This document shows positions 1 to 64,000 of a stretch of 64,000 nucleotides of DNA, one piece after another. The translations under genes and the position numbers were made by a program. This stretch comes from Symbiodinium sp. CCMP2592 (taxonomy: Eukaryota > Sar > Dinophyceae > Suessiales > Symbiodiniaceae): the NCBI GenBank assembly GCA_905221615.1, contig CAJNDT010004713.1, positions 1 to 64,000 of the forward strand, given 5' to 3'. A model generated the notes under the pieces. It saw only the letters and a program-made list of their open reading frames with translations. It did not search any database and was not told the DNA's origin. The first letter of the stretch is position 1; each line of letters begins with the position of its first letter.

Positions 1-17
1 GAGCTGCGCCCACGGCG

Positions 18-486
18 TTCTCAGTAAGAATACTGTGAGTTTGCTGAGCAATGCAGAACAGAGTAAGAAGGCGCTCACCTCTTTTTACTCGCGAAGGATG
101 CTTGAAGTCGGTGCGAGGCAATGCGATGCCCAGTAACGGGAGGAGCGGGGCAATGCGTTGCCGAGCTCTTTTCCCCCAGGGTTGTGGAGGGTGGGTGAAA
201 AAGCTAAAATCGGAAGCGATCCGGGTCAACAGCTTGAGCTAGCAGTGCGGCGCAAGGCGAAGCAATGCAAGCTCACGTACTTACCGAAAACACTGTCGAC
301 CAAAAACAACAAACTCACGACAAGCGTTCTCAGTAAGAATACTGTGAGTTTGCTGAGCAATGCAGAACAGAGTAAGAAGGCGCTCACCTCTTTTTACTCG
401 CGAAGGATGCTTGAAGTCGGTGCGAGGCAATGCGATGCCCAGTAACGGGAGGAGCGGGGCAATGCGTTGCCGAGCTCTTTTCCCCC
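18..486 (-). repeat. Split direct repeats B2-A2-B1 of YR element copy 1
   Basis: Two 160-bp copies of one sequence (18-177 = B2, 327-486 = B1) flank a 132-bp copy of the other terminal repeat (195-326 = A2). A2 and B1 are directly contiguous at AAGCG|TTCTC. This junction is presumably the abutted ends of the circular intermediate and the recombinase crossover site. A 17-bp spacer (178-194) separates B2 from A2. The B copies look identical by eye. Confidence 0.88.
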
Positions 487-670
487 TCTTTAGTTCGACT
501 TCAGCATCCTTTGCCTCGCGGGCTCAGAAACCCCCCTCGCATGAGGATGTAGAAGGAGACCTGTCGAGGCGGACAAGGAGAAGCAGTAAAAAAGTGCCAG
601 AGCACAGGGCGTGCGAGTGGCGGAGCTCTGATGCAGAGTTTTTTTCCCCGGTTCACGAGCGGTGAGCAAA

Positions 671-3361
671 TCAACGCAGTAGGCTGCGCTGTGCCTCGCA
701 GAGGCGAGGGGGGAAGGTGTTCTCCTCCCCTCGAAGTGAAACTGTGTGCGAAGCAGATGCGAGCTGTGCTAGGCTGATGCGAACGCGTTCGGCACTGCGG
801 TGCTTAATGAATGCCAGGCGTCCGCGGCTGAGGGCGTCAGCCCACGAGTTCTTTTCGCCGGCCAAGTGCTCGACTTGGAACTGTACACGGTGCAGGTGCG
901 CCCAGGTGGCGGCAAGGCGCAAGAAGGTGCTGAGCGGTTCTGTTGTCGTAAAAAGGCGGTTGACGCCACTCTCAGCAGAGGTGTTGTCGCTGGCGCTGGG
1001 AAGGACAAAGCGCGTGTGTTTGTGCCGAAGGAGAGCCCATGAGCAATGGGCGAGTGCGAGCTGTGCCAAAGCCTCAAAGCAGGCTATGTAGCTTTGCATG
1101 GAGCCGTGCAGTTGAGGCCACTCGGCTCGGACTTCGTCGGCAGTAAAGATTTCGCTGTACCAAACAAAGTGCGAGGAAGTGCTGAGCCAGCCGCCGATGC
1201 CCATTCGGTCAGTGTCGGCAAAGGCATCTGCGGCGCTCATGCAGGGCGCGACGGGAGGAGTGCGGAGGCTGCGTGGTTGCTCGTGTTTAAAGCAAAGCTC
1301 GAGCCAGGCGAGGCAGAATTTACTGTCTTGTTTGAGGTGGATCTCTGTGCGATTAGGGTCAGCAAGGCGGACCCACTGGTGCTTGTGGGAGGGCGGAACG
1401 CGGGGCACGTCAGACTTAGAGTGAATCTTAAGAGAGCCAACCTCAAGAAGCTGTGCATTGCGGGGCAGCCAGGAGCCAAGAGGCGTGGAAGAAAGCTTGG
1501 CGGTGTTATCAAGGCACTCGTAGAAGGGCGCCCAAGCCTGCGGGGCGATGCTGTGGAGGGTTCCGGCACTGCTATGCAAGTCTTTATAAAGGCATGACAT
1601 GAAGGAGCGCATGTGCGGGCTAAGAGTGGTAGCCCAGTTGAGCAGTCCAAGGCACGCTTCCAGGTCCTTCTTTAGGATTTTGGAGGCAGTGCGAAGCTTG
1701 CGGAGCTGTTGGCGGAGTTTTTCCAGTTTGCTCTGGACTAAGGCGACGGTTTCTGTGCGGAAACAAAAGGTCCAGCCGCACCAAGTGATGTGATCGCCGA
1801 GCTGTGCCTTTTTCCAGCTGATGGGTGCGTGGAGCGCGGCGAGCAGTGCAACGATAAGGGCGACCGGCTGGTCTAGCTTGTCACGCAGGAGCGTGGCGAG
1901 GATGTCGTCAACATAGAGCCAGGCTTTGTGCGGGTATTTGCAGAGCAGTGAATGCAGGATGCGCAGGATAAGGGATCCTGTCCGTTGCCACCAGTATGCA
2001 GAAAAGCGGGCGCCGAAATGGCACACGGTGTAGTGATAAAGCTTGTCAGCAATGCGAAAAAGCAGAGTGCCCTGCTCTGCGGGGCGAACTTTTTGTGCCT
2101 TATGTGCCGCTTTAAAGTCTAAGGAGAGGCCTTGCAGACGAGCAAAAGGATCGGAGGCGAAGAAAGTGCGTTGCACATCGAGGGCGCTTGGCATGGATAC
2201 GCGTTCCGGTAAGTGCACAGAAGGGTTTAACCCGCAAACCGAACTATCTAGTACTAGGCGGGGATCTTTGCCGTCTGCGTGAACTATATTAAGTTTGCCG
2301 ATAGCGGTGCCTAGCGGCCAGTGCTTTGCGGCATCTTCTGCGGAGCCGTGGAAAGGCGCGACGTGTCCCGCCGAAATTTCCTGGTCCACCAGCTGCTGAA
2401 GCAAGGTGGGATCGCGTTCAGCGGCAGTCCAATTTCCCGCGCAGTGCTCAAGGCGGTGCGGGTCAAGATCAGACGACGTATCAATGTTTTGCGGTGCGGA
2501 AGGCCAGAGGCCGCTGGGCGGCAGCGGTGAGAAAGCGCCTGTGGGCACGCCTTCTTTGAGAATTGGCACGAGGCCGGTGTCAGGATCGTCAATGGCGCGC
2601 GCGAGCATTTCGAGGATCTCGAGGCGAAAAGGCTGGCCTGGTTCAATGCGTAGAGCTTCGGATGCGGGCATGTGCCGGGCAAGGTGGAGTCTGATGATTT
2701 CTGCAAGCACGGAACCATGTTGTTCCGAGAGGGGCGGCTCTGGCAGACCCGCGTGCAGGTGAGCAAGGATGGGCTTAAGAAGTTGTTCTTGACGCAGGTA
2801 TTCCAGCATGGATTGCGCAACCGAAGCTAGAGGGGTGCTGGGCTTATTGGTGCAATGCATGTGGTCAGCGGAGCTGACATTGCCCGCACCGTCGCAAACA
2901 GGAGAGCGTTTGCAGTGGAAAGTGGATGCTCCTAGGCTGTGCAGAGCGTGCAGGGGCAATGGCGCCGAAGGCGACTGTGACGTCACATCTGTGGTGCAGA
3001 GGGAAGCCAAGGAATGCAAGTCTGGGATGCCGTCCGATTGCAGTTTGCTGTGCAGGGAACAGCTAACCCCGAGGAGCATGCGATGAGGCGAGCGCGTCCA
3101 TGTGCACGTGGCTGCGAGTTCTTGGGCAAGTTGAAGGTACATGTCGAAAATGTCTTCCGTAGAGGGCTGCGGAAATGCAAAGATGACATGTGCACCTTGA
3201 AGGTGGGCAGCGCGATGCAGGGCGCAGAGACTGCGATGGAAAGATGCTGTATAGGAACTGGTGTCGCCAAGAATGCATAGCACTGCGAGGATGCCAGACC
3301 AAGCCGCTCCCTGCATGGAGGCTAAGATGTCCGGATGCCAATGACCTTCCGTGGTTTGCAA
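671..3361 (-). CDS. Reverse transcriptase-RNase H of YR retrotransposon copy 1
   Basis: An 896-codon ORF, the last in the element, encoding RT and RNase H of DIRS type. Visible landmarks are RT motif A LDFKAAH, the stretch GARFSAYWWQRTGS, the catalytic YVDD box near residue 482, and RNase H acidic positions in FADTDRMGIGGW (about 715), SDNTSAESG and the terminal GEKNSWADALSRG (about 835), the last being a DIRS-like RNase H ending. It aligns throughout with the 996-residue protein at 25883-28873 but lacks about 100 N-terminal residues before its first Met. The same frame stays open upstream to about 3594 without an ATG and encodes a similar Ser/Glu-rich segment, so the true start has probably been lost or shifted. 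Role: reverse transcription of the element RNA. Confidence 0.85.
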   Translation of the reverse strand: MQTTEGHWHPDILASMQGAAWSGILAVLCILGDTSSYTASFHRSLCALHRAAHLQGAHVIFAFPQPSTEDIFDMYLQLAQELAATCTWTRSPHRMLLGVSCSLHSKLQSDGIPDLHSLASLCTTDVTSQSPSAPLPLHALHSLGASTFHCKRSPVCDGAGNVSSADHMHCTNKPSTPLASVAQSMLEYLRQEQLLKPILAHLHAGLPEPPLSEQHGSVLAEIIRLHLARHMPASEALRIEPGQPFRLEILEMLARAIDDPDTGLVPILKEGVPTGAFSPLPPSGLWPSAPQNIDTSSDLDPHRLEHCAGNWTAAERDPTLLQQLVDQEISAGHVAPFHGSAEDAAKHWPLGTAIGKLNIVHADGKDPRLVLDSSVCGLNPSVHLPERVSMPSALDVQRTFFASDPFARLQGLSLDFKAAHKAQKVRPAEQGTLLFRIADKLYHYTVCHFGARFSAYWWQRTGSLILRILHSLLCKYPHKAWLYVDDILATLLRDKLDQPVALIVALLAALHAPISWKKAQLGDHITWCGWTFCFRTETVALVQSKLEKLRQQLRKLRTASKILKKDLEACLGLLNWATTLSPHMRSFMSCLYKDLHSSAGTLHSIAPQAWAPFYECLDNTAKLSSTPLGSWLPRNAQLLEVGSLKIHSKSDVPRVPPSHKHQWVRLADPNRTEIHLKQDSKFCLAWLELCFKHEQPRSLRTPPVAPCMSAADAFADTDRMGIGGWLSTSSHFVWYSEIFTADEVRAEWPQLHGSMQSYIACFEALAQLALAHCSWALLRHKHTRFVLPSASDNTSAESGVNRLFTTTEPLSTFLRLAATWAHLHRVQFQVEHLAGEKNSWADALSRGRLAFIKHRSAERVRISLAQLASASHTVSLRGEENTFPPRLCEAQRSLLR

Positions 3362-3753
3362 AGCAGGTGGAGAAGCGAATCGGTGCAGGGACTGATTGAT
3401 TGGCTTGGCATCCTGGAAAAGGTCCGGCGGCCAATAGAGGAGATAGCGGGCTGGGGGGGTGCAAGTGGAGGCAGCTGAGGTTGGAGCGGGGCCACCGGAT
3501 TCACTGTCAGCAGATTCTGAAGCCTCACTGGCCGAGGAGTTGCTGTGCTGTGGGGTTGGTGAGCGAGGGCAGGCGAGGCCGGGCAGGGTGGCTTAGAAAC
3601 CTGAGCCTTAGGGGGGCTGCGGGACCTAGAACCACTAGGTGAGGTGCAGGGGGAGGCTGAGCAGGATGCGCAGGAGCGCGAGAGAGGCGAGAGGCTGCGC
3701 TTGTTCCGGGCTGCGGGCAAGAGATTGCTCCCGGATGCGATCTCCTGCGGTTC

Positions 3754-5043
3754 TCAAGACGGACTGGGCTTTTCTACTTTGTGGTTGCAGGCTGCGTGAT
3801 TTTTTCCGCAAGGCTGGCCGGAGGGCAATTTAAATGCGCACTTGTGTTCAAACTTGCAGTTCTTGTTTGTGCAATTTCCCTTGTTGAAGCGGATGCAGAG
3901 AGTCTTATCGCCAAGTTTGGTGGCGAGCGGTGCGGTTTGCTGGTTGCCTGAGTTGGGAGTGCGGGGCTGTTTGCCGGGCTGACGCACTCCCTTGCCGTTT
4001 GCTTTGCCGCCTTTACCGCGGATGCGGTCTTCCCTGGTGGGGCGGAGGGGCGGTGCGGGTGGCATGGGCTTGGCACGAAGTTGCAGAAGGGAACTGATGT
4101 CCGAGCGGACACTAGTGATTTCATGCAGGGCATCATCCAGGGACCACCCGGAGCTGTGCAGTGCGGCAATCTCTTGCCAGATCTTCCGATCGGCGACGAG
4201 AAGCTCTTGCGTGGTAACGGTGCGTAAATGCAAGTCGGGAGCAACGGTTTGCGTTGCAAGGTCAAGAACCTTTTTGTCAAACGCCTTCAAGCGCTGCAGG
4301 TGCGCTCCGTTGCATATTGCGATAGCGTTGCGAAAGACTGTTTGCACGCGTTGCAACCAGGCGGAGCTGAGGCGAAGGTGATCGACAGCCATTTCGGGCG
4401 TGTCGTCGAAAAAAGCAGTGCTGATGAGATGTGCTTCAGTGCGGATTTGCTTGGTGGCTTTGCTCTGTATGATTTCGTCATACTGCTTTGCGGACAGGCG
4501 GAGCTGCCATGGGATCCAGGTGATGGTGTGTCCCGGTTGGAACCACCGATGGACCAGGCTGAGCAGACGAATGCTTGGCATAGCGTCGCTGTCGAGGTGT
4601 TCGCCGGGAAAGGCGTCCTTAAAGGCTTGCACAAGACGTTGCACGGCAGATTGATCAAGGCGGGGCGGGGCGTGTTCTGCCCAAGAATTTGCAGGACTAG
4701 GGGCAACTGGTGCAAGGGCTTGCTGTGCTGGTTGCGATTGTGGCGGCGTTGGTGCTGAAGCGGCTTTGGCCTGCTGCAGGGCCTTGCGGAGGCGAGCCAT
4801 GGCAGGAGAGATGCGGGGCACAGGTGCATCTAGCTCCAGCCAGATATGCGCGTAGTCGTCGCCGCAGAAATGGTCCAGATCGGCTGTTTCTGAGAAGGCA
4901 TATGCGAAATCCGACACGGATTCAATGCCGGTGCTGTGCAGGGCTGTGGACAGCGAGTCCGGAACTTGGCATGATTGAAGCAATTGGGCAAGGGCGCTTG
5001 CCGGCACAGGCGGTGCATCTTCGAAAGAGAGATCCGCTGCCAT
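3754..5043 (-). CDS. Gag-like protein with CCCH zinc finger, YR element copy 1
   Basis: A 429-residue protein. I chose the start at 5043 (MAADLSF) because the N-terminus then aligns with the copy-2 homologue (28907-30172); the frame is open further upstream. Shared blocks include TGIESVSDFAYAF, ADLDHFC, PAMARLRKAL and GEHLDSDAMPS. The C-terminus carries a CX7CX4CX3H finger (about residues 385-402) followed by a second Cys/His cluster ending in NHAACNHK. Such fingers bind RNA in many proteins, and the position before RT-RNase H fits a nucleocapsid-like Gag role. The Gly/Lys-rich stretch before the finger also suggests nucleic-acid binding. No frameshift was seen. That it is Gag is inferred from position and finger, not from recognised capsid homology. 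Confidence 0.75.
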   Translation of the reverse strand: MAADLSFEDAPPVPASALAQLLQSCQVPDSLSTALHSTGIESVSDFAYAFSETADLDHFCGDDYAHIWLELDAPVPRISPAMARLRKALQQAKAASAPTPPQSQPAQQALAPVAPSPANSWAEHAPPRLDQSAVQRLVQAFKDAFPGEHLDSDAMPSIRLLSLVHRWFQPGHTITWIPWQLRLSAKQYDEIIQSKATKQIRTEAHLISTAFFDDTPEMAVDHLRLSSAWLQRVQTVFRNAIAICNGAHLQRLKAFDKKVLDLATQTVAPDLHLRTVTTQELLVADRKIWQEIAALHSSGWSLDDALHEITSVRSDISSLLQLRAKPMPPAPPLRPTREDRIRGKGGKANGKGVRQPGKQPRTPNSGNQQTAPLATKLGDKTLCIRFNKGNCTNKNCKFEHKCAFKLPSGQPCGKNHAACNHKVEKPSPS

Positions 5044-5324
5044 CGTGGAGCGGGAGTGCTGAAGGCGGGCGAAGTAGATTTGAGCCGAAAGACTCGAAGG
5101 TGCAGGGAAACGTAGCTGCGAGCTAAGCCGAAGTGCAAAAAAAAGAGAGGCGAGGCAGGCAGCGAGCCGCGTAGGCCTTGAACAGCATGATGTCGACGAG
5201 CAGCCCGTACCTGACAGGGGGCAAAGGGAAGAGGCAACCCGAACAAGAAAAGGAAGAGGGGTAGGGAAGAAGGTTTGGGGCAAAGGGCAAGAGCACAGGC
5301 ACTTTTGGCAGCATGCGGCTGAGA

Positions 5325-7735
5325 TCAGGTGTGTGAGGCTGCAAGTCGCAGGGCGACGCATGCTTTGCGTCTGCAGAAAGGGCCCTGAGGGGCTGCACTG
5401 GTGAGAGACCCCAGACCCAAACGGGTGCCGCAGGCCGGCCGCAGTGTGCCGTCTCCGGTGTCGTTGTTGAGAAGGCTGTGCCAGCAGGCCCACGGGCCAT
5501 TGCATGCGAAGAGCGCGTTTTCGGAGCAGAGAGGCAAGGGAGGCGGGAGCGCAGCGGCGTCGTCTGAGTCCATCTCTGATGCGCTGGCGGAATCGGGGCT
5601 GGGCGGGGGATTGCGGGCAGCGCGTTCCACCAGCATGGCTTCCTCGTCGTCCGAGAAGCCGGAGATAGGATCATCCTCTGAAAAATGCTCGATTGGATCG
5701 TCCAGCAGAGAGTCAAGATGTTGTTGCAGGGCGTCAGGGCTGGAGGTATTTGCTGGAGCAGGTGACGGAGGCGACTGCATTGCGTGCAGGTGCTCATGCC
5801 GAGTGGCGAAGCGGGACCACGGGCCGTTAAGGATGTCTTCGGGCCGGACCGAGTGAAGCACAGGGCCCGGAGCGATGCTGAACGGCGGTTCAGGAACAGG
5901 AGCTTGGCCGCCACGTGCAATGCTGCGTTGCGGGCGCCAGCCGGTGCTGACGGCCGTGGCGAGGTCTTCTTGCACGTCAAGACTGGCAAAAGTGTCGTTA
6001 GCGCAGCGCTGTCACGGTGTGGTGGCCTTGTGCGAGGCGGGAGTCTTTGGGGGCACGGCGTTGTGCCGCGGCCGCTAAAAGTGTTGATTTGAGGCTATGC
6101 AAGGTGAGAGACCTGGCCTCAGAAGGGAGCAGCCCGGCACCAGAAGGCCAGTTGCAAGTGCAGGCCCAACGAAAAGAGAGCAGAGCTGAGCAGTAGCTAG
6201 CGCTGTTCAAGGCAAAGGCGGCTGGGTGGCGTATGGAACCAAAGGAAATCGATTTGCGCGAAAGAGTTATAGAAGCGGTGCGTGGCTTGCAGGATGGCGT
6301 CTAGCCAATGCAGCACCCAGGCGGTGCCGACATCACGCCCAGAGAGTCCCCCTAGGCGGCAGGCCCAAGGCTGACCTTGGGAGGTAGTCTTTGTGGCGTA
6401 GCAGGTGCCGTGCAGGGCCTGGCACGTGAGCGAAAGGCTGGAAAGGTCTATGCGGTGCAGGTCAGCAAAGCGCAGGCTGCAGTGTAGTGCGAGGAGCGCT
6501 GCTCCAAGGATAAGGCGCGTAGTAAGCGGTGCCTGGTGGTCGCAGACGCGACGCTCCCAACTGACAACAAGCGACAGAGGGATGGGTAGGGCCTCTTTCC
6601 GATCCCTGGCTGAGCTAGAGAACGTGTAGGCTGTGATGACAGGGCTGCAAAGGGCGGTGCCCAGGGCTTGCCATTGAGCATGCTTGGCGAGCCATCGAAG
6701 AGCTTTAATGCAGGAAGGCACGGTCATCTGATGGATTTCGCGATCTTGCTTGGCTGAGGCGCGGGCCGCAGAGATGAAGTCCAAGATGACGTGAAGTGCC
6801 AGAGCAGCTGGCAGGATGCAGGAGCTATGCAGGAAGGCGAAGAAATTAAAGGTAACCCGGAAGTAGCGTTCCAAGGTGCCTGGGGAGAAAGGCCGAAGCA
6901 CTGCAAGCATGTGCTGTTGTGCTTGGGAGCTTTGCTGCAAGGATTGCCAAAGAGAGGAAGCCCCGGCCAGGATCCCCAGAATTTGCGTCCAGGCAGTGTG
7001 GCAGGCCTGGCGGCGCATGTCGTGCTGGCGGCGGCTGAAAGACATGGGTACCCCCTGGACGCGAGGGACCGGGATAGGCGGTTGGGCTGCCGGAGGAGGC
7101 GAAGGCGCGATGGCGATGGAGCCAGAGGGTGAGCTGTGCCGGGGCATCCGGCTGGGTTTTATGAAAGTTAAGGCTGCGTGGCATGGCTCGGGCCGGCGGC
7201 GGGGGGCGGCCCCCACGGGGAAGGGGCGGTGCAGAACCTGACTTAGGGAGAGGCTTATCAGGACTAGGGCAACCCAAGGCGGGGGCTGGGTACTTGACCA
7301 CGCGACGGGGAGGGCGCGAAAGGCCTTGGGTGATGCTATGCGGCAGTCGTGGCAGGTTACCTGAGAAGTCCACACGTATGGCGATTGCTGGCCGCTGTGG
7401 GGCTTTACTGGTTAGCGGCATAACCTGGGGCGAGGCAGGGGTATCCGGCAAAGTAGGTTCGGGCAGAGGGCTTAGGGTCCTAGCGAGACAAAAGGGCAGA
7501 GCTGATTGCGATGCCGGTGTGCCTGGCGAGCTAAAGTCGTCTTCTGAGGCTGAGTCGCCAACTTCAAAGAAACCTAAGAACACAGGCAGGTGCGACGGTT
7601 CATCGTCTGACCCCGAGTCGAGGCGTGTGGAGTTATTGCCATGCTTGGCTGAGACTGCGTTGCCGAGGGCGGTGGTGCAGTGCAAGGTGCAGGGTCCTCG
7701 AAGGAGCCGAATTTTCGTTTCCATCGCTGGCGCAT
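5325..7735 (-). pseudogene. Tyrosine recombinase ORF of YR element copy 1, frameshifted
   Basis: Three reading frames must be joined to follow the intact 765-residue recombinase of copy 2 (30365-32662). The start MRQRWKRK at 7735 matches MRRRWALQ of copy 2. The frame shifts near 7600-7650 and again near 6850-7100, before the block PGTLERYFRV. The catalytic domain then runs through SLRFADLHRID (catalytic Arg) to about 6200. It resumes in another frame with LTLHSLKSTLLAAAAQ and AQGHH (6010-6200) and ends in the frame 5975-5325 (TGWRPQRSIARGGQ). Around 5995-6015, the segment that in copy 2 reads SARLYSRND lacks the Tyr-containing part, so the nucleophile is missing. This copy should be unable to catalyse integration itself. 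Confidence 0.8.
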
Positions 7736-8148
7736 ATGGTGCAAGCGGAACCGGGGCAAGGCAAAAGGACACAGAGGCCCCGAGCAAGATACGAGCGGGA
7801 CCTGCCTTGAGCAAGAGCCGGCTGATGCAACCTGAACGCAGGCTAAGCAGAAAAGGCACGAAAGAAAAGCGGCTGAAAGAAGCGGCGTGCAAGTGCAGCA
7901 AGGCGGGGCACTGGAAGCCGAGGCAAATCCTGACAAGCCAGAACAAGCGGGAGCGTAGCGAGCGTCCAAAAAACTGTGCTGAGCAGAGCGCTGCAAGAAC
8001 GTGCCTGGAACAGCTTGAAGATGGACCTGAGCAAGCGCAGAGAGCAATGGAAAAACCCAAAAGGCGGCAAAAACTGCAGGAAGAAGGCGAGGCGGGCTGC
8101 GGCCGTACTTTTTTGCAGTGCGGTGCTGTGCGGGTGCGGGAGGGGAGC

Positions 8149-9174
8149 TCACTGCTCTTCCCTCTCCTCCTTGCTCTTGCAAATCGAGCAGCGGTGCTTA
8201 TTATGCATCTCTGTTGCCAGAGGCTGTGCAAGGCGGAACGGTTTGCCACAAGGCAAGCAATCTCCGGAGCTGTGCGTGGAGTCGCATTGAATTGCGCAGC
8301 AGGCCCGACCGTGGCGATCACGATACCACGGTCGGGCCTGGCGGGTCCAGCGTACGTCTGCTGGTGTGCGGTGCGAAGCTTGGCTCCAGGTGCCGATCTG
8401 CGGTGCTTGGGTCAAATCGTCTTCTGCAGGAACATCGCTAGCAGCGATAAAGTCTTCGTTGCGGGGCGGGGGGCGGCTCTCTCGCCGTTCTTTGGCAGTG
8501 CTGGGGCGGGGCTGAGGGTGCGGGGCGGGGGGAGCCGGTGTGGGATCGGCGCAGCGTTTTTCTTGCTGCGTGAATTGCTTGGGCCACACTGGCGCTGGTG
8601 GCGGTGCGGGGTTGACGAAGTCAAGCGGTGGTTGCTGTGCAGGATCCGACATATCGGCCCAAGACTGGGTAGCGGGGCCGGCGCATGGTGCAGGGTGCGG
8701 GGCTGCGAGAAACTGGTCTCCCACTGGTGTCAGGTAGAATGCACCAGGCGGGTATGCAGGCATTGCTTTCACAGGCACTGAGCTCTTGGCCTGCGGTGGC
8801 GGTGCTGGGATAGGCGGGTATGTGCCGCGGGGATCATGAAAGGCGGCGGGTGCGGGGGAGGGCTGAGCAACGGCAGGCTCAGGTGTGGCAGTGGCCGCAG
8901 GAGGAACCTGCGGTGCTGGAGCGGAAACAGGCGTTGGCTGTGCGGGGGGGTCGGAAGGTGCAGAGCTGGCCGGGGGTTCCGGAATAGGTTGCAGGGGCTC
9001 ACGGGGCGTCTTGTTGCCCTTGCAGTGCGTTTCGATCTCGGCCAGGTAGGCGCCGTGCGTGAGGCAGGCGCTGAGCCTGAGGCTTTGCAGGGGCCCAAGG
9101 CGCTGTGCAGATTCGACCAATTCCTCATTGGTCGCAGAGGCGAGTGCGACCCAGGCAGCGCCCAGGCCGGACAT
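8149..9174 (-). CDS. Pro-rich ORF with C-terminal Cys/His module, YR element copy 1
   Basis: A 341-residue ORF upstream of the recombinase. It has three parts: a short N-terminal region of about 60 residues, a long Pro/Ala/Gln-rich low-complexity middle, and a C-terminal module of about 60 residues beginning DVRWTRQARPWYRD with spaced Cys pairs (ACCAIQC, CLPCGK) and ending HRCSICKSKE. The counterpart at 33195-34142 in copy 2 has the same layout (DVRWYTSP, CAAMCE, HRCSKCKERD). Position and C-terminal module are therefore conserved although the middle has diverged. The paired Cys and the CXXC near the end suggest a zinc-binding module. Function is unknown. This ORF is additional to the standard gag, RT and YR set of DIRS elements. 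Confidence 0.65.
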   Translation of the reverse strand: MSGLGAAWVALASATNEELVESAQRLGPLQSLRLSACLTHGAYLAEIETHCKGNKTPREPLQPIPEPPASSAPSDPPAQPTPVSAPAPQVPPAATATPEPAVAQPSPAPAAFHDPRGTYPPIPAPPPQAKSSVPVKAMPAYPPGAFYLTPVGDQFLAAPHPAPCAGPATQSWADMSDPAQQPPLDFVNPAPPPAPVWPKQFTQQEKRCADPTPAPPAPHPQPRPSTAKERRESRPPPRNEDFIAASDVPAEDDLTQAPQIGTWSQASHRTPADVRWTRQARPWYRDRHGRACCAIQCDSTHSSGDCLPCGKPFRLAQPLATEMHNKHRCSICKSKEEREEQ

Positions 9175-9961
9175 GATGCAGGAGCGGTGCAGGGCAAGAA
9201 GAGTGAAAAAGTCAGTCTCTTAATGATCGGATGTGAGCTTAAGTATGCTAAGCTGAGGTGAAGCAGAGCTGTCTGTAGTGCTGTGCCTTAGGAGGCTGGG
9301 CCACTAGCGGGGCTGAAAGACGAAATGAGTCCTTGGCCGAGAAGCTGTGCGACGAGCCTTGCGTAGCCCGCTGAGCCGAAGCGCGGAGGGAAACCAACAA
9401 GGTTGGCAAGCCAATGCTGAAAAAGAGCGAGGCAGAGCAAGGCGTGCAAAGAGCTGAGGCCAAGACCGTCGGGGCGCAAAGAAGAAGAGGTGCAGACCTG
9501 AGCAGAAAAACGGCAAAGCAAAGGAGGCAGGAGCAGCCAGGGCAGCTTGCCGAACACAGTGCTAGGCGAAGCGATCGCGAAGCAGAAGACGAAGAAGGAC
9601 CTGAGTCCAGGCGAGCTAAGCGCAGCCAGAAACGAGAGCAGGGCAGGCGGCTCCTGAAAGCAGCCAGCGGTGCCGAAAAAAGAGGGATGTCGCCCAAAGA
9701 TTGGTTGACCTGAGGCAGGACATAGCGGTGCAGCCGCGACCCAAGCGAGGGTTTGCAAGACTGAGGCGGGGCGGCCCCGACCGAAAAGCAGCAGGCCCGC
9801 GAGCCAAAAGTAGATGTCGAAGTCGAAGAAGAAGTGCCTGGCAGACGCGAAGAACACTAAGGCAAAGCTGAACAAAAGGCTGAAAACCGACATGCAACAA
9901 GAATGCTGGCAAGAATGCTTTTGCGGTGCAGTGTAGAGAAGCCACAAAAAACGGTGCTGCG

Positions 9962-10609
9962 CTAATGTGCTGTGCGTGAAACAGGGCTTGCGGCACAGCA
10001 GTTGCGGCGCGGTGCGATTGCATATGGGTGGAAAAAACCACCTGGTAGAAAATCTACCATGACGTCAGCGTTGCTGGGCTGTGCCTCGCGCAAAGAATAA
10101 ATAGGCACAGAAGAAATGCCGAGCTGAAGCAGAGGCCTGCGGTACCACAGGGCAGCGCAGGGCGGTGCGTTGCTGGAAAAATCGCAGAACAAAAAGAGAT
10201 GCTCGCGTTGCCGTATCTCCGACCACTGCTCCCAGAGTGCCTGGGAGCAGCAGTGCAGTGCCCGGATCTCTTCCGGCAGCGATGCAGAGCAGATGCGGTG
10301 CAGAATGCGGCGATCCAGTAGTGTGTCCTCCTCCAAGGCGAGATCCACAAAACTGGAGCTGTGCGATGCAGGAGATGCTGCGGCATGGGCGGTGCGTTGC
10401 GAGGCAAGCCAAGCTTCAGCTCGGCGCGAGGCGGATGCTTCGGCTCTGGCACATGCCGCGGCCACCACGCTGCTGCGGAGACTGCTGGGCGTGCTAGACC
10501 AAACTGATGCAGTGCTGGGCGGGCTGTCATCGGCGCGCCACACAGGAGCCGGTGCGTTGCGGAGCAGTTCCTGAGCGGAGTAGCGGAGCCATTCGGACCC
10601 TGAAGACAT
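9962..10609 (-). CDS. Hypothetical leader ORF of YR element copy 1
   Basis: A 215-residue ORF in the 5' part of the element. I do not recognise it. A short stretch, LLDRRILHRICSASL followed by PEEIRALHCCSQALWEQ, loosely resembles segments in the 5' ORFs of copy 2 at 34817-35362 (LLDSHIVFYLLRHFA), 35388-35660 and 35699-35992. All show a hydrophobic helix pair with conserved Leu and Arg, somewhat like an F-box. Recurrence at the same position in two elements is the only argument that it is translated. Overlapping open frames exist here because of the base composition, so the call is tentative. Confidence 0.4.
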   Translation of the reverse strand: MSSGSEWLRYSAQELLRNAPAPVWRADDSPPSTASVWSSTPSSLRSSVVAAACARAEASASRRAEAWLASQRTAHAAASPASHSSSFVDLALEEDTLLDRRILHRICSASLPEEIRALHCCSQALWEQWSEIRQREHLFLFCDFSSNAPPCAALWYRRPLLQLGISSVPIYSLREAQPSNADVMVDFLPGGFFHPYAIAPRRNCCAASPVSRTAH

Positions 10610-10631
10610 GACAACAGGGGCGGGGCGGGAC

Positions 10632-11396
10632 TTAAGCTAAGGTTGCAATCTCGGCTGGGGTGAAATGGTAAAGCTGGCTAAGAGCAGTGCGTGCTTCTCT
10701 GCTTGCTGAAGATAAGCTGCGGAAAGAAGCCGTGCAGAAGCAACTAAAGAAGTGACCCGCGACTCTGAGTTGAAACCAGCAAACGCTCAGAGTCGAATCC
10801 GCCTGAAAGCAAACGCGGGGCGATGAAGACCAGAGTGCCAGGCGGCGCCTGACGAGAATCAAGCGAGGCGGGGTATTGTTAAAGGGGCAGGGCCTAGCTT
10901 GTTGATAGCGCCAACAAAAATCCTCAGGCTGGGTGCGATCGCGGAAGGCCACGCTGAGCAGAATGCGTCTGCAAGAAGGAGAGACGTCCCAAGAAGTGCA
11001 AAGATGCCGGTGCGAAGCGACGCAAAGCTGAGCAAGGCACTGGCAGTCAAAGAAGCAGAGGAAGCTGAGCAAGAAACCTGCTGAGCATGCCGACTCAAGA
11101 CATGCAAACCAGGAAGCAGTGCTGGGCATGGCAAAGGACCCTGGAGAACGGCGCCAGAGGGCCCAGCGAGCCACAACAAGCTGAGCATGTGTGGGCGGGT
11201 GCACGGCGGTGCTGGCAGAAGCGACTGCAGGCTCGGTGCGCGGCCGTTGGATCTGCCCTTGGCGACCCATGGCGCGGAGCAGAGCGGAGCAAAAGAAGCC
11301 TAGCTCAGAAAAAAGTATGAATGCAAGCAAACTCAAGCTGTGTAGGAAGCGCATGTAAGCTGCTAGTAGAACTGCAAGCAAGCTAGGTAAATGCAA
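10632..11396 (-). other. Open frame in 5' region of YR element copy 1, doubtful
   Basis: A 254-codon open frame begins just inside repeat A1 and runs to 10632. The N-terminus is strongly hydrophobic (MHLPSLLAVLLAAYMRFL and on for about 40 residues) and the rest is rich in Ser, Cys and Arg without recognisable motifs. Copy 2 has a short ORF at the equivalent place (45649-45879) but with unrelated coiled-coil sequence. This may be only the untranslated leader of the element. Confidence 0.25.
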
Positions 11397-11399
11397 TGC

Positions 11400-11531
11400 G
11401 TGAAAAAGCTAAAATCGGAAGCGATCCGGGTCGACAGCTTGAGCTAGCAGTGCGGCGCAAGGCGAAGCAATGCAAGCTCACGTACTTACCGAAAACACTG
11501 TCGACCAAAAACAACAAACTCACGACAAGCG
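11400..11531 (-). repeat. Split direct repeat A1 of YR element copy 1
   Basis: This 132-bp segment matches A2 at 195-326 with one visible difference (GTCGAC here, GTCAAC there). It is the 5' end of the minus-strand element and ends at AAGCG next to the target sequence TGTTGCTC. The near-identity to A2 indicates a fairly recent insertion. Confidence 0.87.
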
Positions 11532-12901
11532 TGTTGCTCACCCCAGTTGAGACGCATACGTACGGCAGCAGGCGCGTCTTGGCCTCCACTGTGGTAGACG
11601 TCTTCGATCCAAGGGCCTCCGCAATTAGCAATTGGCCTTCTCCCTCAGAGGTGAGAGTCAAGGACAGAACGTTCTGAGAATCGCTCCAACGACAAGATGT
11701 GTGTACACAAAAGAGAAATTGCCCGACTACACATCGGGTCCAATCAGAGCATCTCTCCATCAGAAGCTCCAATGCCTCCACTCGTCGACGACTGAGAGAA
11801 TCCCTCTGTCTCAGAGGAGCCAGGAGCCTTCTTGAGCTTCAAGTCCTGTGCGACGCCACGCACCCTCGAAGATAAGATGGCCTCCAAGTCCATATACTTG
11901 AAACGGGCAATGGCATGAAAGAACCTCAAAGCTTCCAGGATATGAGAAGCCGTAGAAGCTTTAGCACCATGCTCCCGAAATCCTGAAAAGATCGCGTAGA
12001 CTTGAGCCTCGTTAAGCCGCCATGGTGAATCCAGCGAAGCATCATAGGACCTCACCACAAACACTTGCATCGATAGGGATCTCTTCTGCAAAGTCAAGGA
12101 CGCCTTTCCTCGGAAAGCGTCTGCCAGGCTCTGCATTATGACTTGCTCATCCTCCATGGCTTTTCCTTGATCAACCAGGCTGCTGCCCAAGGCTGTGGCC
12201 TCGGGGTCAATCAAGATCAGCATCTTGAACCTCCTCAAAGAAGAATCCCTTATGTCCGCATCAGATTTCGGCAGCCTTGCTTTGGCCAACCTTCTGGTCA
12301 CCGTCCAAGGGACGTGGGCAAAAATATCAGGTTCAGGATCCCTCTCCTTTGTCATAGACAGAGTTTCGCTCACCCCAACAGAAGTCGAAAGTCTCAAGAA
12401 AAATTCCGGGCATTGCTCAAGATGTGAAGGCTTTGACTCCCAGGGCTGACGTGGCAACTCAAACCTCCTTCTCTTGTGAACTGCTGCAGCCACCATTTGA
12501 GAAGCGTCCAGCTCAGCCATAGGTCCCTCAAGCCATGACAGCTTATTGGATTGCGGTCCTGGCAGATGTGGCGGAGCAGCAGAAGAGGAAGCAGATATCT
12601 CTTCTTCCACGCACTCAAAGCTTCCCAGTTCATTGTCTTGAACTTGAGAATACCACTCTCTCTCATCCGCAGAAAAATCCAAATTCTCGCCTTCAGCATA
12701 CTCTGCGCATCCCTCAAAACTCAAGATGTCCGACTGCTGGACCTCTGCTAGGTCATCCCGAAGCAGCCCCTCAAGGTGTTCTTCGAATGGGTCCCCGGCG
12801 GCGTCAGGACCATCCTGTATCAGCCCCCACACGTTGTAAGGAGCTTCTGCCGAATCACCCCCTTCCATATCAGAAGCTTCGAAAGGCAACCGACGGTCCA
12901 T
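11532..12901 (-). pseudogene. Decayed recombinase ORF of an older YR element, interrupted by copy 1
   Basis: A 385-codon frame from 12901 encodes an acidic N-terminus and then a core-binding type region, including KRSLSMQVFVVRSYD, LNEAQVYAIF and ASHILEALRFFH. This is typical of dinoflagellate YR retroelement recombinases. Near 11825 the frame is shifted. In the second frame the product continues PLRQRDSLSRRRVEALELL, then GQFLFCVHTSCRWSDSQ (RWSD carries the probable catalytic Arg), and KTRLLPYVCVSTGVSN up to 11532, where copy 1 begins. Joining to bases 17-1 on the other side continues in frame as TPWAQL. So one frameshift plus an 11.5-kb insertion inactivated it. The remaining catalytic part lies left of the window. 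Confidence 0.72.
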
Positions 12902-13640
12902 TGTTTAAGGCTGCGCACAGAAGCAGCAGACGCGAAGGCTCCAGCTCACACGAAGGAAATAAAAGCGATCGGCTGGAGACATGTGGATCCAAACAAGCTG
13001 CACAACATCGGAATGTTCGGCGCAGTGTAAAAAGCGGCCAAAAGCGGCACGGCCTTCCATGGCTGGACCCACCGAAAAGTTTTAAAAGCTCAGCTCGAGC
13101 AGTCACTTCGTCGCAAACAAGAGCGTCATCAGAGATGCACACAAGGATGGACATGCGACTAAAAATCTGTAAAGCATGCCAAATACTTCTCTTGAAAAAT
13201 CCACCCAAAAAGGGGGGGGATGAAATAAGTCTCATGAAGTACCGTTGTCAATGTCAAACACGGCCTGCGGCCTGTCACCGATTTCAAAGAAAGAAAAGTC
13301 TGCAGGCAGAAAAGTTTCTTCATATTATGTCTGTTGATCGGCTAGCAGGATATTGAGTTGGGGGGGATTGGCAGGGCTCAGAACGTTAAATTGAAGCATG
13401 TGGGTACCCTAGATATTAGGTTGTTGCCGCCACGTGCACACCCATATGGCCTTAATTCGCTCCACACCAAGGATCGATTATATATATATATATGTATATA
13501 TAGCATGGTTGGGGTACCCTAGCTAGTCCCCCTGATTGGGCCCCGTACACATTAAGTATAGTCCGAACCCCTATAGGGGATGGGGAACCGGATTGGGTTC
13601 TGGTACTCGGACTTTACCTTATAAGGTTTTATGCTTGGAG
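12902..13640. other. Intergenic stretch without recognised gene
   Basis: Contains the upstream side of the decayed YR element, a G-run (13213-13219), a short AT microsatellite (13478-13503) and short direct repeats such as GGTACCCTAG at 13404 and 13515. I see no convincing gene. Confidence 0.5.
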
Positions 13641-14075
13641 CTTCGAAGGATCTATGGTTTAGGATATCGGGTTGAGGGTTTGGGGATGCGGGTTGAGGAT
13701 TTAGAATTAGGGTTTGAGGTTCATGGTTGTAGGGTTCCAGGCTTGGTTAAGGGGCTTAGGATTCAGGGTTTAAGTTTTAAGGTTTTCGGGGTGTGAGAAT
13801 CCAGGGTTCGAGGTTTAGGGACTCCGGGGTTTAGGTTTAGGATTTTGTGTTTGTGTTTAGGTTTAGGGTCTAAGCTCTAAGGTATCGGGCTGAGGAGTTT
13901 AGTGTTTGGGGCTTTAGGATCAGGGTTTGAGGTTTAGGGCTAATTGGGGTTTGGGATTTAGGATTTAGGGTTTCAAGTGGATCGTTTGGGATTCTGTGTT
14001 GAAAGGTGCTTATAGGGTTCTGGATCAGGGGTTTTTGGCTTACTTTGCTGGGTTTAGGATGAGGGCTTTGGTTTC
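13640..14075. repeat. Degenerate TTTAGGG telomere-like repeat tract
   Basis: More than 400 bp of imperfect GGGTTTAGG/GGTTTGAGG units in one orientation (G-rich on plus), strongly diverged. TTTAGGG is the plant-type telomere unit also reported from dinoflagellates. Here it is interstitial and degenerate. Confidence 0.75.
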
Positions 14076-14157
14076 TTTGTAGTGTGGTTGATCCCAAGAC
14101 AGCCCAAAACATAAGCCTCATGTTATCCCAGGCATATGGTATAATATATGCCGATCT

Positions 14158-14680
14158 GGATCGATGCCGTGGCATTGGTGGTTCGATCCCGTGACTTCCT
14201 TGACTGCATCCTTATCGAATGGTGTGATCCTTCTGTGACTGTCGTGCGGGGATATCCCAGGTATGTATGTCGATGTGGAATCGATATTGGAAATCATGTG
14301 GATCGATGTCTATCGTTTGGTGGTTCCCTGGGCTTAAATCGTGACTTGGTGGACTGCAGCCTCCTGGCCTCTTATCGAACCAAGATTCTTGCGGACAGGA
14401 CTGTCGTGCTGTAATGTCATAATGCATCAAAATCTCGACCGATGTCTCAGGTATATCGATAAATATCCTATGGTGGTTCTCTGATCAACAACGTATATCG
14501 CGACTTGGTGGACACCAATTATGTACAGCCCCCTGGTCTATCGAATCAAGATCCTTCTGCACATGGCTGTCGTGCTGCAATGTCATGAAGCACTAAATCT
14601 CCCTATCCCAGGTATATCGATGTGGGTTGTATACAAATCAGCATGGAACTGGATTCAATTTCGTGACTTGGTACCTGGTT
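14158..14680. repeat. Diverged tandem repeat, about 165-bp period
   Basis: Three or more diverged units share CCCAGGTATATCGATGTGG, TCGTGACTTGGTGGAC, a TATCGAACCAAGATCCTT block and GACTGTCGTGCTGCAATG. Boundary marks occur near 14249, 14449 and 14607. No coding potential is consistent between units. Confidence 0.6.
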
Positions 14681-15574
14681 CCTTCGGCTGCAGTGTGTTT
14701 CGTGACCTGCATGCATGGTTAATAATAGCACATAGCATAAACATCTCCCGGAAGGCTGATCATATGTGGAGCTCTGCTGGTTCATTATCTCCTGGCTTCT
14801 TGGACGAATGTATCGGCATCTTGTTGTGACCATACCCAATCCCCATTCGAGCCGAACACTTGCTGCCTCAGGAGCGAGATGAGATTGCGATGCATCGATC
14901 AATGGAGCTTGGCAGCTCGCAGGGGAACCTTGGAATCAAAAGCGCTCCATATTGAGCGAGTATGGCAGGTGCATGTGCAGTGCCATATACACATGTGCAT
15001 GCTTTCTCGACTGGGTCCAAGTGCAGGGTGATGAAATAGACATGCAGTTGGGAATAACCTATAGGTTAATGCTTGTGTGCATGTGCATGCACCTCAGGCC
15101 TCACATATACAACTACAGATGTCTTAATCCCATATACATTGTAATTGTCTAAACCACTTGTTCTGTGCAGCTCAGTCCTCACTGCAGGCTATGTGTTCTA
15201 AACCTTATGATCCCTAGACCCTATACAATATAATATCCTACTGTCTATATATATATATATACATACATATATATATATATATAGTGAACTGATCGGTATA
15301 TCCCCTGCAATAATTGTTTGTCGATCCCGCTGGATGGGATTCACGGTGATCGTGCTGATCACGAATTATATTATTTGATCGGTAACCTCTCTGCAACTTT
15401 GCTGCAATCAGATGACTCCAAACCCGCATCCCCATGCCCTAGAGCACCAGATCCCGAACCCAGACCCCAAATTGCTTTCAGGCAAGCATGCCAAAGGCCA
15501 AACCGGGTGAGAGTGTTGCTGAGTCCTTTCTTCGCATTTCAGTATAAGCGATTTTGCATGCTGTGGGACGGGCA
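14681..15574. other. Intergenic stretch with AT microsatellite
   Basis: No gene recognised. An AT dinucleotide tract lies at about 15247-15281, and ATGTGCATG-type repeats lie near 14970-15090. Confidence 0.5.
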
Positions 15575-15770
15575 AGGGTGGGGTTCGGGTTTAGGGCTTA
15601 GGGTCTAGGGCTTAAGGGGCTTTGGGTTTAGGGCTTCGGGTATAGGGCTTAGGGCCTAAAGGGTTTAGGGCTGTAGGGATTAGTGGGTTTCTGGTTTAGG
15701 GCTTAGGTTCTTGGGCTTAAGGTTAGGGCTTAGGGTTTAGGGCTTCGGGTTTAGGGCTGTAGGGATTATA
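15575..15770. repeat. TTTAGGG-like tract
   Basis: About 200 bp of GGGTTTAGGGCTT-type units, G-rich on plus, directly upstream of the first candidate exon of the following gene. Confidence 0.75.
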
Positions 15771-15779
15771 ACATAGGTC

Positions 15780-16432
15780 ATGGTTCCTGTGCATAATCCA
15801 AGGCGCTTCGAAGAGGTGCTGCTCAAGCACATGGATTTGAAAGCCGTTCAGAAGAACGGCGAACTGGTGGTAGGCCGATTACCATGCATGCACTGCGCAC
15901 TTTCTAAAATATTCTCTCTTATTACGGCAGGAGGAGATTTGCGAAAAAAGAAGAATGCTTGGTTTCGAAAGGCTTATGATGAGCTGCCACTCGTATTGCA
16001 ACTTCATCTCTTGAAGCCAGGGATTTGTGTGCTTGCAACATGTTAACAGGTTATACGTGCACTACCCAAGGTCGCTGAAGAGAAGACCCTCCCGAGGAAA
16101 GCTTTTGACCATGCTGGAGAACATGAACAGCCGGCACCGCTTGTGCAGGGGGCTTACATCATATAGTATCGATAGTAATAGATCGAGGGCCAATCCCGAA
16201 ACATCCAAATCTGGAAGCCAATGCACTTGCTGCCGAAGGTCCGACCTCCATGGACAGCTCAAGCTGGGCATCGGTGCAGGCAGACAAGATGTCGAAGTTG
16301 CTGGACAAGTGTGTGAGAAGTGGCCAAGCTCTCAGAAGAAAGGACTCTGGGGAGGAGGCAAAGAAGAAAAAGAAAGAGGGGAGTTCCATGGACGAGATGG
16401 AAACCCAGATTGAAGGTCGGGTCCGAGGTTAA
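15780..16432 (+). CDS. Candidate 5' exons of the micro-exon nuclear protein gene
   Basis: Three or four stretches look like exons on the plus strand. From 15780 an open stretch starts MVPVHNPRRFEEVLLKHMDL and reaches a possible donor near 15866. After an acceptor at about 15930 another encodes LRKKKNAWFRKAYDELP. A third follows ACAG at 16050 and encodes VIRALPKVAEEKTLPRK to about 16148. A fourth follows CCGAAG near 16240 and encodes SSWASVQADKMSKLLDKC, then a KKKKKEG basic run, ending with a GT donor near 16419. Basic clusters suggest a nuclear protein. Phases between the first two pieces do not fit cleanly, and linkage to the gene starting at 16905 is inferred from strand and proximity only. 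Confidence 0.4.
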
Positions 16433-16744
16433 TTGTCGGCAGTTTAAGCCAATAGGTGCTATGACCCTATTATTGAGGAGATCTGGAAGCACTGCTACGC
16501 GAGTTTGACGATGCCATCCCTGAGGCACGATGCTATCACAGCATATATATATAATATAGGATTATAGCTATGCAAGATGTAGGGTTTTGGGCAGACCCAC
16601 TCCTGTATAGTTTGGATACGAAACTAGCCAGTCGCATATCCCTCTCCTGTAGCTTTCTAGACTACCTGCAAATGTCCCTTCTGCTATGCTAATAGTAGGG
16701 TATGGGCCAGTCCCACTCCTGTATAGTTTGGACACAGATCGTAT

Positions 16745-16890
16745 ACCCCAAGAAACCCTAAACCCTATTAACAAACCCTAAACCCTAACAAATCCCTAAA
16801 CCCTCAAACCCTAAACCCTAGCAAACCCTAAACCCCAACAAGCCCTAAACCTTAATTATAAGAAGCACTAAACCCTAATAAACCTTAAAC
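16745..16890. repeat. CCCTAAA tract (reverse-orientation telomere-like repeat)
   Basis: About 145 bp of ACCCTAAACCCTAA units, C-rich on plus and so opposite in orientation to the tracts at 13640 and 15575. It lies in a presumed intron just before the exon at 16905. Confidence 0.78.
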
Positions 16891-16904
16891 CCGGCCTGCT
16901 GCAG

Positions 16905-18948
16905 GAAAAGCTCGGAAAAGGCAGCCCAGACGAGGAGGTGCGTGGTGCTACTCCTGGGCTTAGGCTACGGGATATGTCTTTGTGGGTTTACTTGGCTTAG
17001 GGCTTGGGGTTTTGGGGTTGAGGGGTTTAGGGTACAGGGTTACGGGGGTTACCGTGTTATGCAGCCCAAGTGTACACCCAATGCTCTGCAGGACCAGAAC
17101 GACGATATCGACGGCGAAGAGCTGAACTCAGAAGAGGCCTGGCTGAAGACCCAAAGTCCAAGCCCCGAACCCTGCTAAGTTTCAGAATTCGGTACTCCCA
17201 GCTCAGTCTGAATGCTCGACAGGATGCAATGGCAGAAGAGAGCGCAGAAGAAGCGGCTTCAGAAGCCGAAGTGGCAGAGGAGACTACCTCGGAGCATTAA
17301 GGGCTTTAGGGTTTAGGGTTTAGGGGTTTAGGGTTATATATATATATGCAATATACATCCCCTATTTAAGACGGACCCATCTCTTAAACAATTTCAGGAT
17401 CAAGCTGAAGGAAGTGAAGAGGAGATGCAAGAAGCCGAAATGGCACAGGAGACCGTTGGCCGTGCATACCCAATATAATAATATATATATATATATATAC
17501 ATGTATAATTTGTGCTTTATCCTCCGGCGCCAAAACCTCACTGCCCTGAACAGGATGAAGCAAGCCACCATGAAGAAGCGGAAGAAGACGAAGTGCCAGA
17601 GGACACTCAGAATTAATCGACCTAGGTCGAACCAATAATTAATACACAAATCAATTCTTAATAACCCCTTGCTCGGATCAGGATCAAGGAGCGGAAGCAG
17701 CAGAAGAAGGATCGGAAGTTGGCGCTCTGGAAGAGGAGACTACGTCGGATGAAATGTGAGTTTAAGGCAATTACTGTATGTATAACCCAAAACCCAGAAA
17801 CGCACAGGATCCAAGAAGTGAAGAGGAAGCCGCAGCTTCCGAAGTGGCAGAGGAGGTCAGAGCTTGTTTCTGTATACATACATATATAATATATATATAT
17901 ATATATAGTCTACACATGCAGTTAAACCTCAAAGCCTTAAAGCCCCAGACCCGCAATTCCTCTCTTTATCAGGACGCAGGAAGCGAAGAAGAACGCCAAG
18001 AATCCGAAGTGTTAGAGGACACATGTACTTAAGTTCATTTGAATGCCCGAGACACACAATCTCCCCAACAGGATCCCGGAAGTGAAGAAGCAGCCGAAGA
18101 CTCCGAAGTGGCAGAGGAGATGTCTAGTATGGATTCTTAAACATGCAAGCCCCACACCCACAATCCTCCCCCATAACAGGATCCCAGAAGTCATGAAGAA
18201 GCAGCCGAAGAATCCGAAGCGGCAGAGGAGACGTCGAGTATGGATTGTTAAACCTGCAAGCCCCACGCCCACAATGCTTTCCCATAACAGGATCCCAGAA
18301 GTGAGGAAGCAGCCGAAGAATCCGAAGCGGCAGAGGATCTCGAGACGTCGAGTATGGATTGTTAAACCTGCAAGCCCCACACCCACAATGCTCCCCCAAG
18401 ACAGGATCCCAGAACTGAAGAAGCGGCCGAAGAATCCGAACCGGCAGAGGAGACGTCTAGCACAATCCTCACCCATTACAGGATGCCAGAAGTGAAGAAG
18501 CAGCCGAAGAATCCGAACCGGCAGAGGAGACGTCTAGTATGGATTGTGAAGCCTGCAAGCCCCCACACACACACAATCCTCACCCATTACAGGATGCCAA
18601 AAGTGAAGAAGCAGCCGACGAATCCGAAGCGGCAGAGGAGACGTCTAGTATGGATTGTGAAGCCTGCAAGCCCCCCCACATACAATCCTCACCCATAACA
18701 GGATGCCAGAAGTGAAGAAGCAGCCGACGAATCCGAAGCGGCAGAGGAGACGTCTAGTATGGATTGTCAAGCCTGCAAGCCCCAGACCCTAAATCCTCCC
18801 CCATATATAGAACAGGATCCACGAAGTGAAGAAGCAGGCGAAGACTCCGATGTGGCAGAGGACCTTAGATCCCGAGACCCGCAACTTCCCTGGTTTGTAT
18901 TTTGTATATATATATATAAATATATATACATACACCTAGCCCTAGAAT

Positions 18949-18987
<39 letters not shown>

Positions 18988-20451
18988 TATATATATATAT
19001 ACATGTATATAATCGATTAAAATTCTAATCCACCTATAAAAAAATCCAAGAACTGAAGAAGCTGCCTCTGAATTCGAAGTTTGGGAGGACTCCTGTATTT
19101 GGGTTAAACCCTAAAGTCCCAGACACGCAATCCCCCCTGTATCAGGATCCAAGAAGCGAAGAAGGAGACCAAGAATCCGAAGTGGCAGAGGACCAGATAA
19201 ACCGGAGGAATAGGCCCTAATTAGCCTAGCTTCCCCTCGACCCTAAATGCTAAAGCCCCAGAGTCCTCGACAGGATTCGGCTGGACACTTGAAGCAGATC
19301 GACCTACAGCTAACTCCCAAGCAAACCCTAAACACTAAACCCTATACCGAAACCCTCAACACTAAACCCTGCACCAGGAAACCCAGATCGTGGTTGCAAG
19401 CGACGAAGGTCACGAGGCCGATGCATCCCAGAGCCTATCAACCAGCGATAGATAGATAGATAGATATAGATAGATATATATATATATATAACTTATATTA
19501 AAGTCGATCAGGACGATGATCCGCCGTTTGACGGCGAAGGACAGGTCAAGGCCGTGACTATCGTCATCAACTGTAGGCGGCTTATGCTGGATCACTATAC
19601 CACTATACTCGTATGCAGGCTGAAGCCCCGACACCGAAGAAGAAAAGGCGAGGCACCCAGGAGGCGCTGCAGAGCGACGAGGCAGGGGCATCCGAAGCCT
19701 CGGGTGTGAAGCAGATCTCAATTCCGTCTATCTGCATGCATGCATGTGCACATATGCATGTGTATATAAATAAACGCATGCATGTATATCGGACACGTTA
19801 TATTATATGGACACATACTATATACAGGTGGTGTCTCCGGCTCCTGGACGTGCCCTGAAGAGATCCACTTCTTCGTCCGTTCGTTACGAGAAGAAGGAGG
19901 GCCGGGCGCCGGCTGCGCATCTGATGGAATTGAAGGAGGTCCATCGGGCGGCTGTTGAGGCATACGCTGTGCCTGTGCCCAGCCCAGCTGAGCAATTAGC
20001 TCTTCATCGGGCAGAGGCCGCTTCGAAGAAACGAAAGCCTCCTCAGGCTGCTGTGCGCACAAAGCAGCTTGCAAACGGATGGTACCGGGAGACGCGAAGG
20101 AGGATGAAAGGCAAGAACGAGGGCGACTTGTATAATGTATATACCCACAGCAGTGGGAAAAGCTACCCATCGCGTGTTCTATTCGAGAAAGCAGGAGGCA
20201 TCGATGACAGCCCGCCGAAGCGCAAAGGGCCAGCACCCGCACCCAAGGATGATGTGGTGAAAGCCTCAGCCAAGAAAGCCGCGAAAGCCAAAGCGAAGAA
20301 AGCCCCGAAAGCCAAAGCGAAGAAAGCCCCGAAAGCCGCTGCGAAGAAAGCCTCGAGATCGGCAGCCGCTGCGGAGGACGTTGAGGAGGAGTCCGTGGGC
20401 AGTGATGCTCAAGATGAGGAGGTATCCGCGCCGGAGAGCGAGCAGGCCTGA
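16905..20451 (+). CDS. Micro-exon gene: acidic-repeat nuclear protein with MBD-like domain and Lys-rich tail
   Basis: A spliced gene of more than 20 very short exons. Inferred exons, all starting after AG and mostly in phase 0: 16905-16937, 17092-17136, 17223-17279, 17398-17448, 17554-17601, 17682-17735, 17808-17852, 17973-18017, then an 18072-19190 series, 19378-~19436, 19512-19544, 19619-~19702 (with PKKKRR, a nuclear-localisation-type run) and the terminal exon 19828-20451. Most middle exons encode one acidic unit such as DPRSEEAAEESEAAE. The product would be an acidic repeat domain, an NLS, an MBD-like domain and a Lys/Ala-rich tail, which fits a chromatin protein. Most introns appear to begin with GA rather than GT, a donor type reported for Symbiodinium. 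Intron reads contain stops, AT microsatellites and TTTAGGG tracts. Some exon ends are uncertain. Confidence 0.68.
17808..19190 (+). repeat. Tandem array of 45-bp micro-exons and their introns
   Basis: Eleven of the thirteen units here are exactly 45 bp between ACAG|GAT and GCAGAG|GA: 17808, 17973, 18072, 18291, 18405, 18482, 18593, 18702, 18816 and 19146 are clear starts. The unit at 18180 is 48 bp (one extra codon). The unit near 19043 has lost its acceptor AG and is degenerate. Between about 18120 and 18790 the introns are also repeated (CTAGTATGGATTGT, CCTGCAAGCCCC, ACAATCCTC), so whole exon-intron units of about 80-115 bp were duplicated. Outside that core only the exon is conserved and the introns differ, consistent with selection on the peptide. 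Confidence 0.75.
19828..20451 (+). CDS. Terminal exon: MBD-like domain and Lys/Ala-rich C-terminus
   Basis: This exon of 207 codons plus stop follows ATATACAG. After a basic Ser-rich start (ALKRSTSSSVRYEKKEG) comes LANGWYRETRRRMKGKN, then LYNVYTHSSGKSYPSRVLFEK. The pattern GW-x-RE...G...DVY..P.GK.(F/Y)RS...E resembles the methyl-CpG-binding (MBD/TAM) fold: the Trp-Arg strand, Tyr and GK-x-Y-x-S spacing are visible. The tail is composed of KAKAKKAP-type repeats like linker-histone tails, then an acidic end (EDVEEESVGSD). MBD proteins read modified DNA, but whether this one binds methylcytosine, another modified base, or DNA non-specifically cannot be told. I am confident it is coding, less so of the MBD assignment. 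Confidence 0.62.
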   Translation: MVSPAPGRALKRSTSSSVRYEKKEGRAPAAHLMELKEVHRAAVEAYAVPVPSPAEQLALHRAEAASKKRKPPQAAVRTKQLANGWYRETRRRMKGKNEGDLYNVYTHSSGKSYPSRVLFEKAGGIDDSPPKRKGPAPAPKDDVVKASAKKAAKAKAKKAPKAKAKKAPKAAAKKASRSAAAAEDVEEESVGSDAQDEEVSAPESEQA

Positions 20452-21013
20452 TCCTTTATCTTTACAAGGGGCATCAAGGACATCATCTTCTTCAAGTGCG
20501 ATGGTGTGGAATTGTCCACACGTTCTTTAGGGGGCATTTTGTCCCTGAAGGCTTGTGTGCCCGATGCATCGAAAAGGATCTTCTTGTCCACGCATGCACT
20601 GGAAAGCATGCAGCATCATGTTTTGTAGTGTTCCTTTGCAATTACTTCGAAGCTACAAGTGTGCATCAGCCATTCTAAACGTTGCAGGATCAGTGCCATT
20701 CAACATGCTAGCTGGCACGACAGGCCTCTTGGTGAGGGTCTGCTTTCAACTTATTGGAGTGCTTTCTTTGCAAATGAAGCTGAGCAAGCTCGCTCGGATC
20801 TTATGGTTGGCACAACAAGTGCCAATGCCGGATGAGGACCACAGGAATGATTTCGTTGCTTGTATGCAACCATGCACGTGCATGCATGCACATAGATATT
20901 ATATATATACATATTATAATATTATAGATATATACTAATATGTATAGAGCATGTCATACATAACCCCTATAGCGCTCCGGCTCGGGTTCTAAACCCTGTC
21001 GCCTGTGCTCCAG
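20452..21013 (+). other. 3' region of the MBD-like gene / possible 5' exons of next gene
   Basis: A stretch after ACAAG at 20468 (GIKDIIFFKCD) and another after GCAG at 20689 (WSAFFANEAEQARSDLM in one frame) look weakly coding on plus. I could not phase them. An AT-rich tract lies at 20896-20940. Confidence 0.25.
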
Positions 21014-22675
21014 GTTGAATTCTGTGCGGGCGATGGGAAATTCACGGAAGGCATGGTTCAACGTGGCTTTGCTGGAAAACGTTTCGACGAGCCTATGCTG
21101 CATGGTGGGTAGCTGCTGGGTAGCTATACAACAATTGTTCAATTATCCTGTCATCATCTCGAGATCTGCATGGGTGCCTTAGGTGAAATACTCCAGAAAT
21201 CATGACTTCTTTCGAAACGTGGGGTTCCTGGCCCTGCTCTGTGCCGTGGCTTGTCTGCCGTATGCTTCCGAAAACTCCCCTAAACCCTCAACCCTAAACT
21301 TTAAACCCTACACCCTTAAACACTAAACCGTAGCAATGCACGGCTTACTTCCTTTCAGATGGCTGTCTTGCAGGTGCGGAATATATGTTACAATGGATTG
21401 CTGATGGGTGCCCCGCCTTGCTCTTCCTTCGTGTTTATGCTCCTTAAATGCATTGGCTGCTGTGCTCCGAGCACATGTCTTGCCCAAGCCCAGGAGCAAA
21501 GGCACGACGAAGCGATCCTGGAGAAATCCCCAGGGAGAAACCCGTTACGAAAAAGTGAGGAAGGCAAACTTGCTTGCCAAAAGGTTGGCCTACATCTTGT
21601 GCCTGTGTACGAAGCTTGGGATCTTTTGGATTCTAGAGCAGCCCTCCAGCTCCGTGCCTGGGTTGTCATGGGTAGTTGGCATGTGCATGTATTGTATACA
21701 TGGGCTCTGCTAAAATTGTTGCCTCGTGACTGTAGGTGCTGTGGGCACTGCCGTGCATGCGAAGAACTTTGCGCAAATGCCGTGCTCAACGAGTGGCTTT
21801 CTATATGTACTCATATGGTGCATCCACCCCGAAGCCGACGGTGTGCCTTTGATGCGCTCTTAAGGTCTAGACATATATCCTTGTAAATTATAGTCAGGAG
21901 CCACTGCACACAGGTGTTGGGGTACTTTGCCGAAGCTCTATACCCTGAAGAAGCCCTACAGCTTCAAGAACGCAAAAGCCGCTCTATTCCAGAGGTGCCC
22001 GGTTTAAGTTGCTCGACCAGACAATATATCTGTATATTATAGTATATATATATATATATATAGAACCAGGAACTAAGATTGTAGAAGTATATATATATAT
22101 ATATATATATACATCTATATATATATATATATATATAGCTTGCCCTGAAGGAAGAGATCCATGTCCAATGCCAATCTTCAAACTGTCTTTCGAAACAAGG
22201 CTAAAGGGACAGTCGCTGCTTGTATGCATTCATCCTCTCTCTCTCTATCTATCTATCTCTCTATATATATATAGATAGATAGACTATACAAGCATACTCG
22301 TGATACATCAACCAAGACCGGTGGCCCCGGGCTACAAAAGACAGCTCGATATCCGATGGGATTTGGCTTGGCGGTCGCCGATCTGCTGCTCGTATATATT
22401 TTTGCTTTATGGATTTCCTAAACCCGAGTCCCAAGGCCTAAACCCTGTTCCTCCTCGATCGACTAGACCCCCGCATATTAGAACCCCAAACCCAAGACCT
22501 GTTGCCCATCCTCACACCCCCGAAACCCTCGACCCTACACCCAGAACCCTCCAGGTTGCGAGATGCGATGCCTTCTCCACGACAGCAGCCAGTGCCACTT
22601 TCAGCAGTAGAGATGGATGACGATGCTTCCGATTCCTCGGATTACAAGGGCGAGCTTGATGATATGATTGGCTAG
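21014..22675 (+). CDS. Methyltransferase-like dinoflagellate protein, multi-exon
   Basis: Exon pieces in order: 21014-21104 (VEFCAGDGKFTEGMVQRGF), about 21184-21250 (RNVGFLALLCAV), about 21359-21450 (GLLMGAPPCSSFVFM), about 21490-21670 (RYEKVRKANLLAKRLAYIL then FWILEQPSSSV), 21736-~21804 (MRRTLRKCRAQRVAFY), 21914-21994 (WGTLPKLYTLKKPYSF), about 22151-22213 (KRSMSNANLQTVFR), 22317-22373 (TGGPGLQKTARYPMGFG) and about 22555-22675 (acidic end DDDASDSSDYKGELDDMIG, stop TAG). I recognise this order, AGDG, GFL, PPCSS, LEQP.SS, G..PK, TGG..L..T..YP, as a family common in dinoflagellate proteomes. The glycine motif and PPC recall motifs I and IV of C5-cytosine methyltransferases, but activity is unproven. 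Some exon phases do not fit, so it may be damaged. Confidence 0.55.
22028..22140. repeat. AT microsatellites in intron
   Basis: Several (TA)n tracts separated by short unique sequence, just upstream of the acceptor at 22150. A similar tract with CTAT units lies at 22240-22285. Confidence 0.85.
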
Positions 22676-22842
22676 AAGCCTCGACCTGTGCTCCTGGGAC
22701 CCATCAGTCGACTTGAAGAAATGTTGCTTGGTGCGTGTGCCTTGCAATAGCATGCTTGCATCATACCTTACTCACCTTGTCATGTGCTCTTACAGCTTCA
22801 GTTTTTTAGTGCTCGATTGCTGGTAGATAGTGTGTGCTGACC

Positions 22843-23266
22843 ATGGTCAAGTCGTCGTCTATGCAGAGCCCCAACAAGAAGTCGGTGATCAAATCATACC
22901 TCAAGATGATCGAGGATGAGCCTGACAAGGGACCTCAGCCTCAGTCGGTCGACGACATATTGGAGCTCGTTAAATTGCGCAGATACAACCTCAGACGTCT
23001 GGTTCGCATCAGGAACTACTTGAAGCAATCAGAATCTTGGCTATGCTTCCATGCAAATATTATAAATGAATATAATCCCTGCATGTTGTACACACATCGA
23101 CCCCAGCAGTGTGTGTATCATATATATATATATATATGCACAATATTCTAGGACCTCGGAACATGTCAGCCCAGGAGCACGGAGCAGCTCACACTTTGGC
23201 TGAGACCATCGAAGAGTCCGTTTATCAGTACATGGAAAGCAACTCTGTCAACCAGAGGAATGGTGC
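22843..23266 (+). CDS. Hypothetical gene, two candidate exons
   Basis: An ATG at 22843 opens a basic/acidic stretch (SPNKKSVIKSYLKMIEDEP, VDDILELVKLRRYNLRRLV) to about 23035. After an AT-rich intron and TTCTAG near 23149 a second stretch encodes MSAQEHGAAHTLAETIEES and VYQYMESNSVNQRN, up to a GT donor at about 23267. Both look like real protein by composition and have flanking splice-like sites. I do not recognise the family. They could also be 3' parts of the preceding gene region, but the stop at 22673-22675 separates them. Confidence 0.4.
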
Positions 23267-23524
23267 GTGAAGGCGATGGGCCCTGTGACTCCGGATTCTA
23301 GTGTGGGTCTGCAAGAAATTAAATCTATGCAGGCTGTTGATTATAGTTTTTTGCTGCATGTTAATATAGCTTGCATGGGCTACAATGCTCGGTCAATGCG
23401 TGCTCGAGAAGACTCAGGAGTGAAAACTGTTCGAGGGCTTCCTCTGGGCCTTTTGTGTTCCCGGAACCAACCCAAAGCGCAAGCCCCAAAATGCGCAGGT
23501 TTGGAATTAAAGGGAAACGACCTG

Positions 23525-23905
23525 ACACGAGTATGCGTGTCACCCCGTTGTCATACACTTAGGACTAGAGGTATGGGGTGCACCAAAGCTAAGTGTATGA
23601 GAGCGGGTGCGTGTCACTGCGTGTCACCCTTAGAGCTAACTGTATGGGAGCGGAGCGTGTCACCGCGTGTCACCCTATGAGCTAACTGTATGACAGTGGG
23701 ACGGGTTTGGCGTGTCACCCCCAAAGAGCTAACTGTATGACAGTGGGACGGCTACCGTGTCACCCCGTGTCACCCCGTTGTCATACACTTAGGACTAGAG
23801 GTGTGGGGTTCAACAAAGCTAAGTGTATGAGAGCGGGTGCGCGTCACCCTTAGAGCTAAGTGTATGACAGCGGTGCGTGTCACCCCGTGTCACCCCGATC
23901 CTCTA
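23525..23905. repeat. Minisatellite with CGTGTCACCCCGTGTCACC and AGCTAAGTGTATGA units
   Basis: Roughly 60-100-bp units alternate GTGTCACC repeats with GAGCTAACTGTATGACAGTGGGACGG, and a longer block (GTTGTCATACACTTAGGACTAGAGG) occurs twice, near 23548 and 23778. Confidence 0.8.
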
Positions 23906-24087
23906 TCCGTAACACCTCTAGTACGCCAAGGATCCACCGGGTCCACCGCGTGTCCAATCTCTTTTCCTCGGCTGTATCGGTCTGTCATATCCATTCTGCG
24001 GGTTGGGTTTCGGGTCTGATTCAGGTTAATTCACGATATTATATATATATGACCTTAAGCCACTGCAAACGCTCAGCCCGTAAAGTT

Positions 24088-24165
24088 TGAACGGTTTAGG
24101 GTTTTAAGGCTTAGGGTTTTAGGGTTTAGGGTTTTAGGGTTTAGGATTTAGGGCTTAGGGTCTAG
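24088..24165. repeat. TTTAGGG tract
   Basis: About 78 bp of GGTTTAGGGTTTTAGGG units, relatively well preserved. Confidence 0.85.
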
Positions 24166-24278
24166 TTTTTTTAGTTCGGAGGCAGACAATATCGATGGTG
24201 TTAGGGGCAAGTCCCGGCTTGTACGGTCGTAGGTTTGCAGTAGAGGGCTTTGCGCCTATATCCCATGTCCAAAAAGCG

Positions 24279-24352
<74 letters not shown>
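24279..24352. repeat. AT microsatellite
   Basis: About 74 bp of nearly pure (AT)n with two AA interruptions, followed by a run of about ten C. The remainder of 24353-24689 holds no recognised gene. Confidence 0.9.
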
Positions 24353-24689
24353 GGTCACCCCCCCCCAAGATCCACACCCTCTCTGTTCCTCTCTCTCACG
24401 CATAACCAAGCGTTTCGAACCTACCTTCTCCATGTGCAGAACGTGCTGTAAATACCAGCGGAACGGCTTCTCTGTAGAACAGCTACTTTGCTCATAGCAT
24501 GTCTACAAACTCTTGACATCGAACATTTTGCACACCAGGATCTGGTTCCGAAATCAATGGCTTAGTGGGAGGCAGAGTGCCAACACCAAAATACCGCCAA
24601 GGAACCAAAGGCATGACATAACTTGTATTTTTGGAAAAGATTGTTGATATACCACTACGCACAATAGTATGCTGTCACTATCAATCTGA

Positions 24690-25279
24690 TTTTACAAGCA
24701 TTAGTGTTGAAAATTGCTGTGCAGTCCTTTTCATTTGGGCTTGGGAAAGCCAAATTTTAGGGCCAGCACAGCACTTTTGAAGCCCAGGTGCCCTAAAGTG
24801 CTGTACTGTCCCTAAAAGTTGGATTTGGCAGAGGCCAAATTTAGGGACAGTACAGCACTTTTGAAGCTCCAGTGCCCCAAAGTGCTGTACTGTCCCTAAA
24901 ATTTGGCTTTCCCAAGCCAAAAGTGCTGCACTGTCCCTAAAAAACCTAAAATCCCTATCCCCCAACAACCTGCAGGCGTTCCCAGCCGATAGTCTCTGGA
25001 GGATAGGATTTTTAGGTTTTTTAGGGACAGTACAGCAATTTTGGCTTGGGAAAGCCAAATTTTAGGGACAGCACAGCACTTTTGAAGCTGAGGTGCCCTA
25101 AAGTGCTGTACTGTCCCTAAAAGTTGGGTTTGGCAGAGGCCAAGTTTAGGGACAGCACAGCACTTTTGAAGCTCCAGTGCCCTAAAGTGCTGTACTGTCC
25201 CTAAAATTGGCTTTCCCAAGCCAAAAGTGCTGCACTGTCCCTAAAAAACCTAAAAAACCTATCCCCCAGCAACCTTCAG
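24690..25279. repeat. Hairpin-unit repeat, left flank of YR element copy 2
   Basis: At least four foldback units, for example 24840-24900 and 25145-25205: TTTAGGGACAGTACAGCACT, a loop of about 20 bases, and the reverse complement AGTGCTGTACTGTCCCTAAA. They are linked by GGCTTTCCCAAGCC-type palindromes and a CCTATCCCCCAGCAACCTTC segment. The family continues at 46092-46660 on the far side of copy 2, so the element inserted into this repeat. Confidence 0.85.
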
Positions 25280-25715
25280 TTCTCCTAACTGTTCTCAACG
25301 CTAAGTGCAGTGCGAACTGCAGACGCTCTATTTTTCCGCAGAGGTTGCTCGAGAGTGCAGTGCAGCGCGAGGCATTGCTCGCAAGGGAAAGCGGCAAGCG
25401 ATGCCGAGCAGACCCCCAAGCGCGTGGAGGGTGGGTGAAAAATTTCTTACGCATGCGATGCGAGAAAAGCGAACACTAGTTGTGAGTGCTTGTGCCGAAA
25501 CAGTGCGGAGCGTTTAAGGGTTTCGACACAGAACAGAAAACACAGTTGAATCAAAAACACAAACTCACAACTAGCGTTCTCCTAACTGTTCTCAACGCTA
25601 AGTGCAGTGCGAACTGCAGACGCTCTATTTTTCCGCAGAGGTTGCTCGAGAGTGCAGTGCAGCGCGAGGCATTGCTCGCAAGGGAAAGCGGCAAGCGATG
25701 CCGAGCAGACCCCCA
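25280..25715 (-). repeat. Split direct repeats B2-A2-B1 of YR element copy 2
   Basis: B2 25280-25418 and B1 25577-25715 (139 bp each) flank A2 25436-25576 (141 bp). A2 abuts B1 at CTAGCG|TTCTCC, nearly the same junction as in copy 1 (AAGCG|TTCTC). The spacer 25419-25435 is also similar to that of copy 1 (GTGGAGGGTGGG). Confidence 0.88.
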
Positions 25716-25882
25716 CTTTAGGTGCACTTCGACAACCTCTGCTACAAAAGCCCCTCACCGCGCGAGTTGGTGAATGTACCTGGCGAGGCAGGGCGTAAGA
25801 CATGCAGAGCGTGGAAAGCAAGGCTGTGCTCACCGGAAGAGAGAGAGAGAGAGAGAGGCGTCACTCCACTCTTTTTTAAACA

Positions 25883-28873
25883 TCATTTAAGCATTGCGTG
25901 CTGTGCGTCAAGTAGCCGTTGCGGCCACGCGAGTGAGTGATCATGTAATGTGACGCAATGCGATGCGGATGCTAGTTGCGCTAGCGTGACTTCAACTTTG
26001 TCAGCAGTGCGATGCTGAAGAAAGGCAGTGGAGCCCCTGCTGAGCTTGTCGGCCCAAACGTTCTTTTCGCCGGCGAGGTGCTCCACCTCAAACTGCACGC
26101 GGTGCAGATGCGCCCAGGTGGCCGCCAGGCGAAGAAAAGTCCCTAGAGGCTCTGCCGTGCTGAAGAGCTTATTAAGGCCAGACTCTGCGCTGGTATTGTC
26201 GGATGCTGTGGGCAGAACAAAGCGGATCTGTTTGCTGCGTAGCAGTTGCCAAGAGCACTGTGCCAGTGCGAGCTGTGCGAGAGATTCAAAACAGCCAATG
26301 TAAGGCTGCAGGCTGCCTTGCAGTTGCGGCCATTGCTTGCGCACTTCCTCTGCAGAAAAGATGGCGCTGAACCACAGGAAGGCGTCGGCAGTGCTGATCC
26401 AGCCTCCAATGCCCATGCGGTGCGTATCTGCGAATGCATCCGCCGCACTGTAGCAGTGCATGCGTGGTGCTGTGCGCAGCGAGCGAGGCTGCTCATGTGC
26501 AAAACAATGCTGCAGCCATGCCAGGACGAATTTGCTTTCGTGCCGAAGGTGAACTTCAGAGCGATGCGGGTCTGCAAGCCTGAGCCACTGGTGTTTGTGC
26601 GAGGGCGGCACAAGAGGCACATCTGCTTTGCTTGCTATTTTGAGGCTGCCGACCTCAAGTAGTTGGGCATTGCGTGGCAGCCAAGAGCCTGCTGGCGTGC
26701 GGGTGAGTTTTGCGTTGTTGTCAAGGCAATCTAGGAAGGTGCCCCACATGTTCGGTGAAATGCTGTGCAGCGTGCCTTTGCAGCTGTGTAGGTCTTTGTA
26801 GAGCGGTGCCATGAAGGGGCGCATATGTTTACTTAGGGAGGTGGCCCAATTAAGTAGGCCTAGTACACCTTCCAGCTCCTTGCGTTGCACTTTGCTTTTG
26901 CGTTGCAGTGCAATTAGCTGCTCGCGGAGCTTGTGCAATTTTAGTTCGCGGAGCTCAATGGTCTCTGCGTCCGTGCGAATGGTCCACCCGCACCAGGTGA
27001 CTTCCTGTGCAAACTGAGCCTTCTTCCAGCTGATGGGTGCGTTCAGGGCTGAAAGCAGTGCAACTATCAGTGCGGTGGCCATGTCTTTGTCGGCTGTGCG
27101 GAGCAGGGCCAGGAGGTCGTCGACATAAAGCCAGGCTCTATGCGGATAGTCACACAGCAGCGCATGTATGCAGCGCAGTAGAAGGCTACCTGTGCGTTGC
27201 CACCAATATGCCGAGAAGCGTGCCCCGAAGTGGCAAACCTTGTAGTAGTACAGGGAATTGCCAACTCGGAACAGCAAGGTGCCTTGGTCTGCGGGGCTGA
27301 CTTTGCAACATTTATGCGCTGCCTTAAAGTCTAGCGACAGTGCGTGAAGCTGTGCATAGCAGTCATCTGACAAAAATGTGCGCTGCACGTCCGAGGCGTT
27401 GGGCAGTGACACCCGTTCTGGAAGATGCACGGCCGGATTAAGTCCGCACACGGTGCTGTCAAGGACCAGGCGTGGGTCGCGTCCTTCGGCCATGACAATG
27501 TTTAATTTGCCGATTGCAGTGCCCTGCGGCCAGTGGCGCTTTGCGTCGTCTTCGGTGCCTTCAAACTTTGCGACAAAGCCTTTGCGCACCTCCTCCTCCA
27601 CTAGCTCTTGCAGCAGTGCGGGGTTGCTTTCCGCTAGGAACCAATTTCCCCTGCAGTGCTCGAGGGATGCAGGGCTAAAATCGTCTGCAAAGTCTAAGGA
27701 GCTTTGCGTTGTGGGCCACTGCCCGCTGCTTGGCAGGGCTCCAAAAGCACCTGTCGGTACTCCCTCATCAAGGATGATGGGTAGCTGTGCATCTTTATCG
27801 TGAATGGCTTGTGCAAGGTATTGCAGTGCTGTGAGCCGGAAGGGCTGTCCGTCCGAGATTCGGAGAAACTGATTTTTGTCTATGTTAGGTGCCATGGTCT
27901 GATGCGCAATGTCTGCCAAGGCGTTGCGATGATCTTCGCTAAGCGGGTGCGAGTCTTGCCCGGACTGTAGATGCTTAGCAATATGCGAAACGAGGCCGTG
28001 TTTGGTAAGGTATTGCTTAAAGGCAGAGGCTAGCTTTGCTAGGGGCTTGGGCTTACTGCTTACATTATTGGCAGAGTGATCTGCCGTGCTGAACATGCCT
28101 GCTCCATCGCAAACCGCGGGCCTGCGTGGCAGAAAGCAGCGCGGCAGATGCTTTTGCAGCGTTGATGGCTGGATAGGGGCATTGAGGTGCGATGTGCACT
28201 CCTGCGCTGCAAGAGAGAGCATGTGCTGGTATGGATCAGCTTGCTGTGTTGCGCCTGCCAGTGCTGTATGAGTGGAACAAATGATATGCGAGGCGTCGCT
28301 CTGGGGCAGCTTCATTTGTATGCAGTGCACTGCTAACTCTTGGCACAGCTGTGTGTACAGATCTGCAATCTTGTCATCGCAGTGCCTGGGGTACTCGAAA
28401 AAGACCTGACTGCCTTGAAGGTGCGCTGCCCGAAGAAGCGCACATAGTCGGGTGTGCGATGCCAAGTCAAACGATTGTGCAGGAAAAAGGAGCAGTGTGG
28501 CTCCAACCGCTCCGGACCAGACTAGGCTATGCCAGGCAGAGTAAAGTTCATCTTCTATAGTGTTATGCTGTGCCATGGCCTGGTAGCAGAAGCGGTCACA
28601 GCTGAAAGGGTCCTCCGCTATGCTGTGCAGCAAAAATCTGTGCTTGGATGTTTTAGGCTCGGCATCTTCTGCTTCTGATGAGCTGGATGCGGAGCTGTGC
28701 GTAAGGCTGTCTTCTTGCATTTGTGCTGGACTATGCTTACAAGGAGTTGCTTCGGGTTGCTGTGTTTTTGGGCAATGCTGTCCTGACGGTGCCGCGGGCA
28801 CGTGTGCCGGTGCTGTGGGTGTGCCAGGCGTGGCGGCTGAAGTCTGTGCAGCCGGGAGAGTAGGCAAGGGCAA
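25883..28873 (-). CDS. Reverse transcriptase-RNase H of YR retrotransposon copy 2
   Basis: A 996-residue intact ORF. A Ser/Glu-rich N-terminus of about 100 residues is followed by conserved blocks shared with copy 1 (RAAHLQG, HLPERVS). RT motif A is LDFKAAH, the catalytic box is YVDD (about residue 581), and RNase H includes FADTHRMGIGGW (about 810), CFESLAQLALA, SDNTSAESG and GEKNVWADKLSRG. All four RNase H acidic positions are visible. The start at 28873 lies 34 bp after the gag stop, so each ORF has its own ATG. How the downstream ORFs are translated is unknown. Role: cDNA synthesis, leading to a circular intermediate by analogy with DIRS. Confidence 0.88.
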   Translation of the reverse strand: MPLPTLPAAQTSAATPGTPTAPAHVPAAPSGQHCPKTQQPEATPCKHSPAQMQEDSLTHSSASSSSEAEDAEPKTSKHRFLLHSIAEDPFSCDRFCYQAMAQHNTIEDELYSAWHSLVWSGAVGATLLLFPAQSFDLASHTRLCALLRAAHLQGSQVFFEYPRHCDDKIADLYTQLCQELAVHCIQMKLPQSDASHIICSTHTALAGATQQADPYQHMLSLAAQECTSHLNAPIQPSTLQKHLPRCFLPRRPAVCDGAGMFSTADHSANNVSSKPKPLAKLASAFKQYLTKHGLVSHIAKHLQSGQDSHPLSEDHRNALADIAHQTMAPNIDKNQFLRISDGQPFRLTALQYLAQAIHDKDAQLPIILDEGVPTGAFGALPSSGQWPTTQSSLDFADDFSPASLEHCRGNWFLAESNPALLQELVEEEVRKGFVAKFEGTEDDAKRHWPQGTAIGKLNIVMAEGRDPRLVLDSTVCGLNPAVHLPERVSLPNASDVQRTFLSDDCYAQLHALSLDFKAAHKCCKVSPADQGTLLFRVGNSLYYYKVCHFGARFSAYWWQRTGSLLLRCIHALLCDYPHRAWLYVDDLLALLRTADKDMATALIVALLSALNAPISWKKAQFAQEVTWCGWTIRTDAETIELRELKLHKLREQLIALQRKSKVQRKELEGVLGLLNWATSLSKHMRPFMAPLYKDLHSCKGTLHSISPNMWGTFLDCLDNNAKLTRTPAGSWLPRNAQLLEVGSLKIASKADVPLVPPSHKHQWLRLADPHRSEVHLRHESKFVLAWLQHCFAHEQPRSLRTAPRMHCYSAADAFADTHRMGIGGWISTADAFLWFSAIFSAEEVRKQWPQLQGSLQPYIGCFESLAQLALAQCSWQLLRSKQIRFVLPTASDNTSAESGLNKLFSTAEPLGTFLRLAATWAHLHRVQFEVEHLAGEKNVWADKLSRGSTAFLQHRTADKVEVTLAQLASASHCVTLHDHSLAWPQRLLDAQHAMLK

Positions 28874-28906
28874 CTGGGCCTGCCCGGCCAGTTCCAGCTG
28901 CGGTTT

Positions 28907-30172
28907 TCAGGAGCTGGGCGGCTCCTGGGGGTTGCGGTGCTGACAGGCGGGATGACTTTTGCCGCAAGGCTCACCGTTGGGCATTTTGTATGCGCATGCG
29001 TGAAGATATTTGCACTGCGCGTTCTTGCAGTGCCCTTTATTGTACCGAATACAGAAGGTCTTGTTGCCGTGCTGTTGCACGAGGTCCGCTGTTTTGACCT
29101 CCTGTGCTGTGCCTTCGCCGGGAGTGCGCCTCTTGCCTGGCTGTGTGCCTTGCTTGCCTTTGCCCCCTTTCTCCTTGCCTTTGCCTTTGCCGTTGCCTTT
29201 GTTCGGTAGGCGAGGCGGTGGCTTTTGCGGTGGGGGAGGCGGCCGGGCGCGTAGCTGGAGGAGGTTGCCAATATCAGAGCGGATGCTTGTCATTTCATGC
29301 AAGGCGTCATCCAATGTCCAACCGGCGCTGTGCAAAAGCGAGATTTCGCGCCACAGTTTGCGGTCAGCCGCGACAAGCTCTTGCGTGGTGACTGTGCGGA
29401 GCGATGCGTCGCTTGGCGATTGCGTCGCCAGATCAAGAATCTTTTTGTCATATGCCTTCAGGCGCTGCAGGTGCGCTCCTTTGCACAGTGCTATGGCGTT
29501 GCGGAATACTGTTTGAACTCTGCCAAGCCATGCGGCGCTCAGCCTGAGATGATCAACCGGCATTTCCGGTGTGTCATCAAACAGTGCAGTGCTGAGGAAG
29601 GCTGCTTCGGTGCGGATAGTGCGCGATGCTTTGCTCTCTATGAGCTCTTGATATTGCTTCTCCGAAAGTCGGAGTTGCCAGGGCACCCAGCTAATGGTGT
29701 TCCCTGGGGAAAACCAGCGATGGATTATGCTAAGCAAGCGCACGCTGGGCATAGCGTCGCTGTCAAGGTGTTCGCCAGGGTAGTTAGTGCGAAAATCCTT
29801 GACGAGCTGTGCAATGCTGGATGCGTCCAGTCTGGGCGGGGCGTGTTCAGCCCATACGTTGAGCGACGCTTGGGCGGTGCTGGCAATGCTGTGAGAGGCA
29901 GGAGTGTCTGCCACTTCTGTCATGGACTGTGCACGGCGGAGTGCTCGGCGAAGGCGCGCCATTGCTGGGCAGTGCACTGGGTCTGAGACGCCCAATTCAT
30001 CCCAGAGCTCATCGTATTTGTCAGAGCAGAACACATCAAGGTCTGCAGTGCTGTTATATGCAAATGCGAAATCTGGCACCGACTCAATGCCGGTTCTGTG
30101 CAGTGCGTTGCAGAGGGCTTCGGGCACCTGCATCTGTGAGAGGAGATCCGAAAGTGCGTCCGGGGACTCCAT
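28907..30172 (-). CDS. Gag-like protein with CCCH zinc finger, YR element copy 2
   Basis: A 421-residue intact ORF, homologous to 3754-5043 throughout. It begins MESPDALSDLLSQMQVPEAL. Conserved blocks include TGIESVPDFAFAYN, PAMARLRRALRRAQ, GEHLDSDAMPSVRLLS and HLQRLKAYDKKILDLATQ. A Gly/Lys-rich linker (about residues 335-370) precedes CX7CX4CX3H and a second Cys/His cluster ending HPACQHR. It is probably the RNA-binding structural protein of the element, inferred from the finger and its place between YR and RT. Confidence 0.78.
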   Translation of the reverse strand: MESPDALSDLLSQMQVPEALCNALHRTGIESVPDFAFAYNSTADLDVFCSDKYDELWDELGVSDPVHCPAMARLRRALRRAQSMTEVADTPASHSIASTAQASLNVWAEHAPPRLDASSIAQLVKDFRTNYPGEHLDSDAMPSVRLLSIIHRWFSPGNTISWVPWQLRLSEKQYQELIESKASRTIRTEAAFLSTALFDDTPEMPVDHLRLSAAWLGRVQTVFRNAIALCKGAHLQRLKAYDKKILDLATQSPSDASLRTVTTQELVAADRKLWREISLLHSAGWTLDDALHEMTSIRSDIGNLLQLRARPPPPPQKPPPRLPNKGNGKGKGKEKGGKGKQGTQPGKRRTPGEGTAQEVKTADLVQQHGNKTFCIRYNKGHCKNAQCKYLHACAYKMPNGEPCGKSHPACQHRNPQEPPSS

Positions 30173-30364
30173 TCTGCAGGCTAGAAGCGAAAGAGAGGTC
30201 TAAGTTCGAGCAAGAAAACGGCTGCGGATGTAAGGATGGCGGTGACAATGCGTCTGGTGCAGGGCAGATGCAGGGCGGCGCACCCGAAGAGCGACCTGAG
30301 TAAGCAAAAGCTGAAGGATATGCGGCGAGTGAAACCAACAGCAAGAGAGCGGATCCTTTTTTAT

Positions 30365-32662
30365 TCAAGCGCCATTGCGGAGTGCGACGCAAGCCGAGCG
30401 ACGGCAGTGAGGCTGTGGCGGTGCGTTGGAAGTGAAGGCAGCTGTGCCTAGCTTGATCCCACATGCTGTGCGCAGCACGCCGGATTCGTCAGGTGGGCAG
30501 AGCGAGTGCCAACAGCCCCAAGGGCCTGTGCATGCAAAAAGCGGTGTTGGACCTTCCAAGTCGATTTGCAAGGGTTCTTTAGAGGATACTGACGATGCTT
30601 CGCTGGAGGATTCGGAGCTTTGGCGTTGCAACGCCGCGTTTTCCACCATCCAGGCTTCTTCATCTGAGAAGGGTGCGATGGGGTCCGGCGATTCTGGCGA
30701 GAATTGCTCAATGATGTCTGGCGAGCTCTGCGTAGCCTGTTGCGATGCCGGGTCCAGCTGTGTGGGTGCCGGATGATGTTGCGATGCGGCGTGCATTTCT
30801 TCGTGCCTGGATGCAAAAGCCTTCCAAGGACCTGCCAGGACTTCCTGGGCGGTGATGCTTTGCAGTGGCTCCCCCGCTGGGAGGTGAAAAGGGGGCTCTG
30901 GAATGGGTGCTTGGCCTCCTCTGGCAACACTGCGGTTTGGCCGCCAGCCTGTGCTGAATGCTTGTGCGAGGCGGTGCTGGAGGTCAAGGCTGTCGAAAGT
31001 GTCATTCCGGCTATAAAGCCTTGCGCTGTCCCTGTGGTGTCCTTGAGCCAGGCGTAGCTCTTTGTAGACGCGGAGCTGTGCGGCCGCTGCCAACAGGGTG
31101 CTTTTCATGCTGTGCAGTGTGAGTTGTCGCGCTTCGCTGGGCAAGAGACCACTGCCGCTGGCCTTCCATGGCAGTGTGGCCAGGTATCTAAGGCTGAGCA
31201 GGGCAGTGCAGTATGATGCTGGGGCAAGCTCTTCGACCAAGCTTTGGTCTAGTGCCGTGCTGAACCACAAAAAATCCGGCGGATCTCCCGATGAGGAGTC
31301 CACGATGCGGTGCAATGCTGAGAGCCAGTGCAGTGTCCAGCAGGTGGCCTTGCACCGGCCAGTGATACCCGCGAGGGTAACTGCGAATGGCTGGCCTTGC
31401 GTTGTAGTTTTCGTCGCCCAGCAGGTGCCGTGCAATGCAGAAGTGGAGAGCGATAGGCTGGAGAAGTCAATGCGTTGCAGGTCGCCAAAACGCAGACTAG
31501 CGTGGATGGCGAGCAGTGCAGCCCCCAGGACGGCGACAGTTGTGACGGGGGCGTTTGGGTCACAAACTCGCTGCTCCCAGGCAGCGATCAGTGCCCAGGG
31601 GATGGGCAGTGCTTCGCGACGGTCTTGAGCAGTGCCTTTGAGGGAATAGGCCCTTATAATCGGGCTGTCTAGTGCGTTGCTAAGGCATGACCACTGCGTT
31701 TGCCTTACGAACCAGCGAAGGGCTTTGATGGAAGAGGCGGCGCTGATGCGATGAATTTCCAGGTCTTGGCTGTGCGATGCCCTGGCCAGGGCGAGGAAAT
31801 CGAGTAGGCAGTGCAGGCTGACGTCGAAGAAGCTGACTGCGGAGCTGCAAAGAAAGTCCATGAATAGCGATGCAATGCGGAGATATCGCTCCAGTGTGCC
31901 TGGTGTGTTGTTGCGGATTACCGCCATAATATGGTCCGATGCTTGTTTGGCTGCTTCCACCGATTGCAAAAGATGCGAGGCTTTGCCGAGCTTGTACACT
32001 AGCTGCAGCCAAAGCGTACCGCATATGTTCATACGCGATGCTAGGGAGCTGCGCATGGTCCTGAATTTGACTATGCGAGGCTTGGGAGGTGCAAGGGGAA
32101 TCTGAGATGCCGGCGGCGGTCGTGGCGTTGCCGGAGAGCTTTGAAGAGAGCTGTGCGGGATGATTTGCGTGGCCGTGGATCCTGCAAGGCTGCGCGGCAG
32201 CGATGGAGGGGGCGGTGGTGGCAGGCCGCCAAACTGCAGTGCCGGCTCGGGCCTATATCTTTTCGGCGGCGGTGCTATGTGCAGTGCTCTATCCGCCTGC
32301 GGGACAGGCAGGTAAAATGTGTTCCGCCGGGGCGTTGCCCGGGCTGTGGCAGGGCCCACTATCAAGTCAGCGACTGTTGGAAGGTCGCCGTGGCTGTGCT
32401 TGGCGTGGGGCGGATTTTTTGGGTGTGCCTGCAACAGGCGCTGCCGTTGGAAGACCTGTGCAATAGAAGGCTGTATAGGTGCAGGGTCTTCGATGAAGTC
32501 GGAGCAAGGCAGTGCGGGTTCTGCAGCAAGCGCGGCCAGGTGTGCCTCAAAATCTTCGGCTATGCTTCTGGGAGGCGATGCTGGTTGAGACTCCACTTCG
32601 ATTGGAGTGGAAGGTGCGGTGGTGGTGCGATCTTGGCTTTGCAGGGCCCAACGACGTCTCAT
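30365..32662 (-). CDS. Tyrosine recombinase of YR retrotransposon copy 2
   Basis: A 765-residue intact protein from MRRRWALQSQ at 32662. I preferred this start to upstream Mets because copy 1 has MRQRWKRK at the equivalent place. The N-terminal third is Pro-rich and low-complexity. A core-binding type region follows (NNTPGTLERYLRIASLFMDF), then the catalytic domain: Arg in SLRFGDLQRID (about 390), HSMKS (about 517), GHH (about 541) and the probable nucleophile Tyr in ARLYSRND (about 549). The usual HxxR box reads HxxK, and copy 1 has HSLKS, so K is a lineage trait rather than damage. A C-terminal extension of about 200 residues (GWRPNRSVARGGQ and acidic Ser-rich tail) is shared by both copies and has no known role. 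Confidence 0.82.
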   Translation of the reverse strand: MRRRWALQSQDRTTTAPSTPIEVESQPASPPRSIAEDFEAHLAALAAEPALPCSDFIEDPAPIQPSIAQVFQRQRLLQAHPKNPPHAKHSHGDLPTVADLIVGPATARATPRRNTFYLPVPQADRALHIAPPPKRYRPEPALQFGGLPPPPPPSLPRSLAGSTATQIIPHSSLQSSPATPRPPPASQIPLAPPKPRIVKFRTMRSSLASRMNICGTLWLQLVYKLGKASHLLQSVEAAKQASDHIMAVIRNNTPGTLERYLRIASLFMDFLCSSAVSFFDVSLHCLLDFLALARASHSQDLEIHRISAASSIKALRWFVRQTQWSCLSNALDSPIIRAYSLKGTAQDRREALPIPWALIAAWEQRVCDPNAPVTTVAVLGAALLAIHASLRFGDLQRIDFSSLSLSTSALHGTCWATKTTTQGQPFAVTLAGITGRCKATCWTLHWLSALHRIVDSSSGDPPDFLWFSTALDQSLVEELAPASYCTALLSLRYLATLPWKASGSGLLPSEARQLTLHSMKSTLLAAAAQLRVYKELRLAQGHHRDSARLYSRNDTFDSLDLQHRLAQAFSTGWRPNRSVARGGQAPIPEPPFHLPAGEPLQSITAQEVLAGPWKAFASRHEEMHAASQHHPAPTQLDPASQQATQSSPDIIEQFSPESPDPIAPFSDEEAWMVENAALQRQSSESSSEASSVSSKEPLQIDLEGPTPLFACTGPWGCWHSLCPPDESGVLRTACGIKLGTAAFTSNAPPQPHCRRSACVALRNGA

Positions 32663-33194
32663 GGTTTGAACCGTTTGAGCAGAAAAAGGCTGCGGGAAAT
32701 GCTGTGCGTTGCTTGCGGGTTGTGTGAGACAAGCAGTGCTGTGCAGTGCAGAAATGTCAACCAAGCTCAAGCGACAGAGCTGACCTGTGCATTCAGGGCC
32801 GGGCCAACCTGAGAGTCCAGGCATTGCCTGGCCTGGAACGACGGGATGTGCTCGTACCGGTGGTCCTGACAGGTTCGCTGCATGGCGAGTGGCACACCGG
32901 TGAGTGCAACCATGGGGCCTTGCCAGGCAGTGCAGGGCTTCTGTCCTGACAGAATAGGCATAGCTGCGTAGCGACGGCTTGCTATGTATGAAGTGCAGTG
33001 CCGTGGCGGTGCTTTTTGCAGGCTGCCAGGCGCGGCAGTCGGGGCAGTTCGATGCTGCCGTGCATTTCAAAAACCACTGCAAGTGCGATGCGATGCTATG
33101 CTAAAGTATAATGGTGCTCGCCATTATCCTTAAGGCTAGGCTAGGCTAAGGTCGGATATGATGCATTGCGGGGCGGTGCAGGGATGGCAGGATC

Positions 33195-34142
33195 TCAATC
33201 AGAGTCCTGCTCATCCCTTTCTTTGCACTTGCTGCAGCGGTGCGGTGCATGGCCATCGCTTGGGGGGGGGTACCGCAACTTTTTGTTGCAGGCCGCCCCC
33301 CCAAACTTGCAATTCGTCTCGCACATTGCTGCGCAGAGCCAGTCGCCTTTGGCGCTCTTGTAGGCAGGGCGCTCATCCCCTAAGGGTGAGGTATACCACC
33401 TCACGTCGCAGTGGATGTGCGGGGACACTGCCACGCGGCGCGTGGCTGGGCGTTGCGTTGCGTGTGGCGGTGGCGGGGGAGGGTATCCCCAGTCAGCGGG
33501 GCAGGGCTGGGCAGGAGGCCATTGCTGCGGTGCGGGTTGCTGTGTCCAGGGCGGTGGTGCTGCTGTGAGAGGGGCGTATGCCATATGCTGTGCAAAAGGC
33601 GGTGCATGTTGGGGGGGGCCCCATTCTTGCTTCCCCCAGCCTTTGCCAAACTCCGGGGCCCCCCCCATTTGCCCGAAGTGCGGTGACGAGGGCATTGCAG
33701 TGCTGGGGACAGAAGACCCCCAGTCGTCTTCCACATCGCTCCACCTGGGGCGAGGCGGTGTGCGGTTGCGGCGCGGCGTGTGCTCCCGCTCTCTGCGAGG
33801 CGTAGTGCGGGGCGATGCCGGCGGTGTGGGCTGAGGTGGCGGTGCGGGTTGAGCTTGCTGTGCTGGGGGGGGTGGCTGTGCTTGTTGCTTTGCTGGTGGC
33901 CCTGTCCCGGGAGGTGCCTTGGCTGGGATGGTGGCCGTGGGGGGCGATGCGGATGCTGCTGCTGCTGCTGCGCTTTGCGGTGCGGTGCTTTGCTCTGCTG
34001 GACCAAAAATGGTCAGGCGAGCTTCGCTGAGCTCGCTTTGCAGTGCGTCGATTCTGCTGTAGCCGAGCTGCCGAAAAGCGCCGATGCGTTGCTCGCGGGA
34101 CGCCTGCAAAAGTGCTTGCAGTGCTGTGCTCGTTCCGGCCAT
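33195..34142 (-). CDS. Pro-rich ORF with C-terminal Cys/His module, YR element copy 2
   Basis: A 315-residue intact counterpart of 8149-9174. The N-terminus (MAGTSTALQALLQASREQRI, helical) resembles that of copy 1 only in length and Ala/Leu content. The middle is Pro/Gln/Ala-rich. The C-terminus has DVRWYTSP, CAAMCETNC, AACNKK and HRCSKCKERDEQ, matching the Cys spacing of copy 1. Retention in two diverged elements suggests a selected function, perhaps a small zinc-binding protein. No known DIRS protein is recognised. Confidence 0.68.
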   Translation of the reverse strand: MAGTSTALQALLQASREQRIGAFRQLGYSRIDALQSELSEARLTIFGPAEQSTAPQSAAAAAASASPPTATIPAKAPPGTGPPAKQQAQPPPPAQQAQPAPPPQPTPPASPRTTPRREREHTPRRNRTPPRPRWSDVEDDWGSSVPSTAMPSSPHFGQMGGAPEFGKGWGKQEWGPPQHAPPFAQHMAYAPLTAAPPPWTQQPAPQQWPPAQPCPADWGYPPPPPPHATQRPATRRVAVSPHIHCDVRWYTSPLGDERPAYKSAKGDWLCAAMCETNCKFGGAACNKKLRYPPPSDGHAPHRCSKCKERDEQDSD

Positions 34143-34816
34143 GCCTTGCGATGCGATGCGAGGCGAAGCGAATGCGAAGGCGATGCAGTGCAGTGCAAAA
34201 GCGAGGATGCTTGATCAGAAGGCTGTGCAACATCATGTGCAGTTAAGACAGTGCGAGGCAACACACAGGCAATGAAAGCAGTGCAACACGATGCAGATGC
34301 AGGGCTTGAGCAGTCCTCGCAGGTCGATGTAGTAGAAGTCCAGGACCTGGGCAGAGAGTGTTAGGGCAAGGCGGGGGTTTAGGGGTTGCAAACAGAGAAG
34401 GCTTGGCGCAGGCGACTGAGAGGTTCGAGTCGATGTTGTGGTCGTGACCTTGGCGAGGCAGCGACTATATTAAAGTAGCAAGTGAGGCCTTGCTAAAGCG
34501 TTGCTGAGCTGGGCACTGCGTGGCCAGGCAAAGAAAAGGGCCTTCAGTGCAAAAGGCCGCGCAATGAAAACAGAGAAGAGGCTTCTCTGGGGCCCATGCT
34601 GGGCTGATGCTGTCATGCGGCCTGCCAGGCGCGGCAAGTGCCGAAGAAAAGACCAGCTGGACTGGCCTGAGGGTGCAGCGCGGCTGACCTGACAAAGCTG
34701 TGCGAGGCTATGCGAGCCCAGCACGAAACAGCAAGTTGAGGGCAAGCTTGCAAAGAAATATAAGAAAGCAAGGCGTTCTTTCCCATGCGTGGCTATGCAA
34801 TGCGTTGCAAAAATCA

Positions 34817-35362
34817 TCAATCAATGAACTCAACTACGCAGAGCGTGCTGCGTTGCGGGTTGAAAGAGAATGGTGGCAAAACCTGTGCAAAAACGTCGTG
34901 ATCATGGTGTCGGAGCCAAACCATTGCAGTGCGTCCATCCAAAACCATGGTGCCTGTGCGTTGCATGACGCTCTGGATTGTGCGGTGCAATGTCGATGCC
35001 GTTGCTCGCAATGCTCGAGTTTCTGCGTATGCGAAGTGCCTGAGTAAATAAAATACAATATGGCTATCCAGCAATGTCCATGTCTTGCGCCATGAGCTGT
35101 GCTCTGCAGTGCTAGGGCTTGGTGTTGCGGTGCCTTGCGGGGCACTGCGGTGCATAGCATCCAATGCAAAAGCGCCGAAATGCATTGCATTCCACTGCAG
35201 TGCGGTGAAGGAAAAGCGCAAAAGCCGATACCTGAAAACGTCAAAACGCCGCTGTGCACTGCGTGCGGTGCGTTGCAACCTGCGTTGCAATTGCTGGCGC
35301 CATGCGACGAAGATGGATGCAATGGTAAGCCAGGCCCAGGCTGAGCGGGGCGTCGCAAGCAT
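34817..35362 (-). CDS. Hypothetical 5' ORF of YR element copy 2 (a)
   Basis: A 181-codon open frame. The segment LLDSHIVFYLLRHFAYAETR then ALRATASTLHRTIQ has a Leu-rich helix pair reminiscent of F-box sequences and of the neighbouring ORFs. Another frame over the same DNA is also open, so translation is uncertain. No recognised family. Confidence 0.35.
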   Translation of the reverse strand: MLATPRSAWAWLTIASIFVAWRQQLQRRLQRTARSAQRRFDVFRYRLLRFSFTALQWNAMHFGAFALDAMHRSAPQGTATPSPSTAEHSSWRKTWTLLDSHIVFYLLRHFAYAETRALRATASTLHRTIQSVMQRTGTMVLDGRTAMVWLRHHDHDVFAQVLPPFSFNPQRSTLCVVEFID

Positions 35363-35387
35363 TGCGGTGCAGGGCTATGAGCTGTGT

Positions 35388-35660
35388 CTAGTGCAGAGCT
35401 GCGCTGGCAATGTGTCGATCATGATTCGATAAAAACCACAAGTTGATGGCGGTGCAGTGCACTGCATTGCAAAGATGGCTTATGATTTTGCGTTCGTGCG
35501 ATGCAAGGCTGCTCAGAATAAAACATGCAATGCGTTGGGAAAACAGAATCTCCTTGAGCTCAGCGATAGAGAGCGTTGAAGGGACAGATCTGCTTGGCTG
35601 TGCGATGTAGATGCTCATCAGGGCCTCCACCTGCTGGGCGTGGCTGTGAAGGCTTGGCAT
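35388..35660 (-). CDS. Hypothetical 5' ORF of YR element copy 2 (b)
   Basis: A 90-codon ORF. AELKEILFSQRIACFILSSL then ASHERKIISHLCNAV parallels ELFISPRTASFVFSSLDWND in the ORF at 35699-35992: same length, same SxR...F.(L/F)SSL...(E/D)R pattern. This suggests the two adjacent ORFs arose by duplication. The function is not recognised; F-box-like character is speculative. Confidence 0.38.
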   Translation of the reverse strand: MPSLHSHAQQVEALMSIYIAQPSRSVPSTLSIAELKEILFSQRIACFILSSLASHERKIISHLCNAVHCTAINLWFLSNHDRHIASAALH

Positions 35661-35698
35661 CGGTAAAGAGACCCAAAGCTCCTCAAGGCTGAGCGATG

Positions 35699-35992
35699 TC
35701 AGTTTAGGTTCCAGAGTAGTGCAGCTCGGCGGTTTGCTGATAGATTACAAATGCTAAATGCGTTGCGATCATTCCAATCAAGGCTGCTGAAGACAAAGCT
35801 GGCTGTGCGAGGCGATATAAATAATTCCACAAGGTTGGGGAACACAGGTGGGGTGCTAACCTCACTGGCCGGCATTGCCATGCACTCTGCGAGCCATTCT
35901 TCGACTCTTGCTCTATGGCTGTGCGAGGGCTCTGGCGATCGTTCTATCGCCTTGGCGGTGCGTTGCTTCTTGTTCCCCACACGCTGTGACAT
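35699..35992 (-). CDS. Hypothetical 5' ORF of YR element copy 2 (c)
   Basis: A 97-residue ORF from MSQRVGNKKQRTAKAIERS at 35992. A basic N-terminus precedes VEEWLAECMAMPASEV and ELFISPRTASFVFSSLDWND, then SICNLSANRRAALLW. It lies just downstream of the copia insertion and could be translated from a separate ATG. It is the best-formed of the three small 5' ORFs. The helix pattern is weakly F-box-like, but I cannot assign a function. Confidence 0.42.
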   Translation of the reverse strand: MSQRVGNKKQRTAKAIERSPEPSHSHRARVEEWLAECMAMPASEVSTPPVFPNLVELFISPRTASFVFSSLDWNDRNAFSICNLSANRRAALLWNLN

Positions 35993-36024
35993 GGCAGGGA
36001 CAGGAAATGCAAGCGAAAGACTGT

Positions 36025-36029
36025 AATGC
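36025..36029. repeat. Target-site duplication AATGC (partner 45617-45621)
   Basis: The five bases AATGC precede the LTR at 36030 and follow the LTR ending at 45616. Five bp is the usual duplication size for copia integrases. Confidence 0.92.
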
Positions 36030-36327
36030 TGCTGATGTACACCGACATCGATCGAATTTGGGGATGCCATGATAAAGCGCACTGGTGTTTTTCTTCGCAC
36101 TACACAAGTAACAACGGTTGGAAGTCTGAGCACTGCTTGAATGTACAAATGTGCTGTGCTACTGTATCCTTCCACACAGCGCTTACTGGCTGCAACTGCA
36201 AAAGACTCTTCGTGGCCCAAGGGGATTTACGTAGCCTTCCCTGTGGACCAAAACATAACGTGTATTCGCGGATCAGAATGCTGCTCCCTTAGCACGCCAC
36301 AACAATCTGGATCTGGCTGCAACAACA
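36030..36327 (-). repeat. 3' LTR of copia element
   Basis: 298 bp, identical by eye to 45319-45616. It carries canonical TG...CA termini and is preceded on the element strand by a purine-rich run. Confidence 0.94.
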
Positions 36328-36345
36328 CTCCTCCTCTGGGCTGCC
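36328..36345 (-). promoter_or_regulatory. Polypurine tract of copia element
   Basis: On the minus strand GGCAGCCCAGAGGAGGAG abuts the 3' LTR (next bases TGTTGTTG), as expected of the plus-strand primer. Confidence 0.75.
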
Positions 36346-36371
36346 GAAAGGAATGTCCAGCACCTTTTTTC

Positions 36372-39300
36372 TCATAGTCGATCCCAGTTGTTGATGGTTC
36401 TGGATGCTGCCTGGCGATCCGCTATGTTGCTCCACGAAAGCAAAGTCCGACCTTGTAGGTTTCGATGGCGCCAAAGCCACAACAGGTATTTGTATTGCCT
36501 GACCGTAGGAAGATTTGCCTGGCCATACGTAGATGCCATTGCTCCTCCAAGTCGTGCTGCAAGGTCTCCCTTCAGCCCTGAAGTCTGAAGTCCGTTAACA
36601 CGCAAAGCTTCCCGGAGCTCCTCGCATCTCATCAGTCCAGCTACGTCAACGCTGACCCTCAGGACCTCGGTAGGATCGTCACCTCCTTGGCTTGGTGTAG
36701 GGGAAAGCAGCATCGGCCGGTGATTCTCGCCGGACTGCTCTCTTCCCCTTGAGGGCTGTGTTCTTGGGGGTGTTGTAACCCTCATGGTGGACGGTTGCGA
36801 TATAGGCGACCTCCTCGGACTCGTAGGCGTACTCGGTGTCGTGATGGGGTTGTTCCCCACCGTAGGTTCGACAGCAGCCTCGGCGCGTATGCGCTCTAGC
36901 TCTCGTTCGATCGCCTGCGTCGTAGCATCCCTCAATTTGCGAAGCTTCCTCAACTTCCGCTTGGAAGCTCCTGGGAGCCACTCTTGCGAGAGCTCTGCCA
37001 CAATCCACTTCAGTCCCTCCCATATAACCAGTCCACCCAACACCATTAGGAGAACCATGAATATTCCCGCCATGTCCCAGTCGATGGAGATGCGTCGCTC
37101 TCGGTCAGGTTCCCCCGATGCCATTGTCACCATCAAACAGCATATAGTGGCAACCAACATTTTTTCCGAAACTGCGGCTGTGCTTTTGACTCCATGACCA
37201 TGAACCGGAACTCCATCGCCAATCATGTTCCATCGTTGTAGTAGATCTCGTATTCGTTGTCCCGCCAATGCCTTGGTTAACAGGTCAGCTGGCTGGACCA
37301 GCCCCGGAACGTGGAACCCCTCGATCGCGCCTGCGGTGATCATCTCCTGCAGCCATGCTGACTTTAGTCTGAGGTGACGTGTCCTCCATGAGCCGTTCCC
37401 TGCGCTGGTGGTCAGCGCAGAGATACTGTCGGATCCAACCCTCTTCGTCTCAATCTCCTCCGAGAGGTCCACCAAAAGAGTTTCTATCCCCAGCAAAGCT
37501 ACGGCCCCTTCCAATATAGCTGTCAGCTCCGCCTCCGCCGTTGACAGCGCTATAGTTGACTGGCGCGACGATCGCCATGCAATGGGGTTCTTTCCCCATA
37601 CCACCAACCATCCTGTATGGCTTCTTTCACTCTCCGGCGCGAAGGCGGCGTCGGGAAACATGGTGAGGCTGTTGTCTCCCCCGCGGAAGGACATACGCCA
37701 CGCTTTGGTTCCATATAGGTACCTGATCATCTTTGTTCCCACCTCCATCGCTCGGTACGGGGCCTTAAGGGTAAGCGAAGACAGTAACGAGCATCCATAC
37801 GACAGGTCTGGCCGGGTCTTCTGGGATATCCACAACAACTCTCCTGTGACCCGCTGAGCCTGAGCAACGCCACCCTCATCTGCTTCCATATCCCCGTCTA
37901 TCACGCTGAAGCTGGCGGTCTCCTTGCTTACAGGGATCTTGTCGGACCTCTGGATACCGTAGTTGCGACACAACTCCTCGATGTAGGCCTGCTGTCCCAC
38001 CAGAATCATTGACTCATCATCGGTCATAGACAGCTCCATACCAAGGAACCTGAGTGGATTATCTCGCCGCAAAAAGGTCAACGGACTTGTGGCCCATACA
38101 CTCTGCACCAAGCTGGCCACTTCCTTCACAGCGTGCTCCAACCCAATGATTAACATGTCATCAACATATATGATGATCAACGCCTTCATCTCCCCCGACT
38201 CGTCTGTAACCACCCACCAACATGTTACAGTTCTGCCCTGCTTGAAGCGCCACCCAGACGGCGTAACCATGCTAGCCATCGTCCTGTCGCGGTAGGCCGA
38301 CCAGAGCATTGGTGCCTCCCTTAAGCCGTATAGGGCCCTAATCAAACCCCACAGCTCTTGAGGCAAAGTCAATGATAGCCTCTCCAACACCTTTGGCGGG
38401 CAAACCACAATAATTGGATCTCGCACTGACTCGCCGATCGGGGTGAGGATAAAGGCAGCGACCACATCAATTAGTGCCACCTGCCAACATCGGGAGCGTG
38501 ACATAGCCAATCCTGCCCGCACAGCCTCCGTAGGAGCCGTTTCACAGTAGTAGTCGGACATTGAGCTCGTCGCCATGTTTCCACAAACCACTAGTCGAGC
38601 CTTCCTTCGGAACCATGTTTTCTTGTCGGCTGGGTCAGCTGCATCGTTCGGCTTGATGGTATAGACCAGCTTGGTTGGTAGACGTTGAACACCCTTCTTC
38701 TGAAGCCACAGCGCCCTCTCTGGTGTCCCGGGCATTAGTCTCCGGATTGCTACTTCAATCCCCTTGACCTCCTTGGCGATGGCTTCCTTCCACTCATCCA
38801 GGTGCAATAGTGCCTCACGTGGATCCACTGTGTAGGTCACCTGGAGGGGCTCCGTGAGGTTGGTCAGGATCTGCTCCACGTCCTTCGTGTAGGTCACCTC
38901 CGTTTTGTTCACTCTGGGAAAATCCTGACGCAGGCTCCCCTTTGACGAGCTCCCCACTTTGACGCGTCCCTTTTCTGCTTCGACAAACATTTCCCAATCA
39001 TCGTCGCTCAAGCCGCCGTCCTCATCGGTGTTTGTGACCTGCTCCTCCTGGACCTCTACCCTGTCCAACCGGGGGCCTGACTCTTGAATCTTCACAAAGT
39101 ACTCTGGCAACTGTGACAACGGTGTTGGGTAGCCGTAGGAGTCCAGGGCCTTCACATCTTCATAGGAGAGTTTCCCCAGGCTGTCCGGGGTATAGGCTAT
39201 GAGATTGATGCGAGTTCCCTCCCATGGCAGAACTTCGTGTGCTCGCCTTGGATCTAGCTCCACGGTCCTTCCCTCTTTCATCTCGTGGACCTGTCCATAG

Positions 39301-42300
39301 TGAACTCGCCCTTGCGGGTCGGCCCGCTGTAGAATATCGCCCACCAGAAGATCACCAGGCCGTAGCTCTACCCACAACGCTCCACCTCGCTCCGGGGTCC
39401 TGATTGGGACTATATAGTTCTTGGTGTTGCTGTCGTTGTTCGTGTCCTTGTGGTAGCCCCGATCACAGTTCTTCGAAACCATAATAGAGGTAAAGGTCGC
39501 TTCCGGGGAGAACTCCAATATGATCCTGGACAACAGCGTTCCCAGTTCAGGATGGTCGGGTAGGCCCTTCATCCATCCCACACTCCCACCATGCCTATAG
39601 ACTCCGAACTTCTTGTCCTCAAAGAAGCCAGCTTCACCAAGTTCTCCAACGAGTTCCGTTGCCTTGGTCACGTCCCAGTCCTCGAGGATAAGCTTTGCCT
39701 TGGTTTTAGCATATGCTCCCAGCTCACTTTCATTGAGGGCCAGAACCTTCATCTCGACGTTGCTAGTTGGAGTTTTGGCCACAACTCTCCTCCTGGGTTT
39801 AGGTGGGTCTACCACTTCCAACTCTTCTTCGGGAGGTCCTGGGTCATATAGTCTAGGTCTCACATGGAAAGTATGTAGGAAATGGCCCTTCTTTGCTTCC
39901 GACTCCGGAACATGTACAACATGGCCTCCTTCAAGTAGATTGCTGAGTCCAACATAACGTCCTCGGATCCACTTGGTCTCGAACGCCTTGTCACGTCGAC
40001 GGGGTCCTTGAGCATCAAAGGCCTTCTCCTTCACTAGGACCGCCGCTCCATAGGGGGCAATAAGTTTGGACTTCCATCCCAATACTCGTGCCCTCTGCTG
40101 TGCCACCGCTGTTTCCGCCGCCGTGGGCCACAAAGTCGTAGGCAATGAACTCCCCAACAACAGCGTCCTCGTCCGGTCCTTGACCCATCGCACTGCCGCC
40201 TCTGCGCGCCCATTTCCTTGAGGCACGCCTGCCTCCGACCACGAAGCCCTTATGTGTCGATCTCGTAGCCATCCACGGATGCTGTGACTGAAGCATTCTC
40301 CACGATCGGCATGAAACCGATAAGTAGGAAGCCCGTGAGCATCGAGGTAAAGAACAATGTCCTGAATCGCACTTTTCACTTCTGCACCTGCGTTGGTCTT
40401 CAGGGCCTTGGCGAACATGAGTACCGTACTCTCAGGAGGTTCGCAGTCTGGACGCAATCCTCCTTCACGATCGTGCCCGCCATGGTCTGGTTGGTCCTCC
40501 TCATGTGGAACGTCTTCATCATCGCCTGGAAGTGATGGCTCGTATTCCGAGCACTCGTAGTCTTTCAGGATCTCCTTCTGCTTCTCGGTAGCTCCGATAA
40601 GGCTAGGTTGTTCCACGACTTGATCACCGTCACCTTCACGACCTTGCTCACCTGGCACATCTTCTTTGCTATCACGACCTTGCTCACCTGGCACATCTTC
40701 ATCAAAAAACGGATCCCACTCTTCACGTGGTAGTAGTCGAGAAGGTGCTTCTGTCCCTCTGCTTTGCTCTGGTCCTTCGTCCAGCTTGTGGCTATTGTCC
40801 CTCTCTTCACGCAGTGGTAGTGGAGAAGGTGCTTCTGACCCTTTGCTTTGCTCTGGTCCTTCGTCTGGCTTGTGGCTATTGTCCCTCTCTTCACGTGGTA
40901 GTAGTTGAGAAGGTGCTTCTGGCCCTTTGCTTGTGTCTTCAACATCCAAGGGATCTTGAAGACCATCATCCTCAGGTGGTTTCCGGCCACTATAGGACTT
41001 CACGAACTCCTTCGGCAGAGTGTACTTGCCCACCATCAAGTAGCGGAGCCCCTTACCCTGAGTGCCCTTCGAAGTACAGTCCAAGCCCGGCTTCACTGGC
41101 CCAGCGATGTCAATCGTGAGGGTGAACATATCCGGATGACGAACTCGAGCGTGCCGACGCCCTGTTCCTCGGGCCAAAACACAGGTTAGGCATTCCCGAT
41201 TGTAGTCGAGGTGGTTGCTATCGACATGCCTTTTCCACTGCGCTGCCGTCATAGGACATAATCGCGGGGTAGTAGCGGGATGTCTTCTCCAAAACGTCAT
41301 CGCCATCACCACGGCCTTTGTAAGACCCTCCGACCAAGTCCCGCTCGTATCGCTTCCTCCTTCTTCCACCGGACACTCCAAGCCTTCACCCTGGAGCCCC
41401 TGTAGGTAGTAGACGTTGGTCCCCAATGTTGTAGGCAACGACCCATCTGATCCCATCGCCCGTTGGTCAAAGGTGACCTTTGTCATCTCGTACTCCTCCT
41501 GGAATGACTTCCACATCGAGGTATCCCACAACGCTCTTCTCCGCGGCGCTGTTCCCAACGAAACATCACCTGGGACTCCAGGCGGATGTTCCAACATGAA
41601 GGCGACAGGTCTTCCTCGATCCGCCCCTCGGGCGTTGAGGGCCCGTCCCTCTTCTGCCACTGCATACAACCACAACATCCGAGTGATCGCTGCCAGGGAC
41701 TTGTTGTCCCACACCACTTCGTCATTGACTTGGCGTCCCAGGCTCGACCGCCCCGGGGGCCCTCCTATCAAGGCCTCTATTCTCCCATGCATTGCGCCCC
41801 ACAACAACAACTTCCACGTAGAAGCTCTCATCACATCATGGGCGCGGTTCCTTTGGACATCCAGTTCTACCACAACGGTGTCGCCCTCATCGAGTTGATA
41901 CACCTGAAAGTGCCCCGGGCAGCCGGCGTAAAGGTGGATTATCCACCGTCTTGAGGTCCACAATCTCCTCCTCTGGGGTCTGCTGAGGTACTCGATGTCC
42001 TTGAAGACCTTCCACTCGTCGTTCATCAGGTTCTCCTGCACCAGGCCTCCCACACACTCCCCGGGTAACTCTGACAACATCGGCGAGTCCCTTATCGCCC
42101 GTAGTCCTGCCTCCATAGACCCATTGCTCACATACGACCTCAAATGGCTCCTCCACGAATCTTCCATCATGAGCTCAGACGCGTCCACCACATCCTGCGT
42201 GACCGCCGTGGCGTTCTCCAGCATCTCTCTTTTTCGGTCCTCCAACCTTGAAATCATTGCCAAGGCTTCTGCCTCCTGTATCAGAGGACACCCTCCACAA

Positions 42301-45300
42301 ACACCAAGTGACCGCGACACTCCATCAGGATCGATAAGGAAACATCCCCTTTGAGACCAGTCCAAAGAGTAGCCAAGGGTCTTCACCAGTTCTCCTAAGG
42401 GGACTATCGTTTGTCCTTGAGTCACCGTCGTGGTAGTGGATGAAGTTCTGCTCCTGGGTGGCATTAACAAAGAACCTCCGGATCCCAGCTTCATTGTCAG
42501 AGAGTTGTTGCCGGCGAGCTGAACTATGACCTCCTCCGATTGCAACCACTCCTCCTCGTCGTGCGCATTCCGAAGGCAGTGGGTAGCACCCGAGTCGAGA
42601 AGAGCCGTAGTCGACTTGTCCATTGCAGACACCCGAACATCACAAAGGCTCAGGACCCGAACTTCCGCCTTGGTCTTCTCAGGGGAGCTTTCGCCATCAG
42701 CCGGGGCCTGCGAGTGGATCACCTGCTGCGCCGCCTGAATCAGTGTCTCAAGGGTCCATGGAGTTCCTTGCACCGTGCCCTGGCTTCCTGAGGATAGCGA
42801 TGGTGCCGTAGACATAGTCGCCAAGCTGGGGGTAGTAGAGGAAGAAGTGGTAGCGGAGCCCTTTTCCCCGGTGGGATTTTGTCGTGATGATGGTTTACCA
42901 ACACCACAATCTCGAGCTCGATGACTTTCACTCCCACACTTCAGGCATTTTCTCGCTCGCACCTCCTTTTCCATACCACTCATTGAGTGGCTGTAGGCAC
43001 ACTTGTCCCCTCTTTTACATCCATTCGGCTTTGCGAAGTACCTGCACAACTCCTGGCTCTTCTCCCGGCCCTTTGGTCCCTTGGGCGATGCCGTAGGCGA
43101 AGACGCGTCCATTGCTTTCAAAGCCACCCCCGTACTCTGGGATGGTGTAGCTCGCTGGGACCCAGCGATCGCCTCCAACTCCGCCTGTAGGTGTCTTTGG
43201 TAACCCTGAACTTGTTCCAGTGTTGGTTGTCCATCCAACCTGTAGGTCGACCTCAGCATGCTTGTTCGGAACGATGCATCGGCCGAAGAGTTGATCGACT
43301 TCGCGGTTAGGGCCTGTAGCCCCCTGCTCATGACCAATGGGTCCGGTGGACTCATTCCCATTGTCCGGCACCGACTCAACCACCTCGGCCAACTCCTGAC
43401 CTCTGCTAGAACCGCCTCCACGCTGTCGCCTGCAAGATACTCCTGCGGAGACTGCAGCCTCTTCAGCACTTCTTGTCTCTCCGCTGATCCGCCCGGCTGG
43501 AACCAAATGAACAGCCGAAACAACATCGCGGGAGCCCTCTGAGTCAACTGCTGCGCCACCATGTCACCCTTGATCTCCTGTGGCATTGATCCCAGAAGCA
43601 TTGTACAGGCTCTCGCATTCATCCGGCTCCACGGGTCCTGACACAGCTCGTCCATGCCTTCCAGGGTGATTGCTAACCTCTCCAAATGAGAGGCCGCAAG
43701 CCATCGGCTGTAAGCGGCTCGGACCACCATCAAGGCTGCTCCCCACCACTGGCCCGACTTCTCGCTGACATCCGTCATCGCAGTGGTAGTGATTTCCAAC
43801 CAGTCGCTGAATCTAAGAGATGCCTCGGCGCCTCCCTTGTGATCTGGTAATTGTGCCAAACTCGTGGTCCCGGCCTTCAGGGATTCTGCTGGCCCAGATG
43901 CCGAGGTTTTTGTAAGGGCCTGCGCCTGTAGTTGCTGAAGTTGCTGCATTCCTCGAGCTATGGCTTCCAGCATAGGAGTCTCTGCCCTTTGCCCCTGACT
44001 CTGGGGCGGTGGCGACGGCGTGCGTTGTCGAGGACCTCCCAGTAATGATCGCAACAAACCTCGGGGCTCAGGAGGATGCTCAGGACTTGGAGGCATAGCG
44101 CTGCTTGAGGCTGGTTCCATTGGTGTAGGGACTCCGGTATAACCCCCTTGTTGGTTCCCGAAACTTGAAGAAGCTATTCGTGGATCACCCAATAGCCCGC
44201 CATGACCTGATCGTCCGCAAGGGCCTGATGCAACGGTAGGGGGATCACTCAATAGACCGCTGTGACCTGATTGTCCGCAAGGGCCTGATGGAACTGTAAC
44301 TAGATTGCCCAACAGACCGCCGTGACCTGAGCGCTCACAAGGGCCTAATGCAGCTGTAGGAGGATCACTCAATAGACCGCTGTGACCTGATTGTCCGCAA
44401 GGGCCTAATGCAGCTGTAGCGGGATCGCTCAATAGACCACCGTGACCTGATTGTCCACAAGGGCCTAATGCAGCTGTAGCGGGATCACTCAATAGACCGC
44501 CGTGACCTGATCGTCCACAAGGGCCTAATGCAGTTGTAACTGGATCACCCAATAGACCGCCGTGACCTGATCGTCCGCAGGGGCCTACCGGAGCTGTAGT
44601 TGCAGACTGCAGCGCATCCCGACTTCTTCTCACTTCATCCAACTCCCGCTGTAGCTGCTGATTTCGAGACTCTGAGTCTTCCAGAAGCAACCTTATCCCA
44701 GACAGCTGTCTCTGAACCTCCTGTTGTATAGCCTCTGCAGGTACTGAGCTCGATGGCGGAGTGCTTGGTCGTGGAAGTGGTAACCGCCGCGACCTCTGCG
44801 GGGACCTCAGAACGAAAGGTCGTCCTCCCGGCGGTGTCTCGCCGGTCAGCGGGCTGGGAGCCAGCTGATCATGTCCCACTGCCAGGTACGAACCCAACCG
44901 GCTCACCCATCGTGGTAGTCCTTCCATGACGCCCATCCAATTATTTTGACCCACATTCCCCACTCCTCTTGACCGCGGGGTAAAAAACTCATATGTAGCC
45001 GCCGTCTCCTCGCCTGCCGCCGCTATTCCAGCTCCAGGTCTGCCACCCAGGTCAGGGATCGTTGGTGGCATCGTTGCCTCCACCTGGCCCTGCATGGCTG
45101 TGGCCTCCAGCGAGGCTGGTGGTCGACTGGTAGAAGACGCCGGAGCATCCAGGAGCCGCGATGCCTCCATGGAACTCAAAGGTTCCTGCGCGGCTTGCAT
45201 TCCCTCCGCTCTCGGGGCTACGGAACCAGTGGCCCCATTGCCACCATTGAGACCGCTTGATTGCGGTCCGTCTGTGCCGTTCAGTTGCGCAGTCGGCTGA

Positions 45301-45314
45301 GCTTGGGCGCTCAT
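36372..45314 (-). CDS. Copia Gag-Pol polyprotein with dioxygenase-like segment and C-terminal extension
   Basis: 2980 residues from MSAQAQP at 45314; the frame is open upstream to an ATG at 45509 inside the LTR. Order: Gag with seven 20-residue repeats (about 244-383); CCCH finger CX8CX5CX3H (about 757) and CCHC knuckle CX2CX4HX4C (about 788); protease LLDSGATHCL (about 900); integrase zinc part NHLDYNRECLTC (about 1365), first Asp in TIDIAGPV (about 1397), an acidic insertion, then HADRGECF (about 1666) and GRAEAAV (about 1700); a 2OG-Fe(II) dioxygenase-like segment with GYHKDTNND (about 1955) and RRAHEVLPWEGTR (about 2027); RT with ALYGLREAP and YVDDML (about 2383); RNase H with STAEAEL. 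The C-terminal extension has two hydrophobic segments (about 2720 and 2746-2771) and a SAP-like motif. It is unusually long for copia. The absence of stops argues it is functional. Confidence 0.9.
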   Translation of the reverse strand: MSAQAQPTAQLNGTDGPQSSGLNGGNGATGSVAPRAEGMQAAQEPLSSMEASRLLDAPASSTSRPPASLEATAMQGQVEATMPPTIPDLGGRPGAGIAAAGEETAATYEFFTPRSRGVGNVGQNNWMGVMEGLPRWVSRLGSYLAVGHDQLAPSPLTGETPPGGRPFVLRSPQRSRRLPLPRPSTPPSSSVPAEAIQQEVQRQLSGIRLLLEDSESRNQQLQRELDEVRRSRDALQSATTAPVGPCGRSGHGGLLGDPVTTALGPCGRSGHGGLLSDPATAALGPCGQSGHGGLLSDPATAALGPCGQSGHSGLLSDPPTAALGPCERSGHGGLLGNLVTVPSGPCGQSGHSGLLSDPPTVASGPCGRSGHGGLLGDPRIASSSFGNQQGGYTGVPTPMEPASSSAMPPSPEHPPEPRGLLRSLLGGPRQRTPSPPPQSQGQRAETPMLEAIARGMQQLQQLQAQALTKTSASGPAESLKAGTTSLAQLPDHKGGAEASLRFSDWLEITTTAMTDVSEKSGQWWGAALMVVRAAYSRWLAASHLERLAITLEGMDELCQDPWSRMNARACTMLLGSMPQEIKGDMVAQQLTQRAPAMLFRLFIWFQPGGSAERQEVLKRLQSPQEYLAGDSVEAVLAEVRSWPRWLSRCRTMGMSPPDPLVMSRGLQALTAKSINSSADASFRTSMLRSTYRLDGQPTLEQVQGYQRHLQAELEAIAGSQRATPSQSTGVALKAMDASSPTASPKGPKGREKSQELCRYFAKPNGCKRGDKCAYSHSMSGMEKEVRARKCLKCGSESHRARDCGVGKPSSRQNPTGEKGSATTSSSTTPSLATMSTAPSLSSGSQGTVQGTPWTLETLIQAAQQVIHSQAPADGESSPEKTKAEVRVLSLCDVRVSAMDKSTTALLDSGATHCLRNAHDEEEWLQSEEVIVQLAGNNSLTMKLGSGGSLLMPPRSRTSSTTTTVTQGQTIVPLGELVKTLGYSLDWSQRGCFLIDPDGVSRSLGVCGGCPLIQEAEALAMISRLEDRKREMLENATAVTQDVVDASELMMEDSWRSHLRSYVSNGSMEAGLRAIRDSPMLSELPGECVGGLVQENLMNDEWKVFKDIEYLSRPQRRRLWTSRRWIIHLYAGCPGHFQVYQLDEGDTVVVELDVQRNRAHDVMRASTWKLLLWGAMHGRIEALIGGPPGRSSLGRQVNDEVVWDNKSLAAITRMLWLYAVAEEGRALNARGADRGRPVAFMLEHPPGVPGDVSLGTAPRRRALWDTSMWKSFQEEYEMTKVTFDQRAMGSDGSLPTTLGTNVYYLQGLQGEGLECPVEEGGSDTSGTWSEGLTKAVVMAMTFWRRHPATTPRLCPMTAAQWKRHVDSNHLDYNRECLTCVLARGTGRRHARVRHPDMFTLTIDIAGPVKPGLDCTSKGTQGKGLRYLMVGKYTLPKEFVKSYSGRKPPEDDGLQDPLDVEDTSKGPEAPSQLLPREERDNSHKPDEGPEQSKGSEAPSPLPLREERDNSHKLDEGPEQSRGTEAPSRLLPREEWDPFFDEDVPGEQGRDSKEDVPGEQGREGDGDQVVEQPSLIGATEKQKEILKDYECSEYEPSLPGDDEDVPHEEDQPDHGGHDREGGLRPDCEPPESTVLMFAKALKTNAGAEVKSAIQDIVLYLDAHGLPTYRFHADRGECFSHSIRGWLRDRHIRASWSEAGVPQGNGRAEAAVRWVKDRTRTLLLGSSLPTTLWPTAAETAVAQQRARVLGWKSKLIAPYGAAVLVKEKAFDAQGPRRRDKAFETKWIRGRYVGLSNLLEGGHVVHVPESEAKKGHFLHTFHVRPRLYDPGPPEEELEVVDPPKPRRRVVAKTPTSNVEMKVLALNESELGAYAKTKAKLILEDWDVTKATELVGELGEAGFFEDKKFGVYRHGGSVGWMKGLPDHPELGTLLSRIILEFSPEATFTSIMVSKNCDRGYHKDTNNDSNTKNYIVPIRTPERGGALWVELRPGDLLVGDILQRADPQGRVHYGQVHEMKEGRTVELDPRRAHEVLPWEGTRINLIAYTPDSLGKLSYEDVKALDSYGYPTPLSQLPEYFVKIQESGPRLDRVEVQEEQVTNTDEDGGLSDDDWEMFVEAEKGRVKVGSSSKGSLRQDFPRVNKTEVTYTKDVEQILTNLTEPLQVTYTVDPREALLHLDEWKEAIAKEVKGIEVAIRRLMPGTPERALWLQKKGVQRLPTKLVYTIKPNDAADPADKKTWFRRKARLVVCGNMATSSMSDYYCETAPTEAVRAGLAMSRSRCWQVALIDVVAAFILTPIGESVRDPIIVVCPPKVLERLSLTLPQELWGLIRALYGLREAPMLWSAYRDRTMASMVTPSGWRFKQGRTVTCWWVVTDESGEMKALIIIYVDDMLIIGLEHAVKEVASLVQSVWATSPLTFLRRDNPLRFLGMELSMTDDESMILVGQQAYIEELCRNYGIQRSDKIPVSKETASFSVIDGDMEADEGGVAQAQRVTGELLWISQKTRPDLSYGCSLLSSLTLKAPYRAMEVGTKMIRYLYGTKAWRMSFRGGDNSLTMFPDAAFAPESERSHTGWLVVWGKNPIAWRSSRQSTIALSTAEAELTAILEGAVALLGIETLLVDLSEEIETKRVGSDSISALTTSAGNGSWRTRHLRLKSAWLQEMITAGAIEGFHVPGLVQPADLLTKALAGQRIRDLLQRWNMIGDGVPVHGHGVKSTAAVSEKMLVATICCLMVTMASGEPDRERRISIDWDMAGIFMVLLMVLGGLVIWEGLKWIVAELSQEWLPGASKRKLRKLRKLRDATTQAIERELERIRAEAAVEPTVGNNPITTPSTPTSPRRSPISQPSTMRVTTPPRTQPSRGREQSGENHRPMLLSPTPSQGGDDPTEVLRVSVDVAGLMRCEELREALRVNGLQTSGLKGDLAARLGGAMASTYGQANLPTVRQYKYLLWLWRHRNLQGRTLLSWSNIADRQAASRTINNWDRL
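40640..40935 (-). repeat. Acidic in-frame repeats inside the copia integrase core
   Basis: About three units (EAPSQLLPREERDNSHKPDE, GPEQSKGSEAPSPLP) and two copies of EDVPGEQGR lie between the first and second catalytic Asp of integrase. The acidic, disordered-looking insert makes the D-D spacing about 270 residues instead of about 60. Confidence 0.8.
44166..44585 (-). repeat. Coding 60-bp tandem repeat in copia Gag (7 copies)
   Basis: Seven in-frame 60-bp units encode GPCGRSGHGGLLGDPVTTAL and variants (GQSGHSGLLSDPPTAAL). Each has one Cys and one His with constant spacing. The regular 60-bp register shows recent amplification without breaking the frame. Confidence 0.9.
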
Positions 45315-45318
45315 AACC
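45300..45318 (-). promoter_or_regulatory. Putative primer-binding site of copia element
   Basis: Directly after the 5' LTR, the minus strand reads GGTTATGAGCGCCCAAGC. It only partly resembles the initiator-Met tRNA type site (TGGTATCAGAGC). The ATG at 45314-45312 (MSAQAQP) overlaps it, so primer site and start codon share bases. Confidence 0.5.
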
Positions 45319-45616
45319 TGCTGATGTACACCGACATCGATCGAATTTGGGGATGCCATGATAAAGCGCACTGGTGTTTTTCTTCGCACTACACAAGTAA
45401 CAACGGTTGGAAGTCTGAGCACTGCTTGAATGTACAAATGTGCTGTGCTACTGTATCCTTCCACACAGCGCTTACTGGCTGCAACTGCAAAAGACTCTTC
45501 GTGGCCCAAGGGGATTTACGTAGCCTTCCCTGTGGACCAAAACATAACGTGTATTCGCGGATCAGAATGCTGCTCCCTTAGCACGCCACAACAATCTGGA
45601 TCTGGCTGCAACAACA
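45319..45616 (-). repeat. 5' LTR of copia element
   Basis: 298 bp. On the element strand the polyprotein frame is open through much of this LTR, with an in-frame ATG at 45509 inside it. Confidence 0.94.
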
Positions 45617-45648
45617 AATGCTGAAAGGCTGCGAGTATGCAGTGCGTG

Positions 45649-45879
45649 CTAGTCCATCTCTTCTAGCGGAGAATCAACAGTGTCTGTGCATTGCGGTGCG
45701 CCTTCAAGGATTGCAATGCGGCGTTCCAGGCTGCCGAGCTTTGCAATGACCGCCTGAATGCGGTCAGAGAGTGCGTCTATGCGCTCATGAATCGTTGCGC
45801 CCATGTCAATGCAATCTTCTGCAAGGCTTTGCAGTGCGCGGACCAATTGGTCCGGGGTGGCTGCCTCGGGCGGATCCAT
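45649..45879 (-). CDS. Short coiled-coil leader ORF of YR element copy 2
   Basis: 76 residues from MDPPEAATPDQLV at 45879; the frame is open upstream into repeat A1, with ATGs up to 45969. The body has heptad-like spacing of Leu/Ile (IHERIDALSDRIQAVIAKLG, SLERRIAILEG), a good coiled coil, and an acidic end LEEMD. It lies immediately behind A1, so it is the first ORF of the element. A coiled-coil ORF1-like oligomerisation role is possible but is inferred only from heptads. No counterpart was identified in copy 1. Confidence 0.55.
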   Translation of the reverse strand: MDPPEAATPDQLVRALQSLAEDCIDMGATIHERIDALSDRIQAVIAKLGSLERRIAILEGAPQCTDTVDSPLEEMD

Positions 45880-45950
45880 GGCGTCGATATGGCGGAAGAC
45901 TGCCATGCAATGCGTAGCCAAAATGAAAGCGTGAATGTGTTGCAACATGT

Positions 45951-46091
45951 TGAAAAATTTCTTACGCATGCGATGCGAGAAAAGCGAACACTAGTTGTGA
46001 GTGCTTGTGCCGAAACAGTGCGGAGCGTTTAAGGGTTTCGACACAGAACAGAAAACACAGTTGAATCAAAAACACAAACTCACAACTAGCG
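45951..46091 (-). repeat. Split direct repeat A1 of YR element copy 2
   Basis: 141 bp, identical by eye to A2 at 25436-25576. It ends CTAGCG against the target GCGTTCCCAG. Confidence 0.9.
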
Positions 46092-46660
46092 GCGTTCCCA
46101 GCCGATAGTCTCGGGAGGATAGGTTTTTTAGGGACAGTACAGCGCTTTCGGCTGAGAGAGGGTCTTATGTCCGACAAGCTTTCGGCTTGGGAAAGCCAAG
46201 TTTTAGGGACGGCACAGCACTTTTGAAGCTCAGGTGCCCTAAAGTGCTGTACTGTCCCTAAAAGTTGGGTTTGGCAGAGTCGAAATTTAGGGACAGTACA
46301 GCACTTTTGAAGCTCCAGTGCCCTAAAGTGCTGTACTGTCCCTAAAATTTGGCTTTCCCAAGCCATAAGTGCTGTACTGTCCCTAAAAAACCTAAAAAAC
46401 CTATCCCCCAGCAACCTTCAGGCGTTCCCAGCCGATAGTCTCTGGAGGATAGGTTTTTTAGGTTTTTTAGGGACAGTACAGCGCTTTCGGCTTGGGAAAG
46501 CCAAATCTTAGGGACAGTACAGCACTTTTGAAACCCAGGTGCCTTAAAGTGCTGTACTGTCCCTAAAAGTTGGGTTTGGCAGAGGCCAAATTTAGGGACA
46601 GTGCAGCACTTTTGAAGCTCCAGTGCCCTAAAGTGCTGTACGGTCCCTAAAATTTGGGTT
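46092..46660. repeat. Hairpin-unit repeat, right flank of YR element copy 2
   Basis: Same family as 24690-25279, with units at about 46200-46264, 46287-46347, 46507-46570 and 46592-46650. It includes the uninterrupted version of the copy-2 insertion site, CCAGCAACCTTCAGGCGTTC, at 46409-46428. Confidence 0.87.
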
Positions 46661-46719
46661 TGGAGAAGCAGAATTCAGGGACCATTCTACTCTAAGTTTC
46701 TTGCTAGAACCGTGAATGC

Positions 46720-47480
46720 TGCGGCAAAGATTGTTGGATGTGGACGATCTAATTATTTTCAGTACGAACATGAGTCCGACGTCTCGGCAAACCATGTGGA
46801 GCAGGACTGATGCAAGATTGCTTCGGGCCGATGTTTTGTGCGCGAGGAGTGTGTCCTATAGGGTATGTGTAATATAATGCGTGCGGTGTTATATGTGTTC
46901 AAGGTATATATGCTGTATACATCGACTGTCATACATAGGGCCATAGGGGCATTCTGTGAGGTCTTCTTTGGAGTATTCCAGACGGTCTTCCATGAGGAGT
47001 ACGATATATAGAGGGTACTATGTGTTCCATAAGGTATTCTGTAGGGTATTCTATGCCGTATTCTGTAAGGTACTTTGGATATTCAAAAGATATACGGGCT
47101 ATGACTGAAAGTATATGATAAGGTATTCCAGAAGCTCTAGGGTATTCAATAAGGCATGAGGGTATTCTATATCAGTGCATCCATATGAAAGGTTTCAAGA
47201 TACATAGAGAAAGTATTCTACAGGACATCCTATAAGATATTCTATATAGTGTCTTGTATAGAGTGTCCTATAGGGTATGTGTAATATAATGCGTGCGGGG
47301 TTATATAGGTGGTCTTGTATACGGTGTGCGACAGGATATTCAAATGGATTTGTACAAGGTATAAAAGTTATGAGAGTGGAATTTTGCAAAGTATTCTAAA
47401 ATGTAATCTAAAGGGTACTATGTTGGTGAAATACAAGGTGTTGAGCCCTGAAAGTATCGATAGATTTCGTGTTCACGGAC
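46720..47480. repeat. Degenerate TATTCTATAAGG / GTATTC repeats
   Basis: Many short GGTATTCTATAGG-like units. A longer block (CCTATAGGGTATGTGTAATA, TAATGCGTGCGG) occurs twice, near 46852 and 47268. No coding potential seen. Confidence 0.65.
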
Positions 47481-47840
47481 ATGATCTATAATCTCGATGC
47501 GTCTTATATATGGGAGGTGTAGAAATAGGGCCGTCTTTTCATATCGATACTTGTCGTGATACTATGTGATATGGGATGATATATCTTTGCTTTCCTGTTG
47601 CGTGTTACCTTCAGAGCCCATACTGCTGCATGCAAAAACCTATACACACACAGAACATGCATGCAAGCTTGCGTTCTTTTGCAACACGAGAAGAAGCCGT
47701 ACGCGAATGTATGTCGCTTGGAAAACTCAAGGTGTATATGAAGGAAATGCAGAATGTAGGATCTGCGAAATCTTTGGTGCAGTCGCAGCGTATTTAGGCC
47801 AGTACCTGGGCAGGGCAGGCGTGGATCTTGGGGGGGGGGT

Positions 47841-47843
47841 GAG

Positions 47844-47905
<62 letters not shown>
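47841..47905. repeat. AT microsatellite
   Basis: A nearly perfect (AT)n tract of about 60 bp directly following a run of nine G. Confidence 0.92.
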
Positions 47906-47906
<1 letters not shown>

Positions 47907-48118
47907 CCGCATCAGTTGTTTCTGGATCGTAGATCGACCCTATTTGAGATGTTGGGTGCCTGAATATCCAGGATGTTCTCCATGGAGCAGGAGAATTATA
48001 ACCTTAAGTGCATGAAATCTTATTATGGGGTTCGGCACAGATCATCCCATTACTCCTGAATACATATATATAAGATATATAAAATATATGGGTACCCCCC
48101 TATATGGGGTCCCCTGGG

Positions 48119-48640
48119 TTTTTGCACACCTAAACCATTAAACCATTAAACCAATCCTTTCCCCCAATGGACCCAAACCAATAAACCATTAAACCAATCC
48201 TTTCCCCCAGTGGACCCAAACCAATAAACCATTAAACCATTAAACCAATCCCTTCCCCCAATGGACCCAAACCAATAAACCATTAAACCATTAAACCAAT
48301 CCTTTTGCCCCATACCACTAAACCATTAAACCATTAAACCAATCATTTCCCTATAGAGAGAGACACATCCCTGTATGGGCCGAAAGCATTGGTTTAATGG
48401 TTTAATGGTTTAATGGTTTAGTGGTTTAGGGGCATTGGGGGGAAAGGATTGGTTTAATGGTTTAATGGTTTAGTGGTTTAGTGGTATGGGGTAAAGGATT
48501 GGTTTAATGGTTTAATGGTATGGGGCAAAAGGATTAATGGTTTAATGGTTTATTGGTATGGGTCCATTGGGGGAAAGGATTGGTTTAACGGTGTACTAAT
48601 TTGATGGTTTGTTGATGGTTTAATGGTTTAGTGATGGGTC
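48119..48640. repeat. Large inverted repeat made of CCATTAAA minisatellite arms
   Basis: The left arm (about 48119-48350) is AAACCATTAAACCAATCC and TTTCCCCCAATGGACCC units. The right arm (about 48385-48640) carries the reverse complement, GGAAAGGATTGGTTTAATGG. About 35 bp between them is unique. The arms together could fold into a hairpin of more than 200 bp. Confidence 0.85.
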
Positions 48641-50961
48641 TAGGGCTGTCTACTACGCAGGTGTCCTGGTTTTCTCCGGGGACAGAGGTTATAACCAGGC
48701 CTGTGCCACCGCTACTTCATCAACACCTAAATCCAAACGTTCGAAAGTTTCGGTGTTTCAGTGAATGTAACCGCAATGACATTAAACAAGGACTAGAAGA
48801 ATAGAGGGTCCGAGGTAATTGGCATGTATTCGGTTGCTGAGGCATGATGCAGTGCTCTGTAACAAACATAATTCCGGGGACCATGTGCGCATTCCCCAAC
48901 TTTAGCGGAAAGGCTATATGGCGGACTTTACATAATGGTCTGTCCGTTCCAGTACATCGGGTTTATGAGATCAGTGTACACATTGAGAGAATAGCCGTTA
49001 ACATGTCACTCACCCAGGAATCAAAATGCGGAATATGAAGGGGCTCTATCGGGATTACAGTAGGTCAGTAAGTGTTGTCAACATTGGAATATCACGGTAC
49101 ACAGAAAGTTGAGATACGACTGATACGACGTCATTGTAGGGGAGAGACAGTATTTCAAAGTTTACAGCGTGGTCAGGTTTCATCATTTCGCACATAGGCA
49201 AACTGGTTGCAGCGTTATGTTCAAACATCGTTCCAAGGAAGCCGGATTTCAACGAGACAAAACTGATAAGAAGATGTGTGGTGAGCGAAACAAAATTTGC
49301 AACTTGCAAATTGTTAGGTTTCCTCGCTCGGTACGTAGAAAATTCCTAGCGCTGCTATTTCCAACTACATGGATGAACCTCTTTCGAGGAGTGATTCGGT
49401 GTGTGGTTACCACTCTTTCTAACACGAGGATCACGTTCGGACTGGGAATAATGGCTTCTATTCGACCTTCAGTGAATATTCACAAGAACACAAACAGAAA
49501 TTCGGACAAGCTAGATGTAGCCTTATGGTTTTCAGTCGGCTTTACGTGATGGTTAAAGTATGCTGATACAAAAAACACAGGCTTCATCACTCAGCATATA
49601 GAGACAGTGCGCGTCCTAAGAAGCGACGCTTCATGTCGTCCCCCAGGAAAAACACTATACAACGTTTGCTAAGCTTGTAGTATGCAAGTTTTGAATTTTG
49701 GCTTGGGGCAGCCGTCATACAGAATTAAGGAATGCACAATTAAAATACACCTACCGGATATACCAGTGTTTAAAAGCAATCACATAGGGGCACAGGGATA
49801 TGTCATTGAAAGCTATCAGTTTGCCAAAACGTCAGAGCAATGCGTCCAACAACAGAGACTTTGGTGGGATTGCGGCATTACAGTACAAAGATGGAGAACT
49901 TTTCGTTCCAAAATCTAGTTCGCGATAAGGAATGACTGAAGCAGACTCATGACTACAGCGCGCTTGTTGGAAAAAACTGAAATACAGCGGTTTAGATACA
50001 GTCACACAAAGATGAACTACGAAGATATATCGACGGCTTCAAGGCAAGGATTTTAGCACATTGTAACAGGGTTTCGACGAGGGTGTCATAGAATTCTTAG
50101 CGTTGTGCGGGTTTCAGCATTCTGAAAGCATGGGTTGTTGCAACTTCCCGGGTTAGTTTTCAAACCGGATATAATACTGTAGTCGATGACGTACACCTGA
50201 TTATAACCTATTCGGCTGGTTATAACCTAGTCTGGTGGTTATAACCGAGTCAGTTGGTATAGCGAAAAACGTAGGGGACCCCAAATAGGGGTGCGCCCAA
50301 ATATATATATATATATGTAGATATGATAGAACTACGGTTGCAAGGGATCGATCGCTAGTCTGTTGGAATTGAAGCCAATTAAAAAGCTCTAACCCAGTAA
50401 ACCCTAAACCCTTCCGAGTGGCCAAAGCCCCCAACATGAGGACAAGCCCCCAGTAGCGCTGCCACATCATACTCCCACGAATCAAGCTGCGGATGCCTGC
50501 TTCGACCTCGGCCGGAGCTTTGTTTTGTGCCGTTTACTGTAGTGCGACCGAACGAAGTTCGGAGCTTCGAGGCGGGGTGGGGATGGTTCCTGTGGGCTCC
50601 AGCTTTGTGGTTGGGTTCGTGAAAGGTCCAATGGGTTCCTAAGCTTTCCCGAATAAGACATGCATCAGAATTATTGAACCCTCGAGCTTTGGACGATCTA
50701 GGTCCTCATCTATCAGATTTTATCATAAATGTCAGGATCGAGATGGTTGCTCCTTCAAAGCCGGCTGTGGAAAGAGTGAAGACGATGTCATCTATCAGGA
50801 GCCTTGCCTGCGTGAATCTCACATGATTTAGGATAACTTGCCAAAACCCCTCCTGGGATGTTTCCCTGCCCAACAGACCGCTTTCTGGTACTCAGTATAC
50901 ACGTTTTGTCTCCTATAATACATATATATATATATATATAACGAGCTCTGCTGAGTTAATA

Positions 50962-51001
<40 letters not shown>

Positions 51002-51109
51002 CTGCATATATCGATAGACCTGTGTCTGGAATCCCGTCCTTTCTACCCTGAAACCCTGGACCCTAAGTTTTTAAGGCTTCTATAGACCACATCGTGTCAG
51101 AGTAAAGAC
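48641..51109. other. Gene-poor stretch
   Basis: AT-richer than the surrounding blocks. Open frames at 49169-49549 (126 codons) and 49682-49918 have no recognised motif and no splice context. Three GGTTATAACC-type repeats lie at 50190-50260. AT tracts lie at 50298-50316, 50922-50940 and 50968-50997. Nothing else could be supported. Confidence 0.5.
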
Positions 51110-54100
51110 ATGGCGCTCCCAGATTCACGCCAGCAGCGTTTGCCAAAGCCCCGGAGCCGGAGGTGTTTCCGATCCACTCTGACGGTGAAGAGGACGAGGC
51201 CCAAACCGTTTAGGGATGACGAGCCACGCCAGGCGGAGCGGAACCCGCTTCGGGATCCGCCCAGCCAGGAGGCGAAGAGGCACAGCGTGCAAAGCCACTT
51301 CGAGCACCGCCTGTGCTTTCTGGCTGTTGGTGTTTTTCAGCTTGCACAGGCAGCTCAAGCAGGCCAGCTCAGCGCAGCCCAGCTCAGCTAGTCCAGCCCC
51401 ACCCGGTCCAAGCTCAGTCCAGCCCAGCCCAGCCAGCCCAGCCCAGCAGGCCAGGCCAAGTCCATCCCAGCCCAGCCTTGCCCAGCTTGCTTGGAGGGGT
51501 CGGAGCCTCAAATGGTTGCAGAGCACAAGGTGACACATATCCCTTACAGGTCGTGGTGCCCAGTATGTGTGGCTGGAAGAGGGCGAGCCTACTCGCAACA
51601 CCACGAGGGCCGTGCCTCAAAGGCCATCTTCTACAAGCGCTTGATCTTGAAGACTGACCAAGAAAAACGCGATCAAGGCATTGGGGGCAGCTGTGAAGGC
51701 TGGTTTTCCAGAGGAGCTGACTCTGGAAGAGTCACCCAAGGGAGACTCTCACGGGCAGAGTAACGGCACAGCTGGGAATGCGGTGCAGCGCGTGCAGGGA
51801 CAGGTGCGCACGATGAAGTATGCCCGGGAGCAGAGTGCTGGAGGAGAACTGTCCAAGGATTCGGTCATCTTCCCTTGGATGATCGAGTACGCAGGGGTGC
51901 TCCACAACCTGTTCTCAGGAAGACAGCGAGGGCATGACACCGTTTCAGAAGCTGAAGGGCTTGGCAAGTGGCTCTTCCAAGCTTTGGAGAAATCGTGGAC
52001 TACCGCCGAAGAGCGAAAAGCAAGCTTGATGCCAGATGGCAGGAAGGAGTCCACCTGGGACTGCGGCTTACAAGTTCGGAGAAGATTATCGGGACACCCT
52101 CGGGTATCCTGGTGGTTCAGTCTATCCGGAGAAAGCCTGCAGACAAGCAGCACAATCTTGAGATGCTGAAGGCTGTGAAAGGGACCCCTTGGCAGCCCAA
52201 ATCCCGAGAAAAGTACGAACGCTGACGCAGACAGACTCCCGGAGCCTATCGCGATAGATCCCGTGGTCGAGCAAGCAGAGCTTCCGCCGAAACCTGGAGA
52301 AGCAGTTACCGCTTCGGAAACTGCTTCGGCGAGCAAAAGGAAGAGCGAAAACCCTGGAGAGGTTCGAGGGGACCGAGCGGAAGCTCTAAGAGGAAGGCTG
52401 AAAACGTCGAGAGAGTGACTGAAACGCTTATCGCTGAAGAGCGGAAGGTTGGATTGAAACCCTGGAGGGAGTCGAACAGCCTACCTGCGACCTGGTTGAT
52501 GGTCTAGTGGAAGAGGTTCTTGCGGAGACCTTCTACGTCGACCTCACTGGGAAAGAGCTTCCAGCTGAAGGTGTCAAGGCAGTCCGGGCAGAGGAAGTGA
52601 GCGTCATCAGGCAGATGGGAGTGTGGGAAAGTCATACCCCGTCCTGCGAATGAGAAAGTGATTGGTTTAAAGGGGGTGGACGTCAACAAGGGGACGCCTG
52701 TCGCTCAGGAACTCAAAAGAGCCCGCGGGCCGCAGCAACCAGACGACCAGTCCACTTGGAGTTTTTTCTGCAATGCCGCGACTCAGTTCTCTTCGGGCGC
52801 TGTTCACCTTGGCGACGACACAGCGTATACTCAACACTCGGGGAAAGCTGTCACCCGTAGGGTCTGGTGGAGAAGTTTGCCTCATGTTTCTGGATGTGAA
52901 GAAAGCTCATTTTTGGAGCTCCGTGCCACCGTGCGCCGAAGATTGCTTGTTGAACTTCCGCCAGAAGCTGGAGAGGGGCGAGACAAGGTCAGACTTCTGA
53001 AGCGTTCCTTGTATGGGACCAGAGATGCACCTTCCAATTGGGAGCAAAGCCATCAAAGATGCTCTGGAAGCCTTTGGGCTTCAAGCAAGGGAGAAGCAAC
53101 CCATGCCTGTACTTCCACGAGGAGAAGTCTTTGCGACTCAACGTCCATGGCGACTTCACAGTGGTTGGAAGTTACAACGAGCTCAAATGGCTGGCAACTG
53201 AGTCAGCAAAGTTTGGACTGTAGAGACAAGAGGCATCCTGGCAAGACCCGGCTCGGAGCTGCCAGGCCTGATTTATCAGATCTCTGTCTTAAATCGCCTA
53301 GTAACGTGGACCCATGAGGGCATCGAGATGGAGGCCCAAGGCATGTGGACTTAGTTTTGGAGCAGCTGGGTCTGGAGAGAGGAGTTTCTGTGACCACTCC
53401 ACTGGTCAAGGTGAAAGAAGAGGACATGGACAAGACTCCACTTGGTACTGCTGAAGCAGCTTTGTACCGTTCTATCGCTATGCGGATAGGTTATCTGTCC
53501 ATGGACAGGCCAGACTTGCTAAGAGCCGTCCGCGAGTTGGCGAAAGGACTGAAGGAGCCTCAACAACACCATTGGGGTCTCCTGAAGAGAGCTGCAAGAT
53601 ATCTCCGAGGAGCTCCTAGGCTGGTGCAATTGATTCCGTATCAAGAGCACTTCACGAGCATCAATGCTTGGTCCGACCATGCTGGGTGCATTATAAGACT
53701 AGGAAAAGCACGACTGGAACTGTGATCCAGCTCGGAGAAGCAACAGTGAAGACAGCAGCCAAGGGGCAAGCTGTGATTGCCCTGTCCACTGGTGAAGCAG
53801 AGTACTATGGCTTGATTTCAACAGCATCGACCGCTTTGGGCGAGCAAGCAATGATGGCAGATTGGGGTGTAAAGCTGTCTGTCAACATAGCTATGGATGC
53901 CAGCGCAGGCATATCCATTGGTGGCGAGGGCTAGGAAAGGTCAAGCACATTGATACCTGCTATCTATGGGTGCAAGAGATAGTGGACCAAGGAAGGATAC
54001 GCCTGAAGAAGGTCAACACGCAAGACATGCTGGCGGACCTCATGACGAAGCCTCCGGACGGCCAAACTGCTACGAAGTTGCTGGGTCGAATGGGCTACAC

Positions 54101-54143
54101 CGTCAGGTCTGGAAAGCATGAGCTGGCCTTAGGGAAGGCGTGA
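51110..54143 (+). pseudogene. Decayed copia-type polyprotein relic
   Basis: Pieces of Gag-Pol in several frames on plus: the integrase zinc region HIPYRSWCPVCVAGRGRAY (51535-51600), integrase-like KDSVIFPWMIEYAGVLHN (51855-51915), RT pieces from 52660 to 53200, connection GYLSMDRPDLLRAVRELAKGL (53490-53550), RNase H GEAEYYGLISTASTALGEQA (53790-53850), and the copia ending VNTQDMLADLMTKP (54017-54058). At least five frame changes or stops are needed to follow it, and the YVDD box is not visible. No LTRs were identified. It is unrelated in detail to the intact element at 36030-45616, so a second copia lineage is present. Confidence 0.8.
51350..51490. repeat. CCAGC-type low-complexity tract
   Basis: Irregular CCCAGCCCAGC repeats (also read as Ser/Pro/Ala/Gln-rich peptide) inserted just before the integrase zinc region of the copia relic. 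Confidence 0.75.
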
Positions 54144-54309
54144 AGGAATACCCCAAAGGACTCGCAGGAACAGCAAAGCGTGATCCCTACTCGGGAGTTG
54201 GGTATGGGTCTCATGTACAGTTGTTTCACACTGACGTTATCTTTTGGCTCAAGTGCGCGGTTGCTAAAATAGCGTTTCATGTAAAATACAATGTCATATC
54301 AAAGCCCAG

Positions 54310-54978
54310 CTACCGCAGTGCAAAGGTGTACAAGGCGGGGAAGGTTTCCGAGCAAGGCGGCTTTGAGCTTAAAGCCAACTTTTTCACACCCTGAAAATCA
54401 GGGGGGTTCTCCCGGCTGCATAAGCTGAAGGCCCGCCTCAGCAATTGAAGCTCGCTTTCGGATTTCTGCAAGGTGGCGTTCTGGCTTGCTTGTACGAGGT
54501 GCAGGATCTGTGGATGGGCAACTGCCACTTCTTTGGCGATCACGTTCCACGTCAGACCATGCTCGACGTGCTGTGCAAGCACTGGATCACGAAGGCGAAC
54601 TTGCTCCAGGCTCAAGACGCCGTTCACTGCGAGGGTGTCTGACTCGTGTGGAGCTCCAGAGGCCACGAGTCTTAAAGCAAAGTTGGTGTGCGATGCACCG
54701 AGACTCAGGATCTTCAGTGCGGCACCATCCATGCTTCCCAGTTTCCCGGCTGCAGCTGTGCAAAGCTGGACGTTGTACTCCCTCTCAGCTTCGCTGCACA
54801 ACTCCATTCCGATGGCTTCCACTCGCGAGGGTATGAGACCAGCACGACGAAGCACCCCGAAGAGCTGCTGCACGGACTGAACGAGGAAGTCGCCGCCTTT
54901 GCTGCGATCCAAGATCGCCCGGATCTCGTCCGTGACTTCGGGTGTCAGCGGCATCGGGAAGTGTCGGTTCCAAAACAA
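54310..54978 (-). CDS. Hypothetical protein, 222 residues
   Basis: An intact ORF with ordinary protein composition: MFWNRHFPMPLTPEVTDEIR, then AILDRSKGGDFLVQSVQQLF, GVLRRAGLIPSRVEAIGMEL, AAGKLGSMDGAALKILSLGA, HPQILHLVQASQNATLQKSE and SELQLLRRAFSLCSRENPP. It is predicted mainly helical, with no signal peptide or membrane segment. The segment HPQ..L..ASQNAT..K.E.E.QLLRR suggests a conserved domain, and similar sequences may exist as dinoflagellate-specific proteins, but I cannot name the family. It lies just beyond the copia relic on the opposite strand. Intronless, so it may be a retrocopy. Confidence 0.6.
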   Translation of the reverse strand: MFWNRHFPMPLTPEVTDEIRAILDRSKGGDFLVQSVQQLFGVLRRAGLIPSRVEAIGMELCSEAEREYNVQLCTAAAGKLGSMDGAALKILSLGASHTNFALRLVASGAPHESDTLAVNGVLSLEQVRLRDPVLAQHVEHGLTWNVIAKEVAVAHPQILHLVQASQNATLQKSESELQLLRRAFSLCSRENPPDFQGVKKLALSSKPPCSETFPALYTFALR

Positions 54979-56929
54979 ACAAAGTCTTCAGCCAGAAGCT
55001 GCAAAAAACAGTCCATGGGTTTCTATACAAAAATAAGCCCTGCCAGTCTAAAAATGCCGGCGAGCTGCTACAATCATGAAGAAATGTTTGATGCAATCAT
55101 CAAAAAAATGATTCTGAAGTCTGCAAACACAGCAATGTCCGTGGCATTCAAAAAATATTGTGTTGTCTGGACATGATAAGATGCTGTTCTTATACATGCA
55201 TATATTCCACACATAAATGCACTTAGCACAAGTACACATGTGACATAGAATGTTTATCCTATCTCCACTATCTGTGCTGGTTTGGACTTAGCTAACTCAC
55301 GGAAGTCCTAGCATAACCATGCTATCCAGATAGCCTACATTGTATTCAAATAGTATCTGCTTCAACACAAGTACTAACTACTATAATGCAACTACTATAG
55401 ATGTAGGTCTTATTAACTCCACTAAATATGACTTAGCGAACTTGCTAACCATGACTATCGCATTTGCATAATTCCCTCAACCCTGCTACTCAAGTACTAA
55501 ACAACCGATCGTCGAAGTAGGACACACCGTATACATGCAGCTTCGGACCCAAGGGCCCCGCCTTTTTCTTCGAAAAAGTCGTAACCGGCAAGCAGAGCAC
55601 TCATTGCTTCGAGGCCTGCCTGCAGCCAGGCAGAACAGCGTCGCTCCGCCGGAGATGGAAATCTGCAGCAAGACAAACCCCTGTGTGTGGCTTATGACTT
55701 ATGAGTCTGATACGAATGCCCAAAACCCTGAAGTTCCAGGCACTAAACCCCCTGACATCATCCACTTCTGTGATTGGGATGCCTAAACCCCAGCATTATG
55801 CATTGAGAAGCATCACGCTCACAGGTGATTGGTGGCCCAGGATGTTACAGAGTTTCTGGCAAGGGAAGTACGGTAGCGGCTGACAAAGATCGCTTGAGCC
55901 TTGATTGGCTCTGCATTGTAATCTGCTGCGCTGAGCACAGCGCGGCTTGACCAAGTACGAGTCCTTGGCAGCAGCAGGGCCGTACCCGCCATGCAAGACT
56001 GGCTTTCGGAGCTGTTGCTGGAAACGAAGACGGCTCAAAGCCAGATGCATGGAAAGTTTCTCCTCTTAGGCAAAAATGGATGTGAATGACGCCAGCCCAG
56101 CAGGTGCCAATCTCTATGCAGCTGTTCCAACAGGTACCTTGCGAGTTCTGCGCAGCCGTCTTTAGCAAACCCTCATGTCGTGCAAGCCGAAAGTTTCGAA
56201 ACGTGTTTGACTTAAACGAGTCAGCCAGTAACCAGTGAGGTGACAGCGACACCCTGCCCTTACATTAGATGATCAGATACATTTGATGTGCTTGCCTGGT
56301 CCGGTGCAATGGATTCAGTTTCGCGGATATGAAAGGTGCAGAAAGTCTTTGTGTTCTGTGCCATGTCACGACAAGAGCTTTCCCTCGTGTGGCTGCCAGG
56401 CATTGATGAGAGCGTGACGGAGTTGCAGCGCTTGCAGGGGGAGTTTGCATCATGCTTGCAGGCCACCAGCAAAGCATAGCTCTGACTTGTATCTCGAGTC
56501 TCAGCTCCTCGATGCTCGAGGCCTTGAACGGCACCTATGAGGGCATGCAGGCTGCTCTCCGAAGCATGAACCAGGAGCACTTGGCGCAGGTGCATTTGCT
56601 CCCACATGTTTTGTTTTTGTGATTCCACCGAGCACTGCACGTTTAGCTGGTTAGCTTGAGGACCAGCTGAAAGTGCAGGGGCATCCGGAAGCACAGGCTT
56701 CTTCGGATTGTGCTGTGATGTTGTGCGCCTCAATTTTGCTGCTTTGAACACGCCTGCGCGAGGTCTCGCCGAAGCGAGAGCATGCAGCTTGATGTGCAAG
56801 CTTTCCATGGAGGGATTAGCTTGTGAGGGCTACTTTTGCTCCACTCTGTACAAACATAGAATTTACGCAGTAGGTGATATATAGTTAGATCAGAGATTAT
56901 AAAGCATGACATACAGTACATGATCTGAG
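54979..56929. other. Mostly non-coding stretch
   Basis: 55180-55500 is AT-rich with CTATAATGCAACTACTATAG-like imperfect repeats. A 182-codon minus-strand frame (56260-56808) has no recognised motif. I cannot support a gene. Confidence 0.4.
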
Positions 56930-57050
56930 GCCAAGGAGAAGTTCGAGCTCTTGGATGGGGTGCCCACCATGACAACAAAGGCTCCGAAGAGCCAGAACAC
57001 GGCACTCTCGAAGAAGAACTCTCAAGGGAACCTGGCCCTCGCAGCGCAGA
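56930..57050 (+). CDS. Candidate exon, unknown gene
   Basis: After CTGAG near 56930, AKEKFELLDGVPTMTTKAPK then SQNTALSKKNSQGNLALAAQ reads like real protein with a Lys/Ser/Asn-rich composition. It could be an upstream exon of the channel gene, but no splice link could be established. Confidence 0.35.
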
Positions 57051-57114
57051 AGAGTAGGGGCCCCGGGGGTCGCTATTTTGGGGAAAAGGAAAGCATAAAG
57101 ACCGTGGTTTTAAG

Positions 57115-57311
57115 GCTGTAGGGTTTAGGGTTGCAAGGGTTTAAGATTTCAAGGGTTCGGGTGATCGGGTTTAGCATTTCGTTTCAGTTCATCTGTCGCC
57201 GAGGCGGCCTACGGCTGCTGGACGCCCGGCCTGTCGGAACCCGGAGCTGTCGCAAGCAGCCCATATACTCTATCTACAAAAACAACACACACATACATAT
57301 ATATATATATA

Positions 57312-57349
<38 letters not shown>

Positions 57350-57350
57350 G
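57115..57350. repeat. TTTAGGG tract and AT microsatellite
   Basis: 57115-57180 is GGGTTTAGGGTTGCAAGGG-like. 57295-57350 is (AT)n with a GTG interruption. Between them, CGCCGAGGCGGCCT at about 57197 also occurs at about 62943, again close to a TTTAGGG tract. Confidence 0.75.
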
Positions 57351-57756
57351 TACAAAAAGTGGGATATGCCATGAAATATGTAACATGTGCCCATTACAAG
57401 TCCGGGGCCCTCGAATCGCCCGTCTTCCTCCCCGCAACCAACAGCGACTTGCGCTCATTCTGGAAGTCACTTCGAATCGCAGCAAAGGACGACTGGAGCG
57501 AGAGCTTCGTCGTATCTGAGGAGGATGCTATTGCCATGTACAACCACCTGTACAGCACTGGCCTAAGATCATCCCGATAGGGGCTGTCTTGAGATCAGCA
57601 AGCCGACATGTCTATCGCGCCCGGGCAAGGCAGCAAGGACAGCAAGAGGTTCAGCAGCGTACGCTACGAAGGGCTTGAACTCTCGCACAGCTGCCAGAAT
57701 CTTACGGAGGGGAACCTCGCGTCCAGAAATACCATATCTAACTTGATCGTGAGGAC

Positions 57757-60220
57757 TTGCCCTGCATACACGGTGTGGGCCTTCAGTTTGAGTCGCGAGG
57801 TTCGGCGTGGGTCAACAGCCTGCACTACTTCTGGCAGATCTGCACATTGGTCTTGGTCAGCCTCGACACAGTGCTGATTCCGCTGACGCTGGCGTGGCCT
57901 CACGTTTCAGAGGGGTCAAGCCCGGCTGGCCTCTACTTCCAGGAGCCACCAAGAAAATCCACAGAATCTCAAGGGTCTTTTTGCAGCTAGAGTGGGAGCT
58001 CCGATCGGTTTCCAGGTGGGCCCCTACCTCTGGAGTTTTGACATTTGCATGGCTTTCGTCCCGAGCATCATGTGGCTCGTCCATGAAGAGCCACGTTTTA
58101 CCCTGCAAGCCGGACGTCTGTCTTTCTGGTTGCCCCGGCTAAGGCAGCACTCCGTGTGGAGCGCGGTCATCTACTTATGCCCGATGCTTACCTCGCTCAT
58201 ACCGGCGGCAAGCCCCGTCGTGGAGTGAACCCCTGGCCTGCAGCGTGTGTTGCCGAGGCACGAGATTTCCTCTGGATGCCCAGATCCCAGCGCAGCACGA
58301 AAGCGGCAGCGGTGCTAGGGCCGCGAGAAGCTTTTTTTGAGGTCGGGCTGGTGACCTTGGACATGGTCCTCCTCCTGGAGCTCATCGAGAAGAGGTTCCG
58401 CGTCTTCTCTTTGGTGCGCCTGATGCGGATCCTGAAGTTCCGGGGAGTCTGCGCCTCGTGTGCCCCCGTCCTCCCCGCTCGGGGCATCAAGCCGATGGCA
58501 ATATGTCTCGGATGCCTAGGTGATGGTGTCCTTGGAGAATCGCCTTGCTGCAAAGGCAGGTTTCAAGCTGTCATTGTGAAGCCATGCCATGCCTCAGTTA
58601 TTTTTGGCTTCGTTCTCCTGCTTCTCCTGCTAAGGGGAACATGAAGTTCGTCTTGTACCTGACGATTTTCCAATGCATCGCGCAAGTGCTCGCTGTAAAC
58701 CACGTCCTTGCGTGCCTCCTCTTCTACGTGGGGGTCTTCTCCCGGGATGATCGGAAGCTGACAAACTGGATCGAGACCTACGGAGTTGACAACCACGACT
58801 TCAGCCTCCAGTACATGCCATCCCCTCAGAGGTCGTAAGCTCCCGCTCTTCTGTGCTGTGCCCCCGTCAAGGCAGTGCTTCAACTGGGCCATTGCCCAGC
58901 AACCCGGACCGCCATGTCGCCATGAATAGTCGATTTGTACATGATCTCTCTGCGCTGGGGCGCATGTGCATGTGGGCCGGGGGGTGTGAGTGTGTTTACA
59001 CATGCGTGACGCGGCGTCACATGAGGTACACTCCAGCTCCTTACCCATACCAACCTCAGAACGAGTTTGAGCAAGCCGTCATCATTGTCTCATGGCATGC
59101 ACTAGTAAGTCCCGCTTCAGGACTTAGGCTGTTGCACTTCAGACTGGAGCTGCTCTGCCGAAAGCCCAGGTGATCATTCTCACCTGCCTACCTCTGCTGG
59201 GCGCGCAGATAGGAAAGATTGGTGGTACCCTGAACTTGCTGAAAGAAAAAGCCAAGGCGGGGAGGGGAGTAGCGGAGGGGCAGCAGCAGCGGACAGTTTG
59301 TGTTCGACTCGTTCCAGGAGAGGGATACTGTGCGAAGAGCCGTGGCCCCAGACGAGCGTCGCCCATATTATCCTCACGCTCTTCTAACTGCATTCAGGAC
59401 CTCCAGCGCTGGCTCTTCAAGACCAACGCCCCGGAGAAGCTCACCCGGCCGCTCTTCAGAACGTTAAAGCGAACGCAGGGAAGGGAAGTGGATAAAGGGA
59501 AGTTTCAGAATTTTTTGCAAAGAAGGGAAGTTTCAGGGGGCCTGTTTGCCTCCCCCCCGAGCCCTTGCGCTTGTCAGACGAGGAAGCTGCTGGACTCCTT
59601 GACGGATGTGCTGGAATCCAAAGATTCTCCGATGGATCTCAAGGAGCCCATCGCCCTGAAGTTCCTTCCGAGCACTCTTCTGGAAGAGCTCCACATCGTG
59701 AAGATCGGCCAGAAGCTGGAGAAGCACCAGTTCTTCCATCTGCTCATGGATGCATCTTGGCTGACCTTTTCTTTTGGCCTTATGAATCTGCTTAGGCTTA
59801 GGAGGCGTCGTGACTTTTTAAGGAGCGCGTGGGCATCTCGGGGCGGCTGAGCGCAGCCTTCCGGACGGTGAATTGCGTGCAGGGCGAAGACATCTTCCAT
59901 CAGGGAAAGCGGGCCGCAGGCGGTCGCCGGGTGGCCCCCGTCGCGTCAACTTGAAAACTCTGCGATCTTCCGCGAGCGCGAGGCCTCTTCATCACCTTGG
60001 GGGGGCAGTTCCTCATGCATCTGCAGAAATCGGCCCCTTGCTTGCAGCTTAGCCGACATAGCCTTTCCCAACCACCTCTCCTCGTGCCGCAGGATGTCTC
60101 CATGGGGCACCGCCAAAGCTACAACAGCCTGGATGGAGGCAGAGCGGGGGGCCCGCTGGGCTTTCAAACTTCTTGAAGTCCAAACACCTTTCCTCCCTGC
60201 AGGGCTCGGCATCTTCCCGG
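57757..60220 (+). CDS. Cyclic-nucleotide-gated type cation channel, exon pieces
   Basis: Pieces in the order of a six-TM channel. S1: HYFWQICTLVLVSLDTVLIP (57830-57890). S2-like: GPYLWSFDICMAFVPSIM (58019-58072). S3-S4: EVGLVTLDMVLLLEL, then RFRVFSLVRLMRILKFRG with spaced Arg (58340-58445). S5 and pore: VNHVLACLLFYVG and NHDFSLQY (58642-58825). Post-pore: TPAPYPYQPQNEFEQ (59026-59095). S6: LLGAQIGKIGGTLNLLKEK (59190-59250). C-linker: DLQRWLFKTNAPEKL after TTCAG (59397-), and FLPSTLLEELHIVKIGQKLE (59660-59725). cNBD start: VQGEDIFHQGKRA (about 59878). Acceptors end in AG. No GYG filter is visible, and some joints need shifts, so it may be a gene with undetected short exons or a pseudogene. A frame at 57360-57580 may be an upstream exon. 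Confidence 0.6.
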
Positions 60221-60249
60221 ACGAGTGGATCGCCGCAACCGGGGCTCAA

Positions 60250-61834
60250 AAATTCCCCCGCGTGAACTAAAACAGATATACGCGCATATTCGCATACGCA
60301 TAAGGGTCCATTTTTTGCGTAATCGGCACACCGTTGCCGGCCCAGGAGCTTTGCCTCTATTCCAACATGAGCCTTAGCTCTGCAGCTTCTTATTTTACAG
60401 TTTTTAAAGTGCTTTTTTTTCTTTTTTCAAATCCTCCCCAAAAAATTGCTCTCTGCGTTTGCGACTCCGCTACTCTCCGGCTCTCAGGACCCATTCGGTT
60501 TTCTTGACGGCGAAAACCTATTCCAAGGCCGGGACCACGGAGCTGTGAGGCCGTAAAGGCAACTGTGGCAAGTGCGGCTGCTGTGAGCAGTTTGGAGGTG
60601 CTCTTGGCGCCGGCTGCTGAGTTTGTTAAGGCCCTCCTGCTCCGCCATGAGCTCCGTGTAGGGCTGCTTGTTCTTTTTCTCCGTCTGCAGGCCATCCAAG
60701 AGTCGCCTGGATCTGTGGTCGCGGTGCATGAGTGCCCCCCGTGAGAGCAGACTTCTTCAGGGTTTCTCGCCGATAGACACCCTTTCCGAGAGCGGAGCGG
60801 CGGCACTGGCGCCAGGTATGCGCTGAAAATGCTTAGCTCCTATTCGCCTCGAGTCTGCAAAAGTGGAGCTTAGTGGCTTAGTGCAATGCCGCTGCAGTGT
60901 GTGAAGGGAAGTGAGCGGGGATATGATGGCAGATGGGAGATGATGGGATATGCCCCCTCTCAGGCAGAATCGAGAAGCTGTCTCGACGTGGGAGATGCTG
61001 CGACCAGAGCTCACCGAAGACAGCGTCCAACACACACAGCTGGCAGAGACTTGACTAACCTAGCGCCCTGATATTGGAATCGATCTGGATCGACACTGTT
61101 AAACACATGGTTGTTTCGTGTTGGCAGCGACTTGTGCCAGAGGATTTATGTGAATGGCTTTGACTACCCTTGAATCCTACAGGTCCATGTGCGGAAATTC
61201 CGAGGCCAAAAAAAGCATCTGAAAGAGGCGGATCCCCAAATGCTTAGGATCATTGCGCCAAGCGCACTTGTCAAGATCCATCTAGAAGTTCCTAAGTAGC
61301 ATTGCTTGCTACAAGCTGCTGCTGCTGCTGCTGCTTACCCCTCGATGTTTGCAACTCCTTCTGTCACTGTCCACCAACACCACGGCTTGCTGGGAGCCTC
61401 AGCAGGATGCTATCCCAAGCTGGCCGGCATGCGCATCACAAGCAATATTGAACAGGATCAAAACCTGAATCAGGGTCATAAATAGACAGGTTCCTGCCGT
61501 AACTGTCGCTACCTTTAGGACTGCTAACTAATATTCGCATTACGCTTACTGCTGCTACTATTCTTGTCTTTTATGTGAGCCTTACTGTTCTTCATCCTGT
61601 GTTAAAAAATGACACGAGGACCTAATATGCAGAATCTGCTGCAAATACTAGGACGTGCGTAGCTTCTTTTTGATTCCCGAAGTGGGACGTGATGTCTCGT
61701 TGATCCTGTTTAATGGTTCTTCTTCGTTCCTGTGGCATAATTTATCTTGATCCCTGGTTAAGTTTTTTTGATGTCCGTCATCCGAGCTGGACAGTGCTGA
61801 ATGTTAGGCGTTGCAGGCGTCTATGTTAAGTTAA
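60250..61834. other. Stretch without confirmed gene
   Basis: A minus-strand frame at 60484-60729 (LLDGLQTEKKNKQPYTELMA) looks somewhat coding but has no splice context. A (CTG)n run of about seven units lies at 61317-61337. Nothing else could be supported. Confidence 0.35.
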
Positions 61835-61959
61835 ATGGCGATGAGATGCACCGGTGGTGTCGTGGAGTGGTGGAATCGCATGTCATGTTATGCCCGGAAA
61901 GGATCTGCTGAATCCGGGAATGGGCCGCATGAACGGCTTCAAGTCTTCAGAGGCCCGGT

Positions 61960-63030
61960 CTGTTTCTTTGCCTTCTGCGAATGCGAAACACGCGCAACAT
62001 GGCAGAAAGCTGGACAGCCATTCTTTGCTTGGGAGGTGACAAGCTTCGCAAACTTGGTGGAGGACTTTCTCCAGCCGGGTCTGGACAACACCGCGCCGCT
62101 CCTACTCTTCCAAGCTCTGGGCCCCTTCTCACAGGGCTGCTTTGAGCTCAGGAGCTGGTCCAGCTCATCAAAACAAAGTTCCCAGAGCTGCGCGATGAGA
62201 GCGGCATTTATGCTCTTCTGCACTTGGAGGAGTGTTGATTGCGAGGGACCCGGGTTGTGGCTCTGCTTGGCTCTGCAGCAGAGCCACCCAATGCAGGATG
62301 AGATCGAGAGGGCCGTGCTGTCCATGCTCAGCGTCATCTGGCTTCTGAAGGACCACCCCTGAGCGTCCTAGAGCCGCTTGGTGCATGGGCGGGCTTGTTG
62401 GAGTGTCCAAGCTGCCCTGATTGAGGACGATTACAAGAGCATGGTCGACTGTCAGAAGCCACAGGCTCGCCTCACCGAGAAGACCTTCGGATCCATCCAG
62501 GACCTCCGAGGAATTCGCAGCAACGGTCACAGCGACGGTTTGCCAGCCAAGTCTCTTAGATTATGATCAGCGCCAAACAACAAAAAAGCAGGTAAAATCC
62601 TCTGCATCTTGAGGGGCTTTTAATGGAAACCGTCTATGAACCCTTAAGAATCATTCTTTTTCCCTTGGAGGAGTTTCTGGGGGCCAAGCGCATGACCAGC
62701 CATCAGCTCACGGCGGCCTTCATCATCCTCGCCCTCCGCCGCTTGGGCCTAGTAGGGAGAGGGCTCTCCTGCCTGGGGAATGTTGATAGGGAGCTTATCC
62801 TATAATAGTACAAAAAGGAATATAGTTTCATATGATATTCCAATATTATGGTATAATATAGTATCATGACATAGCAGCAGACCCAACCATCACACGATAT
62901 AGCAGGGTTTGTGTCTTTTGGGTTTAGATGAGTTTGGGTCTCGCCGAGGCGGCCTCAGCAAGAGCGAGGACTTCGCCAAGCTTTGCCCGCCCTCGGAGCG
63001 TCGCACCCTGGAGCAGGCGGGCCCCAGAAG
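61960..63030 (+). CDS. Hypothetical multi-exon gene
   Basis: Plus-strand pieces with protein-like composition: VTSFANLVEDFLQPGLDNTA (62035-62095), ELVQLIKTKFPELRDESGIY (62150-62212), after ATGCAG DEIERAVLSMLSVIWLLKDH (62297-62357), AALIEDDYKSMVDCQKPQAR then LTEKTFGSIQDL (62410-62507), TVYEPLRIILFPLEEFLGAK then TSHQLTAAFIILALRRLG (62630-62750), and GGLSKSEDFAKLCPPSERRT (62950-63010). Splice-like AG precedes several. No family recognised. It could be downstream exons of the channel gene or a separate gene. Confidence 0.35.
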
Positions 63031-63034
63031 AAGC

Positions 63035-63125
63035 GGTTTCGGGTTTTTGGGGTTTAGGGTTCTAGGGTTTTAGGGTTTGTTTAGGGTTTCCAGAGCTTAC
63101 GGTTTAGAATTTAGGGTTTAGGGGA
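63035..63125. repeat. TTTAGGG tract
   Basis: About 90 bp of GGGTTTAGGGTTCTAGGG units, moderately preserved. Confidence 0.82.
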
Positions 63126-63349
63126 AAGGCTTTCTTATCACCAGATTTTGCAAGCTTTTGTGCAGGCTGGTGAGGACAGAGTGAATGGCTCCCAAAACGG
63201 GGCGGAACAACATCAAAGAGACAGCAGCAAGCGAGGAGGTGCAAGAAACACCAACCAGGAACCCTTTTGCAAAACGATTTTTTGTTGTGACCAAGTCTTT
63301 GGTACCGTTTCTTCCTAACGTTTGCTGTCCCTTCGGGCCCTTGGCAGGG

Positions 63350-63560
63350 TTGGCCTAGGCCCCCGGTCTTCTTTCTGGTCCTCTGGTCCTTTTGGTCCCC
63401 TCCTCCCGTGGTCCTTGGTCCTTGCCCAAATAGCTTGCGGCAAAACGTCACCCTGCACATCGCAATTCCCCAACAGCTTGCGGCAAAACGCCACCCTGCA
63501 AATTACAATTCCCCAATACCTTGCAGTCCCCTGGTCCCCTGGTCCTTGCATCCCTTGGTA
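63350..63560. repeat. Short minisatellite
   Basis: GCTTGCGGCAAAACG followed by CACCCTGCA and CAATTCCCCAA occurs twice (about 63430-63475 and 63475-63520). It is flanked by GGTCCTTGGTCC / GGTCCCCTGGTCC repeats. Confidence 0.7.
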
Positions 63561-64000
63561 CGTGATGCACTGAAGACTATCGACACGTGGACCTTATCAG
63601 GCCCATATGTTACTGTTACGTGTTTGAGGTGTAGACTCCATGGTGACAGGCTTTGTGGCATGAGGCGCTTCCAGTTGCCGTAATCTTAGGGTTAAGGATT
63701 CTTGAATCTTTAATTTTATAAGTGACCTACATTTTGGACTAGAGCAGAGTTTGTTGGGAGCTTCATGATTTTTGGCCTTTAGTGTTTTTCTATCTACCCT
63801 AAACTTTGGGGTAGGAAAAAATTGGGGCTAGGGTTCCAGAGAGCCCAATACCCCTGAATTACGGAATTTACCTTAAATTATAGCGGGCGTAGTGTTACCT
63901 TTTTTCAATCACTCCTTATTCGAGGACTCATGAGCCTGCAGTGCGGAACAAGTTTAACCCCAAGGCGTAAACTTTAAGCCGGAAGCCGCGAAAAAAAAGC
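63561..64000. other. No gene seen
   Basis: No open frame with support and no repeat beyond short A/T runs; the window ends here. Confidence 0.4.

What the first reader, a model, noticed from the sequence alone, without database searches (positions are those of the whole stretch)
39180..39640. 2-oxoglutarate/Fe(II) dioxygenase-like segment between integrase and RT of a copia polyprotein
Seen: about 170 residues between the integrase and RT modules contain FTSIMVSKNCDRGYHKDTNN, with an HxD in a G-Y-H-K-D context. They then contain GGALWVELRPGDLLVGDI and RRAHEVLPWEGTRINLIAYT, with a distal His followed nine residues later by Arg. Known: HxD...H...R on a double-stranded beta-helix is the iron and 2-oxoglutarate binding signature of AlkB, prolyl-hydroxylase and TET/JBP-type dioxygenases. 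Inference: the element may carry an oxygenase acting on nucleic acid or chromatin. Dinoflagellates have abundant 5-hydroxymethyluracil, and methyltransferases captured by Symbiodinium retrotransposons have been reported, so capture of a modifying enzyme is plausible. The ORF is uninterrupted and the LTRs identical, so the domain is not decayed.
Basis: partly seen in the sequence, partly recalled or inferred. Interest (0 to 1): 0.88.

Follow-up and report, generated by a model that had tools for sequence, protein, structure and literature searches.

The report
TET/JBP-like dioxygenase inside Copia retrotransposon
A jumping gene of a dinoflagellate alga carries, between its integrase and reverse transcriptase, a conserved iron/2-oxoglutarate oxygenase domain that most resembles the TET/JBP and AlkB enzymes that oxidise DNA bases, in the same protein as a disabled DNA-methyltransferase-like domain.

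The parts
36029..36327 (-). 3' LTR (in the sense of the minus-strand element), 299 nt, identical to the other LTR
45318..45616 (-). 5' LTR; the open frame begins inside it (first ATG = residue 51 at 45357-45359)
36025..36029 (.). target-site duplication AATGC, left copy, if the LTR is read as TG...CA
   Evidence: flanks printed; the exact boundary is inference
45617..45621 (.). target-site duplication AATGC, right copy
36375..45509 (-). uninterrupted 3,045-codon gag-pol frame (2,995 codons from the first ATG)
39090..39722 (-). 2OG/Fe(II) dioxygenase domain, residues 1930-2140, between integrase and RT
   Evidence: conservation; AF2 model; fold searches
39444..39452 (-). H2020-K-D2022, predicted iron ligands
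   Evidence: H 55/55, D 54/55
39237..39239 (-). H2091, predicted third iron ligand, first residue of a beta strand in the model
39210..39212 (-). R2100, predicted 2-oxoglutarate-binding Arg, H+9
41385..42017 (-). C5-DNA-methyltransferase-like domain, about residues 1165-1375, between protease and integrase
   Evidence: AF2 pLDDT 88; PDB rows shown are DNMT/DIM2/M.HhaI entries; conserved E-x-D
41751..41765 (-). GGPPG at the place of the methyltransferase motif IV (PC): catalytic Cys replaced by Gly
   Evidence: motif names recalled
42573..42602 (-). aspartic protease motif LLDSGATHCL
   Evidence: motif recalled
42906..43055 (-). CCCH zinc finger (Pfam, above cut-off) and CCHC knuckle of gag
   Evidence: CCHC by motif
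39810..41312 (-). integrase region, split by an acidic repeat linker (motifs DIAGPV, HADRGE, GNGRAEA)
   Evidence: motif reading; Pfam rve only in relatives and under its cut-off
37950..38696 (-). reverse transcriptase, Pfam RVT_2 (E 1.3e-15)
37524..37547 (-). RNase H motif LSTAEAEL
   Evidence: motif recalled

Best explanation
The segment is an intact Fe(II)/2-oxoglutarate dioxygenase domain of the TET/JBP type carried in the pol polyprotein of a young, multi-copy Copia LTR retrotransposon family of a dinoflagellate (Symbiodiniaceae by its closest homologs). Shown: intact element, conserved domain under purifying selection, predicted double-stranded beta-helix with HxD/H/R at the expected places, and a methyltransferase-like fold without its catalytic Cys in the same polyprotein. 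Inferred: released with integrase and reverse transcriptase, or acting as a pol fusion, it travels with the element's cDNA and hydroxylates the methyl group of a pyrimidine. The most likely substrate is thymine (making 5-hydroxymethyluracil, abundant in dinoflagellate DNA); next is 5-methylcytosine. The disabled methyltransferase-like domain would serve as a DNA-binding or base-presenting partner. The likely benefit is that the new cDNA or insertion site takes on the modification state the host expects, or loses a silencing mark. Likelihoods: real dioxygenase fold with intact active site 0.95; acts on nucleic acid 0.75; TET/JBP-type rather than AlkB-type or other 0.6; thymine as main substrate 0.35.
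Against: No Pfam or PDB sequence match for the copia domain itself. Tet_JBP matches of its relatives stay under Pfam's cut-off of 34.9 bits. TET, FTO and AlkB rows are tied, a bacterial 2OG oxidoreductase is at 9.0 and PHD2 at 8.7, and models without a clear match typically reach 7 to 8, so the subfamily and a nucleic-acid substrate are not settled. Foldseek E-values are only about 1e-4, its TM-scores low (query-normalised 0.19-0.40 in the rows shown), its first hit is a prolyl hydroxylase, and unrelated folds (sigma-1 receptor, cupins) are also listed. No coordinates were at hand to measure metal-site geometry. No expression, processing or activity data. All 54 homologs were found through this domain, so the share of Copia elements lacking it is unknown; copies and homologs are related and not independent.
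Confidence: 0.6

Rival explanations
1. The domain is a protein (prolyl/asparaginyl-type) or other non-nucleic-acid 2OG hydroxylase captured by the element, modifying Gag, integrase or a host protein.
Against: The first four rows by VIA-align are TET, TET, FTO and AlkB; the sequence chain leads to Tet_JBP; a DNA-methyltransferase-like fold is in the same polyprotein, and a methyltransferase-like stretch follows the domain in the DIRS-like element (by motif only).
Confidence: 0.18
2. AlkB-type repair enzyme or RNA/DNA demethylase: the domain repairs alkylated or otherwise damaged element RNA or cDNA.
For: FTO 9.3 and AlkB 9.2 are tied with TET; AlkB domains occur in polyproteins of plant RNA viruses (recalled); BFVD rows include plant-virus polyproteins.
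Against: No AlkB family was listed in the Pfam scans, whose filters drop most weak matches; the sequence chain goes to Tet_JBP.
Confidence: 0.15
3. A catalytically dead, structural dioxygenase fold kept only as a binding module, like the methyltransferase-like fold in the same polyprotein.
For: The partner domain lacks its catalytic Cys in 49 of 50 rows, window included, so such loss happens in this element.
Against: All four active-site residues are kept in nearly every copy, with synonymous codon turnover at R2100, the opposite of the partner domain.
Confidence: 0.05
4. Chance motif in an ordinary linker between integrase and RT.
For: The bare motif occurs in 29% of shuffled polyproteins.
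Against: Conservation, dN/dS, predicted jelly roll, and homologous free-standing proteins.
Confidence: 0.01

Closest known systems
TET/JBP 2OGFeDO dioxygenases (NgTET1, CcTET; Pfam PF12851)
   Same: Predicted jelly roll with HxD/H/R; first structural rows are NgTET1 on DNA; the related DIRS-like domain matches PF12851 at E 2.7e-7
   Different: The copia domain itself has no Pfam match; it sits inside an LTR-retrotransposon polyprotein; substrate unknown
TET/JBP-encoding DNA transposons and Helitrons of fungi (PMC12730594, passages)
   Same: A mobile element carrying a TET/JBP-type dioxygenase
   Different: Those are DNA transposons and Helitrons; [quoted passage not shown]
Retrotransposons with DNA methyltransferases (SymbioLINE-Dnmt, SymbioDIRS-Dnmt3; PMC5890265, passages)
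   Same: Dinoflagellate retrotransposon with a captured DNA-modifying domain, in pol for SymbioDIRS
   Different: That paper says Symbiodinium Copia lacks any DNMT domain (a 2025 paper, PMC12344493, passage, cites it for DNMT3 in LTR Copia and DIRS elements of streptophytes and dinoflagellates). Here a remote, Cys-less methyltransferase-like fold plus an intact dioxygenase are in Copia. The word dioxygenase does not occur in the 2018 main text
Free-standing dinoflagellate proteins P0114, P0118-P0137 (Karlodinium veneficum, Effrenium voratum, others unnamed)
   Same: Same domain by profile comparison (E 1.8e-18); H, D, H, R in 21 of 21
   Different: Proteins of about 300-510 aa with a SUMO-like C-terminal stretch, not retroelement polyproteins
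Dinoflagellate enzyme for 5-hydroxymethyluridine (Li et al. 2024, PNAS, doi 10.1073/pnas.2400906121; only the title seen, in a reference list; text not held)
   Same: By recall, a putative dinoflagellate TET/JBP homolog that makes 5hmU; 5hmU linked with transposon silencing
   Different: Relation to this domain or to the free-standing family untested here

Membership tests
Fe(II)/2OG dioxygenase superfamily (DSBH) | HxD...H iron triad conserved | tested here: met
Fe(II)/2OG dioxygenase superfamily (DSBH) | Arg/Lys for 2OG some 9-12 residues after the distal His (spacing recalled) | tested here: met
   R2100 at H+9; 53/54, 50/50 own-genome copies
Fe(II)/2OG dioxygenase superfamily (DSBH) | double-stranded beta-helix fold | tested here: met
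   prediction only: AF2 pLDDT 88, fold matches
Fe(II)/2OG dioxygenase superfamily (DSBH) | Fe(II)/2OG-dependent turnover | not testable with these tools
   needs protein
TET/JBP | sequence match to PF12851 at the curated cut-off | tested here: not met
   copia domain: none; relatives at most 30.4 bits against 34.9
TET/JBP | remote sequence link through intermediates | tested here: met
TET/JBP | structure closer to TET than to other 2OG families | tested here: inconclusive
   NgTET1 ranks first but is tied with FTO/AlkB
TET/JBP | oxidises 5mC or thymine in DNA | not testable with these tools
   needs protein
AlkB / FTO | structure closest to AlkB-type enzymes | tested here: inconclusive
   tied with TET
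Ty1/Copia LTR retrotransposon | gag-PR-IN-RT-RH order, RVT_2, LTRs with target duplication | tested here: met
   PR, IN and RH by motif
C5-DNA methyltransferase (second domain) | DNMT fold | tested here: met
   prediction only:
C5-DNA methyltransferase (second domain) | catalytic Cys of motif IV | tested here: not met
   Gly in the window; Cys in 1 of 50 rows and in 0 of 10 own-genome copies of other groups

The most novel reading that the evidence does not exclude
Dinoflagellate retrotransposons of two unrelated orders (Copia and a DIRS-like one) carry a TET/JBP-type DNA dioxygenase in the same polyprotein as a DNA-methyltransferase-like domain. In Copia the methyltransferase has become a dead targeting subunit for a live thymine/5mC oxygenase that writes 5-hydroxymethyluracil on the element's own cDNA, so that a self-marking enzyme contributes to the 5hmU of repeats in dinoflagellate chromosomes.
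Probability: 0.25. Interest if true: 0.95.

Novelty: new variant of a known kind. Interest (0 to 1): 0.83.

Why it matters
TET/JBP enzymes are known on fungal DNA transposons and Helitrons; the survey seen here (PMC12730594, passages) found none on a retrotransposon and speculates why. A young, multi-copy Copia family with a selected TET/JBP-like domain in a dinoflagellate would show that retrotransposons can carry one. Dinoflagellates replace 12-70% of thymine with 5hmU (PMC6723414, passage), and 5hmU is enriched over repeats in Breviolum (PMC11071213, passages). An element-borne enzyme that may write or erase such a mark makes the relation between transposons and this modification directly testable.

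Tried and rejected
Sequence-only searches of the copia domain in Pfam and PDB gave nothing of note; NCBIfam gave five single-member hits to unrelated names. PHROGs: phrog_274, named 'DNA endonuclease V', matched 8 of 21 free-standing proteins (best E 4.6e-5); a BFVD protein of that name fits the oxygenase model, so the name may be a misannotation; not followed. Viral contigs: 81 and 2 pattern stretches, none confirmed as a relative. Phage records: none. No second copy of this element was seen in the window: with its own polyprotein only the LTR repeat matched elsewhere; two relatives gave weak matches (31-34% identity) at 53704-54101. Tree: the DIRS-like domain fell beside P0055-like copia domains (support 81) on a branch of length 2.8, possibly an artefact; I draw no conclusion on the direction of transfer. 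Methyltransferase-like stretch of the DIRS-like element against the copia one: hhalign probability 1.7, not significant, though PPC/PPG and ENP/EHP fall in register; no Pfam DNA_methylase match up to E 1, no credible PDB match (one at E 0.63).

Literature: I found no report of this in searches, in an open-licence library only; for most papers only the listing was seen. One search returned one paper, whose passages do not describe it. Repeat databases were not searched.
Full report
OBSERVATION. Two identical 299-bp LTRs, 36029-36327 and 45318-45616, bound the element. Read as TG...CA they are flanked by AATGC on both sides. Pfam sees a CCCH finger and RVT_2 (E 1.3e-15), and a SAP domain just under its cut-off (23.1 against 23.9 bits). 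Protease, CCHC, integrase and RNase H were read by motif. The element thus looks intact and recently inserted.

IS IT MORE THAN A MOTIF? The bare pattern is not strong evidence: 29% of 300 shuffles of the polyprotein contain HxD-(40..130)-H-x8-R. Conservation is. A database search with the region found 54 polyproteins at E <= 1e-3, 36-81% identical; those with a named organism are Symbiodinium. In the 55-row alignment His2020 is 55/55, Asp2022 54/55, His2091 54/54 and Arg2100 53/54; one row is gapped at the last two. A profile search found 61 shorter proteins, many of them fragments. Over their 63 aligned pieces, where a residue is covered, the four positions read H 41/44 (R 2, C 1), D 43/44 (P 1), H 33/34 (Q 1), R 31/34 (S 2, K 1).

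SELECTION AND COPY NUMBER. The window's own assembly is held: 1.098 Gb, 5,383 contigs, window = contig C4712. The domain has 150 scored matches out of 4,722 first-look candidates, a lower bound; 4 of the 150 have internal stops; 44 of the 150 sit in open frames of 3,000 aa or more (counted from the table). In the 30 best loci, the window's own included, all four residues are kept 30/30; in 20 further loci that I picked from three other groups, 20/20 (that output's 21 includes L035, which is DIRS-like). Two groups are young: median nucleotide identity over the domain 99.7% (45 of 45 pairs of ten loci) and 99.2% (21 of 28 pairs of eight loci, those of equal length). Nei-Gojobori dN/dS over 37 usable pairs of 435 (0.02 < dS < 1.5, at least 120 codons) has median 0.15 and maximum 0.40; the pairs are not independent, and most others are saturated. 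Arg2100 is encoded by all six Arg codons among the 30 loci. Among the 54 polyproteins the domain is as well kept as RT (median identity 53% for both), the integrase core better (61%), while the following linker is at 38% and the acidic linker is detectable in only 17 of 54. That set was chosen by this domain.

FAMILY. Neither the copia domain nor its 16-member alignment has a significant Pfam match, and the profile has no PDB match. Two bridges exist. (a) A free-standing family in dinoflagellates (21 sequences aligned: P0114, P0118-P0137; Karlodinium veneficum by its taxid and Effrenium voratum are named) with a SUMO-like C-terminal stretch (profile hit E 4.3e-10 to a tandem SUMO2 construct, 1.5e-4 or weaker to single SUMOs). 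Its profile matches the copia profile with E 1.8e-18; 5 of 21 members weakly match Tet_JBP (best E 0.046), 1 of 21 2OG-FeII_Oxy_3 (E 0.086). (b) Searching the genome with the Tet_JBP model found four loci (best 29.6 bits, cut-off 34.9; none in 14 control genomes). At least the one read out lies in another retroelement: an ORF with a recombinase-like motif, a gag-like ORF, and a 1,283-aa pol with the oxygenase, a methyltransferase-like stretch with PPC, then RT. Its oxygenase matches Tet_JBP at E 2.7e-7 (30.4 bits) as a cut piece and 7.6e-6 in the whole ORF, and the copia profile at E 1e-18. I call it DIRS-like from motifs; Pfam gave RVT_1 at E 0.012 and, for the other ORF, only Phage_int_SAM_1 at E 0.42. 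In trees the free-standing family separates from the retroelement domains with support 100, which fits one capture, but the root is not known.

MECHANISM. Shown: intact element, selected domain, predicted active fold, partner domain. Inferred: action on nucleic acid, because of the TET/FTO/AlkB structural neighbours, the Tet_JBP chain and the methyltransferase-like partner; action on the element's cDNA or insertion site, because the domain sits between integrase and RT in pol; thymine as substrate, because 5hmU is abundant in dinoflagellates (PMC6723414, passage) and enriched over repeats in Breviolum (PMC11071213, passages). Whether the mark would hide the copy, silence it, or remove methylation cannot be decided here. 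A 2024 PNAS paper on the dinoflagellate 5hmU enzyme is known to me by title (reference list) and by recall only; it could not be read.

NOVELTY. [quoted passage not shown] its scope is fungi. My searches (listed under Tried and rejected) found no report of the present case in the open-licence library. I rate it a new variant of a known kind: a mobile element with a captured base-modifying enzyme, here, as far as I could see for the first time, a TET/JBP-like one in an LTR retrotransposon and alongside a Cys-less methyltransferase-like fold.

CHANGE ON CHECKING. 

Noticed in passing
41385-42017 (-): C5-DNA-methyltransferase-like fold without its catalytic Cys in the same Copia polyprotein; a 2018 survey says Symbiodinium Copia has no DNMT domain
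   Followed up: yes
L035:3611-7459 (+), G000 contig C485: DIRS-like element whose pol carries a Tet_JBP-like oxygenase directly followed by a methyltransferase-like stretch with PPC; four Tet_JBP matches in this genome
   Followed up: partly
proteins P0114, P0118-P0137: Free-standing dinoflagellate oxygenases with a SUMO-like C-terminal stretch; candidates for a host base-modifying enzyme
   Followed up: partly
44112-44651: 60-bp-periodic (20-aa) tandem repeats over 540 nt in the gag region
   Followed up: no
36549-36635 and 37005-37082 (-): C-terminal tail after RNase H with a hydrophobic, membrane-like segment and a SAP-like domain just under Pfam's cut-off; the hydrophobic region is matched in 39 of 54 relatives
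   Followed up: no
25883-28873 (-) and 671-3361 (-): Other large open frames with RVT_1 matches under the cut-off: probably further retroelements in the window
   Followed up: no
46178-46661: Cluster of direct and inverted repeats (87-nt arms, 94% complementary) some 560 nt outside the 5' LTR
   Followed up: no
phrog_274: Phage family named 'DNA endonuclease V' matches 8 of 21 free-standing dinoflagellate oxygenases (best E 4.6e-5), and a BFVD protein of that name fits the oxygenase model: possible misannotation
   Followed up: no
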